Positions 1 through 62,189 of a stretch of DNA of 62,189 bases are shown here, piece after piece; positions within the stretch are counted from its first letter, which is position 1, and each line of letters opens with the position of its first letter. Below the pieces are notes generated by a model. The model saw nothing but the letters and a program-made list of their open reading frames with translations, ran no database searches and was not told where the DNA came from. Source of the stretch: Halocalculus aciditolerans (GTDB taxonomy: Archaea; Halobacteriota; Halobacteria; Halobacteriales; Halobacteriaceae); NCBI RefSeq assembly GCF_014647475.1, contig NZ_BMPG01000008.1, forward strand, positions 1 to 62,189, given 5' to 3'. A program made the position numbers and the translations under genes.

Positions 1-1204
1 TAAGGACCGTATCGGCATCATCCTCGAGCCGCTGAACAACTGGGCCGGTGTCTCGGAGGCGCTCGACGCCAAGCGGATCACAGTCGGCGGGACGCTCGGG
101 CTGAACCCCTTGGAGATTCGGGAGACGCCCGAACACGTCCAGCGGGCGATGGGCGAGGACGCGAGCCCGTTCAACGAGAAACTCGACGACGCGATGAGCT
201 TCCTGACGAACTTCTTTGCCCTCCGGGGCATCTCACTGGGAGACCGGCGCACTACGCTCGAACTCGCCCTCAAACGTGCCTACCAGCGCAACGGCATCAC
301 CGACGACATCTCGACGCACAGCAATCCGAGTCCGACCATCCGTGATATGATGGACGTCTTCGAGGACATGGTCGACGACCCTGAGGAGTTCGTCGTTCGA
401 TCCGACGAAGAGGCAGGGAAGATCAAAGAGGACGCGACGTGGCTCCTCGATCAGCTGCGCCCCTTCGAGGACGACGGTCGCCACGCCAACCTCGGCCAAG
501 AATCGGATTTCGACATCCGGGACGAGAAGGTCATCTACCTCGATCTGGCCCAGCAGGAGGGCAGCGTCGACAGCAGCACGGCACTGACGATGCAGCTACT
601 CATCTCGCTGGTGTACGAACGGGCGAAGGTCTCGGAGAAGGAGGTCGTGTTCTACATCGACGAGGCGCGCTACATCATGCAGGACGCCGCAAGTCTGGCG
701 TTCCTCGAGACGGTGTTCCGGCACCACCGCCACCACGACCTCTCGATCCGGCTGGTCACCCAGACCGTCGACGAGTTCTTCGAGCACGCCGAAAGCGAGG
801 CGATCCTCGATCAGTGTGCCGTCAAGCAGTTCCACCGCCTCGACGGGATGGACAAGGAGTGGGCCGACGAGTTCGGGCTGAACTACGCACAGATGCGGTT
901 CGTCCAGGACGCCGTCCCCGGCAACGAGGACGCCGGCTTCTCCGAAGCACTGGTTGGCGTCGACGGCGAGTGGCGTGGGATCCAGGTCAAAGCGATGCCC
1001 AAGGAGAAGCAGGTCATCGACTTCGAGCCAACCGAGCAACGGCGAGCCTCACTCCCCGGGACTGGTGAGAACGCCGTGGACGCGGACGTGCAGGCGTTCC
1101 AAGACGATATTGAAAGCCGAGCGACCGACAATGGACAACGCCCACCTGAGCAGACGCCAGCAGAGACTGATGGTGGCGCAGCGGGAGGTGACGACGATGC
1201 GTGA
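1..1204 (+). CDS. virB4: VirB4-type conjugation ATPase, C-terminal half (cut by window start)
   Basis: The reading frame is open from base 2 to the stop at 1202-1204, giving about 400 residues with no start in the window. It continues the protein that begins at 61185: the N-terminal half ends FIRSIEQS and this half begins KDRIGIILEPLNNW. The Walker B strand VVFYIDEARYI lies near bases 645-675, followed by a TQTVDEFF sensor-like motif typical of VirB4/TraC ATPases. The family powers pilus-like assembly and substrate export at the membrane. The tail is acidic and low in complexity. The stop overlaps the next start by 8 bases, so the two ATPases are probably translationally coupled. Confidence 0.9.
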   Translation, partial: KDRIGIILEPLNNWAGVSEALDAKRITVGGTLGLNPLEIRETPEHVQRAMGEDASPFNEKLDDAMSFLTNFFALRGISLGDRRTTLELALKRAYQRNGITDDISTHSNPSPTIRDMMDVFEDMVDDPEEFVVRSDEEAGKIKEDATWLLDQLRPFEDDGRHANLGQESDFDIRDEKVIYLDLAQQEGSVDSSTALTMQLLISLVYERAKVSEKEVVFYIDEARYIMQDAASLAFLETVFRHHRHHDLSIRLVTQTVDEFFEHAESEAILDQCAVKQFHRLDGMDKEWADEFGLNYAQMRFVQDAVPGNEDAGFSEALVGVDGEWRGIQVKAMPKEKQVIDFEPTEQRRASLPGTGENAVDADVQAFQDDIESRATDNGQRPPEQTPAETDGGAAGGDDDA

Positions 1205-4200
1205 GTACCTCCGCGTGACGCCTACCTCCGAACGCCTCAATCCGGAGCGGCTGCCGCAGGCACTGGAGAGTCTCCACAAACTGACCTTAACGAACTCGAC
1301 AGGGCTAGCTGACAAACTCAATCCGCTACACAGCAAAACACCGCTACGATTCGAATTCCTCGCGCTCAGCGAGGGTGCAGACGACCCCGTCGAATTCTAC
1401 TACGGTGCTGACGACCATCTGGATACGCTTGAGAAACGTCTCCGGTCGATCTATCCCGAGACGTTCGACATCGAGCGTACCAAAGTCGACGTCGCATCCC
1501 GACTCGTGCAGCCTGTGGAATTCGACCGAGAGACATTCGTCGATCACTATGAGTCGGGCGATCTCACGTACGAGTTCGGTCCTGACGAGCAATACGAACG
1601 TGGGACTGACGAAGACAGTCAAGCGAGGCAAGCAGACGCCCAATCAGTCGCGGAAGGAGGGACGGTCGGCGACCTGTCTGCCGACCACATCATCGAGATC
1701 GGAGACACCGCCCTCGAACTCGCCCCACCAGATGCGATTCCCGAGGATGAGCCACTCACGACGCTTGCCAAACCAACGGTGACAACAGAGGGGACGATAC
1801 TCGCCCGGCCAGCGACCAAGACCGTCTCCCCACTCGGCGTGCGGTGGCAGGGGTCGGCCACTCGGAAACAGGACTGGATGACCTCACTCTCGCCATTCAC
1901 TGCCGACGACGAAGCAGAACTCCCAGCCGTCGATCAGCCAGGTGGTGCGCTCGCGTCGCTTGTCGACCACCTGATGGAGGCGACAGCACCAGTAGCGTTC
2001 CAGGCCGTCTTCCAGCGACGCGAGAGCTGGCAGTCCGATGCCGACCTTCGCAAGGAGGACGTCATCGACGGCCGAGACACACTCGCTCAGGAGATTATTG
2101 GCTCCCTTTTCGAACTCGACGATCAGTCGGAGAGCCGGGACAGAAACCAGCTGAGCGACGCCGTTGCAAAACGTGTCGCGGCAATCGAGGCGAAAAATCC
2201 GAAGCGGTCGTTCACCGCGAACATCCGAGCGATCGGGATTCCGTCCGGGGACGACGGTCGCGATGATCTCGATGATCGGATGCAATCACTTGTCCCGGTA
2301 TTCGACCCGCTTGACGGACCGTACTACGAGGTTGCGGCCGAACGGGTACGCGACAGCGGCTTCCGGGCAGCCACGAAAGAACGGAACGCACGAGCGGCGC
2401 TGCAGCGGCTCTTGGATCGTGAGATCACGACCGGCCGTGGGACGACCCGACCCGAGTTCGTCCTGAGTGGCCGAGAACTCGCGAATTTCGTACTCGTGCC
2501 CTCCTCGGAACAGCTGACTGTCGAGGGGGCACGTGGGACGCGTGCGGAACAGCAGAGTCGGAATCCATTGCCACGCCCCCACCAGGACCTCATGAGTGAA
2601 TTCCGCGACGGGATGGCAATCGGGTATGCCCTCGACGACACCGGCGAGGCCGAAGACGAGCCGACACACATTCCACCCGGACTGCTGCCCACTCATTACG
2701 GCCGGTTCGGAACAACCGGCTCTGGGAAGTCGAAAGCCCTCATCAACGATATGCTGTCGCTGTACGCCAACACCGAGGGGCCGACGATCCTCATCATCCC
2801 GAAGAACGACGACATGGCCCAGAATTATATGCGGGCTCACGCGCGTCGGTTCGGAATGACCGACCTCCAAGAGAACGTCGTCCACTTCCCGATCCCGGAC
2901 GTCCTCCCCGGGTTCTCGTTTTTCGATCTCGAACCGTCGATGGAGAGCGGACGGCGCCGCGAAGACGCCGTCCAACGGAAGGCCGACCACTACGAAGAGA
3001 TTTTGAAGCTCGTGATGGGAACCGACCGCTACGAGCGGGCGACTGTGGCCCCAACTCTCATCAAGACACTCATCAAGACACTGTTCGACGAGGAATACGG
3101 GCGTGAGAACGGGCTCTACCGAGCGTCGACGGACTACTTCGCCCACCGACAGCTCGAACACGTCGTCGACCAGCTCTGGGAGGCCGGGCCACCGAACGAG
3201 AACATCGGCGACGCCCCACGGTCGAGCGACGAGGAAGTCACCCGGACGATTCGACGGCAGCTCCAGTTAGATTCGAACACCTTCGCGAACGTGATGGGCG
3301 GTGTCGGAAACCGTCTCGCCTACATCTCACAGGATACGCACCTGCGGCAGATCTTCAATAATACCGAGAACCAGTTCGACTTTCGGGATGTCCTCGACGA
3401 GGATACGGTCATCCTCTTCGACCTCGGCGACCTCCGCGACGACGCCGCCCGGATCATGACCGGTGTGATCCTGACCAATCTCGATGCAGCTCTCAAGGAC
3501 CGCAAACAGGCCCTCCCCCAGCACTCGGACGACTACGTCGTGAACTTGCTCGTCGACGAGGCAGCATCGGTCGTGGTCTCCGACATCATGAATGATCTCC
3601 TCGAGAAAGGCCGGGGATTCCGGCTCTCTGTTGGTCTGTCGATGCAGTTCCCCGAACAGATGGAGGCTGAAGGTGGGCGGAAGATCTACCTGAATGCTCT
3701 GAACAACATCGGCAGTTCACTCATCGGGAAAATCAACGTCGACCGGGAACTGGCGCGAGCGATGGCCCACGAAGAGATGGACCCCGCGGATTTCGCCAAT
3801 CGGATTCGTTCGTTGCCACGAGGGGAGTGGATCGCCAGCCTGCCAAGCCCGACGTTCGGTGAAACGGGGCCGTATCCGTTCAGTCTCGAACCACTCCCGA
3901 TTCCACCGGGCCACCCCGAGAGCGAATCCCCGCTCACAGAGCGTGAAGAGGAGCAGTTCACTGAGACACTCTCCTCGATGCACGAGGACATCAATGACGA
4001 ACACGGTGTGCCGGCTGAGCCAGACACTTCAACAACGAGCACACCTGCCGACGGACACGAGGTGCTCGATATCGCGAGCGACGACCTGGACGTCGCGATT
4101 GCGAACGTGGTTCGGAGTCTGCAGCTTCGAGAGGGCTGCCGTGAGGAAAACGGCTGGGTGGCCGTCGAAGCAGTTGACGACGAACTCAGACGACTCTTCG

Positions 4201-5579
4201 ACGACGTCGACGCCGAGCCGCCATCGTATGATGCCCTCGCGGACATCCGAGAACGATCACGATACCTCGATACGACCGTCGATATCGACGCCGACGAGCT
4301 CCGCATCCGGCTCACTGACGCCGGAGAAGAGGTCGCGACACCCGATACTGGTGGCGTGCAGGCCGCTGGTGGGAGTGCCCACGACGCAGCACTCCTTCAG
4401 ATCGAAGAAGAGCTCACCGCACTCGGTTTCACCGTCTCGATCCTCGCACAGGATGGCAGCGAGAAACCTGACGCGAGGGCGAGCCACCCCGACGTTTCCG
4501 ACCGATTCGCCATCGAAGTCGAAACGACGACACCCGAGAATCCCGCGAAAGTGCTCACGAATCTCCGGAAGGCCCAAGCAGCAGGTGATATCCCGCTGTT
4601 TGTCGTTCGACCAGGAAACGACGAAACTGAGTGGGCCGAGCGTGTTGACGGCATTCTCACACCTCCCGTCCGTACCCTCCAGAATGGTGAGACACGGTTC
4701 TACACGACTGACTCGAATCTCACGTTCAGCGGTGGAGCGACCGAAGAAGGTGGAGTGACGGCCGTGCGACCGGCGACCGACGACGAGAACGGGACCCAGA
4801 ACATCTGGCAGCGTGATGGCGACGAGATCGTCCTTCGTGATGCCAGCGGGACGGAACATATCCGCCTCGAGTCGCTGGAAAAACTCTCGAAAGATCGTGT
4901 TCCGGCCATCTACAGCTACGACCACGCTGCCGACGAGTACGTCGTTTATGAGCACGGTGAACAACACATCTACGAGACGAAATCGGCGTTCGAGGACGAC
5001 TGGATTCGGATCAAAAAGCCGTTCGTTCCGGAAGACGAGTTCTCCACCCCAGAGTACAGCTGCGACAGCTACGTAATCGTGATTCTTGCCGATGAGAAGT
5101 CATCAGTCGTCTACACGGACGGGACAACGAAACCTCTCACAACCCTATTTGATCACTCAACCGCCCACAATGAATCAGAGGGGGACTCCAAAAACGACGA
5201 CGAAAATAGTGACCGGGCGGAGACTGACTATCGGGCCGAATCTGCTCCGGGAGAGGATATGCCGGGGGAAGATTCCTCAGAGCAAATCTCCCAAACTAAC
5301 GGGAGTGAACTCGATCACGACGCGGACGATTTCGAGTCATTCGTTGACGTGTACGTTACCGAAGAAGAGGAGGCGGAACTCCCGAAGGATGATCTCTATA
5401 ATGCGTATCGGATATGGGCAATCAGACACGACAAAGAAGTTCAATCGAAAGCGTGGTTCTCCCGTTCTCTCGGGGAGTTCGTAACGTATGATACGAGTCG
5501 GATTCGTCAAAACGAAACCCGCGTGAACTGCTATACAGGTATTTCGCTCACGGCAGCAGGGCAACAATTGATTGAATGA
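1197..5579 (+). CDS. Very large VirD4/TraD-like coupling ATPase with extra C-terminal domains
   Basis: The start ATG at 1197 overlaps the end of virB4; upstream in-frame codons run through virB4 and are discarded. The product has 1460 residues. Walker A (GTTGSGKS) is near residue 505 and Walker B (NLLVDEAASVV) near 783, with an RQLQLDS-type region between, as in archaeal HerA/VirD4 conjugation ATPases. After the motor come an acidic linker and a possible degenerate PD-(D/E)XK-like segment (residues ~1062-1150, core FAIEVETTTPENPAKV). The last ~65 residues (DLYNAYRIWAIRHDKEVQSKAWF...) resemble the winged helix ending P4/D5-type plasmid helicases. The likely role is delivering DNA to the secretion channel. 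The motor call is firm; the extra domains rest on pattern recognition. Confidence 0.82.
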   Translation: MREYLRVTPTSERLNPERLPQALESLHKLTLTNSTGLADKLNPLHSKTPLRFEFLALSEGADDPVEFYYGADDHLDTLEKRLRSIYPETFDIERTKVDVASRLVQPVEFDRETFVDHYESGDLTYEFGPDEQYERGTDEDSQARQADAQSVAEGGTVGDLSADHIIEIGDTALELAPPDAIPEDEPLTTLAKPTVTTEGTILARPATKTVSPLGVRWQGSATRKQDWMTSLSPFTADDEAELPAVDQPGGALASLVDHLMEATAPVAFQAVFQRRESWQSDADLRKEDVIDGRDTLAQEIIGSLFELDDQSESRDRNQLSDAVAKRVAAIEAKNPKRSFTANIRAIGIPSGDDGRDDLDDRMQSLVPVFDPLDGPYYEVAAERVRDSGFRAATKERNARAALQRLLDREITTGRGTTRPEFVLSGRELANFVLVPSSEQLTVEGARGTRAEQQSRNPLPRPHQDLMSEFRDGMAIGYALDDTGEAEDEPTHIPPGLLPTHYGRFGTTGSGKSKALINDMLSLYANTEGPTILIIPKNDDMAQNYMRAHARRFGMTDLQENVVHFPIPDVLPGFSFFDLEPSMESGRRREDAVQRKADHYEEILKLVMGTDRYERATVAPTLIKTLIKTLFDEEYGRENGLYRASTDYFAHRQLEHVVDQLWEAGPPNENIGDAPRSSDEEVTRTIRRQLQLDSNTFANVMGGVGNRLAYISQDTHLRQIFNNTENQFDFRDVLDEDTVILFDLGDLRDDAARIMTGVILTNLDAALKDRKQALPQHSDDYVVNLLVDEAASVVVSDIMNDLLEKGRGFRLSVGLSMQFPEQMEAEGGRKIYLNALNNIGSSLIGKINVDRELARAMAHEEMDPADFANRIRSLPRGEWIASLPSPTFGETGPYPFSLEPLPIPPGHPESESPLTEREEEQFTETLSSMHEDINDEHGVPAEPDTSTTSTPADGHEVLDIASDDLDVAIANVVRSLQLREGCREENGWVAVEAVDDELRRLFDDVDAEPPSYDALADIRERSRYLDTTVDIDADELRIRLTDAGEEVATPDTGGVQAAGGSAHDAALLQIEEELTALGFTVSILAQDGSEKPDARASHPDVSDRFAIEVETTTPENPAKVLTNLRKAQAAGDIPLFVVRPGNDETEWAERVDGILTPPVRTLQNGETRFYTTDSNLTFSGGATEEGGVTAVRPATDDENGTQNIWQRDGDEIVLRDASGTEHIRLESLEKLSKDRVPAIYSYDHAADEYVVYEHGEQHIYETKSAFEDDWIRIKKPFVPEDEFSTPEYSCDSYVIVILADEKSSVVYTDGTTKPLTTLFDHSTAHNESEGDSKNDDENSDRAETDYRAESAPGEDMPGEDSSEQISQTNGSELDHDADDFESFVDVYVTEEEEAELPKDDLYNAYRIWAIRHDKEVQSKAWFSRSLGEFVTYDTSRIRQNETRVNCYTGISLTAAGQQLIE

Positions 5580-6026
5580 AGAGAAATCTATGAGGTACTT
5601 GAATTCGAGACGGGTTATCAAAAAACCGCCCGAAGGCGTTGCCGGTCAGGGGAAACGACCAGTAACAGCACGAGAGGGTAAGAATCAAGAGTTAATACTC
5701 GGTTATGGACCGAGAAAACCGCAAGACGGAACCGCCGGTCAGGGCATCTGGGAGGGGCAACAGTATCTAACATCAAGTGAACATACGAAATCGCAGGACG
5801 GCGCTGCTGGTCAGGGGAAATTAAGAAAGGGTACTCCCGCCCGTATCAGCGGTCAGGGGAAAAACCACCAGACGGCGAAGCTGGTCAGGGGTATCACCGA
5901 GCGAAAACCAACTAGGATAGAACGGGGGGTCCCCGTTGGGACCAAGGGATTGGATCGAGGAGTAGAGTTGAGTGAGTTCTGTGCTGGCTCAGAATTAGTG
6001 AGAGCCATGCAAGGTACTGTGAGAAC
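5580..6026 (+). repeat. Non-coding spacer with five degenerate direct repeats (candidate oriT)
   Basis: Five copies of a ~32-base unit ending in GGTCAGGG(G)AAA have their GGTCAGG cores at 5644, 5737, 5809, 5851 and 5883. Spacing shrinks from 93 to 72, 42 and 32 bases. Each core follows a GACGGCG-NN-GCYG-like segment that can fold into a small stem. A + strand frame stays open across it and reads a KPxDGxAGQGK motif, but the product would be basic and repetitive, unlike every neighbour. The array lies exactly between the end of the secretion operon and the primase gene, a typical place for a transfer origin. That role is inference. Confidence 0.55.
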
Positions 6027-7280
6027 ATGAATAAGAATATCATCGACGAACCGGAGGAGATTCCGGAGACGCTACGCGAACGGGACCAGTGGGTGTGCTG
6101 GCGCGAAGAAGAGCGGGACGGCAAGCCGACGAAGATTCCGGTGACGCCGGGAGGTGGGGGGTTCGCGTCATCAACAGAGTCGGAGACCTGGGCGAGTTTC
6201 GAGACAGCGCTCGACTACACCGAGACGGCACACGCCGATGGCGTCGGGTTCGTGTTTACCGACGACGACCCCATCGTCGGCGTCGATCTGGACGACTGCC
6301 GCGACCCGGAAACCGGCGACGTCGACGACGCGGCACTAGACATCATCGAGCGCCTCGACTCCTATACGGAGGTGTCACCGTCCGGCACCGGCTATCACGT
6401 CCTCATCAGGGGCGAACTTCCCGACGGGCGGAACCGTCGCGGGAGCATCGAACTGTACGACACGGCACGCTTTTTCACCGTCACTGGCGATCACGTCGAG
6501 CGGACACCAACGTGCGTCGCACGTCGACAGGACGCGCTCAGAGCGATTCACCGTGAGTACGTTCAGGAGACAGAGCGTGACACGGCAGCAGAGCCCGAAC
6601 AGCGTGGTAGCGCTGACGACGAGTCACCGACGACCGGTGCAGCCGGCGTTGACGTCGACCTCGAAGACGATGACCTCCTCGAGAAAGCGCGAAACGCATC
6701 GAACGGCGAGAAGTTCGAGCGGCTCTGGAACGGGAATACGGTCGGCTACGACAGTCAGTCCGAGGCCGACATGGCGCTGTGCTGTTTGCTGGCGTTCTGG
6801 ACCGGTGGTGACCGGACCCAAATGGAGCAGCTGTTCCGCCAGTCGGGATTGATGCGAGAGAAGTGGGACGAGGTCCACTACGCTGATGGGTCGACGTATG
6901 GGGAGAAGACCATCGAGCGAGCAATTGCGATTACTTCGGAGTTCTACGACCCGGACGCCGGCGACGATACCGCGGACGAGATCCCCGCCACATCGTCGCC
7001 AGACGTCGGCGCTGCTGACTCGGAGCGGAGTCGCGCATATCTCGCCGAGAAGAACCAGATCTTGAGCGACCGCGTCGACGAGCTCGAGGCGACACTCACG
7101 GAGAAAACCGAGCGCATCGACGCTCTCGAAGCGGAGGTCAAGCGACTCACTGACGAACTTGCCACCCGTGGCCAGGAGGAGGAGTGCCAGGGCGAGCACG
7201 CCGCTACTACGAGTGAGAACAGTAGTGAGTCAGAGTCATCCTCACTGTTGGGTCGGTTATTCGGCGGTCGGTCCAAGTAG
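6027..7280 (+). CDS. NrS-1-like primase-polymerase (archaeo-eukaryotic primase family)
   Basis: The 417-residue protein has the hallmarks of the short phage/plasmid primase-polymerase group. The acidic metal motif GVDLDD is at 85-90, the SGTGYH motif at 119-124, and IELYDTARFFTVTGDH at 141-156 supplies the third strand. A helix-bundle domain follows (~220-300, with EADMALCCLLAFWTGGD), then an acidic linker and a coiled coil (~340-385, heptads in NQILSDRVDELEATLTEKTERIDALE). There is no helicase domain. It probably makes primers for plasmid replication or for converting transferred single strands. The start ATG at 6027 follows the repeat array directly. The coiled coil suggests self-association or partner binding. 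Confidence 0.8.
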   Translation: MNKNIIDEPEEIPETLRERDQWVCWREEERDGKPTKIPVTPGGGGFASSTESETWASFETALDYTETAHADGVGFVFTDDDPIVGVDLDDCRDPETGDVDDAALDIIERLDSYTEVSPSGTGYHVLIRGELPDGRNRRGSIELYDTARFFTVTGDHVERTPTCVARRQDALRAIHREYVQETERDTAAEPEQRGSADDESPTTGAAGVDVDLEDDDLLEKARNASNGEKFERLWNGNTVGYDSQSEADMALCCLLAFWTGGDRTQMEQLFRQSGLMREKWDEVHYADGSTYGEKTIERAIAITSEFYDPDAGDDTADEIPATSSPDVGAADSERSRAYLAEKNQILSDRVDELEATLTEKTERIDALEAEVKRLTDELATRGQEEECQGEHAATTSENSSESESSSLLGRLFGGRSK

Positions 7281-7307
7281 CGTTGCGACCGCAGCGGCAC
7301 GTCTGTC

Positions 7308-7331
7308 ACCCCCGCCAGGGGGCGGCGGGGT
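7308..7331 (+). promoter_or_regulatory. Intercistronic hairpin, family H (copy 1)
   Basis: Outer arms ACCCC/GGGGT and inner CGCC/GGCG enclose an AGGG loop. It sits 28 bases after the primase stop and 23 bases before the next ATG. Unlike most copies it has no T-run in front. Confidence 0.5.
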
Positions 7332-7354
7332 ACATCACGTGCCCCCGATAGACG

Positions 7355-7795
7355 ATGGCTTCGGAACGTACGACCCAAACGCAGACGGTACAGCAAGCAG
7401 CAACCAACTCCGACGGGGAGGCTCCGTGGGCAGACCTCGAGGTGGCGATCCCGAACGACCGCGATCACGCGTCGCTCGTCGCGCTCGTGGAGTGTGCCCT
7501 AATCGAGCTGACGCACGAGCACGTGGGGGCAGTCGTCGTCACCCACCAGGTCCGGGGGACAAACCACACGCAGTACGTCGCCGTCGACGACGTCAGCGAG
7601 CAGTTCCAAAAGCGGCACTTCGACGCCCGGCTGGGCTGGCACGAGACAACCGTTCCTCGTGAGATCGTTCGCGACGAACTCGTCACCCAGCTCACCCGGT
7701 CGGCAGCCTCACAAGCGGAACGCACACGAGAAGCAGCAGCCAGCGAGCCGGACACGTTCACCGTGAAGCCGGTTCAGGAACTCCGGACTCCATAG
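7355..7795 (+). CDS. Uncharacterised acidic haloarchaeal plasmid protein
   Basis: The 146-residue soluble protein shows no motif I can assign. The middle (residues ~25-95) alternates predicted strands and helices (DLEVAIPNDRDHASLVALVECALIELTHEHVGAVVVTH, then TQYVAVDDVSEQF), suggesting a small alpha/beta domain. The C-terminus is Ala/Arg/Glu-rich and probably helical. ATG 7355 is the first good start and follows hairpin copy 1. It is the first gene of the accessory series after the primase, and the inverted repeat at 7805 closes its unit. Acidic composition and codon use match its neighbours, so it is probably real. Confidence 0.75.
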   Translation: MASERTTQTQTVQQAATNSDGEAPWADLEVAIPNDRDHASLVALVECALIELTHEHVGAVVVTHQVRGTNHTQYVAVDDVSEQFQKRHFDARLGWHETTVPREIVRDELVTQLTRSAASQAERTREAAASEPDTFTVKPVQELRTP

Positions 7796-7804
7796 GCCAC
7801 ACTC

Positions 7805-7846
7805 TTAACCAACACTCGGGACCAGTTCTGTCGAAGTGTTGGTTAA
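7805..7846. promoter_or_regulatory. TTAACCAAC inverted repeat (copy 1)
   Basis: The best-preserved copy: 12-base perfect arms TTAACCAACACT (7805-7816) and AGTGTTGGTTAA (7835-7846) around 18 bases. It lies between the stop at 7795 and the unit starting at 8016. Probable operator of a plasmid-wide regulon; the binder is unknown. Confidence 0.7.
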
Positions 7847-7967
7847 TGACGTTGCCAGAATTTATGCCCTCAACCCACGCCCACCGCCCTATCCCTCCGC
7901 GACGTTGCCGTTTTCGAGTACCGCGACCCAGGGTCGGACTGACGCCCTCCGACTGGGCTGTTTATCG

Positions 7968-7981
7968 GCGCCGGGAGGCGT
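7968..7981 (+). promoter_or_regulatory. Intercistronic hairpin, family H (copy 2)
   Basis: GCGCC/GGCGT (one G-T pair) close a GGGA loop after a GTTTATC run, 34 bases before ATG 8016. The stem is short, so this is one of the weaker copies. The downstream GTGC matches the 3' side of better copies. Confidence 0.4.
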
Positions 7982-8015
7982 GCAGCGCGCGAGAGCGTGC
8001 GCGGCGTGATTCACC

Positions 8016-8306
8016 ATGGTTGGTCCCGATCCTCACGACGACACGAGTGCCGACCACGAACAGCTCGAAACCGAACTCCTCGCACAGGACCGTGACGCCG
8101 CGAGCGTCGCGACCGCGGACGTCGACGACGCAACGGCCCGCAGCCTAGTCGACGACCTCATCGACGCGGACGTCGTCACACCCGTTCCCGAGGATCGCGT
8201 TCTCGTTCACGAGCCGAGTGTTACTACCTTCGACTCGACGACGCAATTGGCCGTCTTCCACCGTGGCTGGACGGCCGGCCGCGACGCCGACGCGGAGGCG
8301 GAGTAA
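8016..8306 (+). CDS. Small acidic hypothetical protein
   Basis: The 96-residue protein is very rich in Asp, Glu and Ala. Residues ~18-70 (HEQLETELLAQDRDAASVATADVDDATARSLVDDLIDADVVTPV) have the helix spacing of a compact helical or winged-helix-like unit ending in a strand (DRVLVHEPS). I do not recognise a family. Its TAA stop shares bases with the next ATG (TAATG at 8304-8308), so the two products are probably made together. ATG 8016 is preferred because it follows copy 2 of the hairpin family. The first 170 bases after the inverted repeat are non-coding. Confidence 0.65.
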   Translation: MVGPDPHDDTSADHEQLETELLAQDRDAASVATADVDDATARSLVDDLIDADVVTPVPEDRVLVHEPSVTTFDSTTQLAVFHRGWTAGRDADAEAE

Positions 8307-8629
8307 TGCAGCAGACGCTTACAGGGTGTGCGTTCTGCGACGCTCCGCCCAGCACCGAGACTGGCGAGGCCCACACATGGGGGGAAGATGAGCGGGTCAC
8401 CCACCCCATCTGCGTCGACTGCGCGATCCAGATGGAGCCGGACCCCAACGAGCGCGATCGCTACGCCTGCGATGGCTGTGGGCTCGTCGTCGACGCCCTC
8501 GCGGCGCTCACGCGCTTCCGTGTGGAACTCGGCCATCTCGAGGGGCCGCTGCAGCTGTGTGCGCGATGTAGTCCTGGCGGGCCCGCGACGTACTGGACGC
8601 ACGACCTCGATGAGCATCTCGTTGAGTGA
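8306..8629 (+). CDS. Four-CxxC zinc-ribbon protein
   Basis: The 107-residue protein has four CxxC pairs (CAFC near 8, CVDC near 36, CDGC near 54, CARC near 85), enough for two zinc sites. The rest is acidic. It resembles a small haloarchaeal family found repeatedly on plasmids; no function is known to me. DNA or protein binding is the usual role of such ribbons, but there is no direct evidence here. Its start overlaps the stop of the preceding gene, so the pair is translationally coupled. It is the last + strand gene before a convergent toxin-antitoxin-like pair, and the palindrome at 8716-8735 lies in the gap between them. Confidence 0.72.
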   Translation: MQQTLTGCAFCDAPPSTETGEAHTWGEDERVTHPICVDCAIQMEPDPNERDRYACDGCGLVVDALAALTRFRVELGHLEGPLQLCARCSPGGPATYWTHDLDEHLVE

Positions 8630-8715
8630 GACATATTGCCGACGCTTACACCGTTTCCATGGAGGACCTCGTTGACGAAGTCGACGTCGCGCTTGACCGC
8701 GACTAATGGGGAGTC

Positions 8716-8735
8716 TCCCTATCCATGGATAGGGA
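8716..8735. terminator. 20-base perfect palindrome between convergent genes
   Basis: TCCCTATCCATGGATAGGGA is a perfect palindrome between the + strand gene ending at 8629 and the - strand gene ending at 8795. Position suggests a bidirectional transcript end. A protein site is equally possible. Confidence 0.4.
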
Positions 8736-8794
8736 AAGTATCCAATAAGCCGCACCGCTTGGCATTACGCCATAGATTCCGGTATCCCTCGCCG

Positions 8795-9607
8795 TCAGAT
8801 CGTCGTCGAAAGACGCTCGATGCGATCAGCGGTTTCCTTGACTGCGTCTTTCTCCTCGAGACGACTCACGATATCCTGTAATTCAACCGTGGTGTAATCG
8901 AGTTCCTGCTGGAGGGCAGGCATAGATTTCGGTTCGTCGAGGGCGTGAAGCACTTCGAGTTCCTCGTATACGCGCTCTGTAATCTCCGCGACCGGCTCAT
9001 GCAGGGGTGTCCTCACGTTGTGTTGCTCGGTGAGATCGGCCAACGCCTCGTTCACGTATGTTACGAATAGCTCTTGATCCAAGAGGTCGATCTGCGCGGC
9101 GAGTTCTGCTTCGACGACGTCGAAATCGAGGTCAGTCTGCAGCAGCGAAAACATATCTTCGATATCGTCCACCCGTCCGGCGACCGCCTTGAATAGGAAG
9201 ATGTCCTCTGGGCTCACGAGTTCGACCACCAAGTTGCTGGGGTTGAGGTACCGCTCGCTACGCTTCCGAATCCCGTCAGAAAGAACCAGTTTATCGATTA
9301 CCTGCTGGTGAAAGATGTCGATTCGACACCCATCATCGTTCTCGAGGATTCGCTGAGCACCGAGCGCTTCGTATTCTTCGTCCGGTTCCCGAACGATATC
9401 GTAACCAAGTTCGAGCAGTACTGCTTGGAGCTGCCCGAGGTCATCACCGGATGCGACGATGAGATCGATATCCTTGGTAGTGGTCTTGAGATCCTGGAAC
9501 GCCATTGCCCCACCGCCGATCAAGAAGACAGTGAGTGGGTCGTCTAGCTGCTCGCCGATGCGCTCGAGTTCCGACCGAATGTACGAACTGTCGAATCGCG
9601 CCCTCAT
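8795..9607 (-). CDS. Nucleotidyltransferase-fold protein of a toxin-antitoxin-like pair
   Basis: The 270-residue protein starts at ATG 9607, which overlaps the upstream regulator stop (ATGA); the upstream in-frame extension is discarded. Near residues 27-57 it has FLIGGGAMAFQDLKTTTKDIDLIV, the GG...(hx)DxD core of minimal nucleotidyltransferases, and a later acidic residue in CRIDIF. The C-terminal ~80 residues look like a winged helix (MPALQQELDYTTVELQDIVSRLEEKDAV). Such proteins pair with an HTH partner in AbiE- or MNT-like modules, where the transferase modifies tRNA or a partner to inhibit growth. The fold is clear; target and toxicity are inference. Confidence 0.75.
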   Translation of the reverse strand: MRARFDSSYIRSELERIGEQLDDPLTVFLIGGGAMAFQDLKTTTKDIDLIVASGDDLGQLQAVLLELGYDIVREPDEEYEALGAQRILENDDGCRIDIFHQQVIDKLVLSDGIRKRSERYLNPSNLVVELVSPEDIFLFKAVAGRVDDIEDMFSLLQTDLDFDVVEAELAAQIDLLDQELFVTYVNEALADLTEQHNVRTPLHEPVAEITERVYEELEVLHALDEPKSMPALQQELDYTTVELQDIVSRLEEKDAVKETADRIERLSTTI

Positions 9608-10527
9608 GCTGACACCCCGTAGTCCGCAGCCAATTCTTGGAACTCTTCCCACTCGGGAAGTCGAGATGCCCGCTCCTCGCCACTCGTGTCGAGATACGTG
9701 AGCAAGTCCTCGACGAGATCGTCGACGCCGTACTTTGTGGCCTGGTCACGCAGTTCGTCACGGTCGACGTCAACGTGGCTGAGCAGGAGCAGACAGTATG
9801 ACTGGGTACGTGCGCCCGAATCGATTACGAGCATATGACAGCACAGCATCGCCGGCGAGAGATCATTCATCGTCTCTGAATGGAAATAGTACCGACGGTC
9901 GCGGGCCAGAAGGGGCAGGTCGTAGGTCTGGAAACGCTCTGGCCCCGTCGAAAGGAAGTCCTCGGCGGTAATCTCATCTGCGGTCTGGACGAGGAACTCG
10001 TCGAGTGACTCCCAGAGAATCGTGTAGGTGTCGGTGTGTTGTTCGACGGTCTGGCGATGGTCGTGGTGAACGAGTTCCCGAGCAAGCGTACTCAGTTGTT
10101 CGAATCCCTCGTTCAGCACATATGCATCCTCGTCAGTTTCGTAGATGATCCCTCGATGCTGAAGTGGATCGAGGGCGCGATGGACGGTACTCCTGTGAAT
10201 GTTGGCCCGGCGTGCGAGCTCCATTACGACCCGCGGTGTTTCAAGATAGTAGAGAACGCGGAGCGTCGCACCCGACAACAGTTCAGGCCAGTCGATGTGC
10301 GAATACTCTTGGGTGATGTCTGCGAGGAGTTCGAGTGCTTTCGCGTCCGATGGCCGGATCTGCTTTGTTTTCCCTTGTCGACGCGTCTCGACGAGTCCGG
10401 TCGCTTCGAGACGATCGACAAGTTCAGACGTGTAGCTGAGACTGCGGTCCAGCTGGGTCGCAAATTCGGAGACTGTCTGCTCACCGTGAAGGACGGTGAG
10501 CGCGCGAACCTCGCCTTCGGTAAGCAT
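9604..10527 (-). CDS. Double winged-helix regulator (antitoxin-like partner)
   Basis: The 307-residue protein has a MarR/TrmB-like winged helix at residues ~5-60 (EFATQLDRSLSYTSELVDRLEATGLVETRRQGK). A second is at ~85-135 (VVMELARRANIHRSTVHRALDPLQHRGIIYE). The C-terminal domain is unknown and contains LLLLSHVDVDRDELRDQATKYGV. It is first in an operon with the nucleotidyltransferase and overlaps it by 4 bases, the usual order for a regulatory antitoxin. Its promoter at 10548-10558 sits inside an imperfect inverted repeat, as expected for self-repression. The same gene order, with different proteins, occurs at 19274-20636. Confidence 0.75.
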   Translation of the reverse strand: MLTEGEVRALTVLHGEQTVSEFATQLDRSLSYTSELVDRLEATGLVETRRQGKTKQIRPSDAKALELLADITQEYSHIDWPELLSGATLRVLYYLETPRVVMELARRANIHRSTVHRALDPLQHRGIIYETDEDAYVLNEGFEQLSTLARELVHHDHRQTVEQHTDTYTILWESLDEFLVQTADEITAEDFLSTGPERFQTYDLPLLARDRRYYFHSETMNDLSPAMLCCHMLVIDSGARTQSYCLLLLSHVDVDRDELRDQATKYGVDDLVEDLLTYLDTSGEERASRLPEWEEFQELAADYGVSA

Positions 10528-10530
10528 CTG

Positions 10531-10576
10531 TTGCGTAGATACGAACCGATATTTAAATAACTTCGCTATCTCGCAA
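10531..10576 (-). promoter_or_regulatory. Operator-flanked promoter of the first HTH/nucleotidyltransferase pair
   Basis: The TATA-like core GATATTTAAATAA (10548-10560) lies 20-30 bases upstream of the regulator start, read on the - strand. It is flanked by imperfect inverted arms TTGCGTAGATACGAA (10531-10545) and TTCGCTATCTCGCAA (10562-10576). A bound dimer would cover the promoter. Confidence 0.65.
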
Positions 10577-11266
10577 CGAGTATGACTGACTCAGCTGAGG
10601 TTGCTGGGTGAGCAACACGATGAAGGCCCTCGGCCGTTCACGGGCGGCGCGCCGCCCGTTAGCTCGGGAGAGCCTGCTTTCCCGGTGACCGAGACGGCCT
10701 CGCCCTTTCTGAGTCCGCCAGGGCAGTAGTTGGGTCGCTGAGTGTCGCGGCTGGGTGGACAGGTGTGTCCGTTATGGCCCGCACCGCTCGCCGCGTTCCG
10801 CCCTCCGCGTCGCTCGCGACCGACCATTCCGGGCGTGCGGGCGCTCTCCGCACCGCCCGCGCCCGTTCCGGGCTAAAATGCATGTGCCCTCGGCGCCAGC
10901 GGGTATCCCCGTCGGTTGCGCCCCTTGCGGGCTTTCGCGTTCCAGCGCTTGGTGCCGCCTGCGCTGTCGCGCGCCACACCGCGGCGCGCGTTCTCGGCGA
11001 CAGTCGCCCTGGACACGGACCCGCACATCGGGCCGGACACGAGCGGGCATATCCCGCTGGCCGCTCGCTCCGGGCGGGTCGGCGCGCGGTGCTGGTTGAG
11101 TGGCCTCCCTATGGCGCGCTCTCGCTCGCGCCCCAAGGGGCGCTCGCGAAGGCGCGAGCGAGAGCGCGCAGACGAGTCTGTCGGTCGTTGTCGTCGAGGA
11201 AATCCGCGATGTTGTAGCATCGCGGTGTCGGGCGCTGAGCGCCTTCAGGAATCAGGGTAGATTCCA
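10577..11266. other. GC-rich non-coding stretch with strong hairpins
   Basis: About 690 bases without a credible gene. Frames are open in several phases only because of the very high GC content. It contains a 20-base perfect palindrome (10640-10659) and a 19-base perfect inverted repeat (11114-11132 with 11151-11169, 18-base loop), plus many smaller GC stems. It separates the divergent regulator operon from the OB-fold gene. It could hold a structured RNA, a long leader or a single-strand start site; the sequence does not decide. Confidence 0.6.
11114..11169. repeat. 19-base perfect inverted repeat
   Basis: The arms GCGCGCTCTCGCTCGCGCC and its exact complement pair around an 18-base loop that begins CCAAGGGGCGC. 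This is the most stable stem I see in the window. It lies ~100 bases before the OB-fold gene. Confidence 0.7.
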
Positions 11267-12163
11267 ATGTCTAGTAACAACGTCACCACGGATGTAGTTT
11301 CGGTCGATGAACAGGCTTTCGAGAAACACGATGAAGGCGAGGTCGACGAGGATGGCTTCGAAGTCGTCGACGAGACCCCGGAGTTCCGGGCGACGGTCGA
11401 CATGGAAGTCCAGGCCAAAGTCGATTCCAACCACCCAGACGCGCGCGTCGAGGAAGGCCCGGATCACCTGTTCGGGAAGACCCTCGAACAGGAAGAGCGC
11501 ATCAAGGCACGAGAGGCCGAGTTGGAACACATCAGTGCCCAGGCAGAACTCAGTCAGCAGGAGGGGCGTGCGAAGCGGACGCGAGACATCGCAGCGAAGC
11601 GAAGCGCTGAGCGGCGTGTGAAGTTCCAGAAGCGGGCAGCGAGCGTGAATCCGATGGCTGACCCGGAGCGAGACGATCCTCGTGCAGAGCTCACGCAGGA
11701 GCAGTTGGCGGCGGTGAACAAGCAGTCGATGCGGTTGGCGGAAAAACTGGATGGCTGGTCGCGAGCAGCGATTGGCCGGCGGTTGGGTGAAGCCGTCGTC
11801 GGTGGGAAAGACCTAACGAGTGCAGTCGTCGGGGTGTTCGAGGAGTTGCAGACGGCGCCTGGGACGGTGATCCCCATTGGGAAGCTCGAGGACGTCAATC
11901 GCAAAGAGGTGAGCATCGAGGGTCGAGTCGAAGTACTCTGGGATGCGGACTCGCCGGCCATCGCTCAAGTCGGGCTGATCGCAGACGACAGTGGAAAAAC
12001 GAAGGTGACGATCTGGGAGAAATCAGATGCGCCGTGGATTGAAGAGGGCGAGCAGGTGCGTATTCACAAGGTAGCCCGGAACTGGTACGAGGGGCGCGTC
12101 TCACTGGCTGTCACTGGGTGGAGCACCATTATGTTCCCTGAGCGCGGTCGGTGGTGGGAATAG
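11267..12163 (+). CDS. OB-fold single-strand DNA-binding-like protein
   Basis: The 298-residue protein has an acidic N-terminus and a charged helical middle (~70-130, with RAKRTRDIAAKRSAERRVKFQKRA). A C-terminal OB fold follows at ~200-290: GKLEDVNRKEVSIEGRVEVLWDADSPAIAQVGLIADDSGKTKVTIWEKS, ending VSLAVTGWSTI, the strand pattern of archaeal RPA/SSB units. It probably coats single-stranded plasmid DNA during replication or transfer. No zinc finger is present, unlike chromosomal RPA. ATG 11267 is the first start after the GC-rich stretch. Primase upstream and TFB downstream fit a DNA-entry or replication role. Confidence 0.72.
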   Translation: MSSNNVTTDVVSVDEQAFEKHDEGEVDEDGFEVVDETPEFRATVDMEVQAKVDSNHPDARVEEGPDHLFGKTLEQEERIKAREAELEHISAQAELSQQEGRAKRTRDIAAKRSAERRVKFQKRAASVNPMADPERDDPRAELTQEQLAAVNKQSMRLAEKLDGWSRAAIGRRLGEAVVGGKDLTSAVVGVFEELQTAPGTVIPIGKLEDVNRKEVSIEGRVEVLWDADSPAIAQVGLIADDSGKTKVTIWEKSDAPWIEEGEQVRIHKVARNWYEGRVSLAVTGWSTIMFPERGRWWE

Positions 12164-12322
12164 CCGGTCGGCGCACCCCTTTTTTGCTGGTGTGTACGCG
12201 GTCACCGCCACCTCCCACCACCTCCACGGTCCGGGCTGCTCACGGCGCTCACGCGCCGTTTCGCGGCCGGGCTTTCGCCACCGCAGCCCTCCAGTGTCAG
12301 CGCTGTTCCGTGTGGTGTGTAT

Positions 12323-12346
12323 GTGCCCCTGATGGGTGAGGGGCAC
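12323..12346 (+). promoter_or_regulatory. Intercistronic hairpin, family H (copy 3, near-ideal)
   Basis: A perfect 7-base stem GTGCCCC/GGGGCAC with loop TGATGGGTGA, 41 bases before the tfb ATG. With the copy at 27886 it defines the GAWGGGTG loop core. Confidence 0.7.
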
Positions 12347-12387
12347 TCCGAGAGACGCGATCCGCGTGAGTCCCCTCGTGAGTATCC

Positions 12388-13314
12388 ATGGCAACCAGAG
12401 AGATCTACGAAACGACGTTCGACGAAGACGTCCAGACCGACTCGAATGCTACGCAGTGTCCCGAGTGTAACGGGCAAGTTACAACCAACGCGGTTGAAAC
12501 CGTCTGCGAGGACTGTGGACTCGTCGTCGACGAGCAGCGGATCGACCACGGGCCAGAGTGGCGAGGGTTCGACGAAGACGAACGGGAGCGCACGGGCGCT
12601 CCGTTGACGGCGGCACGACACGATCGAGGGTTGTCGACGGAGATCGGCCGTGGGACCGATGCGAACGGGAACGAACTCTCAGGACAGAAGCGACGGCGGC
12701 TCGCTCGGATGCGGCGTGAACAGACCCGTGGGCGGTTTCAGTCGAAAGCTGAACGTAACCTCGCACACGGGCTTAGTGAAGTCCGCCGGATCAGTAGTGC
12801 GCTCGAACTATCCGAGACGATCCGTGACCAGGCCTGCCAGCTCTTCCGCAGCGCTCAGAACGAGGACCTCCTGCAGGGCCGGTCGATCGAGGCGATGGCC
12901 GCCGCGAGTGTCTACGGAGCGTGTCGGTGCAACGGGCGGCCGCGAACACTCGACAACATCACCGAGTCGGCGCGCGTCGAGCAATCGCGGGTGACGAACG
13001 CATACACAACGCTGAATACGGAACTTGGCCTGCCGGCCCAACCCGTGACGCCCAGTACGTTCGTTCCGCGGTTGGCGTCTGAGCTCGACGTCTCCGATCA
13101 AATCCGGCAGCGGGCTCGGCAGCTGGCAGAAGCATCCGAATCGATCGGGGCAACCACGGGGGTTCGGCCGTCCGGGTTCGCTGCAGCCTGTCTGTACAAG
13201 GCCGGACGCGAAGACGGACGGTGGCTCACCCAGTCAGACATCGCTGACGTTGCGAACGTCTCGGTGGTTACCGTACGGACCCACCGCGACACACTAGACG
13301 AACTGGCTGTCTAA
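12388..13314 (+). CDS. tfb: Transcription initiation factor TFB
   Basis: The 308-residue protein has the full TFB layout. The N-terminal zinc ribbon uses CPECN and CEDCG (residues ~23-43), a B-reader/linker region contains GRGTDANGNELSGQKRRRLARMRREQ, and two cyclin repeats follow (~110-200 and ~210-300). The second repeat contains FAAACLYKAGREDG and ends in a recognition helix (SQSDIADVANVSVVTVRTHRD-like). TFB recruits RNA polymerase to the TBP-bound TATA box. Haloarchaea use several TFBs, and a plasmid copy may direct polymerase to plasmid promoters. It sits between the OB-fold gene and a zinc-finger gene and is preceded by hairpin copy 3. Confidence 0.93.
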   Translation: MATREIYETTFDEDVQTDSNATQCPECNGQVTTNAVETVCEDCGLVVDEQRIDHGPEWRGFDEDERERTGAPLTAARHDRGLSTEIGRGTDANGNELSGQKRRRLARMRREQTRGRFQSKAERNLAHGLSEVRRISSALELSETIRDQACQLFRSAQNEDLLQGRSIEAMAAASVYGACRCNGRPRTLDNITESARVEQSRVTNAYTTLNTELGLPAQPVTPSTFVPRLASELDVSDQIRQRARQLAEASESIGATTGVRPSGFAAACLYKAGREDGRWLTQSDIADVANVSVVTVRTHRDTLDELAV

Positions 13315-13372
13315 CGTCCACACTGCTGATTTTCGGTTGTATTTTGTTGTCTGATTGATGTGAGAGCCATTG

Positions 13373-13379
13373 TTTAAAT
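13373..13379 (+). promoter_or_regulatory. TATA box of the zinc-finger gene
   Basis: TTTAAAT about 25 bases before the expected transcript start near 13400 is one of the few canonical haloarchaeal TATA boxes in the + strand series. It favours ATG 13414 over the earlier ATG at 13393. Confidence 0.6.
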
Positions 13380-13413
13380 CCGAAGACGAAGCATGATACG
13401 GCCAGAACACTCT

Positions 13414-14301
13414 ATGACCGACCAGTACGCCGACTACGAAGCCCTCCGACCACTCGGCGAAGCGACCCACGTTCCCGACGACCAACTCGCCAGTAGTAGT
13501 GGCGAGCCCCGGCGGCAACGCTCTGGTGGCGTCGACACGGACTATCCAGACGACCCGACAGCAGATGAGACCGAGTGCGCTTCCTGTGGAGCGTCAATCC
13601 CCGCTGGCCAGTCGAAGTGCCAGTTCTGTCTCACGAACCATCTCGAAGGAGCCGACGACCAGGACACAGCGAATGCCGAACGGACTCTCCTCCACGTCAT
13701 CCAGCTGCTCGTTGAGGCGTCGACGTTCTACGGCGCCGTCGCGAAGGGATCTGCTGCGGCCACCCTCCTCGCGAAGGGAGATGATGACCCAGTAGTCGAT
13801 GACTGCAAGCTAATCTACGATCTCGACGAGGAACCGGCCCCACAGCTTGTCGATCAGTGGCCCTCACTCCCCTCGGCGACACGGGTCACGTCTGAATGTG
13901 GTAATCAGCTGCTCGCGGCTGCTCGTGAGCGGACGGCGTGGACAGAGACGACGCAGTCCCGTCACGACGGCGAGCACGCGACGTTTCTCTACGACGAAAC
14001 CGGGAGCGAGGTTCGCACCGAAGCTCGTCTTGCAAGCCTACGTGAGGACGCAGACAACGACCTCTGGCTGGTGCCAGCGATTGCGCTTCAGGAATCCGTT
14101 GACAAGACCGATACCGAACAGCCACGACGCGAGCGCCCAAACAGAACTCACCTCGAGTGTCGAGAGTGTGATCGGGAGACTAAGCATCGATTCCGCGAAT
14201 TGGAGGCTATCCCCGATGACGAGTGGACCGGGCAGCCCCTGTGGGAGTGTCAGCGGTGCGGGACATCTCGGTATGGGCCCGAACCCGAAGCCGGTCAGTA
14301 A
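13414..14301 (+). CDS. Haloarchaeal double zinc-finger protein
   Basis: The protein has 295 residues from ATG 13414; an ATG at 13393 would add seven. An N-terminal C4 finger (CASCGASIPAGQSKCQFC, ~50-67) and a C-terminal C4 finger (CRECDRETKHRF...CQRCG, ~247-285) flank a mixed alpha/beta middle. Similar haloarchaeal proteins carry the misleading annotation biosurfactant protein; nothing here supports that name. A DNA- or RNA-binding role is plausible from the two fingers. It has its own TATA box and no hairpin in front, so it is probably transcribed separately. The next inverted repeat lies 14 bases after its stop. Confidence 0.75.
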   Translation: MTDQYADYEALRPLGEATHVPDDQLASSSGEPRRQRSGGVDTDYPDDPTADETECASCGASIPAGQSKCQFCLTNHLEGADDQDTANAERTLLHVIQLLVEASTFYGAVAKGSAAATLLAKGDDDPVVDDCKLIYDLDEEPAPQLVDQWPSLPSATRVTSECGNQLLAAARERTAWTETTQSRHDGEHATFLYDETGSEVRTEARLASLREDADNDLWLVPAIALQESVDKTDTEQPRRERPNRTHLECRECDRETKHRFRELEAIPDDEWTGQPLWECQRCGTSRYGPEPEAGQ

Positions 14302-14314
14302 AGACGGTGCCAGT

Positions 14315-14355
14315 TTAACCAACGAATCCCAATATCGATTCGTTCTGTTGGTTAA
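14315..14355. promoter_or_regulatory. TTAACCAAC inverted repeat (copy 2)
   Basis: TTAACCAAC (14315-14323) and GTTGGTTAA (14347-14355), extended by matching CCAGT/ACTGG-type flanks and an inner GAAT/ATTC match. It lies upstream of the small gene at 14443, with hairpin copy 4 between. Confidence 0.7.
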
Positions 14356-14415
14356 CTGGAGGTCAGTTCGTGATCACTCCCGAACCGCCCCGCTGACAGC
14401 TCGCCGGTGTTTTTC

Positions 14416-14438
14416 GCGCCGCAAATTGGCGGAGGCGC
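14416..14438 (+). promoter_or_regulatory. Intercistronic hairpin, family H (copy 4)
   Basis: GCGCC/GGCGC around a 13-base loop, with an alternative inner CCGC/GCGG pairing, right after a GTTTTTC run. Only 4 bases separate it from ATG 14443, so it would bear directly on initiation there. Confidence 0.6.
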
Positions 14439-14442
14439 ACAG

Positions 14443-14631
14443 ATGGACCCACGAGACACCCCAGGCTATCGACTCCACCGCGCGCTCAGCAGCCTCACCA
14501 GTATCGACAGCGACCAATTGGAGCCCGCTGATCGAGAGCGAATTAGCACCGCGACGACGCTCCTCGAGCAGGTAGATTTTCTCACCGAACCGAATACGAT
14601 GAGGGACGGTGACGTCAACAGAGAATCCTGA
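14443..14631 (+). CDS. Small helical hypothetical protein
   Basis: The 62-residue product from ATG 14443 (MDPRDTPGYRLHRALSSL) is predicted to be mostly helical: YRLHRALSSLTSIDSDQLEPADRERISTATTLLEQVDFL. There is no cysteine pair or membrane segment. An earlier in-frame ATG would start inside hairpin copy 4 and is rejected. The product is too short to assign. Position behind both an inverted repeat and a hairpin, as at 23888 and 25368, supports it being a real gene at the head of a unit. Confidence 0.6.
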   Translation: MDPRDTPGYRLHRALSSLTSIDSDQLEPADRERISTATTLLEQVDFLTEPNTMRDGDVNRES

Positions 14632-14689
14632 CAGCTCGTCGCATCGGCAGCGCAACGTCATATGGCCGTCACAGCGTGAGCAGTTGCTC

Positions 14690-14712
14690 GCCCCCTGAAG
14701 GGGTGCGGGGGC
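14690..14712 (+). promoter_or_regulatory. Intercistronic hairpin, family H (copy 5)
   Basis: GCCCCC/GGGGGC close the loop TGAAGGGGTGC. The C-run could also pair with the GGGG inside the loop, giving two alternative folds. The ATG follows at +25. Confidence 0.65.
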
Positions 14713-14737
14713 GCGAGACAGCTCCCGAGAACAACCC

Positions 14738-15118
14738 ATGGCAACACTCCAAGCCGCAACGACATCGACCGGCGCGCTCGTATCGGATCCACATGCAGTC
14801 CGCGAACTCTGTGAGAACCACTGCTTCGGGACGCTCAACTGGGAGGTGGACGACGACGGCGAACTGATCATCTGGGGCTACGACAGCTTCGACGTGTACG
14901 AGGCTCGTGAGAACGGGCTTCCTGACTACGACGGTGGCATCGTCACCCACGAGTTCCTCCGGTCGCTCGCGGAGTATCTCGAACCGAACGAAGAATTCGA
15001 CATCCAGACAGCCGGATTTACCAAGTGCCGATTTCCCGTGCTGGCGAAACGGTACGTCGTCCGCGACGGTGAGGTGCTGTACGCGGACCTCAGTTCCCCC
15101 GACCTGATCGACGAGTAG
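14738..15118 (+). CDS. Uncharacterised acidic protein
   Basis: The 126-residue protein contains HAVRELCENHCFGTLNW, then the strand-rich VDDDGELIIWGYDSFDVYEARENGLPDYDGGIVTHEFLRSLAEYL and a C-terminal pair of strands. It looks like a compact alpha/beta fold with conserved-looking Trp, Tyr and Asp. I cannot name the family, though near-identical small proteins are common on haloarchaeal plasmids from general knowledge. Single gene between hairpin copies 5 and 6. Codon use matches neighbours. Confidence 0.7.
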   Translation: MATLQAATTSTGALVSDPHAVRELCENHCFGTLNWEVDDDGELIIWGYDSFDVYEARENGLPDYDGGIVTHEFLRSLAEYLEPNEEFDIQTAGFTKCRFPVLAKRYVVRDGEVLYADLSSPDLIDE

Positions 15119-15125
15119 CGTTGTT

Positions 15126-15150
15126 CGCCCCCCGGGAGGGGTGCGGGGCG
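15126..15150 (+). promoter_or_regulatory. Intercistronic hairpin, family H (copy 6)
   Basis: CGCCCC/GGGGCG enclose CCGGGAGGGGTGC, starting 7 bases after the previous stop and ending 36 bases before ATG 15187. The loop retains the AGGGGTG core. Confidence 0.65.
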
Positions 15151-15186
15151 ATCCAGTCGTGGGTCGTCCTACGAGGTGATTGTTCA

Positions 15187-15849
15187 ATGGGCCACCGCGC
15201 ACTCGTTGCGTACGAACGAACTGACGGACAGTACACGCTTCATTACTCTCATTGGGGCGCAGCCAACCTGAAGCTCAAGCACCGAATCTCGGCTGAAACC
15301 CCGTTCGGTGGCGAGGACACCGACTCGAAGTGGGCGAAACAGCTACTGGCGGAACTGGCCGATGGCCTCGAGGTAGATGCCGTCGACGGCTACCTCGCCG
15401 GTGAAGATCGCCCGTCGACGGTCGTCGAGCCGAAGCCCTGCGCCACCGGGCTTACCCTCGACGAGATCGTCGCGGACCATCTCGACTATCTCCACCACGA
15501 GGCGTTCTTCGTGGTGTCGACGACATTCGAGGTAGCCGCCTACCGGACACTATGGTTCGGCCTCCAGTACGATTCAGAGACGGTCGACCACGGCGAGACA
15601 GTCGGGAACGGGGCGCTTGCGACCGTTCGGTGGCACGACGGCGAGCCGGTCGGCGATGGCCATCTGAAGGGGCAGTTCCGGGCACTGAAAGACGTCGTTG
15701 GCGATATGGTCGACAAGGGTGTGTTCACCCAGTCGACGGCTCGCCAGTACCTCAAGCAGAAGCTCGGCGAGTGGATCGGAAAGCGCCAAGAGTTGCGCAT
15801 CCCGGGCGGTGAAGCACCGTCTCTGGACACGACACTCAGCCGCTCGTAG
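15187..15849 (+). CDS. DUF6735-like haloarchaeal protein
   Basis: The 220-residue protein begins MGHRALVAYERTDGQYTLHYSHWGA, the characteristic opening of a haloarchaeal family I recall as DUF6735; the number is from memory. The N-terminus resembles an Ntn-hydrolase-like or beta-sandwich start, but no catalytic set can be confirmed. The middle is acidic and the C-terminus helical (TARQYLKQKLGEWIGKRQELRIPGG). ATG 15187 is preferred over an upstream non-ATG extension that overlaps hairpin copy 6. Function unknown. Confidence 0.75.
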   Translation: MGHRALVAYERTDGQYTLHYSHWGAANLKLKHRISAETPFGGEDTDSKWAKQLLAELADGLEVDAVDGYLAGEDRPSTVVEPKPCATGLTLDEIVADHLDYLHHEAFFVVSTTFEVAAYRTLWFGLQYDSETVDHGETVGNGALATVRWHDGEPVGDGHLKGQFRALKDVVGDMVDKGVFTQSTARQYLKQKLGEWIGKRQELRIPGGEAPSLDTTLSRS

Positions 15850-15882
15850 GGCGATTTGCGTCGAAGCAGATGGTGGTTTTTC

Positions 15883-15906
15883 TGGGGCAGAAAGGACTGA
15901 GCCCCA
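15883..15906 (+). promoter_or_regulatory. Intercistronic hairpin, family H (copy 7, divergent)
   Basis: After GGTTTTTC, TGGGGC/GCCCCA close the loop AGAAAGGACTGA. The stem has its G-run on the 5' side, reversed from the other copies, and the loop lacks the core. Position (18 bases before ATG 15925) is conserved. Confidence 0.45.
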
Positions 15907-15924
15907 CCATAGGCTCGTGATTGG

Positions 15925-16347
15925 ATGCCCGAGAAACCAGACGACGACCCATTCCACGATTGCGAGTTAGGTCCCGACGCAGTCCTCGGGACGCGCACCT
16001 TCCACGATGTCCTGTTCACCGACGATACCGAGACGCCGGTAAACGTGCTAACCGGCGAGACGCCCGCACATTCGCAGGCGACCGTCGAGGAAGCGAAGGC
16101 GTTCGCCGCGAGTATCGACACGGACACACCACAAATCGCGCTCCCGGCCTCTGTCGAGACGCAGGTCGAGACCCAGAGCAAGCCCTACACCTCAGCTGCG
16201 TTCTTCCACTTCAAGGCGACGGGGACACTCGAACGACACCGTGCCTACCACGCCGCGTACGACTCGGATGCGTTCACCGTCGACTTCGAGGCCGACTACG
16301 CGTCGGGCGATCTAACCATCACAGTCGACCGAGCGAACGAGTCCTAA
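15925..16347 (+). CDS. Uncharacterised acidic protein
   Basis: The 140-residue protein has a likely helical stretch (SQATVEEAKAFAASI) followed by a strand-rich C-terminal half (AAFFHFKATGTLERHRAYHAAYDSDAFTVDFEADYASGDLTITVD). There are no cysteines beyond one near the N-terminus and no membrane segment. I do not recognise it. The single start is clear and the gene lies between hairpin copies 7 and 8. It may belong to the same accessory set as the neighbouring small proteins. Confidence 0.68.
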   Translation: MPEKPDDDPFHDCELGPDAVLGTRTFHDVLFTDDTETPVNVLTGETPAHSQATVEEAKAFAASIDTDTPQIALPASVETQVETQSKPYTSAAFFHFKATGTLERHRAYHAAYDSDAFTVDFEADYASGDLTITVDRANES

Positions 16348-16375
16348 GAATCGACCGCTAGATCAGGTTTTTCGA

Positions 16376-16398
16376 GCGCCGGCGATGGGTGCCGGCGC
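16376..16398 (+). promoter_or_regulatory. Intercistronic hairpin, family H (copy 8, near-ideal)
   Basis: A perfect 8-base stem GCGCCGGC/GCCGGCGC with loop GATGGGT, the next base being G, after a GTTTTTCGA run. It ends 55 bases before ATG 16454, the longest gap of the family. Confidence 0.7.
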
Positions 16399-16453
16399 AG
16401 CAGGAGTGAGCGAGCAATCATTCCCGGTGCGTCGGCGCTTCGAGGTGTTCGAG

Positions 16454-16945
16454 ATGCACATAGTCATTTACAGCCTGGTAGAAGCATCGACAGAAGACGA
16501 AGCACTATCCACCGGAAAGACGGTGTTCGACCGCCTGGTCGGCGCGAACCCACACGCCGGCGCAGTCTTCGACTACCACGTGACTTTTGATGAGGAAGAC
16601 ACATCCGTTGCGGGGAAGGCCCGATGGGGTGAACTCCCGACCGCGGCCCCCGTCGACTCCGACGACGGCCAGGACCTCCTCGAGCGTGGCTGGGAGGCGA
16701 CGAAAGAAGAGTTCGAGCGCAACCTTGAGCGAGTGAAGGAAGCGCTCAACGAGCTCTCCGACGAGGAGATCATGCGTGACGAAGACCTCGCCCGCCACGC
16801 GTTCCATCAAGTTGGTGCGTACGACGGCCCGACGATCTTCCTGTACAACGAACACGCGAACGGCATCCGTCACCGCGAACAGCTGGATCAAATCCTCGAA
16901 GCAAGCGAGGAGCTCTGGATCGTACCTGCCGACGTCCACTTTTAA
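16454..16945 (+). CDS. Uncharacterised protein with N-terminal ferredoxin-like strand pattern
   Basis: The 163-residue product starts MHIVIYSLVEASTEDEALSTGKTVFDRLV, a beta-alpha start like small alpha+beta domains. Its middle is helical (RGWEATKEEFERNLERVKEALNELSDEEIMRDEDLARHAFHQVGAY). It ends GPTIFLYNEHANGIRHREQLDQILEASEELWIVPADVHF. The longer reading from 16385 would run through hairpin copy 8's 3' arm and is rejected. The next gene follows after 3 bases, so the two are probably cotranslated. Confidence 0.7.
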   Translation: MHIVIYSLVEASTEDEALSTGKTVFDRLVGANPHAGAVFDYHVTFDEEDTSVAGKARWGELPTAAPVDSDDGQDLLERGWEATKEEFERNLERVKEALNELSDEEIMRDEDLARHAFHQVGAYDGPTIFLYNEHANGIRHREQLDQILEASEELWIVPADVHF

Positions 16946-16948
16946 CAG

Positions 16949-17314
16949 ATGTCCCGGATCACAAACTGGCGACGCGAAAGTCGCACGCTGACGCTCGAGT
17001 ATCGTAACACCGAGACTGGCGCTCGGGCTGTCCTACACAGAGCGCCAGGCTCCTACCGCTACAAGTGGCGTGGCGCTATCCTCGTCGACGGCTACCCAGT
17101 GTGGTCGCAAGGGTACGAGACAAAGGACGCGAAAGCGTTCAGGAACGTTCTCCGCAACCAACCGACTCCCGAACTGAGTTGTCGGGAGTGTCTGGACGGC
17201 GACGTGGTCACCGGTGATAAATCGGCTGACGGTGCGAAGGTCCAACGCTGGTTCGAGTGTCGGAACTGTGGGTACGAAGCACCCTCAAGGATTGTGTACG
17301 GCGCCGAGCGTTGA
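16949..17314 (+). CDS. Zinc-ribbon protein of a conserved haloarchaeal plasmid family
   Basis: In this 121-residue protein the first ~75 residues form a basic strand-rich domain (RTLTLEYRNTETGARAVLHRAPGSYRYKWRGAILVDGYPVWSQGYETK). A C4 zinc ribbon follows (CRECLDGDVVTG...FECRNCGYEAP, ~86-112), like ribbons that bind nucleic acids. It is less acidic than neighbours, consistent with a nucleic-acid ligand. I recognise the family from other haloarchaeal plasmids but know no function for it. Start ATG 16949 lies 3 bases after the previous stop. Confidence 0.75.
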   Translation: MSRITNWRRESRTLTLEYRNTETGARAVLHRAPGSYRYKWRGAILVDGYPVWSQGYETKDAKAFRNVLRNQPTPELSCRECLDGDVVTGDKSADGAKVQRWFECRNCGYEAPSRIVYGAER

Positions 17315-17336
17315 GGGACATCCCGCCTTTACCGTG

Positions 17337-17762
17337 CTAAATATCGGTTTCGTCGAGAACTTTTCTATCGGAATTGTTCCGCTGGTCTTCCAGCCAAGTG
17401 CCGATATCTGGAGGAGACTTACTATCAAGTGTTCTATTTAATGACTTTGCACGAGAATTGAATGCCTTCTGTTGGAGATTGAACTTGTCTTCGTTATTCT
17501 TTTTGAACGTTACCAGCACAAGCGCGATGTTGTGTTCGTCACCGGCAAAGTACCCAGAAAACGCTCTCGCACCGCTACCATTTCTAGGGGACCATTTGAA
17601 CTGCCATAAATCACTCTGCAGCGATTTTGCAAAAGCGGCCTCAGGACGCCAAGCATCAAGAAAATCCGTGATTTGGTTTTCCAGCCGTGTCGCCATATGA
17701 TTCCCCATCGCATCAAGATTCGCTAGAGCTGGCTCAAAGAACACGACGTATCGTCGGCCCAT
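17337..17762 (-). CDS. RelE/HigB-like toxin candidate
   Basis: The 141-residue basic protein, first ATG at 17762, runs against the surrounding operon. Its core (LQSDLWQFKWSPRNGSGARAFSGYFAGDEHNIALVLVTFKKNNEDKFN) has the strand-turn-strand plus basic residues of RelE/HigB-type mRNA interferases: a conserved R/K cluster, then a strand hxLVTFKKN. The base composition is lower in GC than the flanks, suggesting recent arrival. A tiny acidic gene lies 41 bases upstream on the same strand and would be the antitoxin. The assignment rests on pattern similarity only. Confidence 0.55.
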   Translation of the reverse strand: MGRRYVVFFEPALANLDAMGNHMATRLENQITDFLDAWRPEAAFAKSLQSDLWQFKWSPRNGSGARAFSGYFAGDEHNIALVLVTFKKNNEDKFNLQQKAFNSRAKSLNRTLDSKSPPDIGTWLEDQRNNSDRKVLDETDI

Positions 17763-17803
17763 CTATACGAACAGCAAGCAAACAGGAGTAATAAAGGCGA
17801 GTG

Positions 17804-17926
17804 TTAGAATTCGGCCTCAAACTCGTCTTCGTCAGGCAGCATCTCAAGTGCCTCCTCAGGAGAAACAGCTTCAGGAGACTCATTATCGGCTTCGTCTCCG
17901 GCTTCTCCTGCCGTGGGAGCGGACAT
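17804..17926 (-). CDS. Tiny acidic protein, possible antitoxin
   Basis: The 40-residue product starts at ATG 17926 (MSAPTAGEAGDEADNESPEA...EEALEMLPDEDEFEAEF), with about one third acidic residues and no HTH. A longer in-frame reading exists but has un-haloarchaeal composition. Its place just upstream of a basic RelE-like gene suggests a partner that neutralises it, possibly by a disordered acidic tail. It could also be a fragment. Confidence 0.4.
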   Translation of the reverse strand: MSAPTAGEAGDEADNESPEAVSPEEALEMLPDEDEFEAEF

Positions 17927-18014
17927 ACAAAACCATACACAGTGTGGTCTGATAAACCTTTGCCAGCAGTACAGCACCAATCGACATCCCTCACGGCGAA
18001 TGACGTTTATTTCT

Positions 18015-18033
18015 GGGCCGGGATGGGTGGCCC
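18015..18033 (+). promoter_or_regulatory. Intercistronic hairpin, family H (copy 9)
   Basis: GGGCC/GGCCC close the loop GGGATGGGT, with G next, after GTTTATTTCT. The ATG 18058 follows 24 bases later. It keeps the GATGGGTG loop core with a quite different stem. Confidence 0.65.
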
Positions 18034-18057
18034 GTCTCAATCGGGCCAGATCCACAG

Positions 18058-18453
18058 ATGAGTCTAGAAATCATCGACCGTCACAGCGAAGCACTGTTCG
18101 AGTTCCTCTGGTGTCCCGTCTGCGGGCACGAGGTATTCAGTCACATTCCCTTCGAAGGTGTGTTCTGCAAGAACTGCAACACGCAGGTCGAACTCCAAGA
18201 ATCCCGAGAGACACGCGGCTACGAGGAGGCCGTCCTCGCCTGCTTCGACACCCACTCGACGTGGAACCTCCACGTCGACGAAAAGCTCCGTCGCGACCTA
18301 CCCGATGGGTCGGCACGGGTGAAGATCCTCGGCGCACCGGGTGCCTACGAGGTCGACTGGTGGAGTCCAGCACCCGGCGATGACTGGCAGCCGGTCGAAC
18401 AAGGCGAGTTCGACGATGTCGACGAACCAGCCGATATCTCCCATCTCGCGTAG
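18058..18453 (+). CDS. Zinc-ribbon protein
   Basis: The 131-residue protein has an N-terminal C4 ribbon (CPVCGHEVFSHIPFEGVFCKNCN, residues ~19-41), then an alpha/beta domain ending in an acidic tail. The segment LACFDTHSTWNLHVDEKLRRDLPDGSARVKILGAPGAYEVDWWSP has several aromatic residues on predicted strands. I know similar proteins only as uncharacterised haloarchaeal families. ATG 18058 is the only good start. Its upstream hairpin is copy 9, and copy 10 follows after its stop. Confidence 0.72.
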   Translation: MSLEIIDRHSEALFEFLWCPVCGHEVFSHIPFEGVFCKNCNTQVELQESRETRGYEEAVLACFDTHSTWNLHVDEKLRRDLPDGSARVKILGAPGAYEVDWWSPAPGDDWQPVEQGEFDDVDEPADISHLA

Positions 18454-18480
18454 GAGAAAGCAGTTCCTGTGGCTGTTTTT

Positions 18481-18504
18481 CGCCCCCTGAGGGGTGCGGG
18501 GGTG
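18481..18504 (+). promoter_or_regulatory. Intercistronic hairpin, family H (copy 10)
   Basis: CGCCCCC/GGGGGTG (one T-G pair) enclose TGAGGGGTGC directly after GTTTTT. It ends 28 bases before ATG 18533. Confidence 0.65.
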
Positions 18505-18532
18505 CTCGAACGAGTAGCTCCCGAACAGACCG

Positions 18533-18934
18533 ATGAGTAGACCTAGCGACACACACTCGATTGAACAGACACGCCCAGCGAGCGACTGCGACATCGCCTA
18601 CGTCGGGTATCGGCAGAGCGGGCAGGCTATCGTTGAGAAACGTCCCGGCCAAGAACGGCTCACGCCAGAGCGGAGTCTCGCGCTGGTGAATCACAGTCCC
18701 TCGGGATTCGAATGGGGATATGGTGGTAGTGGTCCGGCGCAACTCGCGCTCGCACTCCTCCTCGACTACACGGATGACGAAGCGTTCGCTCTCGACCACT
18801 ACCAGGCATTCAAAACCGAGGTCGTGAGCCAGCTGGACTGCGCTGGGTCTGGTGAACGCTGGCGACTCACGGGACCCGAGATCGACGCAGTCCTTCACGA
18901 AACACCCGGCGAGCCGGTCGCACCGTCCATCTGA
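18533..18934 (+). CDS. DUF6166-like protein
   Basis: The 133-residue protein contains the signature NHSPSGFEWGYGGSGPAQLALALL (residues ~57-80). I associate it with DUF6166, a family found on phage, plasmids and integrated elements of bacteria and archaea. The N-terminal strand pair DIAYVGYRQSGQAIVEKR precedes it, and a helical end with HYQAFKTEVVSQL follows. The function is unknown to me; its recurrence on mobile DNA suggests a role in element maintenance or host takeover. The next gene begins 20 bases after the stop. Confidence 0.8.
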   Translation: MSRPSDTHSIEQTRPASDCDIAYVGYRQSGQAIVEKRPGQERLTPERSLALVNHSPSGFEWGYGGSGPAQLALALLLDYTDDEAFALDHYQAFKTEVVSQLDCAGSGERWRLTGPEIDAVLHETPGEPVAPSI

Positions 18935-18954
18935 ACTAATCACCGAGAGTAACC

Positions 18955-19236
18955 ATGTCAGAACACACCCCACCATCTCGTGCAGATGACGAATCGGCTG
19001 AATCGAATGAACAGACGACACGAACGGAGTACGTCGAACGCAGTGACGTCGGCGTCTCCCTCACCGTGAAGCTCAAACGTGGAACCGGTACCAGGGATCA
19101 GGACGAGGTAATCGCGAAAGCGAAAGGCAAGACCCTCGAAGACGCTCGCGAGGACATGGAAATCCTTCGGGAGTACATCCACGATCTCGCGGAGGACGCC
19201 CGCCAGATCCAGCCAGCAGACCCACACAAAGAGTAA
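18955..19236 (+). CDS. Small acidic conserved haloarchaeal protein
   Basis: The 93-residue protein has a disordered acidic N-terminus. A compact core follows, YVERSDVGVSLTVKLKRGTGTRDQDEVIAKAKGKTLEDAREDMEILREYIHDLAEDARQIQ: two strands, then a long helix. It resembles a family I have seen repeatedly beside DUF6166-like genes on haloarchaeal plasmids. Short spacing (20 bases) and the lack of a hairpin suggest cotranscription with the DUF6166-like gene. Function unknown. Confidence 0.7.
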   Translation: MSEHTPPSRADDESAESNEQTTRTEYVERSDVGVSLTVKLKRGTGTRDQDEVIAKAKGKTLEDAREDMEILREYIHDLAEDARQIQPADPHKE

Positions 19237-19251
19237 TACTTTTGTCTGTTG

Positions 19252-19263
19252 CACAAATTTGTG
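19252..19263. promoter_or_regulatory. 12-base palindromic operator
   Basis: CACAAATTTGTG is a perfect palindrome 10 bases before ATG 19274. It fits a binding site for the winged-helix product of that gene, which would then repress its own operon. Confidence 0.5.
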
Positions 19264-19273
19264 TAGCTATAGA

Positions 19274-19939
19274 ATGTATGAAGTGTGCGGTGAGAAGGAA
19301 TTCAAGGTCCTCCTCGCGCTCGATCCAGGCGATTCCATCTCCGGCGTCGCGCGGAAGATCGACGAGAACCGGGAGACGATTCGGCGCGTCGTGAACCACC
19401 TCGAGGAGGCCGGCTACGTCGTGTATGATGATGGTCTCCAGTTCCTTGATCAGACGATTCGGGATGTCGGGCTCGAGTTCCTGGCCGCAGCAGCGGCTAC
19501 CTCGCCGCCGTCAATCCCGGAGGCGTACGTCCTTCCGCAGTTCGCAGGCATGGACTACGCATTCACCGCTATCGATGCAGTCTACGTCTGGACTCGCGGT
19601 GGCTATCAGGTCGCTCGCGAGCCGGATGATTATCCGCTGTTCATCGCCGTCCACGAGTCAGATTTTGACGCCTGGACGGCGTTCTTCGACCGATTTGGGA
19701 TCCCGACTGCGGAGGAACGCCAACCTGCCGACGAATTCGACGGTGCCATCCAGATCGTTCTCGAGCCCCGTTCAGAAGTCGAGGCCAAGATGGTCGACGG
19801 ACGACCCGTCATCCCGCTCCAAGAAACCGTGGCGTTCGCAAACGAATACTACGCAACCTTCGAGTCCGCACTCGACATACTCGGCCGGATGTACGACGAT
19901 GTCGATACAGATGCGAACTATCGCATGGAGCCTGCCTGA
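19274..19939 (+). CDS. Winged-helix regulator paired with a nucleotidyltransferase (AbiEi-like role)
   Basis: The 221-residue protein starts at ATG 19274. An HTH occupies the first ~50 residues (FKVLLALDPGDSISGVARKIDENRETIRRVVNHLEEAGYVVYDDG). A longer domain follows with VYVWTRGGYQVAREPDDYPLFIAV, resembling the effector part of transcriptional antitoxins in AbiE-type systems. The partner gene begins one base after the stop. A perfect palindrome lies just upstream. The layout matches the module at 8795-10527, but the proteins are distinct. Confidence 0.72.
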   Translation: MYEVCGEKEFKVLLALDPGDSISGVARKIDENRETIRRVVNHLEEAGYVVYDDGLQFLDQTIRDVGLEFLAAAAATSPPSIPEAYVLPQFAGMDYAFTAIDAVYVWTRGGYQVAREPDDYPLFIAVHESDFDAWTAFFDRFGIPTAEERQPADEFDGAIQIVLEPRSEVEAKMVDGRPVIPLQETVAFANEYYATFESALDILGRMYDDVDTDANYRMEPA

Positions 19940-19940
19940 A

Positions 19941-20636
19941 ATGAGTCAGGAAGACCGCAGTGAGGCGCTCATCCAAGTACTCGAAGAACTGGAACAGTCC
20001 GACATCGGATTCGTCCTCGTTGGTGGGTACGCGATCAGTCAGTTCGAACCGCGATTCTCGACCGACCTGGATCTCGTCATCGCCCCGGATGACTACGACG
20101 ACGTCGTGGCATTCCTCGAAGCACGCGGTTTCGAACGGACGACCGAGCTCGAAGTTCCACCGGAAGAGACCATCTATAATCGGGAAATCGACGTCTTTGA
20201 ACGGACCGAAGGACTCCCCCACCCGGTCGGCGTCGACATTCTCGTGAATGGGCTTGGCTGTCGGCAAACCGAGGCGGAATGGTCGTTCGACTATTTGCGT
20301 GACCACAGTACTGAAACGACGATTTCGGGCGGGATCCGGACGACGACCGCACGAGCAGCTGACGGAGAAATCCTCGTCGCCGCGAAACTCCATAGCGGCC
20401 GAAAGACGGATCTCGCTGATGTCCTCGCCGCTATCCCAGCGATCGACCTCGATGGCGTCGAGTCGCATCTCCACCGCGGCGATGCTGATGCCCTCCGGTC
20501 GCAGCTCAGTGAGGCCCAAGCCTTCATCGAAGAAGGTGGGCTGGATCACCGATTCAAGAGCATGTTCGGCCAATCGTCGGCATCAGCCGACGACATCGAG
20601 ACGCTCCTCGAATTCCTCAAGCGACAGCAGAAGTAA
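19941..20636 (+). CDS. Nucleotidyltransferase-fold toxin-like protein (AbiEii-like)
   Basis: In this 231-residue protein FVLVGGYAISQFEPRFSTDLDLVIAPDDYDDV (~23-54) carries the GG...DxD nucleotidyltransferase core. A third acidic residue is in VGVDILVNG. AAKLHSGRKTDLADVLA (~150-166) matches the K...GR.KD..D segment of AbiEii-like families, where it contributes to the active site. Members modify tRNA acceptor ends or act in phage exclusion. ATG 19941 is one base after the regulator stop; the longer reading through the regulator is a wrong frame. Substrate unknown. Confidence 0.78.
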   Translation: MSQEDRSEALIQVLEELEQSDIGFVLVGGYAISQFEPRFSTDLDLVIAPDDYDDVVAFLEARGFERTTELEVPPEETIYNREIDVFERTEGLPHPVGVDILVNGLGCRQTEAEWSFDYLRDHSTETTISGGIRTTTARAADGEILVAAKLHSGRKTDLADVLAAIPAIDLDGVESHLHRGDADALRSQLSEAQAFIEEGGLDHRFKSMFGQSSASADDIETLLEFLKRQQK

Positions 20637-20724
20637 AATAGCGTTTTCCAGGCCTACAGCGACGGTATCTGTGCGTAGCTATCGCTGAGAAGGGACGCCC
20701 AGAGAGAACCGACGCTGTTTGTCC

Positions 20725-20748
20725 TCGCCTCAGCGGGAGCGGAGGCGA
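20725..20748 (+). promoter_or_regulatory. Intercistronic hairpin, family H (copy 11)
   Basis: A perfect 7-base stem TCGCCTC/GAGGCGA with loop AGCGGGAGCG after CTGTTTGTCC. It ends 6 bases before ATG 20755. The stem sequence is unlike other copies and the loop is diverged. Confidence 0.6.
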
Positions 20749-20754
20749 CCATCT

Positions 20755-20976
20755 ATGAGCGACACAGGAGGGCACGACCCAGACTCGAACGAACTGTCAC
20801 CAGAACAACGCCTCGAACCCCAGAATACGCGACTCATCAACGCCGGCATCGTGACGATTCACGATATGGAGACGCTGCGAGCGTGCGTCGCCTACGAGAA
20901 CGCGAACAAGCAGCGTGTCCAGATCCTACGCCGGCTCGAAGATCGGGCCAGCGAAATCCGCGCACAAGACGACTGA
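20755..20976 (+). CDS. Small helical hypothetical protein
   Basis: The 73-residue product from ATG 20755 has an acidic N-terminus. A helical core follows, PEQRLEPQNTRLINAGIVTIHDMETLRACVAYENANKQRVQILRRLEDRASEIRAQ, which could form a two-helix hairpin. The upstream in-frame ATG at 20719 lies inside hairpin copy 11's leader and is rejected. No family recognised. The gene is followed by an orphan hairpin and then by the TnpB element. Confidence 0.65.
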   Translation: MSDTGGHDPDSNELSPEQRLEPQNTRLINAGIVTIHDMETLRACVAYENANKQRVQILRRLEDRASEIRAQDD

Positions 20977-21002
20977 CGCGACAGCGAGGGTTGTTTGTCG
21001 GG

Positions 21003-21020
21003 GCCTCGGTAGATGGAGGC
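21003..21020 (+). promoter_or_regulatory. Orphan hairpin, family H (copy 12)
   Basis: GCCTC/GAGGC around GGTAGATG, after TTGTTTGTCGG, has the usual spacing from the preceding stop but no gene follows. The TnpB element begins within a few bases. Its gene was probably the zinc-finger gene now at 23560. Confidence 0.5.
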
Positions 21021-21082
21021 TCGAGTCACCTTCTCCGCCCTAACGGGTGGAGCTTGTCGGTGGACTCCCGTTCTGGCCAACC

Positions 21083-21382
21083 CTATCGGTTGGCAGGCGA
21101 GTAGCTGCCATTCACGTTCAGCGTCCCCGACTTTAGGGCGAGGTGACGTGTCGCCCCTCCGTGCGGAGACTTTTGCCCCGCACGGAGTAGCCTAAATCCG
21201 ATGTTCTTTGCCGCGTTGTAGTCTGCATTGACTTCGTAGCCGCACTTCTGACAGCAGAATTTCGCTTGCGACGGACGGTTCTCGTTCAGCGTCGTCCCGC
21301 ACTTCGAGCAACGCTTAGACGTGTACGCCGGGTCTACCTGCGTGGCGTCGATACCCTCCGCTTCGGCCTTGTACGCCGTGTA
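21083..21382 (-). pseudogene. tnpB: tnpB 3' fragment (zinc finger and last RuvC motif)
   Basis: The fragment encodes [20 protein letters not shown], then the zinc finger CSKCGTTL...CCQKCGY and [11 protein letters not shown], which supplies the final RuvC aspartate. The frame continues upstream into the nested IS without meaning. Removing the IS and one TACAC copy fuses it in frame to the fragment at 22448-23367 ([13 protein letters not shown]). Confidence 0.85.
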
Positions 21383-22447
21383 GGAGCGTGTCATAGAATC
21401 CATCTCATAGCTTCTCACAGCCCGGTTCGTTTCCTCGCTCGTAGTTGGTGATGGCGACAACGATCCGGAGACACAGCGCAAGAAATACTTCCGTTCGTGC
21501 GTGGACACGGCCTCGGGCGCGGACGTGCCCGAGGCCGCAGTCCTTGACTGCATCGTTGGTTCGTTCGACTCCTGTCCGGTTGTTGTACGTCTCCTCCAAG
21601 ACGGATTGTTTCAGCTGAACGTCCTCGCTGTGTTCGGTGATGCGGTCTTCGACCCTGTACTCGATGTCCTTCGGGTCATCAGTGTTTCGCGGATTGTATG
21701 GAGCGATTGGCACGACCCCTGCGGCCAGCAGGAGGTCGTGCCAATCGAGGATGTCGTAGGCACTGTCTCCAAGCATCCAGATCGGTGTATCGACGGCGAG
21801 CGCGTCACGGGTGACGCGCATCGCCGTCTCTTTGTCTGCTTGTTTGGCCTGTGTGAACTCCGCTGCTATCGGGATCTTTGCGCCGGTCGAGACGATCGTA
21901 CAGCCGAAGCCGTAGTAGTACTCCTCAGCCGTTGGATCGTAGTTCCATGACGCTGCATCGTTGTATTGAATCGCTTCAACGTGTGTCGAATCGATGGAGT
22001 ACGTGGAGTCGAGCAGGCCGCGGGCGGCGGCCTGCTCGACGAGACTGTCGAAGACATCGTCGATAACGTGTTCGAGATCGGTGAGAAAGCGATCAACCGT
22101 GTCTCTTGATGGCGGTTTGTCGAGCCCGCAATAGTACCAGACAAGGCCGTTCTGAAGTTCTCGTGCAACCGGGCGTGTCCCGTAGACATCCTCGTAGTAG
22201 CAGTGCAGAAAGCCGCGAAAGAGGTCTGGTGGCTGATGCACTCGTGTTCGCCCCCGCTTCGAGGGGGCGAACACGTCGTACTCCAGCAGAAACTCGAACT
22301 CAAGATGCTCGAACAGCGGTACTGTCTCGGTAGCCGCCGCATTCAAGAAGTCGTCTACCGAAGCTACGTCTTGCAGGGTGCTGGCGCTCGTAGACACAGT
22401 TCCAACACCCTGCTGCCTTCTCTGAGAACGTTTCTATGACACGCTCC
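21383..22447 (-). mobile_element. 1065-bp insertion sequence nested in tnpB
   Basis: Perfect 16-base terminal inverted repeats GGAGCGTGTCATAGAA (21383-21398) and its complement (22432-22447). They are flanked by a 5-base target duplication, GTGTA on the + strand (21378-21382 and 22448-22452). Excision restores the tnpB frame. One transposase gene fills it. Confidence 0.9.
21405..22397 (-). CDS. DDE transposase of the nested IS
   Basis: The 330-residue protein has a DDE catalytic set: first Asp in [11 protein letters not shown], second in [12 protein letters not shown], and Glu in [15 protein letters not shown]. The N-terminal [26 protein letters not shown] resembles IS5/IS1182-type transposases. 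I do not assign a named ISH. The frame is intact and both ends are perfect, so the element may still be mobile. ATG 22397 is 35 bases inside the right terminal repeat, as usual. Confidence 0.85.
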
Positions 22448-23367
22448 GTGTAGTCGTACAGGCGTCGGAACGCCCACGCATGGAACTTCTTCGCACCCTG
22501 CAGACGGTCGCGGATGTCCGTCAACTCCTCGAAGGCGATGGTGTCGCAGTCGTGTGTTACCGCCTCTTGGACGATGGCTTTCGAGATGCGGTGTAGGTAG
22601 TCCTCTACCCACCGCGTCTCGCGGTCGCCTATCCGTTCGATGGTCCGATGGGCTGACTCTGTGCCCGTCTGTTGAAGGGTGCCACGCACCCGCTCGTACT
22701 CCCGGCGACGATGGTTGAGGTAGTCGCCGCTCCAGAACATCCCAGTTGACGTGACGGCAATCTGTTCGATACCGAGGTCCACGCCGAGGACTGTGCTGTT
22801 CTCGGCGTCGCCTTGGTCCGGTATCTCGGACTCTACATCGGCCTTCGTTCCGATGTGGAGGAAAAAGGTGTCCGTCGTCTCGCGGTATTGGAGCGTCGCA
22901 CCCGTCACCTCGTAGTCGTCGTCGCGGAGGTACTTCGTATGCGGATTATCTCCCTCCGGCGGCAGGACGTACTCGGCTTCGATACGCCCGTTCACCGTGG
23001 AAAGGGATACGCTGTCGTCGTGGAACGTCGCACTCCGTTTGTCGTATCGGATGGATGTCGTCGTGAAGTGTGGTTGTGACGCCTTCTTGCCGTTCCGCCA
23101 GCGGGCGACGACGCCCTTGATGGCTTCGGCGGCCTGGTTGCGTGCGGATTGAACGAGGTTGGCTTGAAGCCGTGTCTGTTCTCGAACGTCGGAGTACGTC
23201 CGGTCGTGGAGTTTTGTCTTCGAGGTGGGCTTGTAGTCGTCCTTCCATGCTTCTTGGACGACGTAGTTGCACGCCCACAGATACTCCTCGACGGTTTCGT
23301 GGAGGAGAGTCGCGTCGCTGTTATCCATGTCGAGTTTGACGACGACCGTGCGACGCACCTCCGCCAT
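22448..23367 (-). pseudogene. tnpB: tnpB 5' fragment
   Basis: It starts MAEVRRTVVVKLDMDNSDATLLHETVEEYLWACNYVVQEAW, typical for haloarchaeal TnpB, with the RuvC motifs LGVDLGIEQIAV and IAFEELTDIRDRL. It ends at LYDYT where the nested IS enters; residues beyond are IS sequence read in the tnpB frame. TnpB is an RNA-guided nuclease that keeps IS605-group elements in place, and this copy is inactivated. Confidence 0.85.
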
Positions 23368-23559
23368 ACTTCATATGTAGTTCCTAACATTCATATAGGT
23401 CACGTTTGGTGTGGGGAGTCGGTCAGCCATCGAACGGCGGTTGTTTCTCGCCGTGTCGCGTTCCTCCCCGCGGTAAACGGTGGGGTTTCCCGCTTGTATC
23501 TTGATGATTATGTTCAGCGGTCGGCCGCACCAGATCCAGTCAGGTCGACGGTGACAGCG

Positions 23560-23718
23560 ATGTTCGTCACGGAACGCTGGCCCGAGACGGCCTACGAGTG
23601 TGGGTCGTGTGAGGCGCTGTTCGACACGGCACAAGAGCACGCCCTCCACTGCTGGGACGACCATCCATGGGTGCCGAATCCTGAACAGGTGCGCCGTCGA
23701 CGCCACGCCGACGAGTGA
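23560..23718 (+). CDS. Small CxxC...H zinc-finger protein
   Basis: The 52-residue product from ATG 23560 (MFVTERWPETAYECGSCEALFDTAQEHALHCWDDHPW) has CxxC and HxxHC..DDH spacing like a C2H2-type finger. Upstream codons in the same frame lie in IS sequence. Its promoter or hairpin region was displaced by the TnpB element: the orphan hairpin at 21003 has the right spacing to have preceded it. It may therefore be poorly expressed now. Confidence 0.6.
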   Translation: MFVTERWPETAYECGSCEALFDTAQEHALHCWDDHPWVPNPEQVRRRRHADE

Positions 23719-23758
23719 ATTCAAGAGCCGAAGCCAGATGTCGGGACCGTCCAGATGA

Positions 23759-23799
23759 TTAACCAACAGTACTGGATTCTTGGGCGGGGTGTTGGTTAA
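23759..23799. promoter_or_regulatory. TTAACCAAC inverted repeat (copy 3)
   Basis: TTAACCAAC (23759-23767) and GTTGGTTAA (23791-23799), 32 bases start to start. It lies 40 bases after the previous stop and is followed by hairpin copy 13 and the gene at 23888. Confidence 0.7.
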
Positions 23800-23811
23800 G
23801 AAGTTGTTTTT

Positions 23812-23837
23812 GCGCCCGTGAGAGGGGCGCAGGGCGC
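23812..23837 (+). promoter_or_regulatory. Intercistronic hairpin, family H (copy 13)
   Basis: GCGCCC/GGGCGC around GTGAGAGGGGCGCA, right after GTTGTTTTT, 50 bases before ATG 23888. The inner GCGC segments allow an alternative fold. Confidence 0.6.
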
Positions 23838-23887
23838 GTGATGAGAGCGCCGTCGCGGGTGACGAATTCGATTTCGAGGTGACTGCA

Positions 23888-25048
23888 ATGAAAGACCCAG
23901 AATCCAGAACCGTGTTCGCTGGCGTCGACGGACGAACCGATACAGAACTACCCGACTGGTACCGCCGGAAGAAAATGGTCGACGAACCGAAGTCCTTCGC
24001 CGAGACGATTCGTGACCTCCCGCAGGCCGTCGAGACGACAGTCGCATACCGGAATCCCTACTCCGACGAGTGGGTCGAAACGGATCGCTTCAACGCCTTG
24101 GTCGAGCCGACGAGAGCGCGCGACCACGCGACAGACGATGAGCCCAACGCAGACCCACTATTTCACGTCCCCACGGACAGCTACGCGATCATCAACCCGG
24201 TCGACGTGTACAGGCCCTTGGAAGAGGTCCTTCGCGAGGAAACCATCGACGGGACGCCCCTCGGCGATGTGATGTTCGGCGAGATCCGGCGCTACCGGGG
24301 CGGCGGCGAGGTCCACATGGACGTGATGTTCGACGGCCTCGAAGTCCGGCTGCCGGGGCGGTCGGACCCGATCACGATGGGCGTGACCTCCGGTTACGAC
24401 TTCTTCGGTGAGCACGCCGTCTACGTGGAGGGATTCGCTCAGGACGGGTACTGCTCGAATTCGATGCGCTCGCTCACCGATAAGGAGGTCATCAAGCACG
24501 TCGGAGACGTTCGGGACTTCCGGACCTGGTGGGAGGAGATTCTCGCCCAGGTCGAACTCGTCGCCGACGACCTCTTCGAGTTCATCCGAGATGCCCAGGA
24601 AATCGATCTCGAGTTCGCCGAGCTCCCGTTCACCGTCACCGAGTTTTACAGCCTACTGGGATTCCCGGACTACCTCGCAGAGCGTGCTGCCGAGGATGCC
24701 GAGGCGAACGCGGCGTCACCGTTCGAGATCGATATGTGGACGCTGCACTCCGGCGCGACGTACGCGCTCACCCACTTTTTCCAGGGGAAAGAGGGCACGT
24801 CCCTCGACCAGTACGTCCGCGTTGCGAACGACATCCTGTTCAACCCGGAGGGCACGATCGAGCGCGTCGAACGAGCCTACGAGGAGCAGCTGGAGGCGGA
24901 CGGCGACGACGGGTCGCAGGCGTCGCTCGCCGGCGAGCGGGCGCTCGCGAGCATCGAGCGTGTGAACGAAGACCTGCAGGCCAACGTCGAGCAGTTCGAA
25001 GCACGTGAAGAGGCGCTTCGCGAGCGGTTCCAGCAGGTGACGAACTAG
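23888..25048 (+). CDS. DUF932-like plasmid/phage protein
   Basis: The 386-residue protein starts at ATG 23888; an in-frame GTG at 23879 is less likely. PTDSYAIINPVDVYRPLEEVLREE, the strands of GGEVHMDVMFDGLEVRL and the segment VEGFAQDGYCSNSMRSLTDKEVIKHVGD resemble the phage/plasmid-like DUF932 family, with its V.C.N conserved stretch. The C-terminal ~60 residues form a coiled coil (ASIERVNEDLQANVEQFEAREEALRERFQQ). Such proteins are common on conjugative elements, with unknown function. It heads the unit behind inverted repeat copy 3. Confidence 0.55.
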   Translation: MKDPESRTVFAGVDGRTDTELPDWYRRKKMVDEPKSFAETIRDLPQAVETTVAYRNPYSDEWVETDRFNALVEPTRARDHATDDEPNADPLFHVPTDSYAIINPVDVYRPLEEVLREETIDGTPLGDVMFGEIRRYRGGGEVHMDVMFDGLEVRLPGRSDPITMGVTSGYDFFGEHAVYVEGFAQDGYCSNSMRSLTDKEVIKHVGDVRDFRTWWEEILAQVELVADDLFEFIRDAQEIDLEFAELPFTVTEFYSLLGFPDYLAERAAEDAEANAASPFEIDMWTLHSGATYALTHFFQGKEGTSLDQYVRVANDILFNPEGTIERVERAYEEQLEADGDDGSQASLAGERALASIERVNEDLQANVEQFEAREEALRERFQQVTN

Positions 25049-25058
25049 CGCAGTCATC

Positions 25059-25091
25059 CGTTTTCGCGTTTCCATATGGCAAACGAAAACG
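25059..25091 (+). promoter_or_regulatory. Hairpin enclosing a start codon
   Basis: CGTTTTCG and CGAAAACG, with further TTT/AAA pairing, fold around CCATATGG, putting ATG 25076 in the loop. It occupies the place where other genes have a family H hairpin. Confidence 0.4.
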
Positions 25092-25207
25092 CCCAGCAGC
25101 AGTGTCCGGTCTGTGATCGCCGAATCGCGAGCGTGACAATCGTCGGGCCGAGTGAAGCAGTGGTCACGCCGTGCGGGCATCGTATCGTTCCCCACCGACT
25201 CGACTGA
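25076..25207 (+). CDS. 43-residue zinc-binding micro-protein
   Basis: ATG 25076 to TGA 25205-25207 encodes MANENAQQQCPVCDRRIASV, then a short strand, PCGHRIVPHRLD. CPVC plus CGHxxxxH gives a plausible C3H zinc site. The gene is too short for routine calling, but codon use is normal and the cysteine/histidine pattern is convincing. It fits the cluster's many zinc proteins. Inverted repeat copy 4 follows it. Confidence 0.55.
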   Translation: MANENAQQQCPVCDRRIASVTIVGPSEAVVTPCGHRIVPHRLD

Positions 25208-25255
25208 AGGCCTGACTCACCGCTGAGCGGACACGGTGGCTACGTCGTCTCTATA

Positions 25256-25297
25256 TTAACCAACGATGTGCGGGTTCTGGAGATTAGTGTTGGTTAA
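25256..25297. promoter_or_regulatory. TTAACCAAC inverted repeat (copy 4)
   Basis: TTAACCAAC (25256-25264) and GTTGGTTAA (25289-25297), 33 bases start to start, preceded by TATA. Hairpin copy 14 and the gene at 25368 follow. Confidence 0.7.
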
Positions 25298-25320
25298 TAG
25301 CGGACTGCGGCTCCGTTTAT

Positions 25321-25345
25321 TGCCCCTCAGAGAGGGTGCAGGGCG
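25321..25345 (+). promoter_or_regulatory. Intercistronic hairpin, family H (copy 14)
   Basis: TGCCC/GGGCG (one T-G pair) around CTCAGAGAGGGTGCA after GTTTAT, 22 bases before ATG 25368. The loop keeps GAGGGTGC. Confidence 0.55.
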
Positions 25346-25367
25346 GCTGGATTCGCCCTCGCAGCCC

Positions 25368-26375
25368 ATGTTCATGTCGCTCGAAATCAGCTCCAGCAGC
25401 AGTACTGATCGCGACATCACCGCTGCCAGACAAGCCGACGTCGTGGCATTCCTCCATCGAGCGCCGTTCGCTCTGGATGCGTATCGGCTCGGATTCCTGC
25501 CTGGGTTCCGAGAAGACTGTGGGTACCAGCAGACCCAGTATCAGGACCTGAACATCCCCGTCGGGATGCTCGATAACGACTTTCGGGATCCCGATCTGGC
25601 TCGGTACGTCGCCCGATTTTTCGAATACGAACCCAAGGTTGGCGTGATCGGAGATGTGTACGAGGGAGACGACGTCGACGAGTACGTGGCGGCTGCCCGC
25701 GAAATTCAGGCGAGTTATCCCGACGCAGAACTCGTCATCGTCCCGAAGTGCCGCGAGGTGATCGACACGATCCCGAACGACCTCGTGCTCGGCTACTCGC
25801 GGGGGTACGCCGACCGATTGGCGCACGAGTTCTCCGAGCCGACCGACTGGCGTGGCCGCCGTGTGCACATTCTCGGGGGGAGCCCGCTGAAACAGTGGGA
25901 CGTCATCCAACAGCTGACCCGACCGACACTAACCGACGACCCACCGGCCGACATCGTCGGCCTCGATTGGAACGGGCTGCATCGCGGCGCGCAGTTCGGG
26001 GAATTCTGGACAGCTGATGGGTGGGATGACAGCGGTCGTGACGCCTCCCACGTCACAGTTCGGAAGACAGTCCGCCACAGTCTCGCCCACATCAAGGCCT
26101 TCTGGCAGTCTCACGGTGTCTGGCCCGACTCGACACCACATAACGATACTCTGGAAATCGAGTACGAGGGCCCGTCACCAACCGATCTCAATAGTGCTGC
26201 GTGTACCGAATGCGAAGCGAACGTCTGGACGACTCAGCGCGGTCCCTTCATCGCTGAGTATGATACCGGCGTGCTCTGTGGCTACTGCAGCTACGAGTGC
26301 TACTTCTCACATCGCCATCGGAACAACCTCGAGGAGATCGCCAGCGAGCAGAGCGTGTACATTCCGCCGGCGTGA
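25368..26375 (+). CDS. DUF6610-like protein, possible TGT-like fold
   Basis: The protein has 335 residues from ATG 25368; ATG 25374 (MSLEIS) is an equally good start. I recognise the sequence (AFLHRAPFALDAYRLGFLPGFREDCGYQ) as a haloarchaeal family I recall as DUF6610. The body has TIM-barrel-like repeats: KVGVIGDVYEGDD, AELVIVPKCREV, DLVLGYSRGYADR, RRVHILGGSPLKQWD, IVGLDWNG. A C4 zinc site follows at the C-terminus (CTECEANVW...CGYCSYEC). GGSP plus a zinc site is reminiscent of tRNA-guanine transglycosylase and of DpdA-type DNA modification enzymes. That link is speculative. Confidence 0.7.
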   Translation: MFMSLEISSSSSTDRDITAARQADVVAFLHRAPFALDAYRLGFLPGFREDCGYQQTQYQDLNIPVGMLDNDFRDPDLARYVARFFEYEPKVGVIGDVYEGDDVDEYVAAAREIQASYPDAELVIVPKCREVIDTIPNDLVLGYSRGYADRLAHEFSEPTDWRGRRVHILGGSPLKQWDVIQQLTRPTLTDDPPADIVGLDWNGLHRGAQFGEFWTADGWDDSGRDASHVTVRKTVRHSLAHIKAFWQSHGVWPDSTPHNDTLEIEYEGPSPTDLNSAACTECEANVWTTQRGPFIAEYDTGVLCGYCSYECYFSHRHRNNLEEIASEQSVYIPPA

Positions 26376-26394
26376 CGCCACGAGTGTTTTTTCG

Positions 26395-26410
26395 CGCCCC
26401 GGAGGGGGCG
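26395..26410 (+). promoter_or_regulatory. Intercistronic hairpin, family H (copy 15)
   Basis: CGCCCC/GGGGCG around GGAG, directly after GTTTTTTCG, 40 bases before the GTG at 26451. This is the tightest loop of the family. Confidence 0.6.
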
Positions 26411-26450
26411 AGGGCTCGATCCAGAAAGTCCTCCGAGAAGGTAATTTTCC

Positions 26451-26798
26451 GTGAGTCAACAACAGCGTCCGAACGACGTCTCGATCGATTCGATTCCAGT
26501 CGACGTACCGAACACCCAATCAAGCGAGGTCGACCCCGCTGAGGTACCCGAGGAAATCCGATCAATCACCCGTGGACTCGCAAGTGAGCAGCCGCCGACG
26601 AACCCGCTCGTTGTCCTAAAAGCGGCTCGCTGGTGGTACATCCACGGGAAAGGCGGAACCGATCCCGCCTTTCAGTGGGCCATCGAGTGGGCGCGACACC
26701 TCGCGACCGACACGCCTAGCGACGTGGACCAGTTCGACGCGTTCCTCGAGTATCTCGTCGCGGTCGGCTTCGCTGACGAGACCCACGAACTCCGGTGA
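26451..26798 (+). CDS. Uncharacterised acidic protein
   Basis: The 115-residue protein uses a GTG start (26451), the first start after hairpin copy 15. It has a disordered first ~40 residues, then the helical domain EEIRSITRGLASEQPPTNPLVVLKAARWWYIHGKGGTDPAFQWAIEWARHLATDTPSDVDQFDAFLEYLVAVGF. Conserved-looking Trp/Tyr pairs suggest a real fold. No family is known to me. It sits directly before the ArdC-like gene. Confidence 0.65.
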   Translation: MSQQQRPNDVSIDSIPVDVPNTQSSEVDPAEVPEEIRSITRGLASEQPPTNPLVVLKAARWWYIHGKGGTDPAFQWAIEWARHLATDTPSDVDQFDAFLEYLVAVGFADETHELR

Positions 26799-26819
26799 CC
26801 GCCGCCGCGAGTTTTTTGT

Positions 26820-26841
26820 GCGCCCCCAAGGGGTGCGGCGC
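26820..26841 (+). promoter_or_regulatory. Intercistronic hairpin, family H (copy 16)
   Basis: GCGCC/GGCGC around CCCAAGGGGTGC after GTTTTTTGT. An alternative CCCC/GGGG fold is possible. It ends 45 bases before the ardC-like ATG. Confidence 0.65.
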
Positions 26842-26886
26842 GTCCTGAACTGACGCAGTCGCCGTGAACTCGATTCGGTGAACACA

Positions 26887-27813
26887 ATGGCTACGACCAC
26901 TGACTCGTCGGTCTCGTTCGAGGAGACCGACACCCGACACGACGAGATGCACAGTACCATCGAAGCCTGGATCGACGACCTCGTCGACCACGTCGACGAC
27001 GCGCAGGCCAGCGCGGAGTTCCAGGAGTGGCTTGACGTCCAATCTCGGTTCCACGACTACTCCCATCGGAACACGCTGCTCATCAACCTCCAGTGTCCCG
27101 AGGCGACGAAGGTCGCCGGGTACAACACCTGGCGGAATGAGTTCGACCGGCACGTCCAGGAAGGTGAGTCCGCCATCTGGATCTGGGCCCCGATCATTAC
27201 GAAGCAGTGTCCCAAGTGTGAGAACTCGCCTAGCTACCACGAACAAAGCGACTGTGAGTACGACGAGACGGCGCCGGACGAGTGGTCGAAAGGGCTCGTC
27301 GGCTTCAAACCAACGGCTGTGTTCGACGTGTCTCAGACCGAGGGTGAGCCGCTCCCCGAACTGGAGACTGAGGCGACTGGCGATGCCGACGACCTGGTGC
27401 CTGTACTCACGAACGTAGCGGATGAACTCGGAGTGTCGGTCCGCATCGTCGACTCTGCCGACTGGGAGCATGGCGACGCGAAGGGCGTCTGCAAATACCG
27501 GAGTAAGCGTGATCTTCAACCAATCGTCGAGGCCAAAGCCCGCTCGAATCAAGCCGACCTCGCCGTGACGCTGATCCATGAGTACGCCCACGCACTCCTC
27601 CACGCTGATGTCACCGACGAGACCGAGCGATCGAAACGCGAGGTTGAGGCCGAGGCAGTCACGTACATTGTCGGGCGGTATTTCGAGTTGGATACGAGCG
27701 GGTCCGCGTTCTACCTCGCCGCCTGGCAGGACGACGACGCAGACGCGATTCAGGAGCGGCTTGGTCGAATCGGGTCGACCGCTGAGGAGCTCATCGAAAC
27801 CGTCGACGAGTAA
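26887..27813 (+). CDS. ArdC-like antirestriction protein (ssDNA-binding domain plus zinc peptidase)
   Basis: The protein has 308 residues from ATG 26887. The N-terminal domain, with FHDYSHRNTLLINLQCPEATKVAGYNTWRNEF and WIWAPIITKQCPKC, matches the ArdC N-terminal single-strand-binding domain, with an extra CPKC...C cysteine insert. The C-terminal half is a zinc metallopeptidase-like domain with HEYAH near residue 231. ArdC proteins protect incoming plasmid DNA from restriction and are typical of conjugative leading regions. Fusion of the two domains is the normal ArdC layout. Expression is probably governed with the + strand series. Confidence 0.8.
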   Translation: MATTTDSSVSFEETDTRHDEMHSTIEAWIDDLVDHVDDAQASAEFQEWLDVQSRFHDYSHRNTLLINLQCPEATKVAGYNTWRNEFDRHVQEGESAIWIWAPIITKQCPKCENSPSYHEQSDCEYDETAPDEWSKGLVGFKPTAVFDVSQTEGEPLPELETEATGDADDLVPVLTNVADELGVSVRIVDSADWEHGDAKGVCKYRSKRDLQPIVEAKARSNQADLAVTLIHEYAHALLHADVTDETERSKREVEAEAVTYIVGRYFELDTSGSAFYLAAWQDDDADAIQERLGRIGSTAEELIETVDE

Positions 27814-27885
27814 CGAGTTTGTGTCTCTCCGGCAGACGAAGTTACAGAGGTTTCTGCAGTAGTGTGTTTCAGGAGTTGTTTTTCT

Positions 27886-27905
27886 CGCCGCGAAGGGTGG
27901 CGGCG
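27886..27905 (+). promoter_or_regulatory. Intercistronic hairpin, family H (copy 17, near-ideal)
   Basis: A perfect 6-base stem CGCCGC/GCGGCG with loop GAAGGGTG after GTTTTTCT, 39 bases before ATG 27945. It is the cleanest example of the stem plus GAWGGGTG loop. Confidence 0.7.
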
Positions 27906-27944
27906 TGACTGCACTCGTCACGTCGGACAGACCCAGACTAATCC

Positions 27945-28481
27945 ATGTCCGGACGGAATTCAATCGAGGCAGAAGAGACAGACCGAGGCGAACACGAACG
28001 AGATGGATACGCCCCTGATGGCGGCGTTGTCGCTACTGTTCCAACGACCACGACCCTCGGAGGAGATGTGCAGCAGCCGACGGTTGGCGATGACGAACAC
28101 CAGGAGGACAGCGATCCTCGTACCGAGCGTGCTCGAACGGAGGAAATGGACGTCTCGTTACTCAGGAAAGGTGGTGTGTACGATGTGGAGTCGGCGTCGG
28201 GGAACACCTATGAGGTCGACGTCGCGAGCAAGACGTGTACGTGTCCAGACTTTACGAAGCGCCAGCCGAGCGGTGGCTGTAAGCACCTACGGCGGGTCGA
28301 CATCGAGATTCGGAGCGGGAGCGTCCCACGTCCAGATGGACGGCTTCCGGCGACAGTAGACGTGAGGGAGCAGCTTTCGGAACGGATTCTCGAACTAGAG
28401 CAGGAAATCGACGAACGAGAAGCCCGGCGGAGGGAACTCGAAGCAACAGTGGCGGTCCTCGAAGAGCTCTCGATACGATAA
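27945..28481 (+). CDS. SWIM zinc-finger protein with coiled coil
   Basis: In this 178-residue protein an acidic, disordered first ~70 residues precede a SWIM finger (CTCPDFTKRQPSGGCKH, ~100-116, CxCx(n)CxH). A coiled coil ends the protein (~140-176, LSERILELEQEIDEREARRRELEATVAVLEEL). SWIM fingers bind DNA or proteins and occur in transposition- and recombination-linked proteins. Haloarchaea carry many small SWIM proteins. Inverted repeat copy 5 follows the stop by 10 bases. Confidence 0.8.
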   Translation: MSGRNSIEAEETDRGEHERDGYAPDGGVVATVPTTTTLGGDVQQPTVGDDEHQEDSDPRTERARTEEMDVSLLRKGGVYDVESASGNTYEVDVASKTCTCPDFTKRQPSGGCKHLRRVDIEIRSGSVPRPDGRLPATVDVREQLSERILELEQEIDEREARRRELEATVAVLEELSIR

Positions 28482-28491
28482 ATACCCAGAT

Positions 28492-28532
28492 TAACCAACA
28501 TCACTAAGATTCCAGTGCCAGTGTTGGTTAAT
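28492..28532. promoter_or_regulatory. TTAACCAAC inverted repeat (copy 5)
   Basis: TTAACCAAC (28492-28500) and GTTGGTTAA (28524-28532), ending only 12 bases before ATG 28545. At this position it would overlap the promoter or leader of that gene. Confidence 0.7.
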
Positions 28533-28544
28533 ACGCCGTGACCC

Positions 28545-28868
28545 ATGTCTTACTCGCCACCATCCCCACCGCAAGAAATCCCCGACGACGTCGTGGAGAT
28601 GCTCAATGAGCAATCACCAGAGGTGCTCAAGCATATCGCCCAGTACGCCGAGGAGCTCGCCGAACATCGCGAACGCGAAGCCCGACTAGCCGAACAGGAC
28701 GAGGAAGAACAGATCGAGGACCGACCGGAGGATCGTCCGGACGACGTCCCCTCGAAGGCTACAATCACGATCAAGGAGATCAACGACAACCGCTACTACT
28801 ACTGGCAGTGGCGGGAAGGCGAGAAGGTGCGCTCAAAGTATAAAGGACCGGTCAGTCCAGACGATTAG
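28545..28868 (+). CDS. Small coiled-coil protein (DUF6788-like end)
   Basis: The 107-residue protein has a proline-rich start, then a long charged helix (~20-62, VVEMLNEQSPEVLKHIAQYAEELAEHREREARLAEQDEEE). It ends in the beta segment ATITIKEINDNRYYYWQWREGEKVRSKYKGPV. That segment resembles the DUF6788 motif found next to mobile elements. It is the last gene of the + strand series before the origin. No hairpin precedes it, only inverted repeat copy 5. Confidence 0.68.
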   Translation: MSYSPPSPPQEIPDDVVEMLNEQSPEVLKHIAQYAEELAEHREREARLAEQDEEEQIEDRPEDRPDDVPSKATITIKEINDNRYYYWQWREGEKVRSKYKGPVSPDD

Positions 28869-28891
28869 CTAGTCTGGTTCTCTCGTGAACA

Positions 28892-28960
28892 ACCCCCCTG
28901 ATTCGAAGTGAGCTTAATCGCTTCTCAGAAGATTTGACACCCCTGATTCGGAATGAGCTT
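28892..28960 (+). repeat. Origin boxes distal to orc1/cdc6 (two copies)
   Basis: CCCCCTGATTCGAAGTGAGCTT (28893-28914) and CCCCTGATTCGGAATGAGCTT (28940-28960) match the boxes on the other side of the initiator gene. They lie beyond its 3' end. Confidence 0.7.
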
Positions 28961-29002
28961 CAGTAGAAGGGTTCTAGGTAGAACGAACCTCATGATGCTT
29001 GA

Positions 29003-30397
29003 TTAAATCTCGTAGGTCCCGTTGTGAAGTTCTGAAAGCCGTTCATCGCTCTCTACAACTGCCTTCATTACTACATCTTTGTCCTTGATAAGCTGGTGTT
29101 CCAGATAAACACCCTGTTTGTGTCCGCCACCGACCTGGTGAGACTCAGAGATTCCCATTAGCGCGAACGTGCTGAGAATCTGGCTCACTCGATCATATGA
29201 GAGAGGATCAGCACCGACGTCACCACAGGTCGTCTCGTATTGACTGTAGATACCAGAGGTGCGGAAGCGGCGATTATTCGAGCCAGTCAAGCGACCGAGA
29301 GTGTAGAGAACGAGTTTAGACTGTGGTGAGGTGCTTTCGATCGTCTCCTTGACTCGATTAACCTCTGCACGCTTGACTGCTTTGTCGACATGTTTTGGAC
29401 TAACGACCTCGGCATCGGCGTCGTCAGCGATGTCACCAGCAATTCGTAGGACGTCGACTGCCTTTCTCGCATCACCGTGTTCATCCGCCGACCGGTCGGC
29501 AGTCTCGGTTATGACGCCGTCTTGAACGACACCATCATGGAACGCGTCTCGTCGATATTCCAGGATCTGCTCGATCTGATCGCTTTGGTATGGTTCAAAG
29601 ACGAAGTCCGTCGTCCGCATCGAACTCTGAACGCGTGCGTTGAGTTTTTGTCCGAAATCGATATCGTTGCTGATAGCAATGATTCCGATATATGCATCGG
29701 TGTGACCAGCTTCTCGAGCTCGCGAGAGTTCATGGAGGAGCCCCTCAGCGTTATCAACCATGTCGATCTCGTCAAGGATGACAATGAGCCCATCGTAGTA
29801 CTCGTCGATAATGTCGTAGGCGTAATCGTAGTACTCGGCGGAACCTAAACCGATACGAGGGATATCTATATCAGAATCAGATTTGTCGCTTAGCGCACGA
29901 GCGATTGTTCGGGCCACTCGTGTTTCGGTATTATTCTTCTTGCACTCAACGTAGACGCTTGCAGCGGGAACGTTACGTGCCGTGGCAGTATCAACGAGAC
30001 GGTCGGACACGTGACGGCTGACAAGTGATTTTCCAGTTCCGGTTTCGCCATAAATGACGACGTGGTTTGGTTGTGATTCGTGAATGAGGTGTCGGATTTC
30101 TCCAGCTACCGATTGGATTTCCGTGTCACGACCGACGATGCGATCAGGGCCAGGAACTGTTCCAATTGAGAGTAAATCTCGATCTGCCCAGATCTGAGTT
30201 GAAGAACCGTCTTCATTGCCCTCCCGAACGAACAACGGGTCATTTGCCGGATCGTCCGAGTCTTGTCGTTGGATTTCCTCCGAGGCCGACGAGATTTCAG
30301 AAGCAGAACTGCCCTCCCTGTTTGTATCGAAATCATCCAGCTGCTGGTCCGTGATAGACGAATCACCTCCACCATCTGGTTCTTCATTGTCTGTCAT
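29003..30397 (-). CDS. cdc6: Orc1/Cdc6 replication initiator 1
   Basis: The 464-residue protein has a long acidic, disordered N-terminus (~1-70). The AAA+ core has Walker A GETGTGKS at 117-124 and Walker B DEID at 209-212, with a sensor-2-like region after MTDFVFEP-type sequence. A winged helix ends the protein (residues ~350-450, KLVLYTLGRLTGSNNRRFRTSGIYSQYETTC). Origin boxes flank the gene on both sides, so this is the likely initiator for this plasmid. ATP-bound Orc1/Cdc6 opens the origin and loads MCM. Base composition is slightly lower in GC than the accessory series. Confidence 0.92.
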   Translation of the reverse strand: MTDNEEPDGGGDSSITDQQLDDFDTNREGSSASEISSASEEIQRQDSDDPANDPLFVREGNEDGSSTQIWADRDLLSIGTVPGPDRIVGRDTEIQSVAGEIRHLIHESQPNHVVIYGETGTGKSLVSRHVSDRLVDTATARNVPAASVYVECKKNNTETRVARTIARALSDKSDSDIDIPRIGLGSAEYYDYAYDIIDEYYDGLIVILDEIDMVDNAEGLLHELSRAREAGHTDAYIGIIAISNDIDFGQKLNARVQSSMRTTDFVFEPYQSDQIEQILEYRRDAFHDGVVQDGVITETADRSADEHGDARKAVDVLRIAGDIADDADAEVVSPKHVDKAVKRAEVNRVKETIESTSPQSKLVLYTLGRLTGSNNRRFRTSGIYSQYETTCGDVGADPLSYDRVSQILSTFALMGISESHQVGGGHKQGVYLEHQLIKDKDVVMKAVVESDERLSELHNGTYEI

Positions 30398-30431
30398 AGA
30401 TTCATCCTGGGAAGGAACCTACTTAGTCGTT

Positions 30432-31142
30432 ACTCCCCTCGTTCGGAATGAGATTCGTTGGATATCGGTACTAAACAGCGGAAAATCGATAGGTGACATC
30501 ACCATACCTGATGATACCCGATTCAGAGTGAGCTATTTCCTAGAACGAGAGGATTGCCAGCAGCTCAAATGATCAGCGGGTTCAGATCAACCCCCTCGTT
30601 CGGAATGAGGTAGTACAAGTTGGTCCATCATCCAAGGATTGGCAATGCTGTAGAGACCCCCCTGATTCGGAGTGAGCTATCACCGAACTAATGGACGATA
30701 TTGATGCCAGCTTAATCAAGATGGATGTAGATTGGAGTTGGAAGGACACACCCCCCTGATTCGGAATGAGATCCCGTAAGACTAACCGTATGGGCGCGAT
30801 CTTCTAACAACCAACTAGGCGGTCCTTAACTAGGACGAGTCATTCTCTCCAAATCGAAAGACAGCGTAGACTTTCAAGATTAACCGTCTAGTTATAACCC
30901 TAGCTTTATTACCTAGCCAGACTAAAATTCCACTAAGTGAAATACAGCACTAGTTAGGAGTATTAGTGAATACACCTAACACTGGAAGTACAGCTCTTCT
31001 ATCCCTTGAATTGAAGCAGTAAATTATACGTCGAGAGCGTATATCCGATCAATCCATTACTGAAACCTCCTCATCGGGTGGAAATTCACCTTCTAATCAG
31101 GCGGTATAGAGGGTATCATCTCATTCCGAACGAGGGGGGTGT
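30432..31142. other. Replication origin: inverted origin boxes around an AT-rich segment
   Basis: Boxes related to CCCCTGATTCGGAATGAG or CCCCTCGTTCGGAATGAG lie at 30432-30454, 30514-30534 (degenerate), 30589-30610, 30656-30679 and 30749-30772 on the + strand, and at 31118-31142 in the opposite orientation. Between the last + box and the inverted box is ~340 bases of AT-rich sequence without a gene (30780-31117). Oppositely oriented boxes with a terminal C/G-run around an unwinding segment, beside orc1/cdc6, is the standard haloarchaeal origin layout. Confidence 0.85.
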
Positions 31143-31245
31143 GTGGTTCCACTCGTATCTTGTTGTAACTACAGGGGTAGAATGAGGTGATCTTAGTCGT
31201 TCGTGTCTTATCTTCGTGAGTAAGGGCGACACGTTCTCGTGACGC

Positions 31246-31368
31246 CTTCTCGTCATCGACGCCTACGAGATTTCGACGCGGGTCAACAATCCCGGAAACG
31301 ACAATCCGCAGGTTATCGAACCGCTGGACCACGAGCAGTCCGGACTCGGTGAATTCAGTTCGGGGTAG
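31246..31368 (+). pseudogene. 3' remnant of an unidentified gene
   Basis: A short + strand frame with normal haloarchaeal codon use encodes AYEISTRVNNPGNDNPQVIE and then PLDHEQSGLGEFSSG before TAG 31366-31368. There is no start, promoter or upstream continuation. It looks like the tail of a gene truncated when the origin and the second initiator were brought together. Confidence 0.3.
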
Positions 31369-31386
31369 CTGTCGAGTTCCTCGTCG

Positions 31387-32415
31387 TTACTGCATTGGCG
31401 ATGCAGCTGCCGAATCGACGAGTGAATACTCTCGATCTCGACTCGTGCCTTCCGCTTTGAGGAGGTTGTACTGAGCCATCTTGGAGAGGTACGTCCGGAC
31501 GGTCCGTTTCGTTCGAGGGTCATCGACGTCCTCGGAATAGCGCTCGTGGATCTCGCTCGGCCCGACCGGGCCGTGCTCGCGCACGATGTCGTAGACGACG
31601 CGCTGGTGCGGAGTGAGTGAGTCGAGGCTCTTCTGCTTAATCTGGGCGCGGGCATCCTCGGCGGCGTCCAGGAGGATGTCGTTGGTGATCCGCTCCTGGT
31701 TCTCGCGGTCGGCCTTGCTGGCCGCTGTTCGAAGGATGCCGATTGCGAGGCGGGCGTCGCCGGCGGCCGCATCGGCGATGCGGTAGAGCTGGTCGTCAGT
31801 GATAACGTCCTCGTCGAGACCCCACTTCGCCCGCGCACTCAGAATGTCGTACAGCTGCTCATCGTGGTACTTGTCCATCCGGACGTGTTCGCTGGAGCGC
31901 AGCCGGCTCACGAGGCGGTCGTCGACGCGGCTGAACAGTTCCTCTTCCTTGTTCGCGATGCAGATGATCGCGAACTGCGGGAGGCTGTGGAGGTCGTAGA
32001 TGACGCTGGGGTCTTCGAGCTGGTCGACCTCGTCAAGGATGACGACGGTTCGCGGGCCGTCGTGCTGCTGGAGACGGTCGACGAGTTCGTCGTGGGGCGT
32101 CGACTGCCGGTGGATGTCGATGGTCGCGCCGAGGTCGTCGAGAATCTGGTAGAGCGTGCGGAACCGGGTGTAGTTGCGCCAGCAGTTGACGTAGATGGCC
32201 TCGACGTCGAGGACCTCTTCTCGAAGTCGTTCCGTGACGAACTTCGAGATGCACGTCTTGCCGGCGCCGCTGGGTCCGGTGACAATAGCGGTGTCGGCGG
32301 GCTCTCCGTTCGTGATGGGCTCAAGAACGCTGGAGAGGTGATTGACCTCGGCGTCGCGATGCTCGACTTCCCGAGGGACGAATCCGGCCCGGAGGACGCG
32401 AGCATCGCGAATCAT
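31387..32415 (-). CDS. cdc6: Orc1/Cdc6-type initiator 2
   Basis: The 342-residue protein lacks the long N-terminal tail. Walker A GPSGAGKT is at 47-54, Walker B DEVD at 128-131, sensor-1 IICIANKEE near 150, and a C-terminal winged helix occupies ~265-335 (HQRVVYDIVREHGPVGPSEIHERY). It is highly GC-rich, unlike initiator 1, suggesting a different source. Repeats of a TTTCCGGAAAC type lie upstream (32467-32722), possibly its own binding sites. A 150-base piece of a closely related gene recurs at 34346-34501. Confidence 0.9.
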   Translation of the reverse strand: MIRDARVLRAGFVPREVEHRDAEVNHLSSVLEPITNGEPADTAIVTGPSGAGKTCISKFVTERLREEVLDVEAIYVNCWRNYTRFRTLYQILDDLGATIDIHRQSTPHDELVDRLQQHDGPRTVVILDEVDQLEDPSVIYDLHSLPQFAIICIANKEEELFSRVDDRLVSRLRSSEHVRMDKYHDEQLYDILSARAKWGLDEDVITDDQLYRIADAAAGDARLAIGILRTAASKADRENQERITNDILLDAAEDARAQIKQKSLDSLTPHQRVVYDIVREHGPVGPSEIHERYSEDVDDPRTKRTVRTYLSKMAQYNLLKAEGTSRDREYSLVDSAAASPMQ

Positions 32416-32466
32416 CTGTCTCTGACAGACTGATTTCGGGTCAGGTTACAAAAGCCTGACCGGGTC

Positions 32467-32722
32467 GTTTCCGGAAACTGCATCCTCCCGATTCTGTAAT
32501 TAGATTCCTCGCGTTGTGTCTGCCTCTTTTCCCAATCGCGGAGAGATGCTTCCGGAAATTCTCTGAAAATTCGAGATTTCCTGAATCTGTGAGTGAGTAC
32601 CTCGGGACTTATTTCGTATTTGACCGTTCGCGTTTCTGGAAACGTCCTCGGAAAGTCTGTACCGGGGTGGTAGATCCAGTCACGGGGTGCCCTTGACACC
32701 TATATTGTTGAAACTCGGAAAC
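32467..32722. repeat. Second set of origin-box-like repeats
   Basis: In the gene-free 32416-32801 stretch, GTTTCCGGAAAC (32467-32478), CTTCCGGAAATT (32549-32560), GTTTCTGGAAAC (32632-32643) and AAACTCGGAAAC (32711-32722) recur about every 80 bases. They recall the GGAAAC part of haloarchaeal origin boxes. A role with initiator 2 is inferred from position. Confidence 0.5.
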
Positions 32723-32801
32723 GACCCGGATTCACACTTCAGGACGGCACACATAGTGGGGGTACTGGCGCCGTGATATTCCAAGTGTTGTCCTTCCTAC
32801 C

Positions 32802-34247
32802 ATGATCGATTTCGAGGAGCAGATCCCGTCGATACTCGCAGCCGATACTAACGACCTCTATGAGCGTGATCCTGAGACGTTTTTTGCAGCCCATATTGGC
32901 TTCTGTCCGCGCCAGCTATACGTCAACAAGCTCGGGCTCTCGAAATCCAAAACGTACTGGGGCAAGTATCGTGCGTCGCGTCTGATCCAGAACTACTTCG
33001 AGCAACAGCTCAGCGATCGCAATCCGACACTGGAGACCGAAGTAAGCTTGAATATTGACGAGGGCCCTGTCCGATTTCTCGGTCGGTGTACCCTGTATGA
33101 TCCCGCCGACGAAATTGCGTACGTGCTGAAGGTACGGAACGGCTGGTACAAATTCTCCCCACCGATCGACCGCCATCTCGACCAGCTTCACATCTATATG
33201 CAGGGATTAGGAGTTGAGCAAGGAAAACTCGTGTACGTTTCAAAAAACGACCTCAGCGATATTCGGGAATGGCCGTGTCCAGACGCTGACTCGTCTGCCA
33301 TCCAGTTCGACGAATCACGATATGAGCAGTTAGTCACGAAGGCAAAGCGGATTCGCAACCAGATCTGGACGCACGGCATTGCGACAAGTGAGGCCGAAAT
33401 TCCACTTGAGAAATGCGGCTGCTACTTTTGCCAAGAGGAATCGTTGGCTTTCCCGGATGCAGTGCATCCAATGTCGGACGGGTCTGGTGAGCCAGCTCTC
33501 GATACGTCTGAAAATAGGGGTTGCATGGCAGAGGAGACTGTCGAGACCGGCGTAGCTGATTCGACTGACCAGACCTCTTCTACCGAAGCGGAAACCAGGG
33601 ATCTGCTTGATGTGCCTGATTCGAACGATACTCGTATTTTGGACGTGGATCGTTATCATATCCCGGCGGCATTGCGTGACTTGGATATTTGGGTTGTCTG
33701 GGATGGCCGGTCGAAAGTCGCTCTCGCGCCTTGGCAGGCGGACACAATGTATCCGTGTGAATGGGCCGCTTCAAAGGACGTGAATCCACGCCGGGGCTTC
33801 CAAAAAGCGAAGATGGTAGCAGAGCTTCCGCTTCGTGAGATTCATCGTGCGTGGCCGTTCCCCGATGGTGAGGATCTTCCCGAGGCTGTGCATCCAGCGG
33901 TTCTCCTCCCACATGATCCACCAGATCCTCCGCTCTCGTTCGTGGATTTCGATGATGTTCGGGATCCAGAGACGGGTGAGGTATCAGACGAGGTAGCAAC
34001 TCTCGTTGATGCGCTTGATGGATACACAGAGGTAAGTCAGAGTGGGACAGGGCTCCACGTGTATGTGCGCGGTCGTCTTCCGGAGGGGGTCGGGGCCTTT
34101 GCGACGGCCCTTTCCCAGCGCGGCGCCTTGGAAATCTACGATCACGCGCGATTCACTGGTGGGACATGGCGACATGTCGCCGGGACTCCACTCGATAGCG
34201 TTCCTGAGGCGACGGATGTCCTCGCTGCAATCGTTTCCCGGTACTAG
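32802..34247 (+). CDS. Fusion of a Cas4/RecB-like nuclease domain and an archaeo-eukaryotic primase-like domain
   Basis: In this 481-residue protein residues 1-~215 follow the Cas4-type layout: one cysteine (C35 in GFCPRQLY), a nuclease core (GRCTLYDPADEIAYVLKVRNGWYK, 94-117), QLHIYMQGLGVEQGKLVYVSK, then clustered cysteines C205/C207/C210 for an iron-sulfur cluster. The expected catalytic acids of the core are changed (GRCT for GxxD, VLK for ExK), so cleavage is doubtful. After a linker, residues ~280-481 match primase-type domains: DFDD at 382-385, SGTGLH at 414-419, EIYDHARFTGGTWRH. It resembles the primase at 6027. Probable role in plasmid replication or repair. Confidence 0.68.
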   Translation: MIDFEEQIPSILAADTNDLYERDPETFFAAHIGFCPRQLYVNKLGLSKSKTYWGKYRASRLIQNYFEQQLSDRNPTLETEVSLNIDEGPVRFLGRCTLYDPADEIAYVLKVRNGWYKFSPPIDRHLDQLHIYMQGLGVEQGKLVYVSKNDLSDIREWPCPDADSSAIQFDESRYEQLVTKAKRIRNQIWTHGIATSEAEIPLEKCGCYFCQEESLAFPDAVHPMSDGSGEPALDTSENRGCMAEETVETGVADSTDQTSSTEAETRDLLDVPDSNDTRILDVDRYHIPAALRDLDIWVVWDGRSKVALAPWQADTMYPCEWAASKDVNPRRGFQKAKMVAELPLREIHRAWPFPDGEDLPEAVHPAVLLPHDPPDPPLSFVDFDDVRDPETGEVSDEVATLVDALDGYTEVSQSGTGLHVYVRGRLPEGVGAFATALSQRGALEIYDHARFTGGTWRHVAGTPLDSVPEATDVLAAIVSRY

Positions 34248-34253
34248 TCCCGA

Positions 34254-34345
34254 TATTGTTTTGCCAATTCGCGGATTTTCTCTTTTTTCTTCCTGATGTT
34301 CACCGAATGCCACCTCGAAAATTCTTCTATAGAAATGTTTGTTCG
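34254..34345 (-). pseudogene. Remnant of the parA-partner gene 3' end (duplicate)
   Basis: About 90 bases match the 3' end of the gene at 36104-36544, including the stretch translated as HFYRxIFEVAFGEHQEE. It has a frameshifted or divergent tail and ends where a cdc6 fragment begins. Direct proof of a duplicated segment. Confidence 0.7.
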
Positions 34346-34501
34346 AGCCCCCACTTTGCCCGAGCACTCAGGATGGCGTACAACTGCTCGTCGTGGTACT
34401 TATCCATCCGGACGTGTTCACTCGAACGGAGCCGACTCACGAGGCGGTCGTCGACGCGGCTGAACAGCTCTTCTTCTTTGTTCGCGATACAGATGATCGA
34501 T
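34346..34501 (-). pseudogene. Internal fragment of an orc1/cdc6 gene
   Basis: It encodes IICIANKEEELFSRVDDRLV, then SRLRSSEHVRMDKYHDEQLY and ILSARAKWGL, nearly the same as initiator 2 residues ~150-206, but DNA identity is visibly below 90%. It therefore derives from a related gene rather than a fresh copy. It is bounded by the parA-partner remnant and by the TnpB element. Confidence 0.85.
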
Positions 34502-34504
34502 ACG

Positions 34505-35917
34505 CCGCCGACAGGCGACGGCTGAGCCGAATACTCCACTTTCACTCCGGTAGGCTGTTACTTATCAATCTCGCATACAATAGGCTATATGTGGCGAATC
34601 AGGTCACTCGAACCTATGTTGCGTCCATTCACAACCACCAACAGGTGTGTGAAGACCTCGATTCGCTCGGGTTTGCGGCCTCAAAACTTTGGAACGTCGC
34701 TCGGTGGACCTGCGACCGTATCTGGGACGAAACCGGCACGATACCAGACCACGGTGCTCTCAAAGCGTACCTCAAGAACAACGAACGCTACGCGGATTTG
34801 AACGCACAATCCAGTCAGGCAATTCTCGAAGAATTGGCTGAAGCGTTCGACTCGTGGTACACACTCCGTGGGAACGGTGACAAGAAGGCGAACCCGCCCG
34901 GCTACCGCAAGCACGGTGATGACCACCCACGCTCGACGGTCACGTTCAAAGAGGATGGGTTCAAGCACGACCCCGACCACGATCGGATTCGACTCTCGAA
35001 GGGGCAGAATCTGAAAGATGGGCGTCAAGACTTTATTCTCTGTGAGTACGCTGTTGACCCGGATGTGACCGTCCAGAACGTCCAGCAGGTCAGAGCTGTC
35101 TGGACCGGCACCGACTGGGAGTTGCATATTGTGTGTAACGTCGAACGAGACGACCCGGACCCACCCGGCGACCGAGTGGCCGGTATCGACCTCGGTATCT
35201 GCAACTTCGCCGCCGTTGCGGTTGGCGACGACGCTTTGCTGTATCCCGGTGGCGCACTCAAAGAGGATGATTACTACTTCCAGAAACAGCGGGCGAAGTG
35301 CGACGATAGTTCCTCCCGCAAAGCACAACGGCTGGACCGCAAGCGTGGCGAGCGCCGGACACACTTTTTCCACGCTGTCTCGAAGGACATAGTAGCCGAG
35401 TGCGCCGCCCGAAACGTCGGAACGATTGTCGTGGGCGATCTGACTGGTATCCGCGAGAACACAGACTGGGGTGACCACGGCAACCTCGATCTCCATGGGT
35501 GGGCGTTCGACAATTTTACGCAGATGCTGGAATACAAAGCGGCCGAATACGGCATCAGTGTTGAGCGCGTGGACGAACGTGGTACCTCCAAGTCCTGTGG
35601 TTCGTGCGGGACCATCGACGACAGCCAGCGTGTTGAACGTGGGCTGTACGTGTGTGACGAGTGTGGGCTGGTCGCTAATGCCGATGTGAACGGGGCCGAG
35701 AACATCCGACAGAAGGTACTCCCAAATCTCGCCTGTGACGGGGGAGATAGGGATAACGGCTGGATGGCACAGCCAGCGGTGCGCCTGTTCGACACATCGA
35801 CGGGGAGGATAGCCCCTCAAGAACAGGTGACCCGCGAACCATAATCTCCCAACGCTCGGGAAACCGCGCGGAGAACGGCGCGGAGGATGTCATACGGAGG
35901 TGAGTCAAATCAGACCA
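34505..35917 (+). mobile_element. Second TnpB (IS1341-like) element
   Basis: The element lies between the cdc6 fragment and the duplicated primase-gene tail. A stem-rich start (CGCCGACAGGCG, CGGCTGAGCCG near 34506-34533) and a CCGCGC/GCGCGG stem after the gene (35864-35883) look like IS605-group ends. Limits are set by where the flanking duplicated sequences resume. Confidence 0.6.
34591..35844 (+). CDS. tnpB: TnpB RNA-guided nuclease, intact
   Basis: The 417-residue protein starts at GTG 34591 (MANQVTRTYVASIHNHQQV), matching the usual haloarchaeal TnpB opening; the longer frame reads through the cdc6 fragment and is rejected. The RuvC triad is complete (AGIDLGICN, VVGDLTGIREN, ANADVNGAENIR), with a zinc finger CGSCG...CDECG. 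TnpB cuts DNA next to a TAM, guided by RNA from the element's own 3' end. There is no tnpA partner, so mobility would need one in trans. All catalytic residues appear present. Confidence 0.88.
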   Translation: MANQVTRTYVASIHNHQQVCEDLDSLGFAASKLWNVARWTCDRIWDETGTIPDHGALKAYLKNNERYADLNAQSSQAILEELAEAFDSWYTLRGNGDKKANPPGYRKHGDDHPRSTVTFKEDGFKHDPDHDRIRLSKGQNLKDGRQDFILCEYAVDPDVTVQNVQQVRAVWTGTDWELHIVCNVERDDPDPPGDRVAGIDLGICNFAAVAVGDDALLYPGGALKEDDYYFQKQRAKCDDSSSRKAQRLDRKRGERRTHFFHAVSKDIVAECAARNVGTIVVGDLTGIRENTDWGDHGNLDLHGWAFDNFTQMLEYKAAEYGISVERVDERGTSKSCGSCGTIDDSQRVERGLYVCDECGLVANADVNGAENIRQKVLPNLACDGGDRDNGWMAQPAVRLFDTSTGRIAPQEQVTREP

Positions 35918-35918
35918 C

Positions 35919-36107
35919 GTGTACGTGCGTGGCCGTCTCCCAGAGGGGATCGGGGCCTTTGCGACGTCGCTTTCCCAGCGTGGCGCCCTCGAGATCTACG
36001 ATCACTCGCGATTCACCGGTGGAACGTGGCGCCACGTCGCTGGGACTCCACTCGATAGAGTTCCTGAGGCGACGGATGTCCTCGAGGCAATCGTCTCCCA
36101 GTACTAG
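35919..36107 (+). pseudogene. Tail of a second nuclease-primase fusion gene
   Basis: It encodes YVRGRLPEGIGAFATSLSQR and on to VSQY, matching the last ~62 residues of the gene at 32802-34247 but with many silent changes. It starts exactly where the TnpB element ends and lacks all upstream domains. It overlaps the convergent gene at 36104 by four bases, the likely ancestral arrangement. Confidence 0.8.
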
Positions 36108-36544
36108 CCCTGGTCTTGCTTTGCCAATTCACGGATCTTCTCTTTCGTTTCTTCCTGATGTTCACCGAATGCCACCTCGAAAATCCCTCTATAGAAATGT
36201 TTGTTCTTCTCGAGCGTGATGTCCTCACGCTTCAGCTGCTTCTTTAACCGAGTGAATGTTACCTCGATTTCTTCACTCTGCTCCGGCTCAACGTATATAG
36301 TGGCCGAATCCCAATCCTCTCTGATGTTCAGTTGTTCGTCGTCTGATTCCTCGGTCGGCGATTTAGTCTCCGCTGTAGGGGCCTCTCTCTGCTGACGTGA
36401 TTGGTCTTCGGTTACTGTTGTCGGATCACCGTCTCGGCTTTTTCCGTCCGGTGTGGTCTCTGTCGGCTCGTCGTCGGCCGTGGCTTCCTCGTCGTCTGCT
36501 TCCTCTGACGGATCCTCAAATCGCTCGTCCATTCCTCGGGGCAT
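36104..36544 (-). CDS. ParA-partner protein (putative centromere-binding)
   Basis: In this 146-residue protein the first ~75 residues are acidic and disordered. The C-terminal ~70 are folded: ATIYVEPEQSEEIEVTFTRLKKQLKREDITLEKNKHFYRGIFEVAFGEHQEETKEKIRELAK, a strand followed by helices, like small ribbon-helix-helix partition adaptors. It starts 2 bases after the parA stop, the normal place for the second partition gene. The assignment comes from position and shape; no sequence match to ParB is visible. Confidence 0.6.
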   Translation of the reverse strand: MPRGMDERFEDPSEEADDEEATADDEPTETTPDGKSRDGDPTTVTEDQSRQQREAPTAETKSPTEESDDEQLNIREDWDSATIYVEPEQSEEIEVTFTRLKKQLKREDITLEKNKHFYRGIFEVAFGEHQEETKEKIRELAKQDQG

Positions 36545-36546
36545 CC

Positions 36547-37458
36547 TTACACCTCCACCTGCGTTTTGTCGAACGCTCGTTCCATTGTCTCAGCAACCTC
36601 CAGGAAGAGGTCGCGCTCAACTTGTTGGTCGTTTGCGTCCTCCCATTCGAAAATATCGCAGCCGTTGTCCCACGCGCGCTGTATCGCTACCCGCATCGGA
36701 AGCTTGAAGATCGGCGCTAGTGACGCATATGACTCATCGAAAGCATCGAGAAACTTCTGTGACTGACCATCGTCCCGATACATATTTGCCAACAGTCCAA
36801 CGATTGCAATCTCGATCTGTTGATTATCCTCGATTGATTCCAGCTGGTCCCAGAGATCGTCTAGGGCATCTCGTGATGTCGCTTGGGTTTGTGCGGCCAG
36901 GAACACGTTCTGCGCCGCGATGAACGCCGCATCTGTTAGGACCGAGAGATCAGGTGGGCAGTCGATCAAGATAAAATCGTAGTCGTAACCGTCGTCCACT
37001 AACTCTTCGAGGGCAACTTTCAACGAGAGACGAGCGCCTGCGTCGTCCATCCAATCCCGGGCAAGACCCATGTCCTTGTGGCTCGGCACGAGATCGAAAT
37101 TTAGGTGTTCGTACTCGTCGCTGTGGATCATAATTTCTGAAAGCGTCGTGTCGTCCGTGCGCGGATTGTCGACGAGGACGTCAAGAAGATTTGCGTCATC
37201 GGTAGCGAGCGTATTTGGAAGGTCGTTCTTCGGGCTTGAGGGGTCGTTGTCGTCGCCCGGGCCGAGTCCCAGGCCTTTCGTCATATCGGCCTGTGGATCC
37301 ATATCAATCGCGAGGACATCGTGATCTCGCGAGGCCAGTGCCGCTGCACTGTTTATCGTCGCCGTTGTCTTCCCAGTCCCGCCCTTCTGATTGCCGAAGG
37401 CGATCGTGGGAATACCGGTCGATGGTGTGACGCCCCAGCCACGAGGTGACTCGGTCAT
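36547..37458 (-). CDS. parA: ParA partition ATPase
   Basis: The 303-residue protein has the deviant Walker A KGGTGKTT at 25-32, Walker A' LAIDMDPQADMTKGLG (~48-63) and Walker B FILIDCPPDLS (~160-170), diagnostic of ParA/MinD ATPases. A short N-terminal extension lacks an HTH, so it is the small plasmid type Ib-like form. It moves plasmid copies apart together with the downstream partner. The gene-free region upstream carries 8-bp repeats that would be the partition site and may also control its promoter. Confidence 0.93.
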   Translation of the reverse strand: MTESPRGWGVTPSTGIPTIAFGNQKGGTGKTTATINSAAALASRDHDVLAIDMDPQADMTKGLGLGPGDDNDPSSPKNDLPNTLATDDANLLDVLVDNPRTDDTTLSEIMIHSDEYEHLNFDLVPSHKDMGLARDWMDDAGARLSLKVALEELVDDGYDYDFILIDCPPDLSVLTDAAFIAAQNVFLAAQTQATSRDALDDLWDQLESIEDNQQIEIAIVGLLANMYRDDGQSQKFLDAFDESYASLAPIFKLPMRVAIQRAWDNGCDIFEWEDANDQQVERDLFLEVAETMERAFDKTQVEV

Positions 37459-37462
37459 AGTA

Positions 37463-37866
37463 CGATCATTGATTCAATGACTCATAAATCCACGTCAGAC
37501 ATCTAATCCCGCTCTGAAAATTCTAAAGTTCCGTATTCCATGGTATAAACCGCTAACAGGCGGTTTTGATGTTGTATTTGGTGGGAATCAAAGAATCACT
37601 GATTCATTGGTTCAATACATCCTGGAATCCCCGCTTTGCTGGTTTCTCGTGGAATGGTGGTTGCTACTGGCCGTTACTGAATTAGTCACTCTGTGCTTCT
37701 CGGAGTGGGTAATTCATTGAATCACTATCTCTTGGATTCACTGATTCATTGATTCACTGACTCCATGATTCGCCACATCCTATTGGATTCCAAGAATCAA
37801 GTACTCCTTAACTCCCTGATTTATGGCTTCACTGAATCACAGATTCTGTGAATCAGTGAATCAATG
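37463..37866. repeat. Partition site: 8-bp TGATTCA/TGAATCA repeats
   Basis: Clusters of ATTCAYTG spaced every 8 bases occur at 37463-37482, 37592-37615, 37711-37770 (at least five in a row) and 37828-37866. The last forms a pseudo-palindrome in which TGAWTCA units mirror each other. The region is gene-free (37459-37944) and AT-rich. This is the expected form of a parS/operator array. Confidence 0.75.
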
Positions 37867-37944
37867 TCCGGGCCATCTCGAGCATTTACTGGGGTAATGG
37901 ATGAAACTAATCGAAGGTGTCACTGACGGTTGAGGGTCTCGATA

Positions 37945-38172
37945 TTACGTGATCTCTGCAATCAGCTCAAAGCCGTCTTTGAACGTGATTTGCCCGTCGA
38001 ACCCATGAGCTTCGATTGCAGTGACGACGCCGTTCCCTGCATCGTCATCCGTCGTGAGGACACAGATAGACGCAGCCTTCCCGCTTTCTAAGAGGTGGGC
38101 TGCGACGCCACCAAGTGCGGTATCCGCTTTCTCGATGTTGTCCTCAGAGCGATTCTCGGTCGTCCCTTGCAT
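37945..38172 (-). pseudogene. Truncated PIN-domain toxin
   Basis: The 75-residue reading MQGTTENRSEDNIEKADTAL continues VLTTDDDAGNGVVTAIEAHGF and FKDGFELI. This matches the C-terminal half of haloarchaeal PIN proteins, including the TTDxxAG acidic motif. The N-terminal half with the first catalytic Asp is missing. It follows the HTH gene by 14 bases, as a toxin would. Probably inactive; the HTH partner is intact. Confidence 0.6.
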
Positions 38173-38186
38173 GTATGAGAGAATTC

Positions 38187-38771
38187 CTAGGCTTCCTCGT
38201 CGACCGGCTTGTCACGCGCATTCCGAATTTGGTCGAAATATGGATCGTACTCCCGTATGTCGAGAATCACCTCGCGGAGTGCATGGAGTACCGCAATCCC
38301 GAACGCAGGTTGAAGGTTGAGTTCGCGTGCTGCGAGGCGTTCGGTCATACCGCCCTCGACATACGGGATCGCGTACGTGAGTGCCGCAGCGAGCTTGCCT
38401 ACGCCATGTTTCTCGATCAGCAGGTCGAGATCCTGATCCTGGGGCGACCGGCCGATTGCCTCGACGAGTGTGGGCGTGATCGTGTATGTATCGCCATCGA
38501 GGTTCGCAGTAAGGGTAATCGGGATGGCCGTGTAGGTGTGCGTTTTCTGCGTTTCATCCCGCGTGAGTACCCGGAGTTCGACGAGCGTTCCCGTATCCGC
38601 GTACGCGGTCGTGCGGGGTGTGTCGATGTCGGCGACGATTTCATCAATCGTCACTTCGCCTTCACGGAGAATATACGTGTAGAGGCGAGCGAGCCGTGGC
38701 TCTTCGAGTAGCTGTGCCACTGACATGAGGCCATTAATGGCGCGTTCGGGGTCCCCCGTCGCTTTCGACAT
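38187..38771 (-). CDS. Winged-helix regulator, partner of a decayed PIN toxin
   Basis: The protein has 194 residues from ATG 38771 (MSKATGDPERAINGLMSVAQ). A winged helix at ~20-75 (RLARLYTYILREGEVTIDEIVADIDTPRTTAYADTGTLVELRVLTRDE) is followed by strands and a helical end (ARELNLQPAFGIAVLHALREVILDIREYDPYFDQI). Haloarchaeal PIN genes are often preceded by such HTH genes. ATG 38780 (MYC) is a weaker alternative. It may now act only as a regulator. Confidence 0.72.
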   Translation of the reverse strand: MSKATGDPERAINGLMSVAQLLEEPRLARLYTYILREGEVTIDEIVADIDTPRTTAYADTGTLVELRVLTRDETQKTHTYTAIPITLTANLDGDTYTITPTLVEAIGRSPQDQDLDLLIEKHGVGKLAAALTYAIPYVEGGMTERLAARELNLQPAFGIAVLHALREVILDIREYDPYFDQIRNARDKPVDEEA

Positions 38772-38838
38772 ACAATACATGATTCGTGTATTGAGTAATA
38801 ACGCTTGGGTTGTGACCGAAGTCGGAGGTGTCCAAGTA

Positions 38839-40251
38839 TCACTCTTTGCTTGGTTCGAAGGCAGCAGCCAGCTGCTCGCGCATATACTCCCGGCGGAGCG
38901 TCCGGGCGCGTGTATCCGAGAGGTAGTTCTGCAGGACGACGTCGGCGCTCGCGCTGCCCTGTTCGGCCGCGATCTCATCGAGGCTTCCGAGGACGACGTC
39001 GAGCGACGCAGAATACGCGTCGTACCAGTACCGCCGCCCCATCTTCGGCGCCGGTGTCACCCCGTCGATCTCGTCGGGAAGGCCCGCCCGGTCAGCGAGC
39101 TGTGTAAACCGGTTCCAGACCGTCCACCGGGAGATGGAATCGCCCGAGGTGTGGGGTGACGGAAACAGGTAGCCGTCCCAATCGTCGTGATCGGCGAATG
39201 CTGCAAGCCGATCCTCGAGGACATCCCGACCGTACAGCAGCGACACCTGTCCGGGACCGTTCTTTCGCTCCTCGAAGGAGATATACGGGACTTCGTCGGC
39301 GGCGACGTCGAGGACGAACTGGCGTGTGTGGAGGCGGGCGACCTCGTTCGGGCGAAGCCCCCACGCGCACAGTGCGAGGACCAGGAGGCGGTCTTCTGGT
39401 CCGTCGGCCGCCTGGTAAAGCGCGCGGACGTGCTCGGTGGCGAGACACGGTGTGTCGGCATCGTCATCGGTGTCGTTCGACCAGTCGAATTCCTCGTCGA
39501 GGCCGTCAGCCGGGTTGACGGCGGCCCATTTGCGCCGGACCAGATGGGCGTACCAGTTTGAGACGGCGAGATGAATCCGGCGTTTGGTTTGCCCGCCATT
39601 GAGATCCTCGTGCAAGCGGTCGAACGCTGCCCAGCACGCATCGACCGCTTTGTAGGCCGGGACGTCGCCATCGCGAGCGACGGGCGTCACGAGATCGTAT
39701 GTGTCGTTCTCGTCGCAGTAGGCGGCGACGTAGCGGTTCAATCGGTAGCGGAGCGTATCGATCGACGAGTCCGCGAGGCCCTTTCGCTCTCGACGGGAGG
39801 TGAGGAACGATTCGAGCGCCTCGATAGTCCGTTCGTGGTCGGTCGCCCAGTCATAGCTCGTCTCCGTGGATTCGAGCCCGAGGTCAGTCGACCAGAACTC
39901 CCCGAACGTCATATCGTGGTACTCCCGCAACGCGTAGAGAAGCGGGCGGAAGTCGTGGTCGCGGAGCCAGCTGTGCGTCGGCTTCTCCTGGTCGGGATCG
40001 AGACCGTCGGCTTCCATCGCGGGGGCGACGACCGCCCAGTACGCGTCGACGAGTTCCTCGCGGTCGAGCAGCGTCCAGGAGATGTCGTCGACGTCCTCCC
40101 AGTCGGCGTGTGTCACCGGCGTTGTCGCGTCACTCACGGGGGACACCCCACCGTTTCCAGTATTCGAACCGCTCGGAAGCGGCGTAGCGGCCTCGATGAG
40201 TGGGTTTCCGATTCTAAGTCCGGCATGTTCGGGCAGTAGCGCGTTTCTCAC
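38839..40251 (-). CDS. Tyrosine recombinase (integrase)
   Basis: The 470-residue protein has the catalytic set R300 (CAWGLRPNEVARLH), K330 (ERKNGPG), R406/R407 (KMGRRYWYDAY) and Y443 (QNYLSDTRAR). The usual box II histidine is replaced (PAPKMGRR). A core-binding SAM-like domain lies at ~140-240. It could resolve plasmid multimers or integrate the plasmid; no attachment site or tRNA fragment is visible nearby. The first ~40 residues are low-complexity and an internal GTG (about residue 39) may be the real start. Orientation is with the HTH/PIN pair. Confidence 0.85.
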   Translation of the reverse strand: MRNALLPEHAGLRIGNPLIEAATPLPSGSNTGNGGVSPVSDATTPVTHADWEDVDDISWTLLDREELVDAYWAVVAPAMEADGLDPDQEKPTHSWLRDHDFRPLLYALREYHDMTFGEFWSTDLGLESTETSYDWATDHERTIEALESFLTSRRERKGLADSSIDTLRYRLNRYVAAYCDENDTYDLVTPVARDGDVPAYKAVDACWAAFDRLHEDLNGGQTKRRIHLAVSNWYAHLVRRKWAAVNPADGLDEEFDWSNDTDDDADTPCLATEHVRALYQAADGPEDRLLVLALCAWGLRPNEVARLHTRQFVLDVAADEVPYISFEERKNGPGQVSLLYGRDVLEDRLAAFADHDDWDGYLFPSPHTSGDSISRWTVWNRFTQLADRAGLPDEIDGVTPAPKMGRRYWYDAYSASLDVVLGSLDEIAAEQGSASADVVLQNYLSDTRARTLRREYMREQLAAAFEPSKE

Positions 40252-40377
40252 AACTACATTATAGGTTTTGGGGACTCACTGACCGTCACAGTCTGTGAGA
40301 ACACCGACCAAAGATGTCGAAATACCGAGTCACAAAGTAAACTCCATGTCGATATATAAAATCTGTTAGCGCCGGCG

Positions 40378-42502
40378 GCCACGTTTTCGGGATCTCGATA
40401 GCTACAAACCACTAGCTCCGTGATACATTGAGCGGATTTGATGCACTGGTGCGGCGCAGTAACCGACTTATTGAGTAGGTAGAATCAGTCGTTGTCGTGA
40501 CTAATGTGACACACTGATAGCTCTCGCAGCCACGATTCCCGGACTGCAATGGATAGAGAAACCACCCCGACGGTGGATGACGACGCCCCCGCGCTGGCGG
40601 GGGCGATCGTCGAGCATGCCGGAGCGGTCTCTGAGACTGCTGATCACCTCTGGCGGGTTCTCGGCAGCGTCGTAATCCCTACAAACGGTCTGACCGACGC
40701 CCGCCAACAGGCGAAAGTCGCCAACGGTACTGAGCCGATGGCGCGTGTCTACCTCTATCAGACGATCTACGACCTCGCCCAAAGCGAGGTCGCAGATCGC
40801 TTGGAGGAACGGACAGCACTCCTAAAAGAACTGGGCTTGGAGACGGCACCGTCCCAACAGACCATCTCGTACGCGTGGGACCAGTTCAGCGAACAGACCG
40901 AATTGACGCTCACCGCTGCAGCCACGGGTATCGCGCAGGAAGCCGTTGACCACGGCGTCATCATGGAAGCACGCGTTCCGATCATCCCGGACGAAGATGA
41001 CATCGACGAAGACGGAGACGAACCGACGGTAACACGCGAGCACGTCCGAAAGCACGGGAGCAAGGTCGTCGAACTCGCCAGGCGGCACGCCTTCGGCGAG
41101 TTCGACTCTCACAGAGCTGAGAACACGGTCTACGAGGACGAACAGATCCTCGATCTGTTCTCCTCGGCGTGCCTCACGCAGGGAAGTGCGCATTCGGAGG
41201 GAGAAGCCGGCTGGTTTCTCGACGAGAACGACATCTGTGACGACTCGACGTTCCTACGAGTGATCAAGCAGTTCGCAATGCCGGCTGATCAGGAAGTACC
41301 TGTCTCACTCCAAGAGCAACAGATCGAGGATATCGTGGCGTTCACCGAGGTATTCCGCGAGCACCTCATGAACGCGTTCGATACCGCAACCGAGAACATC
41401 CTCCAGACGATCCGGTATGAAGATCCATTCGACGACCGCCACGTCGTGGCGGCCGTCGATTTCACGCGCGTTCCCTACCACGTCTGGCCGTGGATCGACA
41501 AGGACGAAGAGATCTCGAAGTCGGCGTATCCGCCGATGGTGAGCGGCTACGTGGACGACGGCGAACTGAAACACGGCTACACGTTCGCGACGATCACGAT
41601 CGTCGGGAACGCTGTCCCGATCATTCTGGGTATCGAACCAGTCAAAGAGCACTCAGAGTGGGAGCCAGCCGATGCACCAGCTGACTCGAAAGCAGACGTC
41701 GTTGGGCGTCTGCTTTCGAGAGCCCAGCAGTACGTCGATCTCGACGAAGTGCTGCTGGATCGCGGCTTCTACGCGAAGGAAGTTCGTGCTGAGATTGACG
41801 GTCGCGACTTGCTGTATACGATGCCGGTGCCGAAGTACGAGCCAGATTACCGGGCAATCAAGAAAATCAAGAGCAAAGACGGCGTTGACGCCGCTGTCAA
41901 CAACGACATCCCCGTCGGGATCGACGGCGATGTCGATCACACCGCCGCGTATCTGTACGTTCCAGCGACCAATGAGGACGCTGACGGGAACTACGCTGTG
42001 TTCGTCACCAACCGCGATCACGTCGCTCCCGACGAGATCGCTCACGTTACCAACAGCTACAGCCGCCGCTGGGACATCGAAAACCAGTACAAGTCGGTGA
42101 AAGCGTACCTCCCCAAGACCTCGTCGAAGGATTACCGCGTCCGATTGTTCAACTTCACGTTCGCCGCGTTACTGTACAACCTCTGGCGACTCACCGACTT
42201 TCTCGTGAAAGTCGGCATGGACCGTGAGATCAGATCGCCACCAGTCGTGACCGCCAGGACGTTCGTCCGGGCGGTCGGCCAGTCACTGCGAGAGGTCGGC
42301 TGATCGTTATCAACCCTTGTGCTCGCCTGCGGCAAGCCGCAGGACTCGCAGTCTAAGCGAGATATCGGCGGCTGTTGCCCACTCGAACTGTCCTGCCCAG
42401 CCAGCTAGGGATCAACGCATAGGACGTTCTCCCCGATCTCTCAGATGGTACCTAATTCGACCGTTATTCGTTTGTAGAGAGCCAATATCCCGAAAACGTG
42501 GC
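40378..42502 (+). mobile_element. 2125-bp IS4-type insertion sequence
   Basis: Perfect 16-base terminal repeats GCCACGTTTTCGGGAT (40378-40393) and its complement (42487-42502), with further similarity inward (CTACAAAC / GTTTGTAG). I see no target duplication in the flanks, so one side may have recombined. Confidence 0.8.
40549..42303 (+). CDS. IS4-superfamily transposase
   Basis: The 584-residue protein has a DDE fold: Asp in VAAVDFTRVPYH, Asp in EVLLDRGFYAKEV, and the IS4 Y-(2)-R-(3)-E-(6)-K signature YSRRWDIENQYKSVK. It is long for the family, with an N-terminal ~200-residue extension containing an acidic insert. ATG 40549 is preceded by 170 bases of element sequence. The gene is intact. 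It marks the border between plasmid backbone and the glycan cargo region, where base composition drops. Confidence 0.88.
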   Translation: MDRETTPTVDDDAPALAGAIVEHAGAVSETADHLWRVLGSVVIPTNGLTDARQQAKVANGTEPMARVYLYQTIYDLAQSEVADRLEERTALLKELGLETAPSQQTISYAWDQFSEQTELTLTAAATGIAQEAVDHGVIMEARVPIIPDEDDIDEDGDEPTVTREHVRKHGSKVVELARRHAFGEFDSHRAENTVYEDEQILDLFSSACLTQGSAHSEGEAGWFLDENDICDDSTFLRVIKQFAMPADQEVPVSLQEQQIEDIVAFTEVFREHLMNAFDTATENILQTIRYEDPFDDRHVVAAVDFTRVPYHVWPWIDKDEEISKSAYPPMVSGYVDDGELKHGYTFATITIVGNAVPIILGIEPVKEHSEWEPADAPADSKADVVGRLLSRAQQYVDLDEVLLDRGFYAKEVRAEIDGRDLLYTMPVPKYEPDYRAIKKIKSKDGVDAAVNNDIPVGIDGDVDHTAAYLYVPATNEDADGNYAVFVTNRDHVAPDEIAHVTNSYSRRWDIENQYKSVKAYLPKTSSKDYRVRLFNFTFAALLYNLWRLTDFLVKVGMDREIRSPPVVTARTFVRAVGQSLREVG

Positions 42503-42650
42503 ACGAAATCCCCCGATCCATCGCGATGAGTCGGGAAGTACTAGGTCCAGTATGTGAAATCCGGTAATCAAGGGGAGACGGGCCATCGTGGCCACTATTA
42601 ATATAATGACACTACATAAATATAATATATTAAAATATATTAAAATATAT
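42503..42650. other. AT-rich border of the cargo region
   Basis: Together with the IS end this makes a 347-base gene-free gap (42304-42650). The last ~60 bases are a nearly pure A/T run (TATTAAAATATATT units) at the 3' end of the first glycosyltransferase gene. It may act as a transcription end. Confidence 0.5.
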
Positions 42651-43820
42651 TTAATATTGTGTTAATAATTGTGTGGTTAGTCTCCTTATCGTTTTCTCGA
42701 ACTCGTCAGTCGAGTAGTCTGAAACTGTAGACTCAAGATCTGTTTTGAGCTCTTGCTGCAATCTCTTATTTTCCATTACGGTCGAAATCTTCTGAATAGC
42801 ATCATCAATGCTGTCATATTTTAATTTTGGTTCTTCGTTTATGATCTCAGTTTGTCCTCCCCCATTCGGAACAAATGGAATAACACCCCCTGCGACCATT
42901 TCTGCAACTGCAATTCCGAAGTGTTCGTTCTTCCGCCCATGTAACCCGTACCGGTGCTGTTCAATGAGGTCTACGAGGTTCTGGCGATCAACGTACCCTT
43001 CAAGACACACGTACTCGCGGGCCGCTGCCTTCTTAAGGACCCGTTCGTAGTATGACTGACTGCCGACTCCACCAATAATGTGGAGATGCGTCTTTATTCC
43101 GCGGGTCCGCAATCCGTCTATGATTTTGATCATTTCCAGCTGGCGCTTAGACTCGTGAACTGCACCCACGGTAACGAAGCCCGGTTCTCGGTTGTCTACG
43201 GTCGGATCAAAGTCTTCGACGTTCACCGGAGGATAAACAACCTCTACTGGGTGATCGTAGGTGTGCTGGATAATTTCCCGTGTCCAGTGGGAGTTCGTGA
43301 CTAGGGTTGTCGAGGAATCGAAATCTCCAGCACCGGCGACGGCTCTGCAGACCGTCCGGTAGAGCCGGTAGGGAACCGACGGGGCCCACGTTTCGTACGT
43401 TGAGTCGGCGCTCCCTGAGTAGGACGGAAAGTGGATATACTGCAACGATGGCCCGTCGACGAAAAACTCGTTTGCCGTACTCACTACGAGATCGTGATTT
43501 AGCTCCGATGAGCGCACTTGCCGTTGCACGAACGCGGATTTGAGTGCGTCCAGATGCAGATCTGTCTGGCCCCACTCATTAGATAGATCTATGATAGTTT
43601 CAATTACCGAAACAGGTAGTGATGATACGGATGTGACCGTTAGATCGCCTTCATCAACTGTAACACCGTTCTGCTGATTAAGTGACTCAAACTCAGGAGT
43701 ACTCCCAGTGTATAATGTGATTTCGTGATCGTTAATGAGTGCATTGAGTACGTGGAGCGTGACTGTTATACCCCCGCGCCCACGCGTGATATCAGGGTGG
43801 AATACTGCGATATCTGCCAT
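42651..43820 (-). CDS. GT4-family glycosyltransferase A
   Basis: The 389-residue protein has two Rossmann-like halves. N-terminal FHPDITRGRGGITVTLHVLNAL supplies the glycine loop. The C-terminal half has FVTVGAVHESKRQLEMIKI and EHFGIAVAEMVAGGVIPFVPNGGG, the E-x7-E-type donor-nucleotide motif of family GT4. It transfers a sugar from a nucleotide donor to a lipid-linked or surface glycan. It is clearly paralogous to the gene at 47576-48775 (same length class and same HGRKNEHFG / HGKEFEHFG region). AT-rich codon use sets it apart from the backbone. Confidence 0.88.
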   Translation of the reverse strand: MADIAVFHPDITRGRGGITVTLHVLNALINDHEITLYTGSTPEFESLNQQNGVTVDEGDLTVTSVSSLPVSVIETIIDLSNEWGQTDLHLDALKSAFVQRQVRSSELNHDLVVSTANEFFVDGPSLQYIHFPSYSGSADSTYETWAPSVPYRLYRTVCRAVAGAGDFDSSTTLVTNSHWTREIIQHTYDHPVEVVYPPVNVEDFDPTVDNREPGFVTVGAVHESKRQLEMIKIIDGLRTRGIKTHLHIIGGVGSQSYYERVLKKAAAREYVCLEGYVDRQNLVDLIEQHRYGLHGRKNEHFGIAVAEMVAGGVIPFVPNGGGQTEIINEEPKLKYDSIDDAIQKISTVMENKRLQQELKTDLESTVSDYSTDEFEKTIRRLTTQLLTQY

Positions 43821-43993
43821 CTATTGTCTCTAGGTTCCCCTTTATTGCTGATTACCTCTTCGGAAGCGTTCTACTCATCCGTAGGGTGTTACAGGTTATT
43901 TTCATACTTGATCGAGCTGGTCTTCTGAGGAAAAGACTGTCGTTTGGGTGAATCAGTGTCTTAGTCAAGTTATCAATGCCAAACCTATTGGCA

Positions 43994-44728
43994 TCAATTT
44001 AGTCTGGCTTTGATGACATATGCGTCATTTTTTTCTGCATATTCTATTCCGGACATGACTGGACGCTTCCATACAATATCGTATCCTTTATTTCTCAACA
44101 CATCTATTGTTTCAAAACTGGGGGACCCAAGAAATCCATGCGTCTCAACGATGATTGTTTCTGGTAATAGCTCTAATTGGTTAATTATTTTAGTTTCTGC
44201 ACCTTCCACATCCATCTCAATCACATCAAAATATGGAAGCGAGGATGGTGAAATAGTATTGTAATCACCTCTATTTCCTGGCGCTTCTTTAATATCACCA
44301 ATAGCAGAATGATGGATCGTAAAGTCTACGTCATTCAGAGACCGGGTTTCTTCGATAATCTCAACTCTTTCCCCACTTGCTTCATATACATGGACAGATT
44401 CACTATCTGATAATCGAGCAGCGATAACGGCTGTCACACCAAATCCTCCGCCTATAATTCCGACTGAGTCACCGACAAAAACAGATTCTTGGAGGCCCTT
44501 GATATTGGTTGATTTATACTCTGGCTTATGCGAAATTGTATTAAAAAGAACATAATCATCTATTTTTGGGCGATATCTCCCAACTAGTACCTCGTTATAT
44601 ATGGACGGTTCCCCGCGAGGGAATATTGGGCGGAAAAATCGTCGATAACAGTATCCGGGTATCTTTCGGGAAATATGGATGAGTCCTTTATCAGAGACAT
44701 CATGAATAACGTCGGTGATAGATACCAT
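43994..44728 (-). CDS. FkbM-family methyltransferase
   Basis: The 244-residue protein has a SAM-binding glycine motif near residue 90 (DSVGIIGGGFGVTAVIAARL). An acidic ribose-binding residue follows in VHVYEAS, and the FkbM-type core is FDVIEMDVEGAETKIINQLELLPETIIVETHG. Enzymes of this family O-methylate sugars in surface glycans and natural products. No membrane segment, so it acts in the cytoplasm before export. Low GC matches the cargo region. A 173-base gap separates it from glycosyltransferase A. Confidence 0.87.
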   Translation of the reverse strand: MVSITDVIHDVSDKGLIHISRKIPGYCYRRFFRPIFPRGEPSIYNEVLVGRYRPKIDDYVLFNTISHKPEYKSTNIKGLQESVFVGDSVGIIGGGFGVTAVIAARLSDSESVHVYEASGERVEIIEETRSLNDVDFTIHHSAIGDIKEAPGNRGDYNTISPSSLPYFDVIEMDVEGAETKIINQLELLPETIIVETHGFLGSPSFETIDVLRNKGYDIVWKRPVMSGIEYAEKNDAYVIKARLN

Positions 44729-44809
44729 TCTTATCGGTGTATTATAGAACCTGAGTAATAAACCACCGGAAAAACCTTAATGACGGTATATATATGTTCA
44801 TTATATAGC

Positions 44810-46183
44810 TCAACCAAAGAGAAGTTGCACAGCTGTCGAATGCATAGTAGCAGCACGAATCTTCTCGAGCGAGTGTCGCGTAGTCGACCGTTTCCACGCA
44901 GTTACTATCTTGTCTCTATACGGCATTGCATTATAAGTAAGAGTCCCGATAATGATACTGCCGTTGGACCAGTGTTGTAGGGTTGAAGCGACGCGAGAAT
45001 TCTCTACTGCCGCTTGGATCCATGACATCGTATATATCGTATCCATTGATCCTGTATTGAGTATTACCCCTGAAGCAATCAGTATCCAGAACGCGCGAGT
45101 AAGTCCTGGCGTAAAGCTTAGATTAACGAGAGATGCCGCTAATCCGGCGGCTATTGCCAGACTCAGCTGCCGGGATCGCGCAGTGTCATGCCAGCCCCGC
45201 CACAGTCCCAGCACTGTGACTCCAAGAACAGCGTAAAACCAGAACATCGCTGGCACACCGCCGATAACCCCAAGTAATAGGATGATATTGTGGGGGATAA
45301 ACTCGGAAAAATACTGTGTAACAGGTGGAGCAATCCCTGTAATTGGATTCTCGATGATAAGGTTGCTTGCTCGGGAGAATTGTCGCAAGCGGGAAATTGC
45401 ACTTCGCGAATTGATCTGGATAAGAGCGTACGATGCAAACACAACCAGACCAGTATTCAACACAAGAACGAGTATCGACGCCCCGGCATTTTTCCACCCA
45501 ATATCCCAGATACGACGCCCAAACACGCCAGCAGCCAGGACACTGAGTGCGACTATTAGTGCGACCCACGTCGCGCGCGACTGAATGAATACCGTAGCTG
45601 CGAGTACGGTCAAGATTGGTAGAAGGAGCCAATTTTGGTGTGTCCGGCGCCACTTAAGAATTACAAAAGGCAATGGGGCCAGAAAGTATGTACTGAGAAC
45701 TCCTGGTGAGACCAAAGGTAAACCAAGTGTACGTGGTAGCGGTGGCAACGGACCTCGTCCAACTACTGAGAAGACACGTCCTCCGAAGCTAGGGTCCACG
45801 AAGATCGCATACAGTGTCATGGCGGCCACCACAGTCCCCCCTGTGAATAAACCCCACAGAACATACTCTATATCCACAATGGAGCGAACAGAAAGTGAGA
45901 TGAAAATGATTAGCGACGTAAACGCGAGGAATTGCGGGACGTGCCAGCCCCCCGCGATAACGACCGTCCACCCCATGAACAGTAATAACAAAATTAGTAA
46001 GGGGCGCGTCCCAGCCGCAAACCACGCATCCGCATATACTAGTTGATACAGCACGATAAGACCGATTCCGACAGCAAGTGCGAAATCAGCAATAGAAATT
46101 GGCCCGATAATGCTATATGGATTGAAAATCTGAATACCAATGACTATCGCAACTATTACGCTCTGAGGTCTCCACCCTGACAT
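44810..46183 (-). CDS. O-antigen ligase/polymerase-like membrane protein
   Basis: The 457-residue protein has about ten to twelve hydrophobic segments. The motif SRATWVALIVAL is near residue 215, and a large external loop holds ENPITGIAPPVTQYFSEFIPHNIILLLGVIGG (near 285-315), the layout of the Wzy/WaaL ligase family. It probably polymerises glycan repeat units or attaches them on the outer face. Start ATG 46183 opens into a clear signal-anchor-like first helix. Flippase and glycosyltransferases nearby support the role. Confidence 0.8.
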   Translation of the reverse strand: MSGWRPQSVIVAIVIGIQIFNPYSIIGPISIADFALAVGIGLIVLYQLVYADAWFAAGTRPLLILLLLFMGWTVVIAGGWHVPQFLAFTSLIIFISLSVRSIVDIEYVLWGLFTGGTVVAAMTLYAIFVDPSFGGRVFSVVGRGPLPPLPRTLGLPLVSPGVLSTYFLAPLPFVILKWRRTHQNWLLLPILTVLAATVFIQSRATWVALIVALSVLAAGVFGRRIWDIGWKNAGASILVLVLNTGLVVFASYALIQINSRSAISRLRQFSRASNLIIENPITGIAPPVTQYFSEFIPHNIILLLGVIGGVPAMFWFYAVLGVTVLGLWRGWHDTARSRQLSLAIAAGLAASLVNLSFTPGLTRAFWILIASGVILNTGSMDTIYTMSWIQAAVENSRVASTLQHWSNGSIIIGTLTYNAMPYRDKIVTAWKRSTTRHSLEKIRAATMHSTAVQLLFG

Positions 46184-46510
46184 TATATTGCCATATATGA
46201 CTTCACTTTTAAAGATGTACTCGACTTACGGGCATTTCTTGATTTTGAATGTAGTGCTGTACTTCCAGAAGAGGTAACCCATAATTGTGATCCATATGAT
46301 ATCATCAACCTCTGGTGTTAATTATAAACCATCAGATATAGGGCCATTCTTGGTTCGAGCGTTAAATTCTAGATTGTCGGTAGCCACAGTACTCGTCTGT
46401 CTACATACTGAATTAGATTTTCGATATAGGATGCAGTGACGCAACGGGAAATCTGGTGGACTACATCAGTTACCGACGTTTCTAAGTAGATACTATCCAA
46501 AACACAACCG
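46184..46510. other. Gene-free gap between divergent cargo genes
   Basis: 327 AT-rich bases between the divergent genes at 46183 (-) and 46511 (+). It must hold both promoters; TATA-like stretches are plentiful. I see no repeat or RNA gene. Confidence 0.5.
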
Positions 46511-47545
46511 ATGACCGATGTCGCTATGCTGTACAGTGGTGAAGAGCCTCATCCCGTCCATAGAGGATTTGCTGAGTCGGTCGATGCGGACATAATCGGC
46601 GTCCCACAACTTACTCCAAGCGCTGTATTCCGTGTAGCCCTGAATAGATCGAAATTTCTCTATCCACAATATGACGTACTTATCACGGAAGGAACTGGGG
46701 CGCTTGAAGCCGGGATTGCAAACAAACTATCCAACGGAACCACGTTACTCTTTCTCGCAGGCGGGCACGGTATCCACCTCCTTAATGCTGAGAGCGATAT
46801 GGACGTTAATTCGGCCACTAAGTCGGCGGTTGTAAATGTGTTTCCGGAAGTGATTCGATCGGTGTTAGCACGTTGCGTTGACGGCGTGATTGCGGTCTCC
46901 GACCTGGCGGCCGAAATCACACACAGGATGGTCGGTGCAGAGACACCGACCAGAATTGTTCACCCGTATATCGATGCCGGTCTCTACGATCAATTGATCG
47001 AAACGGACCCTGACCTCTCCGTTAACGAGGCGGTGACAGTGTCTCAGGCGCATCACTACAAGGGGACTGATATCCTTGTGGCAGCATGGGGACGGGTCCT
47101 TGATGACGTCTCTGATGCGACGCTCCATATTGTCGGTGCTGGCCATCCAGAAGCGTATGGAAATAAAGACGGAATCGAGGTACACGGCTACGTCGAAAAC
47201 CTCACGGACGTTTTTCGTCGCTGTGCGCTCTACGTCCAGCCATCGCGGATAGACACATTTCCGGTTAGTACATTGGAAGCTATGGCCACGGGCCTTCCAA
47301 CAGCGGTCACTAATAAGACTGGTACACTCTCGGAGGTACAGAAAGTAGATCCGTCGCTCATCATGGCACCGAATCCATCGACTGTCGGTCAAACCATCAG
47401 TAAGTACTTTAGGACATCTGTATCGCGGCGTCGAACTCTCTCAGAGCAGTTCCGCGACATTGGGTCACGGTTTGCGGAGACAAGTCAGCGTCAAGAGTTC
47501 AAACGGAACTACGAAGAGATTCTCGAAGAAATACATTCGGAGTAA
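46511..47545 (+). CDS. GT4-family glycosyltransferase B
   Basis: In this 344-residue protein the C-terminal half has AVTVSQAHHYKGTDILVAAWGRVLDDVSDATLHIVGAG and LYVQPSRIDTFPVSTLEAMATGLPTAVTNKTG, the acceptor-loop and E-x7-E-like motifs of GT4 enzymes. The N-terminal Rossmann half is less conserved (EGTGALEAGIANKLSNGTTLLFLAGGHG). It is a different lineage from transferases A and C. It is the only + strand transferase in the left part of the cargo, and the next gene converges on it. Donor sugar unknown. Confidence 0.83.
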   Translation: MTDVAMLYSGEEPHPVHRGFAESVDADIIGVPQLTPSAVFRVALNRSKFLYPQYDVLITEGTGALEAGIANKLSNGTTLLFLAGGHGIHLLNAESDMDVNSATKSAVVNVFPEVIRSVLARCVDGVIAVSDLAAEITHRMVGAETPTRIVHPYIDAGLYDQLIETDPDLSVNEAVTVSQAHHYKGTDILVAAWGRVLDDVSDATLHIVGAGHPEAYGNKDGIEVHGYVENLTDVFRRCALYVQPSRIDTFPVSTLEAMATGLPTAVTNKTGTLSEVQKVDPSLIMAPNPSTVGQTISKYFRTSVSRRRTLSEQFRDIGSRFAETSQRQEFKRNYEEILEEIHSE

Positions 47546-47575
47546 GACGAGGCGAGTCCATTAAACGTCCTCGGT

Positions 47576-48775
47576 TTATTCGGTTTGAGAGAGTTCCTCA
47601 GTGACGAGTGACCGTATTTGTTGCTGGAATCGCTCTCTAGTATACCTAGTGGAGCTTTCGCGCAGGAGCTGTCTGATCGAGTCCTGCTCATCGGGACTTT
47701 CCATCACAGTCTTTATTTTTTCGACGGCACTGCTAACTTCACGATAGAGCACTCGCTCATCATTCTTCACGATGTCTATCTGCCCCCCACTGTTAGGAAC
47801 AAACGGAATTACACCACCAGCCACCATCTCCGCGACGACCATCCCGAAGTGTTCGAACTCCTTCCCGTGAATGCCGTACTTATGTTGCTGGATTGCATCG
47901 ACCAGTTCTTCCCTGCTACACTCCCCTTCAATATAGATATATTCGCGTGATTGAACCTTCCGCTTGATGTCGTCAGCGTAAGATGTGTTTCTAACAGGGC
48001 CAATCAGGTGGAGGTGCACATCGTCGTTCCATTCGTGAAGTTCGTCGACTATTTCGATTGTCCTCGAAACTTGTTTCCCTGGGCAAATACGCCCAATCGT
48101 AACGAACCCTTCTTCTCGTTGCTCCCATTCGGTATCAGTAAAATCCTGATCATTAATTGGAGGGTACACTATATCCGGAGAAGTATCGTAGATACGTTCG
48201 ACGATGTCAGCTGTCCACTGTGAGTTGACGAGCAGTCGGTCTTCGCTGATACGTTGAGGGGAGTACCCAGCGAGAAGTCGACATACAGCGTCGTATGGAC
48301 GATACATCGAAGAGTCACTTCCACGATACCCAGGGATCGCATCCCGACCATCCGTAGCGATCAGCCCCCTTCTCGGGAAATGGATGTACTGGATGGCCCG
48401 GGACCCCAAGCTAATCTCGCCGCTCGTCGAAACCATGAGATCGTATGACTGTTGGATATCTCTTACATAACGGTAGAAACAGGTATTGCGGAGTGCCGAC
48501 AGCTCGATTGTACTGGAAACAGATGATATACTCCGAAAGATAGATAGTGGTAAATCGTCGTATAGGTCAATCTCAACATCTTGGACGTTAGTTCCGTAAA
48601 AATTATTGAGATCATCAAAATCAGGTGATGATATCGTAATTAGCGTTACATCATACTGATCTTGAAGTGCTTCTAGAATGTGCATACAGACGGATTCGCT
48701 GCCTCCTTTCATCATTAAGTCTGGATGGACGACCGCAACACTTGTCTGATTGGAATGGGTTATATTTGGGGTCAT
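47576..48775 (-). CDS. GT4-family glycosyltransferase C
   Basis: The 399-residue protein is a paralogue of transferase A: VVHPDLMMKGGSESVCMHILEAL, IQYIHFPRRGL, NSQWTADIVERIY, GFVTIGRICPGKQVSRTIEI and EHFGMVVAEMVAGGVIPFVPNSGG align position by position. The two probably add chemically similar sugars in sequence. The start at 48775 gives a 45-base divergent spacer to the hydrolase gene at 48821, so both promoters must overlap there. Cargo-type base composition. Confidence 0.87.
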   Translation of the reverse strand: MTPNITHSNQTSVAVVHPDLMMKGGSESVCMHILEALQDQYDVTLITISSPDFDDLNNFYGTNVQDVEIDLYDDLPLSIFRSISSVSSTIELSALRNTCFYRYVRDIQQSYDLMVSTSGEISLGSRAIQYIHFPRRGLIATDGRDAIPGYRGSDSSMYRPYDAVCRLLAGYSPQRISEDRLLVNSQWTADIVERIYDTSPDIVYPPINDQDFTDTEWEQREEGFVTIGRICPGKQVSRTIEIVDELHEWNDDVHLHLIGPVRNTSYADDIKRKVQSREYIYIEGECSREELVDAIQQHKYGIHGKEFEHFGMVVAEMVAGGVIPFVPNSGGQIDIVKNDERVLYREVSSAVEKIKTVMESPDEQDSIRQLLRESSTRYTRERFQQQIRSLVTEELSQTE

Positions 48776-48820
48776 AATTTTCCGAGAGCTTTATACGGCA
48801 AACCAGGCAATCCAAGCTTA

Positions 48821-50176
48821 ATGGATAGTGAACAACCGCCGAGTATTGCTCTTGTGGTTCTCGATACCCTTCGGAAAGACTACTTTGATAAATTCTTTGA
48901 TTGGTTGCCTGGAATACGTTTTGAGAATGCATACTCGACATCCCAGTGGACAATACCGGCACACGCGTCGATTTTCACCGGTCAGTATCCACTGGAAGTG
49001 GGCGTTCACTCGAAACACTTGTACTTCGATTGTCCTGAACCTGCGCTCGCCGAGACGCTAGCTGACCACGAGTACACTACTCGGGGATTTAGCGCAAACC
49101 CAAATCTTTCGGGACATTTTGGATTCGACCGCGGATTTGATACATTCGAGTCGCCGCTTGACCTCATGCATCTGAACTCGGATCGAATCATTGATTGGAA
49201 GTCGTTCGTCGACGAGTCTTCACACTCTGGCCTTTCGATGTACGCACACGGAGTACTGAAGTGCATCTTCGGGGATTGTAACACAGTAATGTCGTTCCGA
49301 TCGGGACTTCAGCAAGTCTTGAGCGACAACACATACACGAATCCAGGAGGATCCGAAGAGGTACAGAACTGGCTCACGCGCCAAACCTTCGATGACCCCT
49401 CGTTTCTGTTTTTGAATCTCATGGAGGCACATGAGCCGTACTGGGCACCCGATGAGTACATGTCCGTTGAAACACCGAATTTGACGCACTCTATCGGCGA
49501 CCTTGTCTTCGAGGACGAGCCAAACCAAACCAAAACGAATCCGGAACGGATCGTTACCGCATACGAGTGCTGCGCTCGTTACCTCTCCGATCAGTACCGA
49601 GACCTTTTTGAACAGCTCTCTGCGATGTTCGATTACGTTATTACGGTCGCCGACCATGGAGAATTACTCGGGGAACATGATGCTTGGAATCACGAGCACG
49701 GTATTTATCCAGAACTTACGCACGTCCCATTAGTTGTGTCTGGTGAGGGACTGAAAGGGAAGCGCGACGATGTCGTGAGTCTAGTTGATATTCATACAAC
49801 TGTTCTAAGATTGGCTGGGATTGACAATAATCAGGCCACTCAGGGACAAAATCTCTTCGACACAAATTCGGAACGGGACATTCTCACTCAGTACACTGGG
49901 CTCACTCCTTGGAGCGAAGACCGTCTTCGAGAAAGCGATACTTCAGATGACATTTTGGAGAAGTATGATGAAGAACTGTATGGGATCGCCACCCCTGACG
50001 GTTCCTACGCCTACCAGACAGTGGACAAAGCTGATGTAATTGGTGAGGGGATCGATGAGCCGGAAGAGCGTATTCAGCGTCTTGTCAACGACCTCACGGT
50101 GCGAAATGTCGAGTCTCAGGACGATGCAATTCCTGACGACGTTCGTCAGCAGCTAGAAGACTTGGGATACGCTTGA
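48821..50176 (+). CDS. Sulfatase/alkaline-phosphatase-superfamily hydrolase or phosphoglycosyl-modifying enzyme
   Basis: The protein has 451 residues from ATG 48821 (MDSEQPPSIALVVLDTLRKDYFDK); the 48725 start would overlap the divergent gene. The metal-binding opening hVhDxhRxD and the segment TSQWTIPAHASIFTGQYP fit sulfatase-like enzymes. The second metal site is VADHGELLGEHDAWNHEHGIYPELTHVPLVVSG. Catalytic Ser/Thr replaces the formylglycine cysteine of true sulfatases (QWTIPAH), so it may transfer or remove phosphate-type groups on glycans. It lies directly upstream of the flippase. Confidence 0.82.
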   Translation: MDSEQPPSIALVVLDTLRKDYFDKFFDWLPGIRFENAYSTSQWTIPAHASIFTGQYPLEVGVHSKHLYFDCPEPALAETLADHEYTTRGFSANPNLSGHFGFDRGFDTFESPLDLMHLNSDRIIDWKSFVDESSHSGLSMYAHGVLKCIFGDCNTVMSFRSGLQQVLSDNTYTNPGGSEEVQNWLTRQTFDDPSFLFLNLMEAHEPYWAPDEYMSVETPNLTHSIGDLVFEDEPNQTKTNPERIVTAYECCARYLSDQYRDLFEQLSAMFDYVITVADHGELLGEHDAWNHEHGIYPELTHVPLVVSGEGLKGKRDDVVSLVDIHTTVLRLAGIDNNQATQGQNLFDTNSERDILTQYTGLTPWSEDRLRESDTSDDILEKYDEELYGIATPDGSYAYQTVDKADVIGEGIDEPEERIQRLVNDLTVRNVESQDDAIPDDVRQQLEDLGYA

Positions 50177-50206
50177 GTTTGATTTGAGCTATCAGTATTA
50201 GCATTA

Positions 50207-51694
50207 ATGAGCGAGGAAGATTTATCGCCGCTCGATACCGTTCTCCGGGGCAGTGGCATCGTGTTTGTCGGCATCAGCTTCGAGATGCTGATCTCGTTTG
50301 GCGCGAAACTACTGATTGCAAGATATCTGGGTAGGGTGGACTATGGTGAGGTTTCGCTGGGGATCACGATTATGACGTTGATGGCAACGCTCTCCCTTAT
50401 TGGACTTAATAGTGGCGTTGGCCGGTACATACCCCGATTTGACTCCGATATTGACCGTGGTAGCATCGTCAGGTCAGCGCTTGAAGTTGCGCTTCCGATA
50501 TCCGTGCTCAGTACAGCAGTTATTATCTTTTTATCAAGGCCCCTTGCTACAGTACTGTTCGACAATCCGCAGGCGAGACAACTTATTTGGATCTTTGCGG
50601 CTATAATTCCCCTGGTTGTCCTGTTCCGGCTCTCGATCGCGGTTATCCAAGGCCAGCAGCGTTCGGTGCCAAAAGTGGTACTGGAGAATATTGGTCTCCC
50701 AGGGATCAGATTCAGTCTAATTGCGGTCGCCGTTTTCTTCGGACTCGGAATACAGGCATTTGCTAGTGCCTATTTTTTATCGTACCTAGGGGTTGCTATC
50801 GCTGGGACGTACTACATCTTCACTCGGGTATCGATACCATCGATGGACAAGTACACACCAAGACGTCGAGACCTGGTCTCGTTTTCGGCGCCACTGATGA
50901 TCACGGTGACGATCACCGCTATTCTATCGAACATAGATACTCTCCTATTAGGATACTTCTCGAGTACGGGCGCGGTAGGCATCTACAACGTCGTTTTTCC
51001 GCTCACTGTCGGGATTACTGTGTTCCTCGTCTCATTTCGATTCATCTCAATGCCCCAGATATCCGAACTCCACGCAGAGGGGAGAGACGAAGATATTCGT
51101 CGGGTATATGAGCTGACTAATAAGTGGGTTATGGCTCTCTCTGCCCCGGTCCTTTTTGTATTTTTATTCTACCCCGCTCAGGTTATTGGCCTCACTTTTG
51201 GCGCCGAATACACGGAGGGAGCAGCTGCGTTATCAATCCTATCGCTTGGATTTTTCACTCACGCCATCGCCGGCCTCAACGGGGCGACGCTGACGTCCAT
51301 TGGGAAGACTAGAACGATTATGCGAATTAACATTCTTGTGGGTATCTGTAATGTGATTTTGAACGTGCTATTTATACCTCGGTACTCGTTCGTTGGTGCA
51401 GCTATTGCTACGGCGGGTTCGTACGCTTTGATGAACGTCTTGTACTCTTGGCAATTGTATCGTAGTACAGGAATATCGCCGATAAATGCCCACACTATCC
51501 GAATTATTGTGATTATTAGCGCTCTATTTTCAGTCTTTGTTGTTTTTCAGAATACTGTTATCACGACTACTGGACCTGCTATATTTTTAGGTGCTGTGCT
51601 ACTGGTAATCTATATTGGTCTGCTGCTCACGGTTCTGATATCAGAACCGGAGGAGAAATTGTTTCTCCATACAGCCTTTGAGTATGTTATGTAG
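50207..51694 (+). CDS. Oligosaccharide flippase (Wzx-like)
   Basis: The 495-residue protein has about fourteen hydrophobic segments and the MATE/Wzx-type opening SGIVFVGISFEMLISFGAKLLIARYLGRVDYGEVSLGITIM. Repeat-related segments are in residues ~220-420. It flips lipid-linked oligosaccharides across the membrane for completion outside. It starts 30 bases after the hydrolase stop and runs into the next frame, so the three + genes 48821-52706 probably form one operon. Confidence 0.88.
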   Translation: MSEEDLSPLDTVLRGSGIVFVGISFEMLISFGAKLLIARYLGRVDYGEVSLGITIMTLMATLSLIGLNSGVGRYIPRFDSDIDRGSIVRSALEVALPISVLSTAVIIFLSRPLATVLFDNPQARQLIWIFAAIIPLVVLFRLSIAVIQGQQRSVPKVVLENIGLPGIRFSLIAVAVFFGLGIQAFASAYFLSYLGVAIAGTYYIFTRVSIPSMDKYTPRRRDLVSFSAPLMITVTITAILSNIDTLLLGYFSSTGAVGIYNVVFPLTVGITVFLVSFRFISMPQISELHAEGRDEDIRRVYELTNKWVMALSAPVLFVFLFYPAQVIGLTFGAEYTEGAAALSILSLGFFTHAIAGLNGATLTSIGKTRTIMRINILVGICNVILNVLFIPRYSFVGAAIATAGSYALMNVLYSWQLYRSTGISPINAHTIRIIVIISALFSVFVVFQNTVITTTGPAIFLGAVLLVIYIGLLLTVLISEPEEKLFLHTAFEYVM

Positions 51695-51767
51695 AGACAC
51701 TCTCCCAAAATGTCTTCCCGAAACCGATTTGTATAACACGCAGTATCTTCGCTACGTACAGATACCG

Positions 51768-52706
51768 ATGGGATTAACAGAACTATTTACTAGAAATCTC
51801 AACAGAGTAAAACGGGGAGAGATTCAAGAGCTCCTATTCGAGGGCGGATATGAACTATACTCTGCCTCATGGCGACTTGGTAAGTTACTTCCAATTGATG
51901 AAACTAACATTTTCGACCGTGACTGGGATGTCCTAGTTATTCTTGATGGATGTCGAGTTGATCTTATGCATGAAATCAAGAGCGAGTACGAGTTTCTCAG
52001 TGATATAAACGAAATCACATCCACTGGAAGTATGTCTCTTGAATGGATGGAGAACACCTTCTCTAATGCTCCGAGCCAAGAGTTGGCTTCGACGGCTTAT
52101 GTAACTTCAAACCTATTTAGTAGGGATGTCTGCGACGATGAGATGTTCTCCTGTTTGGAAGAAGTGTGGAGATATGGATGGGATGACGAGTTGAATACAA
52201 TTCCTGCTAGACCGGTAACAGACAAAGCAATTGAGGTGATGCGTTCGGATTCACCGGAGCGTATGATAGTCCATTATATGCAACCACATCATCCGTTTAT
52301 TGGCGAGAACGAATCTCTACCTTCATTTAATCCTGATCCCTTTGGACGAGATAACAATGGAATAGCTGAAGCCCGAACTGCCTGGGATGCCCTTCGCCGT
52401 GGAGAACTTACCTATGAGGCCGTCTGGCAGGCGTACAAGGATAACCTCCGCTATGTCCTTGAAGATGTCTCAATCCTCCGAGAGAATATCAGAGCGGACA
52501 AACTAGCCATAACAGCTGATCACGGGAATGCAGTTGGTGAGTGGGGCATCTATGATCATCCAATTGGGTTCCCACATCCAGCAGTCAAGAACGTTCCTTG
52601 GGTCGAGACAACCGCAAAAGATGAGCATACGTACGAGCCGTCCATAACAGAACAGACTAGCAGTAGATCAATTGATGAACGGCTATCTGCACTCGGTTAT
52701 AAATAA
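51768..52706 (+). CDS. Second alkaline-phosphatase-superfamily enzyme, diverged
   Basis: The 312-residue product starts at ATG 51768 (MGLTELFTRNLNRV); the earlier in-frame ATG overlaps the flippase gene. The core begins DRDWDVLVILDGCRVDLMHEI. The fold continues with TSTGSMSLEWMENTFS, IVHYMQPHHPFIGE, KLAITADHGNAVGEWGIYDHP and HPAVKNVPWVE. These match haloarchaeal sulfatase-like proteins next to glycosyltransferases. It is shorter than its neighbour at 48821 and lacks the C-terminal extension. Confidence 0.78.
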   Translation: MGLTELFTRNLNRVKRGEIQELLFEGGYELYSASWRLGKLLPIDETNIFDRDWDVLVILDGCRVDLMHEIKSEYEFLSDINEITSTGSMSLEWMENTFSNAPSQELASTAYVTSNLFSRDVCDDEMFSCLEEVWRYGWDDELNTIPARPVTDKAIEVMRSDSPERMIVHYMQPHHPFIGENESLPSFNPDPFGRDNNGIAEARTAWDALRRGELTYEAVWQAYKDNLRYVLEDVSILRENIRADKLAITADHGNAVGEWGIYDHPIGFPHPAVKNVPWVETTAKDEHTYEPSITEQTSSRSIDERLSALGYK

Positions 52707-52715
52707 TATCGTACA

Positions 52716-53522
52716 TCACCGGGCGAATATTTGATAAATTCCTTCGCGGATTCGTGGTGGTAGTAGACGTGGCGGGATCCGAAGACAGAGGTGCTGTATA
52801 GTGTCACGTCGAGATGAAATACCGAGTTCTCGAAGTTCCTGTGCCATCCGGAACTCTGCCTGTGCGTAGTCTAGACCACCTCGCCGGTCAACGAGGTCAT
52901 CAACCTGTGCCCGAACAAGAGTTTTATCGAGATTCCGGAACCGAAGTCCAGCGGAAAGACACCGTGCCCATAGGTCCCAGTCTTCCATCATTGGGTAGTC
53001 ACGATATCCACCTGCGCTGAGAACAGCTTCGCGGTCAAACATCGTGGTTGGATGGTTTAATGGACAGCGCCATGACATCCACTCTGCAATCTCGTCGTGT
53101 GTTATTGGTACTTCGCGGATTCGTTCCGGATGTTCAGGATCATCATGAAATTCCGCGAGGTGTGACCCAACGACGTCTGCTTTGGTGTCTGTGAGGACAG
53201 TTTGCTGATCGGCGAATCGTTCAGGTTCAGCAATGTCGTCTGCATCCATTCGTGCGACAAACGGCTCTGAACACCTCTTCAGTCCAGCTTGAAGTACACC
53301 TCCCAACCCTGAGGCGTCAGGAACGTGTTCGTGGCGACTAACTGAATGGGTATTGACTAAGTCCTCAATAGCCGTCTCAACATCTTCCGTGAGCGATTGG
53401 TTCGTCACAAGGACGATCTCTGATGGCGATGCCGTTTGTTCGATGATGCTTTTATGTGCACGACGCAAGTCAGAAGTATCGCTTGTGGCAGCTACAGGCA
53501 GTAATACGGCGATCCCACTCAT
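52716..53522 (-). CDS. GT2-family glycosyltransferase
   Basis: In this 268-residue protein the N-terminal AVLLPVAATSDTSDLRRAHKSIIEQTASPSEIVLVTN and the metal motif ARMDADDIAEPERFADQ are the GT-A signature. MEDWDLWARCLSAG supplies the ED acceptor-side motif. It is convergent with the hydrolase gene, 9 bases apart. It has no membrane anchor. It is higher in GC than genes to its left. Confidence 0.88.
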   Translation of the reverse strand: MSGIAVLLPVAATSDTSDLRRAHKSIIEQTASPSEIVLVTNQSLTEDVETAIEDLVNTHSVSRHEHVPDASGLGGVLQAGLKRCSEPFVARMDADDIAEPERFADQQTVLTDTKADVVGSHLAEFHDDPEHPERIREVPITHDEIAEWMSWRCPLNHPTTMFDREAVLSAGGYRDYPMMEDWDLWARCLSAGLRFRNLDKTLVRAQVDDLVDRRGGLDYAQAEFRMAQELRELGISSRRDTIQHLCLRIPPRLLPPRIREGIYQIFAR

Positions 53523-54249
53523 CAGCTTAGACTCCAGTTCATCTCAGTGAGTACGTTAGTCTGCATTATTGGTTTGCACTCAGTACCGATGGATAAACAA
53601 ACCGGTGATTGACTGTGGCTTTATTACTAATGATTCGGCGCTCACCGAGATCAGATCTTTGGCTTTGTTTGAAAGCATATTTGGAAAGCTGTAAAACCCC
53701 CTCAAGCGAAGCGTTGTGATATGATTAAAAAAGCCATTAAGACGTACAAGTACCAGGGGCTGAGGGGTCTATTAACAAGAGGAAGGACTAAAACACAGCA
53801 GAAGATTCGCCAAGCAATTGCTGGCTTTCCACCAGTCGATAAGATATCACGGCATTATTCTGAGCAGGAACTAGCAAAACTGAGAACCGCTGAAAACCGG
53901 AGAGAATTAGACAGTGTTCTCTCCACACTTAACCAATACTCTGGATATGGCCTTTACCGGACTCTCAAACCGCTCCAAAACCCTGTTGAGCATCGTCAAC
54001 TTATTCAGGCAGTAGACGAGCATCAGCCGAGAACGATTTTGGAGATTGGCACTGCGAATGGTGGTACGCTTTACCCATGGTGTCGATATATTGATGGCGT
54101 CGAACGCATAATTGCGCTTGATATCGACTTCTGGGGCCGTGACCCGGATTTCTACACATCATCTTTCGTTGAGGATATAGACCGTGAGATTCACACATAC
54201 ACTGGCGAGTCACAATCAGTGGAGATGCGTAAGCAGATTATCTCTGATC

Positions 54250-55175
54250 GGCTCTGTAGTTTCGGTACACTGGGGTCGATTTCACGGATATCGGACGCTC
54301 CGGCGAAGGTTATAGACGGTGGCTTTCAGCAGCATTTCGCGGAACTCGAGCCACCAACTTCGCGCACGCACGGCAGCGCCGAGCGTGCGCTTGATCGACG
54401 AGAAGACGGTTTCTGACATAGAGCGCTGATGGTACCGATCACCGTCCATACGGGCGTTATGGGCGTGATCGAGTGAGTTCATAATCCTGTGCTTGATCAG
54501 CGGTCTGATGCCGTTTTCACGGAGTTCGTCGCGGAAGGCTTTCGCGTCGTAGCCGCGATCAGCAGCGAGGCTCCGCAGGTCGCCGGCGTTGCGCCGGGCG
54601 ACCTGCGGACCGATCTTCGCGTCGTGTTTCTTGCTCGTTGTGGAGTGGATGTCGGTGATGTACAGCGTTTCGACATCCACGAGGGCAGTGACTTTCAGCG
54701 CTCGAACGCGGTAGTTCGTGCGGTTGGCGTAATGGCGGCTGGGCTGGTCACGGTCGAAGCCAGTCGAATCGATGGCGGCGTGGCCGGTGCGTTTCTCGGC
54801 TGATGCGCCGAGAAACGCACGCCACGTCGCAGTGGGAATCCGTTCAAACCACGTGCGGAGCACGGTGTAGTGCGGAAGTCTGGTGAGGCCGATCTCATCA
54901 AGGACGCCGGGCATTTCCGAGAGCAAATCGACTGCGACACGGTAGGATTTGCCCAGTTCGATGCGGAGTGCGTGCACGGTGAGCATCGCCCATTCGGCGA
55001 ACCCGCCTCCCCCTTCGGGGTCGGCGGGTTCGTCCGGATTAGCGACAACTGATTTAGCCTTCGCCACCGTAACACGCGTGAAGAGACGGAATTCCGAAGT
55101 CACAACACTCTGTCTCTTCGCTTTCTACCGAGATAACGCAGTCGTCGCTGTTGCGTCTAGCGAAACTACAGAGCC
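54250..55175 (-). mobile_element. 926-bp IS5-type insertion sequence
   Basis: Perfect 15-base terminal repeats GGCTCTGTAGTTTCG (54250-54264) and its complement (55161-55175). They are flanked by an 8-base target duplication CTCTGATC (54242-54249 and 55176-55183). It is inserted in the methyltransferase gene. Confidence 0.93.
54282..55103 (-). CDS. IS5-family (ISH1-like) transposase
   Basis: The 273-residue protein has a DDE core: GHAAIDSTGFDRDQPS, DLRSLAADRGYDAKAFRDEL and RSMSETVFSSIKRTLG with the catalytic Glu. Size and the 8-base duplication match the ISH1-related group. The frame is intact and both ends are perfect, so it is probably recent and active. Confidence 0.9.
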   Translation of the reverse strand: MTSEFRLFTRVTVAKAKSVVANPDEPADPEGGGGFAEWAMLTVHALRIELGKSYRVAVDLLSEMPGVLDEIGLTRLPHYTVLRTWFERIPTATWRAFLGASAEKRTGHAAIDSTGFDRDQPSRHYANRTNYRVRALKVTALVDVETLYITDIHSTTSKKHDAKIGPQVARRNAGDLRSLAADRGYDAKAFRDELRENGIRPLIKHRIMNSLDHAHNARMDGDRYHQRSMSETVFSSIKRTLGAAVRARSWWLEFREMLLKATVYNLRRSVRYP

Positions 55176-55481
55176 CTCTGATCTTAATCCAACGATTGAC
55201 TTTCTTTTCATCGACGGGGACCACTCATATACTGGTGTGAAGCGGGACTTTGAGCTGTATTCGGATATGGTCCCATCTGGCGGCCTTATCGCGTTTCATG
55301 ATATTCGAGGAGATCATGAGCGGTGTGGCGTCGGCACGCTGTGGAATGAGCTAAAAGACAAGTATTCGACGACTGAATTCCACGATTCTGACGGTCCCGA
55401 AAACTGGGGCGGGGTCGGTATACTAAAAAAAGTCAGTTAGGTCAAATAGTTATCAAACAAGTATACCAAGACTCATCAACC

Positions 55482-55520
55482 TTAACCAACAGCCGGTATA
55501 ATCCCTCTATTGTTGGTTAA
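55482..55520. promoter_or_regulatory. TTAACCAAC inverted repeat (copy 6)
   Basis: TTAACCAAC (55482-55490) and GTTGGTTAA (55512-55520), the shortest spacer of the family, with GTATAAT in between. It lies just upstream of the whole secretion operon, which would place conjugation genes under the same control as the leading genes. Confidence 0.7.
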
Positions 55521-55667
55521 CGACACTCTCACAAGGTGAACGAACTCTCAGGTTATAATTTACTTTAGATTTTTGCGCCAGTTGGTGGCCAGAAAGCATA
55601 TACCGATCTTCTAGCTATCGCACCACCATGGACCGGGGTTCAACCGGTGCATACCCACCCCGCACAT

Positions 55668-55916
55668 ATGATCACACGGGCAGTCACCATCGAAGACATC
55701 GATGATCTGTACCTGACGTGGAACAGCCATATCAACGGGTCCGCCCTCTACCGCCGCGCCCTCCGAGATGAGATGGAGCTTCGCGACGTCGACCCTGACG
55801 AGCTTCGAGATCTCTTCGAACGGGCCCGCGAACAGGGCTACACGAAAGACGATATCGTCGACGAGACCAACCGCTACGCTGATCTGAAAGCACTCGTCGA
55901 CGACGCAGAGGAGTAA
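55668..55916 (+). CDS. Small acidic helical protein heading the secretion operon
   Basis: The 82-residue product from ATG 55668 (MITRAVTIEDIDDLYLTWNSHI) is almost wholly helical and charged. The segment ALYRRALRDEMELRDVDPDELRDLFERAREQGYTKDDIVDETNRYADLKALVDD suggests a helical bundle. The earlier ATG at 55647 adds a few unlikely residues. The next gene starts 6 bases after the stop. It could be a regulator or assembly factor; nothing decides. Confidence 0.65.
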   Translation: MITRAVTIEDIDDLYLTWNSHINGSALYRRALRDEMELRDVDPDELRDLFERAREQGYTKDDIVDETNRYADLKALVDDAEE

Positions 55917-55922
55917 CCCGCT

Positions 55923-56345
55923 ATGTCACAGGACAATACGCCCTCCGAGACGGCTTCGAATCGCGCCGACAGCCAGTCCACGGCGGCAAGTAGGCTTCCC
56001 AGGCAAGCTGTGTTCATCGTCGTCGCCCTGAGCCTGTTCGCTGTGGAACCCGCCGCCGCCCAGACGAATGCCGTCTGTAGTGCGGACAACCTTCCCAGCA
56101 TGATCGAGGGTTTCTTCCAGCTTACCACGGCGCTGGGCATTGTCGGCCTCGCAGTCGTGTGGCAGGCCGACTCCCTCATCGAGATGTTCACGATCACGCC
56201 CGACCAGAAGAAGGGCCTCAAGCGCCACAAGCGCTCCGCGATGAAGTCCGCGGTCGTCCTCGTCGCCCTCGGGCCACTCTACACCGTCGCTGGGTCGATG
56301 ATGAACCTCCCGTTGGCGCAGTGCGTCGACCTCGCCCCCTGGTAG
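55923..56345 (+). CDS. Two-segment membrane protein, pilin/VirB2-like candidate
   Basis: The 140-residue protein has a signal-like hydrophobic stretch at ~30-47 (AVFIVVALSLFAVEPAAAQ, with a possible AAA-Q cleavage). Segments at ~62-82 (GFFQLTTALGIVGLAVVWQADSL) and ~108-130 are separated by a basic loop (KKGLKRHKRSAMK). That is the layout of VirB2/TrbC-type pilins. Its place at the front of a VirB6/VirB4/VirD4 operon supports the idea. Two cysteines in the outer parts could form a disulfide. Confidence 0.6.
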   Translation: MSQDNTPSETASNRADSQSTAASRLPRQAVFIVVALSLFAVEPAAAQTNAVCSADNLPSMIEGFFQLTTALGIVGLAVVWQADSLIEMFTITPDQKKGLKRHKRSAMKSAVVLVALGPLYTVAGSMMNLPLAQCVDLAPW

Positions 56346-56373
56346 GCGACTACCACCCCCGTCGCGAGCCCCC

Positions 56374-58110
56374 ATGACACAACGAGAGCTCTCCGTGCTA
56401 ATGGCCGCCCTGTTCGTGACGAGTTTAGTCACAGGTCTCGTCACTGCAAGCCCGCCACGGCCAGGCACGGAGGGAAATGGGCTCACTGAGAATGAATCAG
56501 CGACGCTGTGGTCTCGCGACGCGGACAACTACATCACCCAGGAAGAGTACCAGCAGCGCTACGGCGAGAGCCGGACCGCGATGCACCAACTCGCAAACGG
56601 GACGGACATCACGTTCACGCGCCCGCCGGCGACAGCTGCAACGTGGACGCGAAACGATTTCGCTGATCTCGAACCCGGTGGGTCGGATACGTCTGTGCAT
56701 CCGCGCCACGCGTCGCTCGAAGACGGGGTGTTCATCGAGGACGCCCACGCCACGGTGTTCGCAGTGCAGCCGTCGACGCGAGGTCACTTGGAGTCGGGTG
56801 ACACGCCGCTCTATATCGCGCCGAACGGCACGATGCGGGGGTTCGTCGACTATCGCGTTCGCGTCCCGAACGGGAGCTCTTCGGGGAACACGACGATCGA
56901 GTGGTCGCTCGCGAGCAACGAGGTTGAGGAGGTTCGATTGCAGAAGGACGGCGAAACCATCGTCGAGCGCGACGGCTCGCACACGCCGGCCCTCGACTAC
57001 CAGATCGAGGATGACTGGAGTGCAAACCTCACGCTTGAAGCCGAGATCAGCGTCCGGTTGAAGAAGACCACGCGAATCGACCGAGGCGACGAGACTGATG
57101 TCGAGGTCACGTACCGAACCGAATCGCTCAACGTCTCGGATTCGATCGCCGTCGAGATCTACGACCTCTCGGCGTACCCCTACTACGCCGAGTATCCCAA
57201 TGGTGACGCCGGTGTGGCCATTTTCCAGTCCAGACCGTGGCAGGGGTACACGCTGACGGAGAATGGAAGCGCACGAGTGCGTGGCGTCTGGCGGTTCTAC
57301 ACCGCTCGGAACACCAACTGGGATACACTCGTCAGGTCGAACCGAACCGACAGCGCCACCGTCGAGTCGGATGCGATTCCGGTCTATATTCACGCGTACC
57401 CGTCGCGAATCGGCCCGCGTGCTGAACCAGTTCGCGATGGCCCAGAGATTATCGACACCTGGGGCACTGACCGACCGTCTCCGGACGGAACGCTCGGTGA
57501 GAACATCAACATCGACATCGTCAACCAGTCGTACACGACGACGTACGGTGTTGCGGTTCGCGCGGAGAACGTCGACCGCGACGCGCTCCAGGTGGCGGGG
57601 ATCGTACGGGGCGTGAACGCCTCGATTGTGGCACCTGACGCTAGCTCAGAGCGGCAGCTCCGGCGCAGTAATCTGACGGTTGAGGTGCTCCAGCAGAACG
57701 AAAGTCAGGCCACACTCCGCATCGAACTCCGAGACAACGAGACCGGCGCACCGATCGTGCTCAGCGATCCCGACCGACGATATCCAATTGGCGGGAACAC
57801 TCGCAACGGCTACATCACCATCGCGGAGCAACGCGTCGAGACCAACGCCTCCGGGGTGGCGATTGTGACGATCGACGAGCCGGGTATCTACACGGCACGG
57901 TACCATCCGGGTTCGTGGCTCGGGCACAACCCCGCATATGTGAGTGCGACGGCTACTGCTCGCTGGCATCCGCTCGGCACCATCGACGGTTGGTTCGCAT
58001 TTATTTTCGAGGTCGGCTGGCAGCTCATCCCGTTTCTTGTGATGTTCTACGCAGGCAAGCGGCTCCTCCGAATGCTCGGTCCAGAAGACATCTTCCAACG
58101 GAACCCATAG
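56374..58110 (+). CDS. Large secreted, C-terminally anchored surface protein
   Basis: The 578-residue protein has an N-terminal signal peptide (~1-25). About 500 acidic, strand-rich extracellular residues follow with many N-x-S/T sequons (for example NGT, NESAT, NVSD, NQSY). One membrane helix near 545-568 (GWFAFIFEVGWQLIPFLVMFYAGKRLL) and a short basic tail complete it. It could be an adhesin or an outer part of the mating channel. The order between pilin-like and lipoprotein genes is consistent with an envelope component. No catalytic motif seen. Confidence 0.72.
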   Translation: MTQRELSVLMAALFVTSLVTGLVTASPPRPGTEGNGLTENESATLWSRDADNYITQEEYQQRYGESRTAMHQLANGTDITFTRPPATAATWTRNDFADLEPGGSDTSVHPRHASLEDGVFIEDAHATVFAVQPSTRGHLESGDTPLYIAPNGTMRGFVDYRVRVPNGSSSGNTTIEWSLASNEVEEVRLQKDGETIVERDGSHTPALDYQIEDDWSANLTLEAEISVRLKKTTRIDRGDETDVEVTYRTESLNVSDSIAVEIYDLSAYPYYAEYPNGDAGVAIFQSRPWQGYTLTENGSARVRGVWRFYTARNTNWDTLVRSNRTDSATVESDAIPVYIHAYPSRIGPRAEPVRDGPEIIDTWGTDRPSPDGTLGENINIDIVNQSYTTTYGVAVRAENVDRDALQVAGIVRGVNASIVAPDASSERQLRRSNLTVEVLQQNESQATLRIELRDNETGAPIVLSDPDRRYPIGGNTRNGYITIAEQRVETNASGVAIVTIDEPGIYTARYHPGSWLGHNPAYVSATATARWHPLGTIDGWFAFIFEVGWQLIPFLVMFYAGKRLLRMLGPEDIFQRNP

Positions 58111-58113
58111 TCC

Positions 58114-58950
58114 ATGACTAGAAACCACCCACACATCAGTCGGCGAACCGCCCTCCGAACAGTCGCAGGTGCTGCGCTCGTAAGCGTCGCTGGCTGTCTG
58201 AACGACAATGGCGGTTCTGGGACGCCTGGTGATGGAACGACCTCTCCAGATGGCAACGGCCCACTCACGCGCATCGCTGTCGAGGAGACAACACTCGTCG
58301 TCGAACTCTCCGAAGAGGCCGACGTCGACCAAGTCAACCTCATCCAACCGAACGGCGAGTTATTCGGGAAGCGTGACGTAGCCGCAGGTGCTCAGCAGGT
58401 CTCATTCGAGATCGGCACCGCATATGCGCCCGGTGAGTACCGCGTACTCGCGTTGAAAGGCGAGGAGACAGTAGTTGAGACCACGACTGAACTCCGTCCA
58501 GAGATTCAGATACAGGATGTCGGACTCTATCGGAATAACCCAGATAAGCCGTGGGACGAAGTCTATGGTGAGAGCGAGACGGACCGGATCAAGAATGGCG
58601 AGGCATTCGTTACGGTAGAGAACACAGGAAGCGGTCCGGAAGCGATAACTGAACTAATCTTCTCCGGGGACGTTCCCAATCCAATTGAGAACCCCAGAGG
58701 CAGTGGAATGCACGAAACCGACCGGGTAGTAGTTTCCCCCGGCGAGACGGCCGACCTGTTCAGTAGTTCGTTTCCGTTCGGTACAGAAACTGAGGACGGG
58801 ATGGGATGCTCCCCAGACGGGAATAGTGGCCAGTTTACTGTTATCGTTGAGACACGGGTCGGTGGAAATCAGGTCTCAAGCACCTACAACGTTCAATACA
58901 CTGGTTCCGACGATATGACTGATTGTGAGGTCACGATCACTGAGGTATAA
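58114..58950 (+). CDS. Tat-exported lipoprotein
   Basis: The 278-residue protein begins MTRNHPHISRRTALRTVAGAALVSVAGCLNDNGG: a twin-arginine motif (SRRTALR), a hydrophobic stretch and a lipobox ending at Cys28. It is therefore folded in the cytoplasm and anchored outside by lipid. Two beta-sandwich-like parts follow (VDQVNLIQPNGELFG...; GEAFVTVENTGSGPEAITELIFSGDVPNP). It starts 3 bases after the previous stop. As part of the secretion operon it may stabilise the channel or mating contact. Confidence 0.82.
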   Translation: MTRNHPHISRRTALRTVAGAALVSVAGCLNDNGGSGTPGDGTTSPDGNGPLTRIAVEETTLVVELSEEADVDQVNLIQPNGELFGKRDVAAGAQQVSFEIGTAYAPGEYRVLALKGEETVVETTTELRPEIQIQDVGLYRNNPDKPWDEVYGESETDRIKNGEAFVTVENTGSGPEAITELIFSGDVPNPIENPRGSGMHETDRVVVSPGETADLFSSSFPFGTETEDGMGCSPDGNSGQFTVIVETRVGGNQVSSTYNVQYTGSDDMTDCEVTITEV

Positions 58951-58952
58951 CG

Positions 58953-60068
58953 ATGGTCGATCTCATTGATGTCGTCCTTGAGGGTATCAAGGGCGTCGTT
59001 GAGTGGTTCATTGGGCTGTTCATGGACGGTCTCAGATCAGGGTATGAAACTCTGACTGAGGGAATGTTCGGGACACCTACTCCAGAGACGAACGGAGCTT
59101 TTGTCTTCGGTGAACCAACCAATGCACCCTGGCCAGCGATTCACGATGCTCTCATCGGCGGCGAAATCATGCTGGTTGCCCTCTTGCTCCTCGTGATGAG
59201 CGTTCAGGGCCGTCACACGGTTCGGATATTCAATATTGGAAGTACCTACGAAGCCCGAAAAACGAAGAAGACGGCCTGGGTCGGTGCTTTTCTAATCATT
59301 ACGTGGTATTGGGTTGGAACTCTTGCACTCTACCTCGTTGACGGATTCACTATCGCCCTGATGCCGGAGCTTTCCTCGGTTACGGAGGCGATGATTGGAT
59401 TCTTGGAGGTATCTATCACAAACCCAGGGCTGGGACTATTGTTCGCCGTGATTGGTGGAATCTCGATGTGGGCGCTGGAGGCGCTGTTCTACATCCGGAT
59501 GATTCTGCTGTATGTCTACCTGTACGGAATGCCGATTGCATTTGCACTGGCCTACGGAAACATTCCGGTCGTATCCGATATCGCGATGGGGTTCTGCAAA
59601 CGGTTTGTCCCGTTGGCTGTCCTCCCGCTCCCAGCAGCGATGGTCCTCAAGGGGTACGATTTGATCTACGGCGGTGGAACGCTCACACCCGGAACAGCGT
59701 TCCTCAAATATCTCGTCGCGGCGTCGCTTCCACTGGTCGCCCTCTACATCACGTGGAAGACGTTCAAATACGCGACGCCGCTGACGGCCAAAGTCGTCGG
59801 CGGTGCGACGAAAGGCGCAGCACTCGTTGGTGGTGTCGCCGCCGGTGCCTATGTCGGTGGCGCCGGCGTCGCGACGACCGCCGCTCGGTGGGGGCCGAAA
59901 GCCGCCGCTGGCCACGCCGTCGCACAAAAGGCAGCTGCCCGCGGTGGGCATGGAGGAGACGATGGCGGGACGCCATCGTACCGTCGAACAGAGAATGACC
60001 CTGGTGGAGCGACAACGGAATCGGCGAGTGACGACCGTGGGATGGAGTTTGATCGAGGAATCCACTAA
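58953..60068 (+). CDS. Polytopic VirB6/TrbL-like channel protein
   Basis: The 371-residue protein has an amphipathic start, then about six to seven membrane segments between residues ~70 and ~295 (for example IMLVALLLLVMSV, WVGAFLIITWYWVGTLALYLVDGF, LGLLFAVIGGISMWALEALFYIRMILLYVYLYGMPIAFALAYG, YLVAASLPLVALYITW). An Ala/Gly-rich basic C-terminal region follows. This is the layout of VirB6/TrbL inner-membrane channel proteins of type IV secretion. It starts 2 bases after the lipoprotein gene. Confidence 0.75.
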   Translation: MVDLIDVVLEGIKGVVEWFIGLFMDGLRSGYETLTEGMFGTPTPETNGAFVFGEPTNAPWPAIHDALIGGEIMLVALLLLVMSVQGRHTVRIFNIGSTYEARKTKKTAWVGAFLIITWYWVGTLALYLVDGFTIALMPELSSVTEAMIGFLEVSITNPGLGLLFAVIGGISMWALEALFYIRMILLYVYLYGMPIAFALAYGNIPVVSDIAMGFCKRFVPLAVLPLPAAMVLKGYDLIYGGGTLTPGTAFLKYLVAASLPLVALYITWKTFKYATPLTAKVVGGATKGAALVGGVAAGAYVGGAGVATTAARWGPKAAAGHAVAQKAAARGGHGGDDGGTPSYRRTENDPGGATTESASDDRGMEFDRGIH

Positions 60069-60070
60069 CA

Positions 60071-61192
60071 ATGACAGCAGATCAAGACGCGGCCGCACGG
60101 CGCATCATGGATCAGTTCGGCGAGGAGAGTCGCATCCCGTATCTCAATATCGAGGAAGGAGACGTCGGCATGCTCATCGCCTTCCCCATTATTGGGCTGT
60201 TTATCGCGGGCCTCACCGGGATCGAATCACTGGCCCTCCCGTTCGTTGCTGGCGGGCTTGGCTTTGGCGTCGCCGTCATCTACGTCTCACCAACCCACCT
60301 GAATGCCTGGACGTGGACCAAAGACGTCTATCGATACCTCAAACGGCCTCAGGTCACGTTCAGTGCGCCCGCCGACGCCGACACGAGTACCAACGAGTCA
60401 GAGCGGAACGAAGGCGGACTCGCGAACTACACGCCGTTCAAGCCGGACGAGCGGACACAGGACCTCACGAACATCAAGCGGGCGTGGCCGGGCGCTGGTG
60501 CCATCCAGCGTGAAGACGGCGCGATGGAGGCGTTCATCGAGATCGATCCGGCCAACATGGACTTCGCGATGTCCGACGACTGGGCGCAGCTGCAAGACGC
60601 TGGCGAAGAGTTCGCCAACAAAGAACTGGACTCGAAGCTCAAACTCCACGCCACAACCCGTTCCTTCCCGGTCGAGCAGATCACCGAGACTATCGAGGAT
60701 CGGCTCACGGACGAAGACGTCACAGAGAACCCGATCTTCAAAGAACTCCTCGAAGAATATCGGGAAACACGGCCGAAGGAGATGCGTGACCGGGGCATTC
60801 AGCAGGTCCGGTACTACATCGGCGTTGAAGTCAGCCCGATAGAAGTGTACGACCGCTTCCGCGACGAGGGCACCCCCGCCGAGAAGCTGACCCAGTTCCC
60901 CGTCATCGGGTTCCTGTTCAACCCGTTCGTCACCCGCCGCGAGGACCTCACCGACGTCGAACGTCGTGCGCAGATGTTCGAGAAGCTCGACAGTCGCGTG
61001 AACGACGTTCGCTCCGAGTTTATCCAGCAGGCGTCGGGGTGGTCCGCACGTCGACTCAGCACGGTCGAGCTGTTCGTTCTGAATATGGACTTTTGGAACG
61101 GCCGCGAACATGACTACGACGAGGCGGAACGTGTCGTTCGCGACCAATCGATCATCGGCCACTCGCGCCGGGAGGACCCACACGATGCGTAA
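60071..61192 (+). CDS. VirB3/PrgI-like plus VirB4-N-like protein
   Basis: In this 373-residue protein two membrane helices near residues 32-70 (VGMLIAFPIIGLFIAGLTGIESLALPFVAGGLGFGVAVIYV) resemble VirB3/PrgI proteins. They are followed by a ~280-residue cytoplasmic domain, ELDSKLKLHATTRSFPVEQITETIEDRLTDE...QQVRYYIGVEVSP, like the N-terminal domain of VirB4 ATPases. It has no ATP-binding motif. It overlaps the virB4 start (ATG 61185 within GATGCGTAA), so the two proteins are made in a fixed ratio and probably form one complex. Confidence 0.68.
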   Translation: MTADQDAAARRIMDQFGEESRIPYLNIEEGDVGMLIAFPIIGLFIAGLTGIESLALPFVAGGLGFGVAVIYVSPTHLNAWTWTKDVYRYLKRPQVTFSAPADADTSTNESERNEGGLANYTPFKPDERTQDLTNIKRAWPGAGAIQREDGAMEAFIEIDPANMDFAMSDDWAQLQDAGEEFANKELDSKLKLHATTRSFPVEQITETIEDRLTDEDVTENPIFKELLEEYRETRPKEMRDRGIQQVRYYIGVEVSPIEVYDRFRDEGTPAEKLTQFPVIGFLFNPFVTRREDLTDVERRAQMFEKLDSRVNDVRSEFIQQASGWSARRLSTVELFVLNMDFWNGREHDYDEAERVVRDQSIIGHSRREDPHDA

Positions 61193-62189
61193 CGTGATCC
61201 TCCAGACTGGTGGTGGCGCGCTTGGCTCCGTCGCCGGGTGGCTCCAGAATCTGACACCAGCAGAGAGTGCAGTACTTGCCCTTGCAGTGGGTCTCGGCCT
61301 TGGCGTCGGCAGTAAGTACCTGTGGGACCGCTTCACTGCGGATGATGAACCAGACGTGGACTTTACCGATGTCCTCGACGAGGAGACACTCGAAGAAGGC
61401 GAGGCCGAACGCAAGCTCCTCGACGACATCTCCGAGTCGCACAAGACCGTCACCGCTCCCGGAGCTGTCGAGTGGGAAACGCGAGCCGCACGGGTCGGCG
61501 AACAGTGGACGACGACACTCTACATCGCTAACTATGCCGACTATCCCAACGACGGGTATCTGAGCGACCTCTTCGAGATGACCGATGTCCAGTTCGATTT
61601 GACGGCCCACATCACGCCGAAAAATCAGGAGCGGGCCCGGAACGAACTGCAGGACATCGCTGACGACCTCCAGGTCGATGCTGACCTCGAACAGAGTATC
61701 CGGAGCGCCTATCTCCAAGAGCGCGCCAACGAGGCCGCAGCGACGTACAAGGCCGTCGAGAACGGCGCGAACGTCTTCGACCAAGGGATGTTCATCACCG
61801 TGCGGGCCGACGAGAAAGACGAACTCAGAGATGCCGTCCAGACGGTCAAGAGCGCGCTCCGCGACGACCCGGCGAACCTCACGCCGAAGACGGCTATCTG
61901 TCGGCAGGATCTCGCCCTCCAATCCGCCGCGCCCATTGGTGACAACGAATTCGGGCGGACATCGATTGCGCTCGGCGGCGCCGTCGGCGCGTTGCTGTCC
62001 TCGCCGCACAACGCGACGATTCTCGAGGAGGGCGGCGTCGAGTTCGGGATTCACAAAGATAACCAGAGTCCCGTGGTCATCGACCCGTTCGCGCGGGACA
62101 ACGGGTACGCGATGTTCACCGTGGGCGACACGGGGTCGGGGAAGTCGTTCAGTTCGAAGCAGAACTTCATCCGCTCCATCGAGCAGAGT
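61185..62189 (+). CDS. virB4: VirB4-type conjugation ATPase, N-terminal half (cut by window end)
   Basis: 335 residues from ATG 61185 run to the last base. A membrane segment at ~26-46 (SAVLALAVGLGLGVGSKYLW) and a ~230-residue cytoplasmic domain precede Walker A GDTGSGKS near residue 315. The frame ends cleanly at EQS. If base 62189 and base 1 are one nucleotide, the next codons are AAG GAC CGT (KDR) at position 2, giving a full protein of about 735 residues. Read without that shared base the next codon would be TAA. Confidence 0.9.
   Translation, partial: MRNVILQTGGGALGSVAGWLQNLTPAESAVLALAVGLGLGVGSKYLWDRFTADDEPDVDFTDVLDEETLEEGEAERKLLDDISESHKTVTAPGAVEWETRAARVGEQWTTTLYIANYADYPNDGYLSDLFEMTDVQFDLTAHITPKNQERARNELQDIADDLQVDADLEQSIRSAYLQERANEAAATYKAVENGANVFDQGMFITVRADEKDELRDAVQTVKSALRDDPANLTPKTAICRQDLALQSAAPIGDNEFGRTSIALGGAVGALLSSPHNATILEEGGVEFGIHKDNQSPVVIDPFARDNGYAMFTVGDTGSGKSFSSKQNFIRSIEQS

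Follow-up and report, generated by a model that had tools for sequence, protein, structure and literature searches.

The surface glycans of haloarchaea differ among close relatives, and these differences are thought to affect sensitivity to viruses and mating. A model for an exchangeable surface-glycan locus is provided by the bacterial Wzx/Wzy-dependent O-antigen and capsule clusters, AT-rich blocks that combine a flippase, a Wzy/WaaL-type protein, several glycosyltransferases and decorating enzymes. In Haloferax, the alternative (low-salt) clusters agl5-agl15 are located on the chromosome. According to the accessible part of their description, they are hypervariable surface-glycan clusters of possibly plasmid origin, tied to pilA2/agl6 and to AglB-type N-glycosylation, and that part mentions no adjacent secretion operon (PMC5867893). 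Among haloarchaeal mobile plasmids, pR1SE-DL18 from Halorubrum lacusprofundi also carries glycosyltransferases but, as far as the available text of the source goes, possesses only two such genes and spreads via plasmid vesicles (PMC10384203). Large glycan cassettes comprising a flippase and alkaline-phosphatase-type genes are also found on the ~50-kb plasmids of Haloprofundus (pMHR1-4, NZ_CP083670, NZ_CP083665).

The present analysis deals with a stretch of 62,189 nt from Halocalculus aciditolerans (GCF_014647475.1, NZ_BMPG01000008.1, positions 1-62,189 of the forward strand), hereafter the window. With a probability of roughly 0.6, a haloarchaeal plasmid of conjugation type carries here, in a slot for exchangeable cargo, a Wzx/Wzy-type surface-glycan cassette. 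Unlike this plasmid, those of Haloprofundus are not typed with a mating-pair system and contain sugar-nucleotide genes, and their flippase is only about 31-33% identical. Among the open-licence papers searched, none was found to describe glycan cassettes as occupants of this family's cargo slot.

The plasmid and its cargo slot

The window represents one complete circular plasmid of a haloarchaeon: the contig ends share a one-base overlap, and the sequence across the joint is identical to pCBA1232-02 at 81 of 81 positions. A VirB4-type reading frame, the counterpart of which is annotated as VirB4 in relatives, crosses this joint and, together with a TrbL_3/VirB6-like protein (PF19590, 462.6 bits), supplies the mating-pair ATPase and the channel protein expected of a conjugative plasmid. 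Relatives in PLSDB are typed MPF_T yet "non-mobilizable"; because no relaxase was recognised among the window proteins scanned (part of the ORFs), self-transfer of the plasmid is only something that we infer.

The variable slot (40308 to about 55477) is delimited by the points at which homology is lost next to the integrase and regained next to the secretion operon. Homology to NZ_CP126160 and G091:C21, both plasmids, stops at 40307, and homology to 11 plasmids begins at 55477-55507. A palindrome, TTAACCAACA-N19-TGTTGGTTAA (55482-55520), is located at this right border, ahead of the secretion genes. The possibility that the neighbouring integrase recombines the slot site-specifically was considered, and no repeat common to both slot borders was found. 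A motif adjoining the integrase, present once in the window, is more likely the integrase promoter than a recombination site, since it is rare (2 of 146 loci) and accompanies the same integrase in both cases.

Depending on the relative, the slot harbours distinct cargo. In the 11 relatives with near-identical secretion modules, xseAB is accompanied there by genes for metal resistance, defence or ion transport, and none of the 11 has an annotated glycan cassette in the slot stretches examined. In other haloarchaeal genomes, 60 secretion-module matches selected for an intact module start were followed; after removal of seven flanks shorter than 10 kb, glycan genes were detected in 6 of the 53 informative flanks, five of which had contributed to the HMMs of the survey and were confirmed by Pfam, the sixth (L109) being recognised by these HMMs alone. 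A flank with two weak matches (L107) was excluded from the positive ones, and L094 and L097 are near-duplicates. The closest counterpart is the slot of G091:C21 (locus L105), from a haloarchaeon of another family, which shares the integrase (89% identical), its neighbour gene (92%) and the type of secretion module (82%). Behind this common integrase lies a different set of flippase, Wzy_C and GT genes, with GT4 enzymes of which a single one is close to those described here (42%) and a chimeric GT2/GT4 ORF; FkbM and phosphatase-type genes were not found there by tblastn, and a transposase-like stretch precedes the secretion module. Taken together, the six glycan-bearing flanks, that of G091 among them, show that this plasmid family repeatedly carries surface-glycan cassettes as interchangeable cargo. 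The view of the first-pass annotation, which had proposed surface-glycan cargo on a plasmid, is thus well supported by a variable slot occupied by different glycan cassettes in relatives.

Composition and gene content of the cassette

The same annotation had also described an AT-richer block bounded by an insertion sequence on the left and the secretion operon on the right, and both descriptions hold. The comparison of GC content and codon bias that it had suggested distinguishes the cassette from the backbone: cassette CDS exhibit a GC of 0.482 and a GC3 of 0.482, compared with 0.595 and 0.704 in 20 backbone CDS (48% versus 70% at third positions), and the codon-usage distance between the two groups was not reached in any of 2000 label permutations. 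Compared with plasmids, the cassette DNA matched 19 records, all of them within the IS5-type element or at 42311-42500, the right end of the left insertion sequence. The latter, an ISH3-like element on the plus strand (40378-42502) with a DDE_Tnp_1 transposase (40549-42303), displays imperfect terminal repeats beginning GCCACGTTTTCGGGAT; no target duplication was seen around it.

The segment 42651-55440 comprises nine intact genes of glycan type and a tenth one split by an insertion sequence. Three GT4-type glycosyltransferases, encoded at 42651-43820 (minus strand; PF00534, 52.5 bits), 46511-47545 (plus; PF13692, 71.8 bits) and 47576-48775 (minus; PF00534, 53.7 bits), and one GT2-type enzyme at 52716-53522 (minus; PF00535, 55.1 bits) score above the Pfam cut-offs, which corresponds to the several glycosyltransferases of a Wzx/Wzy cluster. 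The first and third GT4 genes are paralogues, and the first carries a repeat shared with 47766-47879. A 73% homologue of the GT2 gene adjoins, in genome G004, a 78% homologue of the cassette gene 51678-52706. The Wzx/MurJ-type protein at 50207-51694 (plus; PF01943, 91.1 bits, cut-off 28.2) represents the PST-type flippase of such clusters; no relatives of it were confirmed in the genome-contig collection. The Pfam group to which it belongs also includes other lipid-linked exporters.

The gene at 44810-46183 (minus) encodes a Wzy/WaaL-type multi-pass membrane protein, a putative glycan polymerase or ligase. By sequence, the call made in the first-pass annotation is weak, with a Wzy_C score of 28.4 bits under the curated cut-off of 31.7. 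The protein yielded zero matches to PDB sequences at E<=1, none by tblastn in 72,556 plasmids, and homologues at E<=1e-10 in 4 of 292 genomes of the class, its own included. The call receives support from fold comparison and from residues R265, H298 and G309, invariant in all six sequences compared. The best fold match is WaaL (7tpg; Z 10.5, 254 aligned residues, rmsd 4.8, from a low-confidence model), followed by rows near Z 7, giving the same low-confidence model the rank of a WaaL/RodA-type fold; Foldseek returned no match at E<=0.001. Since the model has a pLDDT of 57 and a pTM of 0.53, the WaaL match is taken as support rather than proof.

Both proteins formerly called hydrolases can be specified as members of the alkaline-phosphatase superfamily. 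The first, at 48725-50176 (plus; Pfam Sulfatase, PF00884, 83 bits), might start further downstream, because over 51 bases at its 5' end it overlaps the beginning of the adjacent minus-strand gene. Formylglycine-dependent sulfatases bear the signature C/S-x-P-x-R; in the alignment with choline sulfatase 6fny, T-I-P-A-H faces C-A-P-A-R, so that a Thr occupies the formylglycine position. The second enzyme, at 51678-52706 (plus), has relatives in 262 of 292 genomes, i.e., in most haloarchaea; the Pfam scan yielded no match for it, but it weakly matches the NF038075 hydrolase family, and the Pfam Sulfatase model does recognise its L131 and L132 homologues.

Two methyltransferases had been announced and both are recognised, one intact and one disrupted. 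The FkbM-like enzyme at 43994-44728 (minus; PF05050, 23.2 bits, cut-off 22.7) scores slightly below the cut-off of TIGR01444, and its gene has a GC3 of only 0.31. The Methyltransf_24 gene is split into a 5' part (53721-54249, plus) and a 3' part (55176-55440, plus; PF13578, 50.2 bits), both of which match a single intact gene in L131 (11431-12282). The interruption, overlooked previously, is due to a 926-bp IS5-type element on the minus strand (54250-55175, transposase 54282-55103), with 15-bp terminal repeats (54250-54264/55161-55175) and, on both sides, a perfect 8-bp target duplication CTCTGATC; the genome contains one full copy. Because the duplication is perfect and the reading frame resumes beyond the element, the break looks recent and single. 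The earlier gene list stands for the four glycosyltransferases, the flippase and the other families recognised by Pfam, except for one broken gene, and the cassette can no longer be called complete: in addition to this disruption, the families matched in Pfam and NCBIfam by its proteins comprise no initiating transferase, sugar-nucleotide enzyme or oligosaccharyltransferase. Compared with bacterial clusters, the cassette is thus devoid of an initiating phosphoglycosyltransferase and of sugar-nucleotide genes, for which reason it is named Wzx/Wzy-like rather than a full member, and an archaeal lipid carrier is expected.

Proposed function and competing explanations

In the proposed scheme, the host would have to start the glycan, supply the sugar nucleotides and carry out any attachment to protein. 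The three GT4 and one GT2 enzymes would extend a lipid-linked sugar supplied by host enzymes, the flippase would carry it outward, and the WaaL/Wzy-like protein would polymerise it or link it to an acceptor, presumably at the cell surface. Decoration or remodelling of the glycan may fall to the methyltransferase(s) and to both members of the alkaline-phosphatase superfamily, the Thr-type enzyme possibly transferring or removing a phosphate ester instead of sulfate, and the IS5-type insertion would have removed one decorating methyltransferase from this plasmid copy.

A less likely alternative is that the oligosaccharide is attached by the host AglB to the S-layer protein, as an N-glycan diversification, with the Wzy-like protein otherwise employed. 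AglB pathways are not known to need a Wzy/WaaL-like protein. The cassette is devoid of AglB, PF02516 being found in the genome only at C2:382063 and C4:45568, yet it encodes a Wzy/WaaL-like protein, and the comparable cassettes of L105 and L132 likewise include Wzy_C proteins, which argues against this route. In its favour, the two AglB (STT3) homologues of the host each have a flippase within 7 kb, and the Haloferax alternative glycosylation clusters are, in the accessible part of the source, highly variable, near orc1/cdc6 and possibly plasmid-derived (PMC5867893).

Still less probably, the block is a passenger in decay: an AT-rich glycan island that was acquired but has ceased to function in its present host. 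Such decay would agree with the foreign composition, the left insertion sequence without target duplication, the mixed orientation of genes that form no single operon, and the IS5 insertion in one of them; however, nine of the ten genes retain full-length open frames, and the recent, single appearance of the one break hardly suggests erosion. Finally, the presence of one insertion sequence near each end could evoke a composite transposon that brought the block into the plasmid, an idea rejected as scarcely credible: the elements belong to different families (ISH3-like and IS5-type), the right one sits inside the last gene instead of outside it, and the slot borders match those seen against relatives with very different cargo. 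The Wzx/Wzy-type cassette as exchangeable cargo is the preferred reading.

Possible effects on the surface, viruses and mating

A single slot that alternates glycan, metal-resistance and defence cargo represents a concrete vehicle for surface-glycan variation and makes the question testable. It is plausible, as anticipated earlier, that transfer of the plasmid alters the recipient surface, and hence virus adsorption and mating. A broader and rather doubtful extension would regard the slot as dedicated to shuttling alternative glycan cassettes between haloarchaeal families, acquisition converting the surface type (an archaeal seroconversion) and so controlling access for subsequent viruses and mating partners, while single decorations would be tuned as IS elements insert or are lost. 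Published findings point in different directions. In Haloferax, the consulted part of one study reports that drastic N-glycan changes reduce mating and that losing the last sugar has no significant mating effect (PMC5496957); with respect to viruses, the accessible portion of another describes one tailed virus for which the loss of aglB made no significant difference (PMC10384203).

Gene content and completeness of the glycan-type block

The glycan-type block occurring at 42651-55440 is real but only partly as the first-pass annotation described it: it belongs to a recurrent type of plasmid cargo, is incomplete, and contains one broken gene. Assigned by Pfam and NCBIfam, its genes comprise, from left to right, a GT4, an FkbM-like methyltransferase, a Wzy_C-like membrane protein (score under the cut-off), two GT4s, a sulfatase-family protein, a Polysacc_synt flippase, a second alkaline-phosphatase-type protein with no Pfam match of its own (262 of 292 class genomes contain relatives, E<=1e-10), a GT2, and a Methyltransf_24 gene that is split in two. 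These genes are distributed over both strands and, therefore, the block is not one operon. The AT-rich character proposed for the block holds, its composition being unlike rather than equal to that of 20 backbone genes with respect to coding GC (0.482 vs 0.595), GC3 (0.482 vs 0.704) and codon usage, for which none of 2000 permutations reaches the block-backbone distance of 1.35 (maximum 0.97).

The cassette had also been called complete, which it is not: neither AglB (oligosaccharyltransferase), nor an initiating transferase, nor sugar-nucleotide genes were recognised in the block. Two STT3/AglB homologues and three further Polysacc_synt flippases are encoded on other contigs of the host. To function, the cassette must draw on the machinery of the host. 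The second AglB homologue occurs with a flippase at 45568-57000 of the 237-kb contig C4 (G000; loci L033, L034), beside an AT-rich stretch (GC 0.42-0.47 vs at least 0.6 in the surroundings), and this region is probably another glycan island.

Of the two methyltransferases initially counted, one is broken by an IS5-type element (54250-55175) with 15-bp perfect terminal repeats, flanked on both sides by the 8-bp sequence CTCTGATC. In translation, the left part ends in ...QIISD and the right part begins with SDLNP...; both align to a single intact gene (Methyltransf_24/CmcI in Pfam) in the fetched flank L131. The insertion looks recent. No second full copy of the element occurs in the genome, the nearest plasmid copy being 92% identical (Halorubrum lacusprofundi), and the insertion seems to have happened elsewhere or to have left no donor copy in this genome.

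Sulfatases of this kind are defined by a formylglycine residue. The first sulfatase-family protein aligns T-I-P-A-H with C-A-P-A-R of choline sulfatase and, owing to the absence of this residue, "sulfatase" should not be read as its function; a phosphate-ester chemistry may be assumed. The Wzy-like protein has no sequence relative in the PDB and shares nine invariant columns, among them R265, H298 and G309, with five relatives (18-26% identity). The best fold match of its weak model (pLDDT 57) is the WaaL O-antigen ligase (Z 10.5, 254 residues, 4.8 Å), FtsW/RodA proteins and some unrelated chains lying near Z 7; Foldseek returned no match at E<=0.001, with WaaL ranked first here too.

A variable cargo position on a circular plasmid

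The window represents the complete contig C8 of the host genome (3.38 Mb, 27 contigs). Its ends (1 and 62189), both located within a VirB4-type gene, share 1 base, 81 of 81 bases across the joint match the Halorubrum trapanicum plasmid pCBA1232-02, and the joint does not interrupt the VirB4-type frame; these findings identify the window as a circular plasmid of about 62.19 kb (62,188 bp). It carries two Orc1/Cdc6-type genes, ParA, a VirB6/TrbL-like protein and a secretion module that two sequenced plasmids share at 98.9% identity. Contig C6 (118.6 kb) of the same genome carries another such module (78% identical) at 111969-114880. The ORFs at 22300-23367 and 34339-35844 have, by eye, a TnpB-type (RNA-guided nuclease) look.

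Eleven related plasmids were fetched from 14 records with a match of at least 90%. Homology to them starts at 55477-55507, where a palindrome lies just behind the stop codon of the methyltransferase gene. On the left side, homology to NZ_CP126160 and to contig C21 of the haloarchaeal genome G091 stops at 40307, beside the integrase, and NZ_CP126160 continues past this border with defence-type genes including BREX pglX. In all 11 relatives xseA-xseB (exonuclease VII) adjoin the secretion module, whereas the window displays the glycan cassette instead. Beyond xseA-xseB, the cargo consists of copper/heavy-metal genes (7/11), McrC/DUF1156-type defence genes (2/11) or potassium and proton transport genes (2/11), and no annotated glycan cassette occurs in those stretches. 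Judged from these borders and from the differing cargo of the relatives, the cassette occupies a variable cargo position. In the related plasmid pMHR1-1, a CBASS oligonucleotide cyclase is annotated downstream of the secretion module (L043:38149-38714).

Alternative cassettes, precedents and possible effects

The secretion module is present in 95 of 391 class genomes (E<=1e-60), from which 60 cargo-side flanks were fetched, 53 of them at least 10 kb long and used as denominator. At least four glycan-type genes occur in six of the 53: L104, L105, L131, L132 and L137, recognised by tblastn, Pfam and HMM, and L109, by HMM only. In the clearest case, L105 (G091), the integrase (89%) and the gene beside it (92%) are those of the window; GT4s, a flippase, a further GT4 and a Wzy_C protein, all its own, come next, and then the secretion module (82%). 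L104 adjoins a 94% identical module and contains flippase, FkbM-like, DUF2206, GT2, sulfatase-family, GT4, oxidoreductase and GT4 genes. A 232-aa ORF of L105 (8358-9053), which matches GT2 over the first half and the C-terminal portion of GT4 over the second, is apparently a deletion fusion of two adjoining genes. Cassette pieces also move singly: another haloarchaeal genome, G004, which has no match to the plasmid's secretion module at E<=1e-60, contains the GT2 and second-phosphatase genes as a pair, at 73-78% and with their convergent order preserved.

Plasmid-borne glycan cassettes are a known kind, because deposited haloarchaeal plasmids (39 plasmid records with flippase relatives, E<=1e-15), including Haloprofundus plasmids which like the window carry such cassettes, pR1SE-DL18 with two glycosyltransferases (PMC10384203), and the Haloferax alternative clusters of suggested plasmid origin (PMC5867893) offer precedents. 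The literature searched yielded no description of a slot that recurs next to a conserved secretion module and is filled by alternative glycan cassettes; an article describing vesicle-spread haloarchaeal plasmids contains, in the passages covered, glycosyl terms once, in the reference list (PMC10818511). In Haloferax volcanii, drastic glycan changes lower mating, and loss of the last sugar causes no significant fall (PMC5496957); in Halorubrum lacusprofundi, virus HRTV-DL1 was not significantly affected when aglB was deleted (PMC10384203). An influence of the cassette on virus adsorption and mating, as first suggested, may be supposed. Transfer of the plasmid can only be presumed, since no relaxase was recognised among its proteins scanned.

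A palindrome repeated on the plasmid

A palindrome of the form TTAACCAACA-N19..22-TGTTGGTTAA occurs six times in the window, at 7805-7846, 14315-14355, 23759-23799, 25256-25297, 28491-28531 and 55482-55520, two copies having one mismatch in an arm. The single-arm pattern (at most one mismatch) gives 13 matches vs 1.2 expected. Widespread in related plasmids (53 of 142 loci), the palindrome looks like an operator through which one regulator acts across the plasmid, or like a plasmid-wide binding site of another kind.
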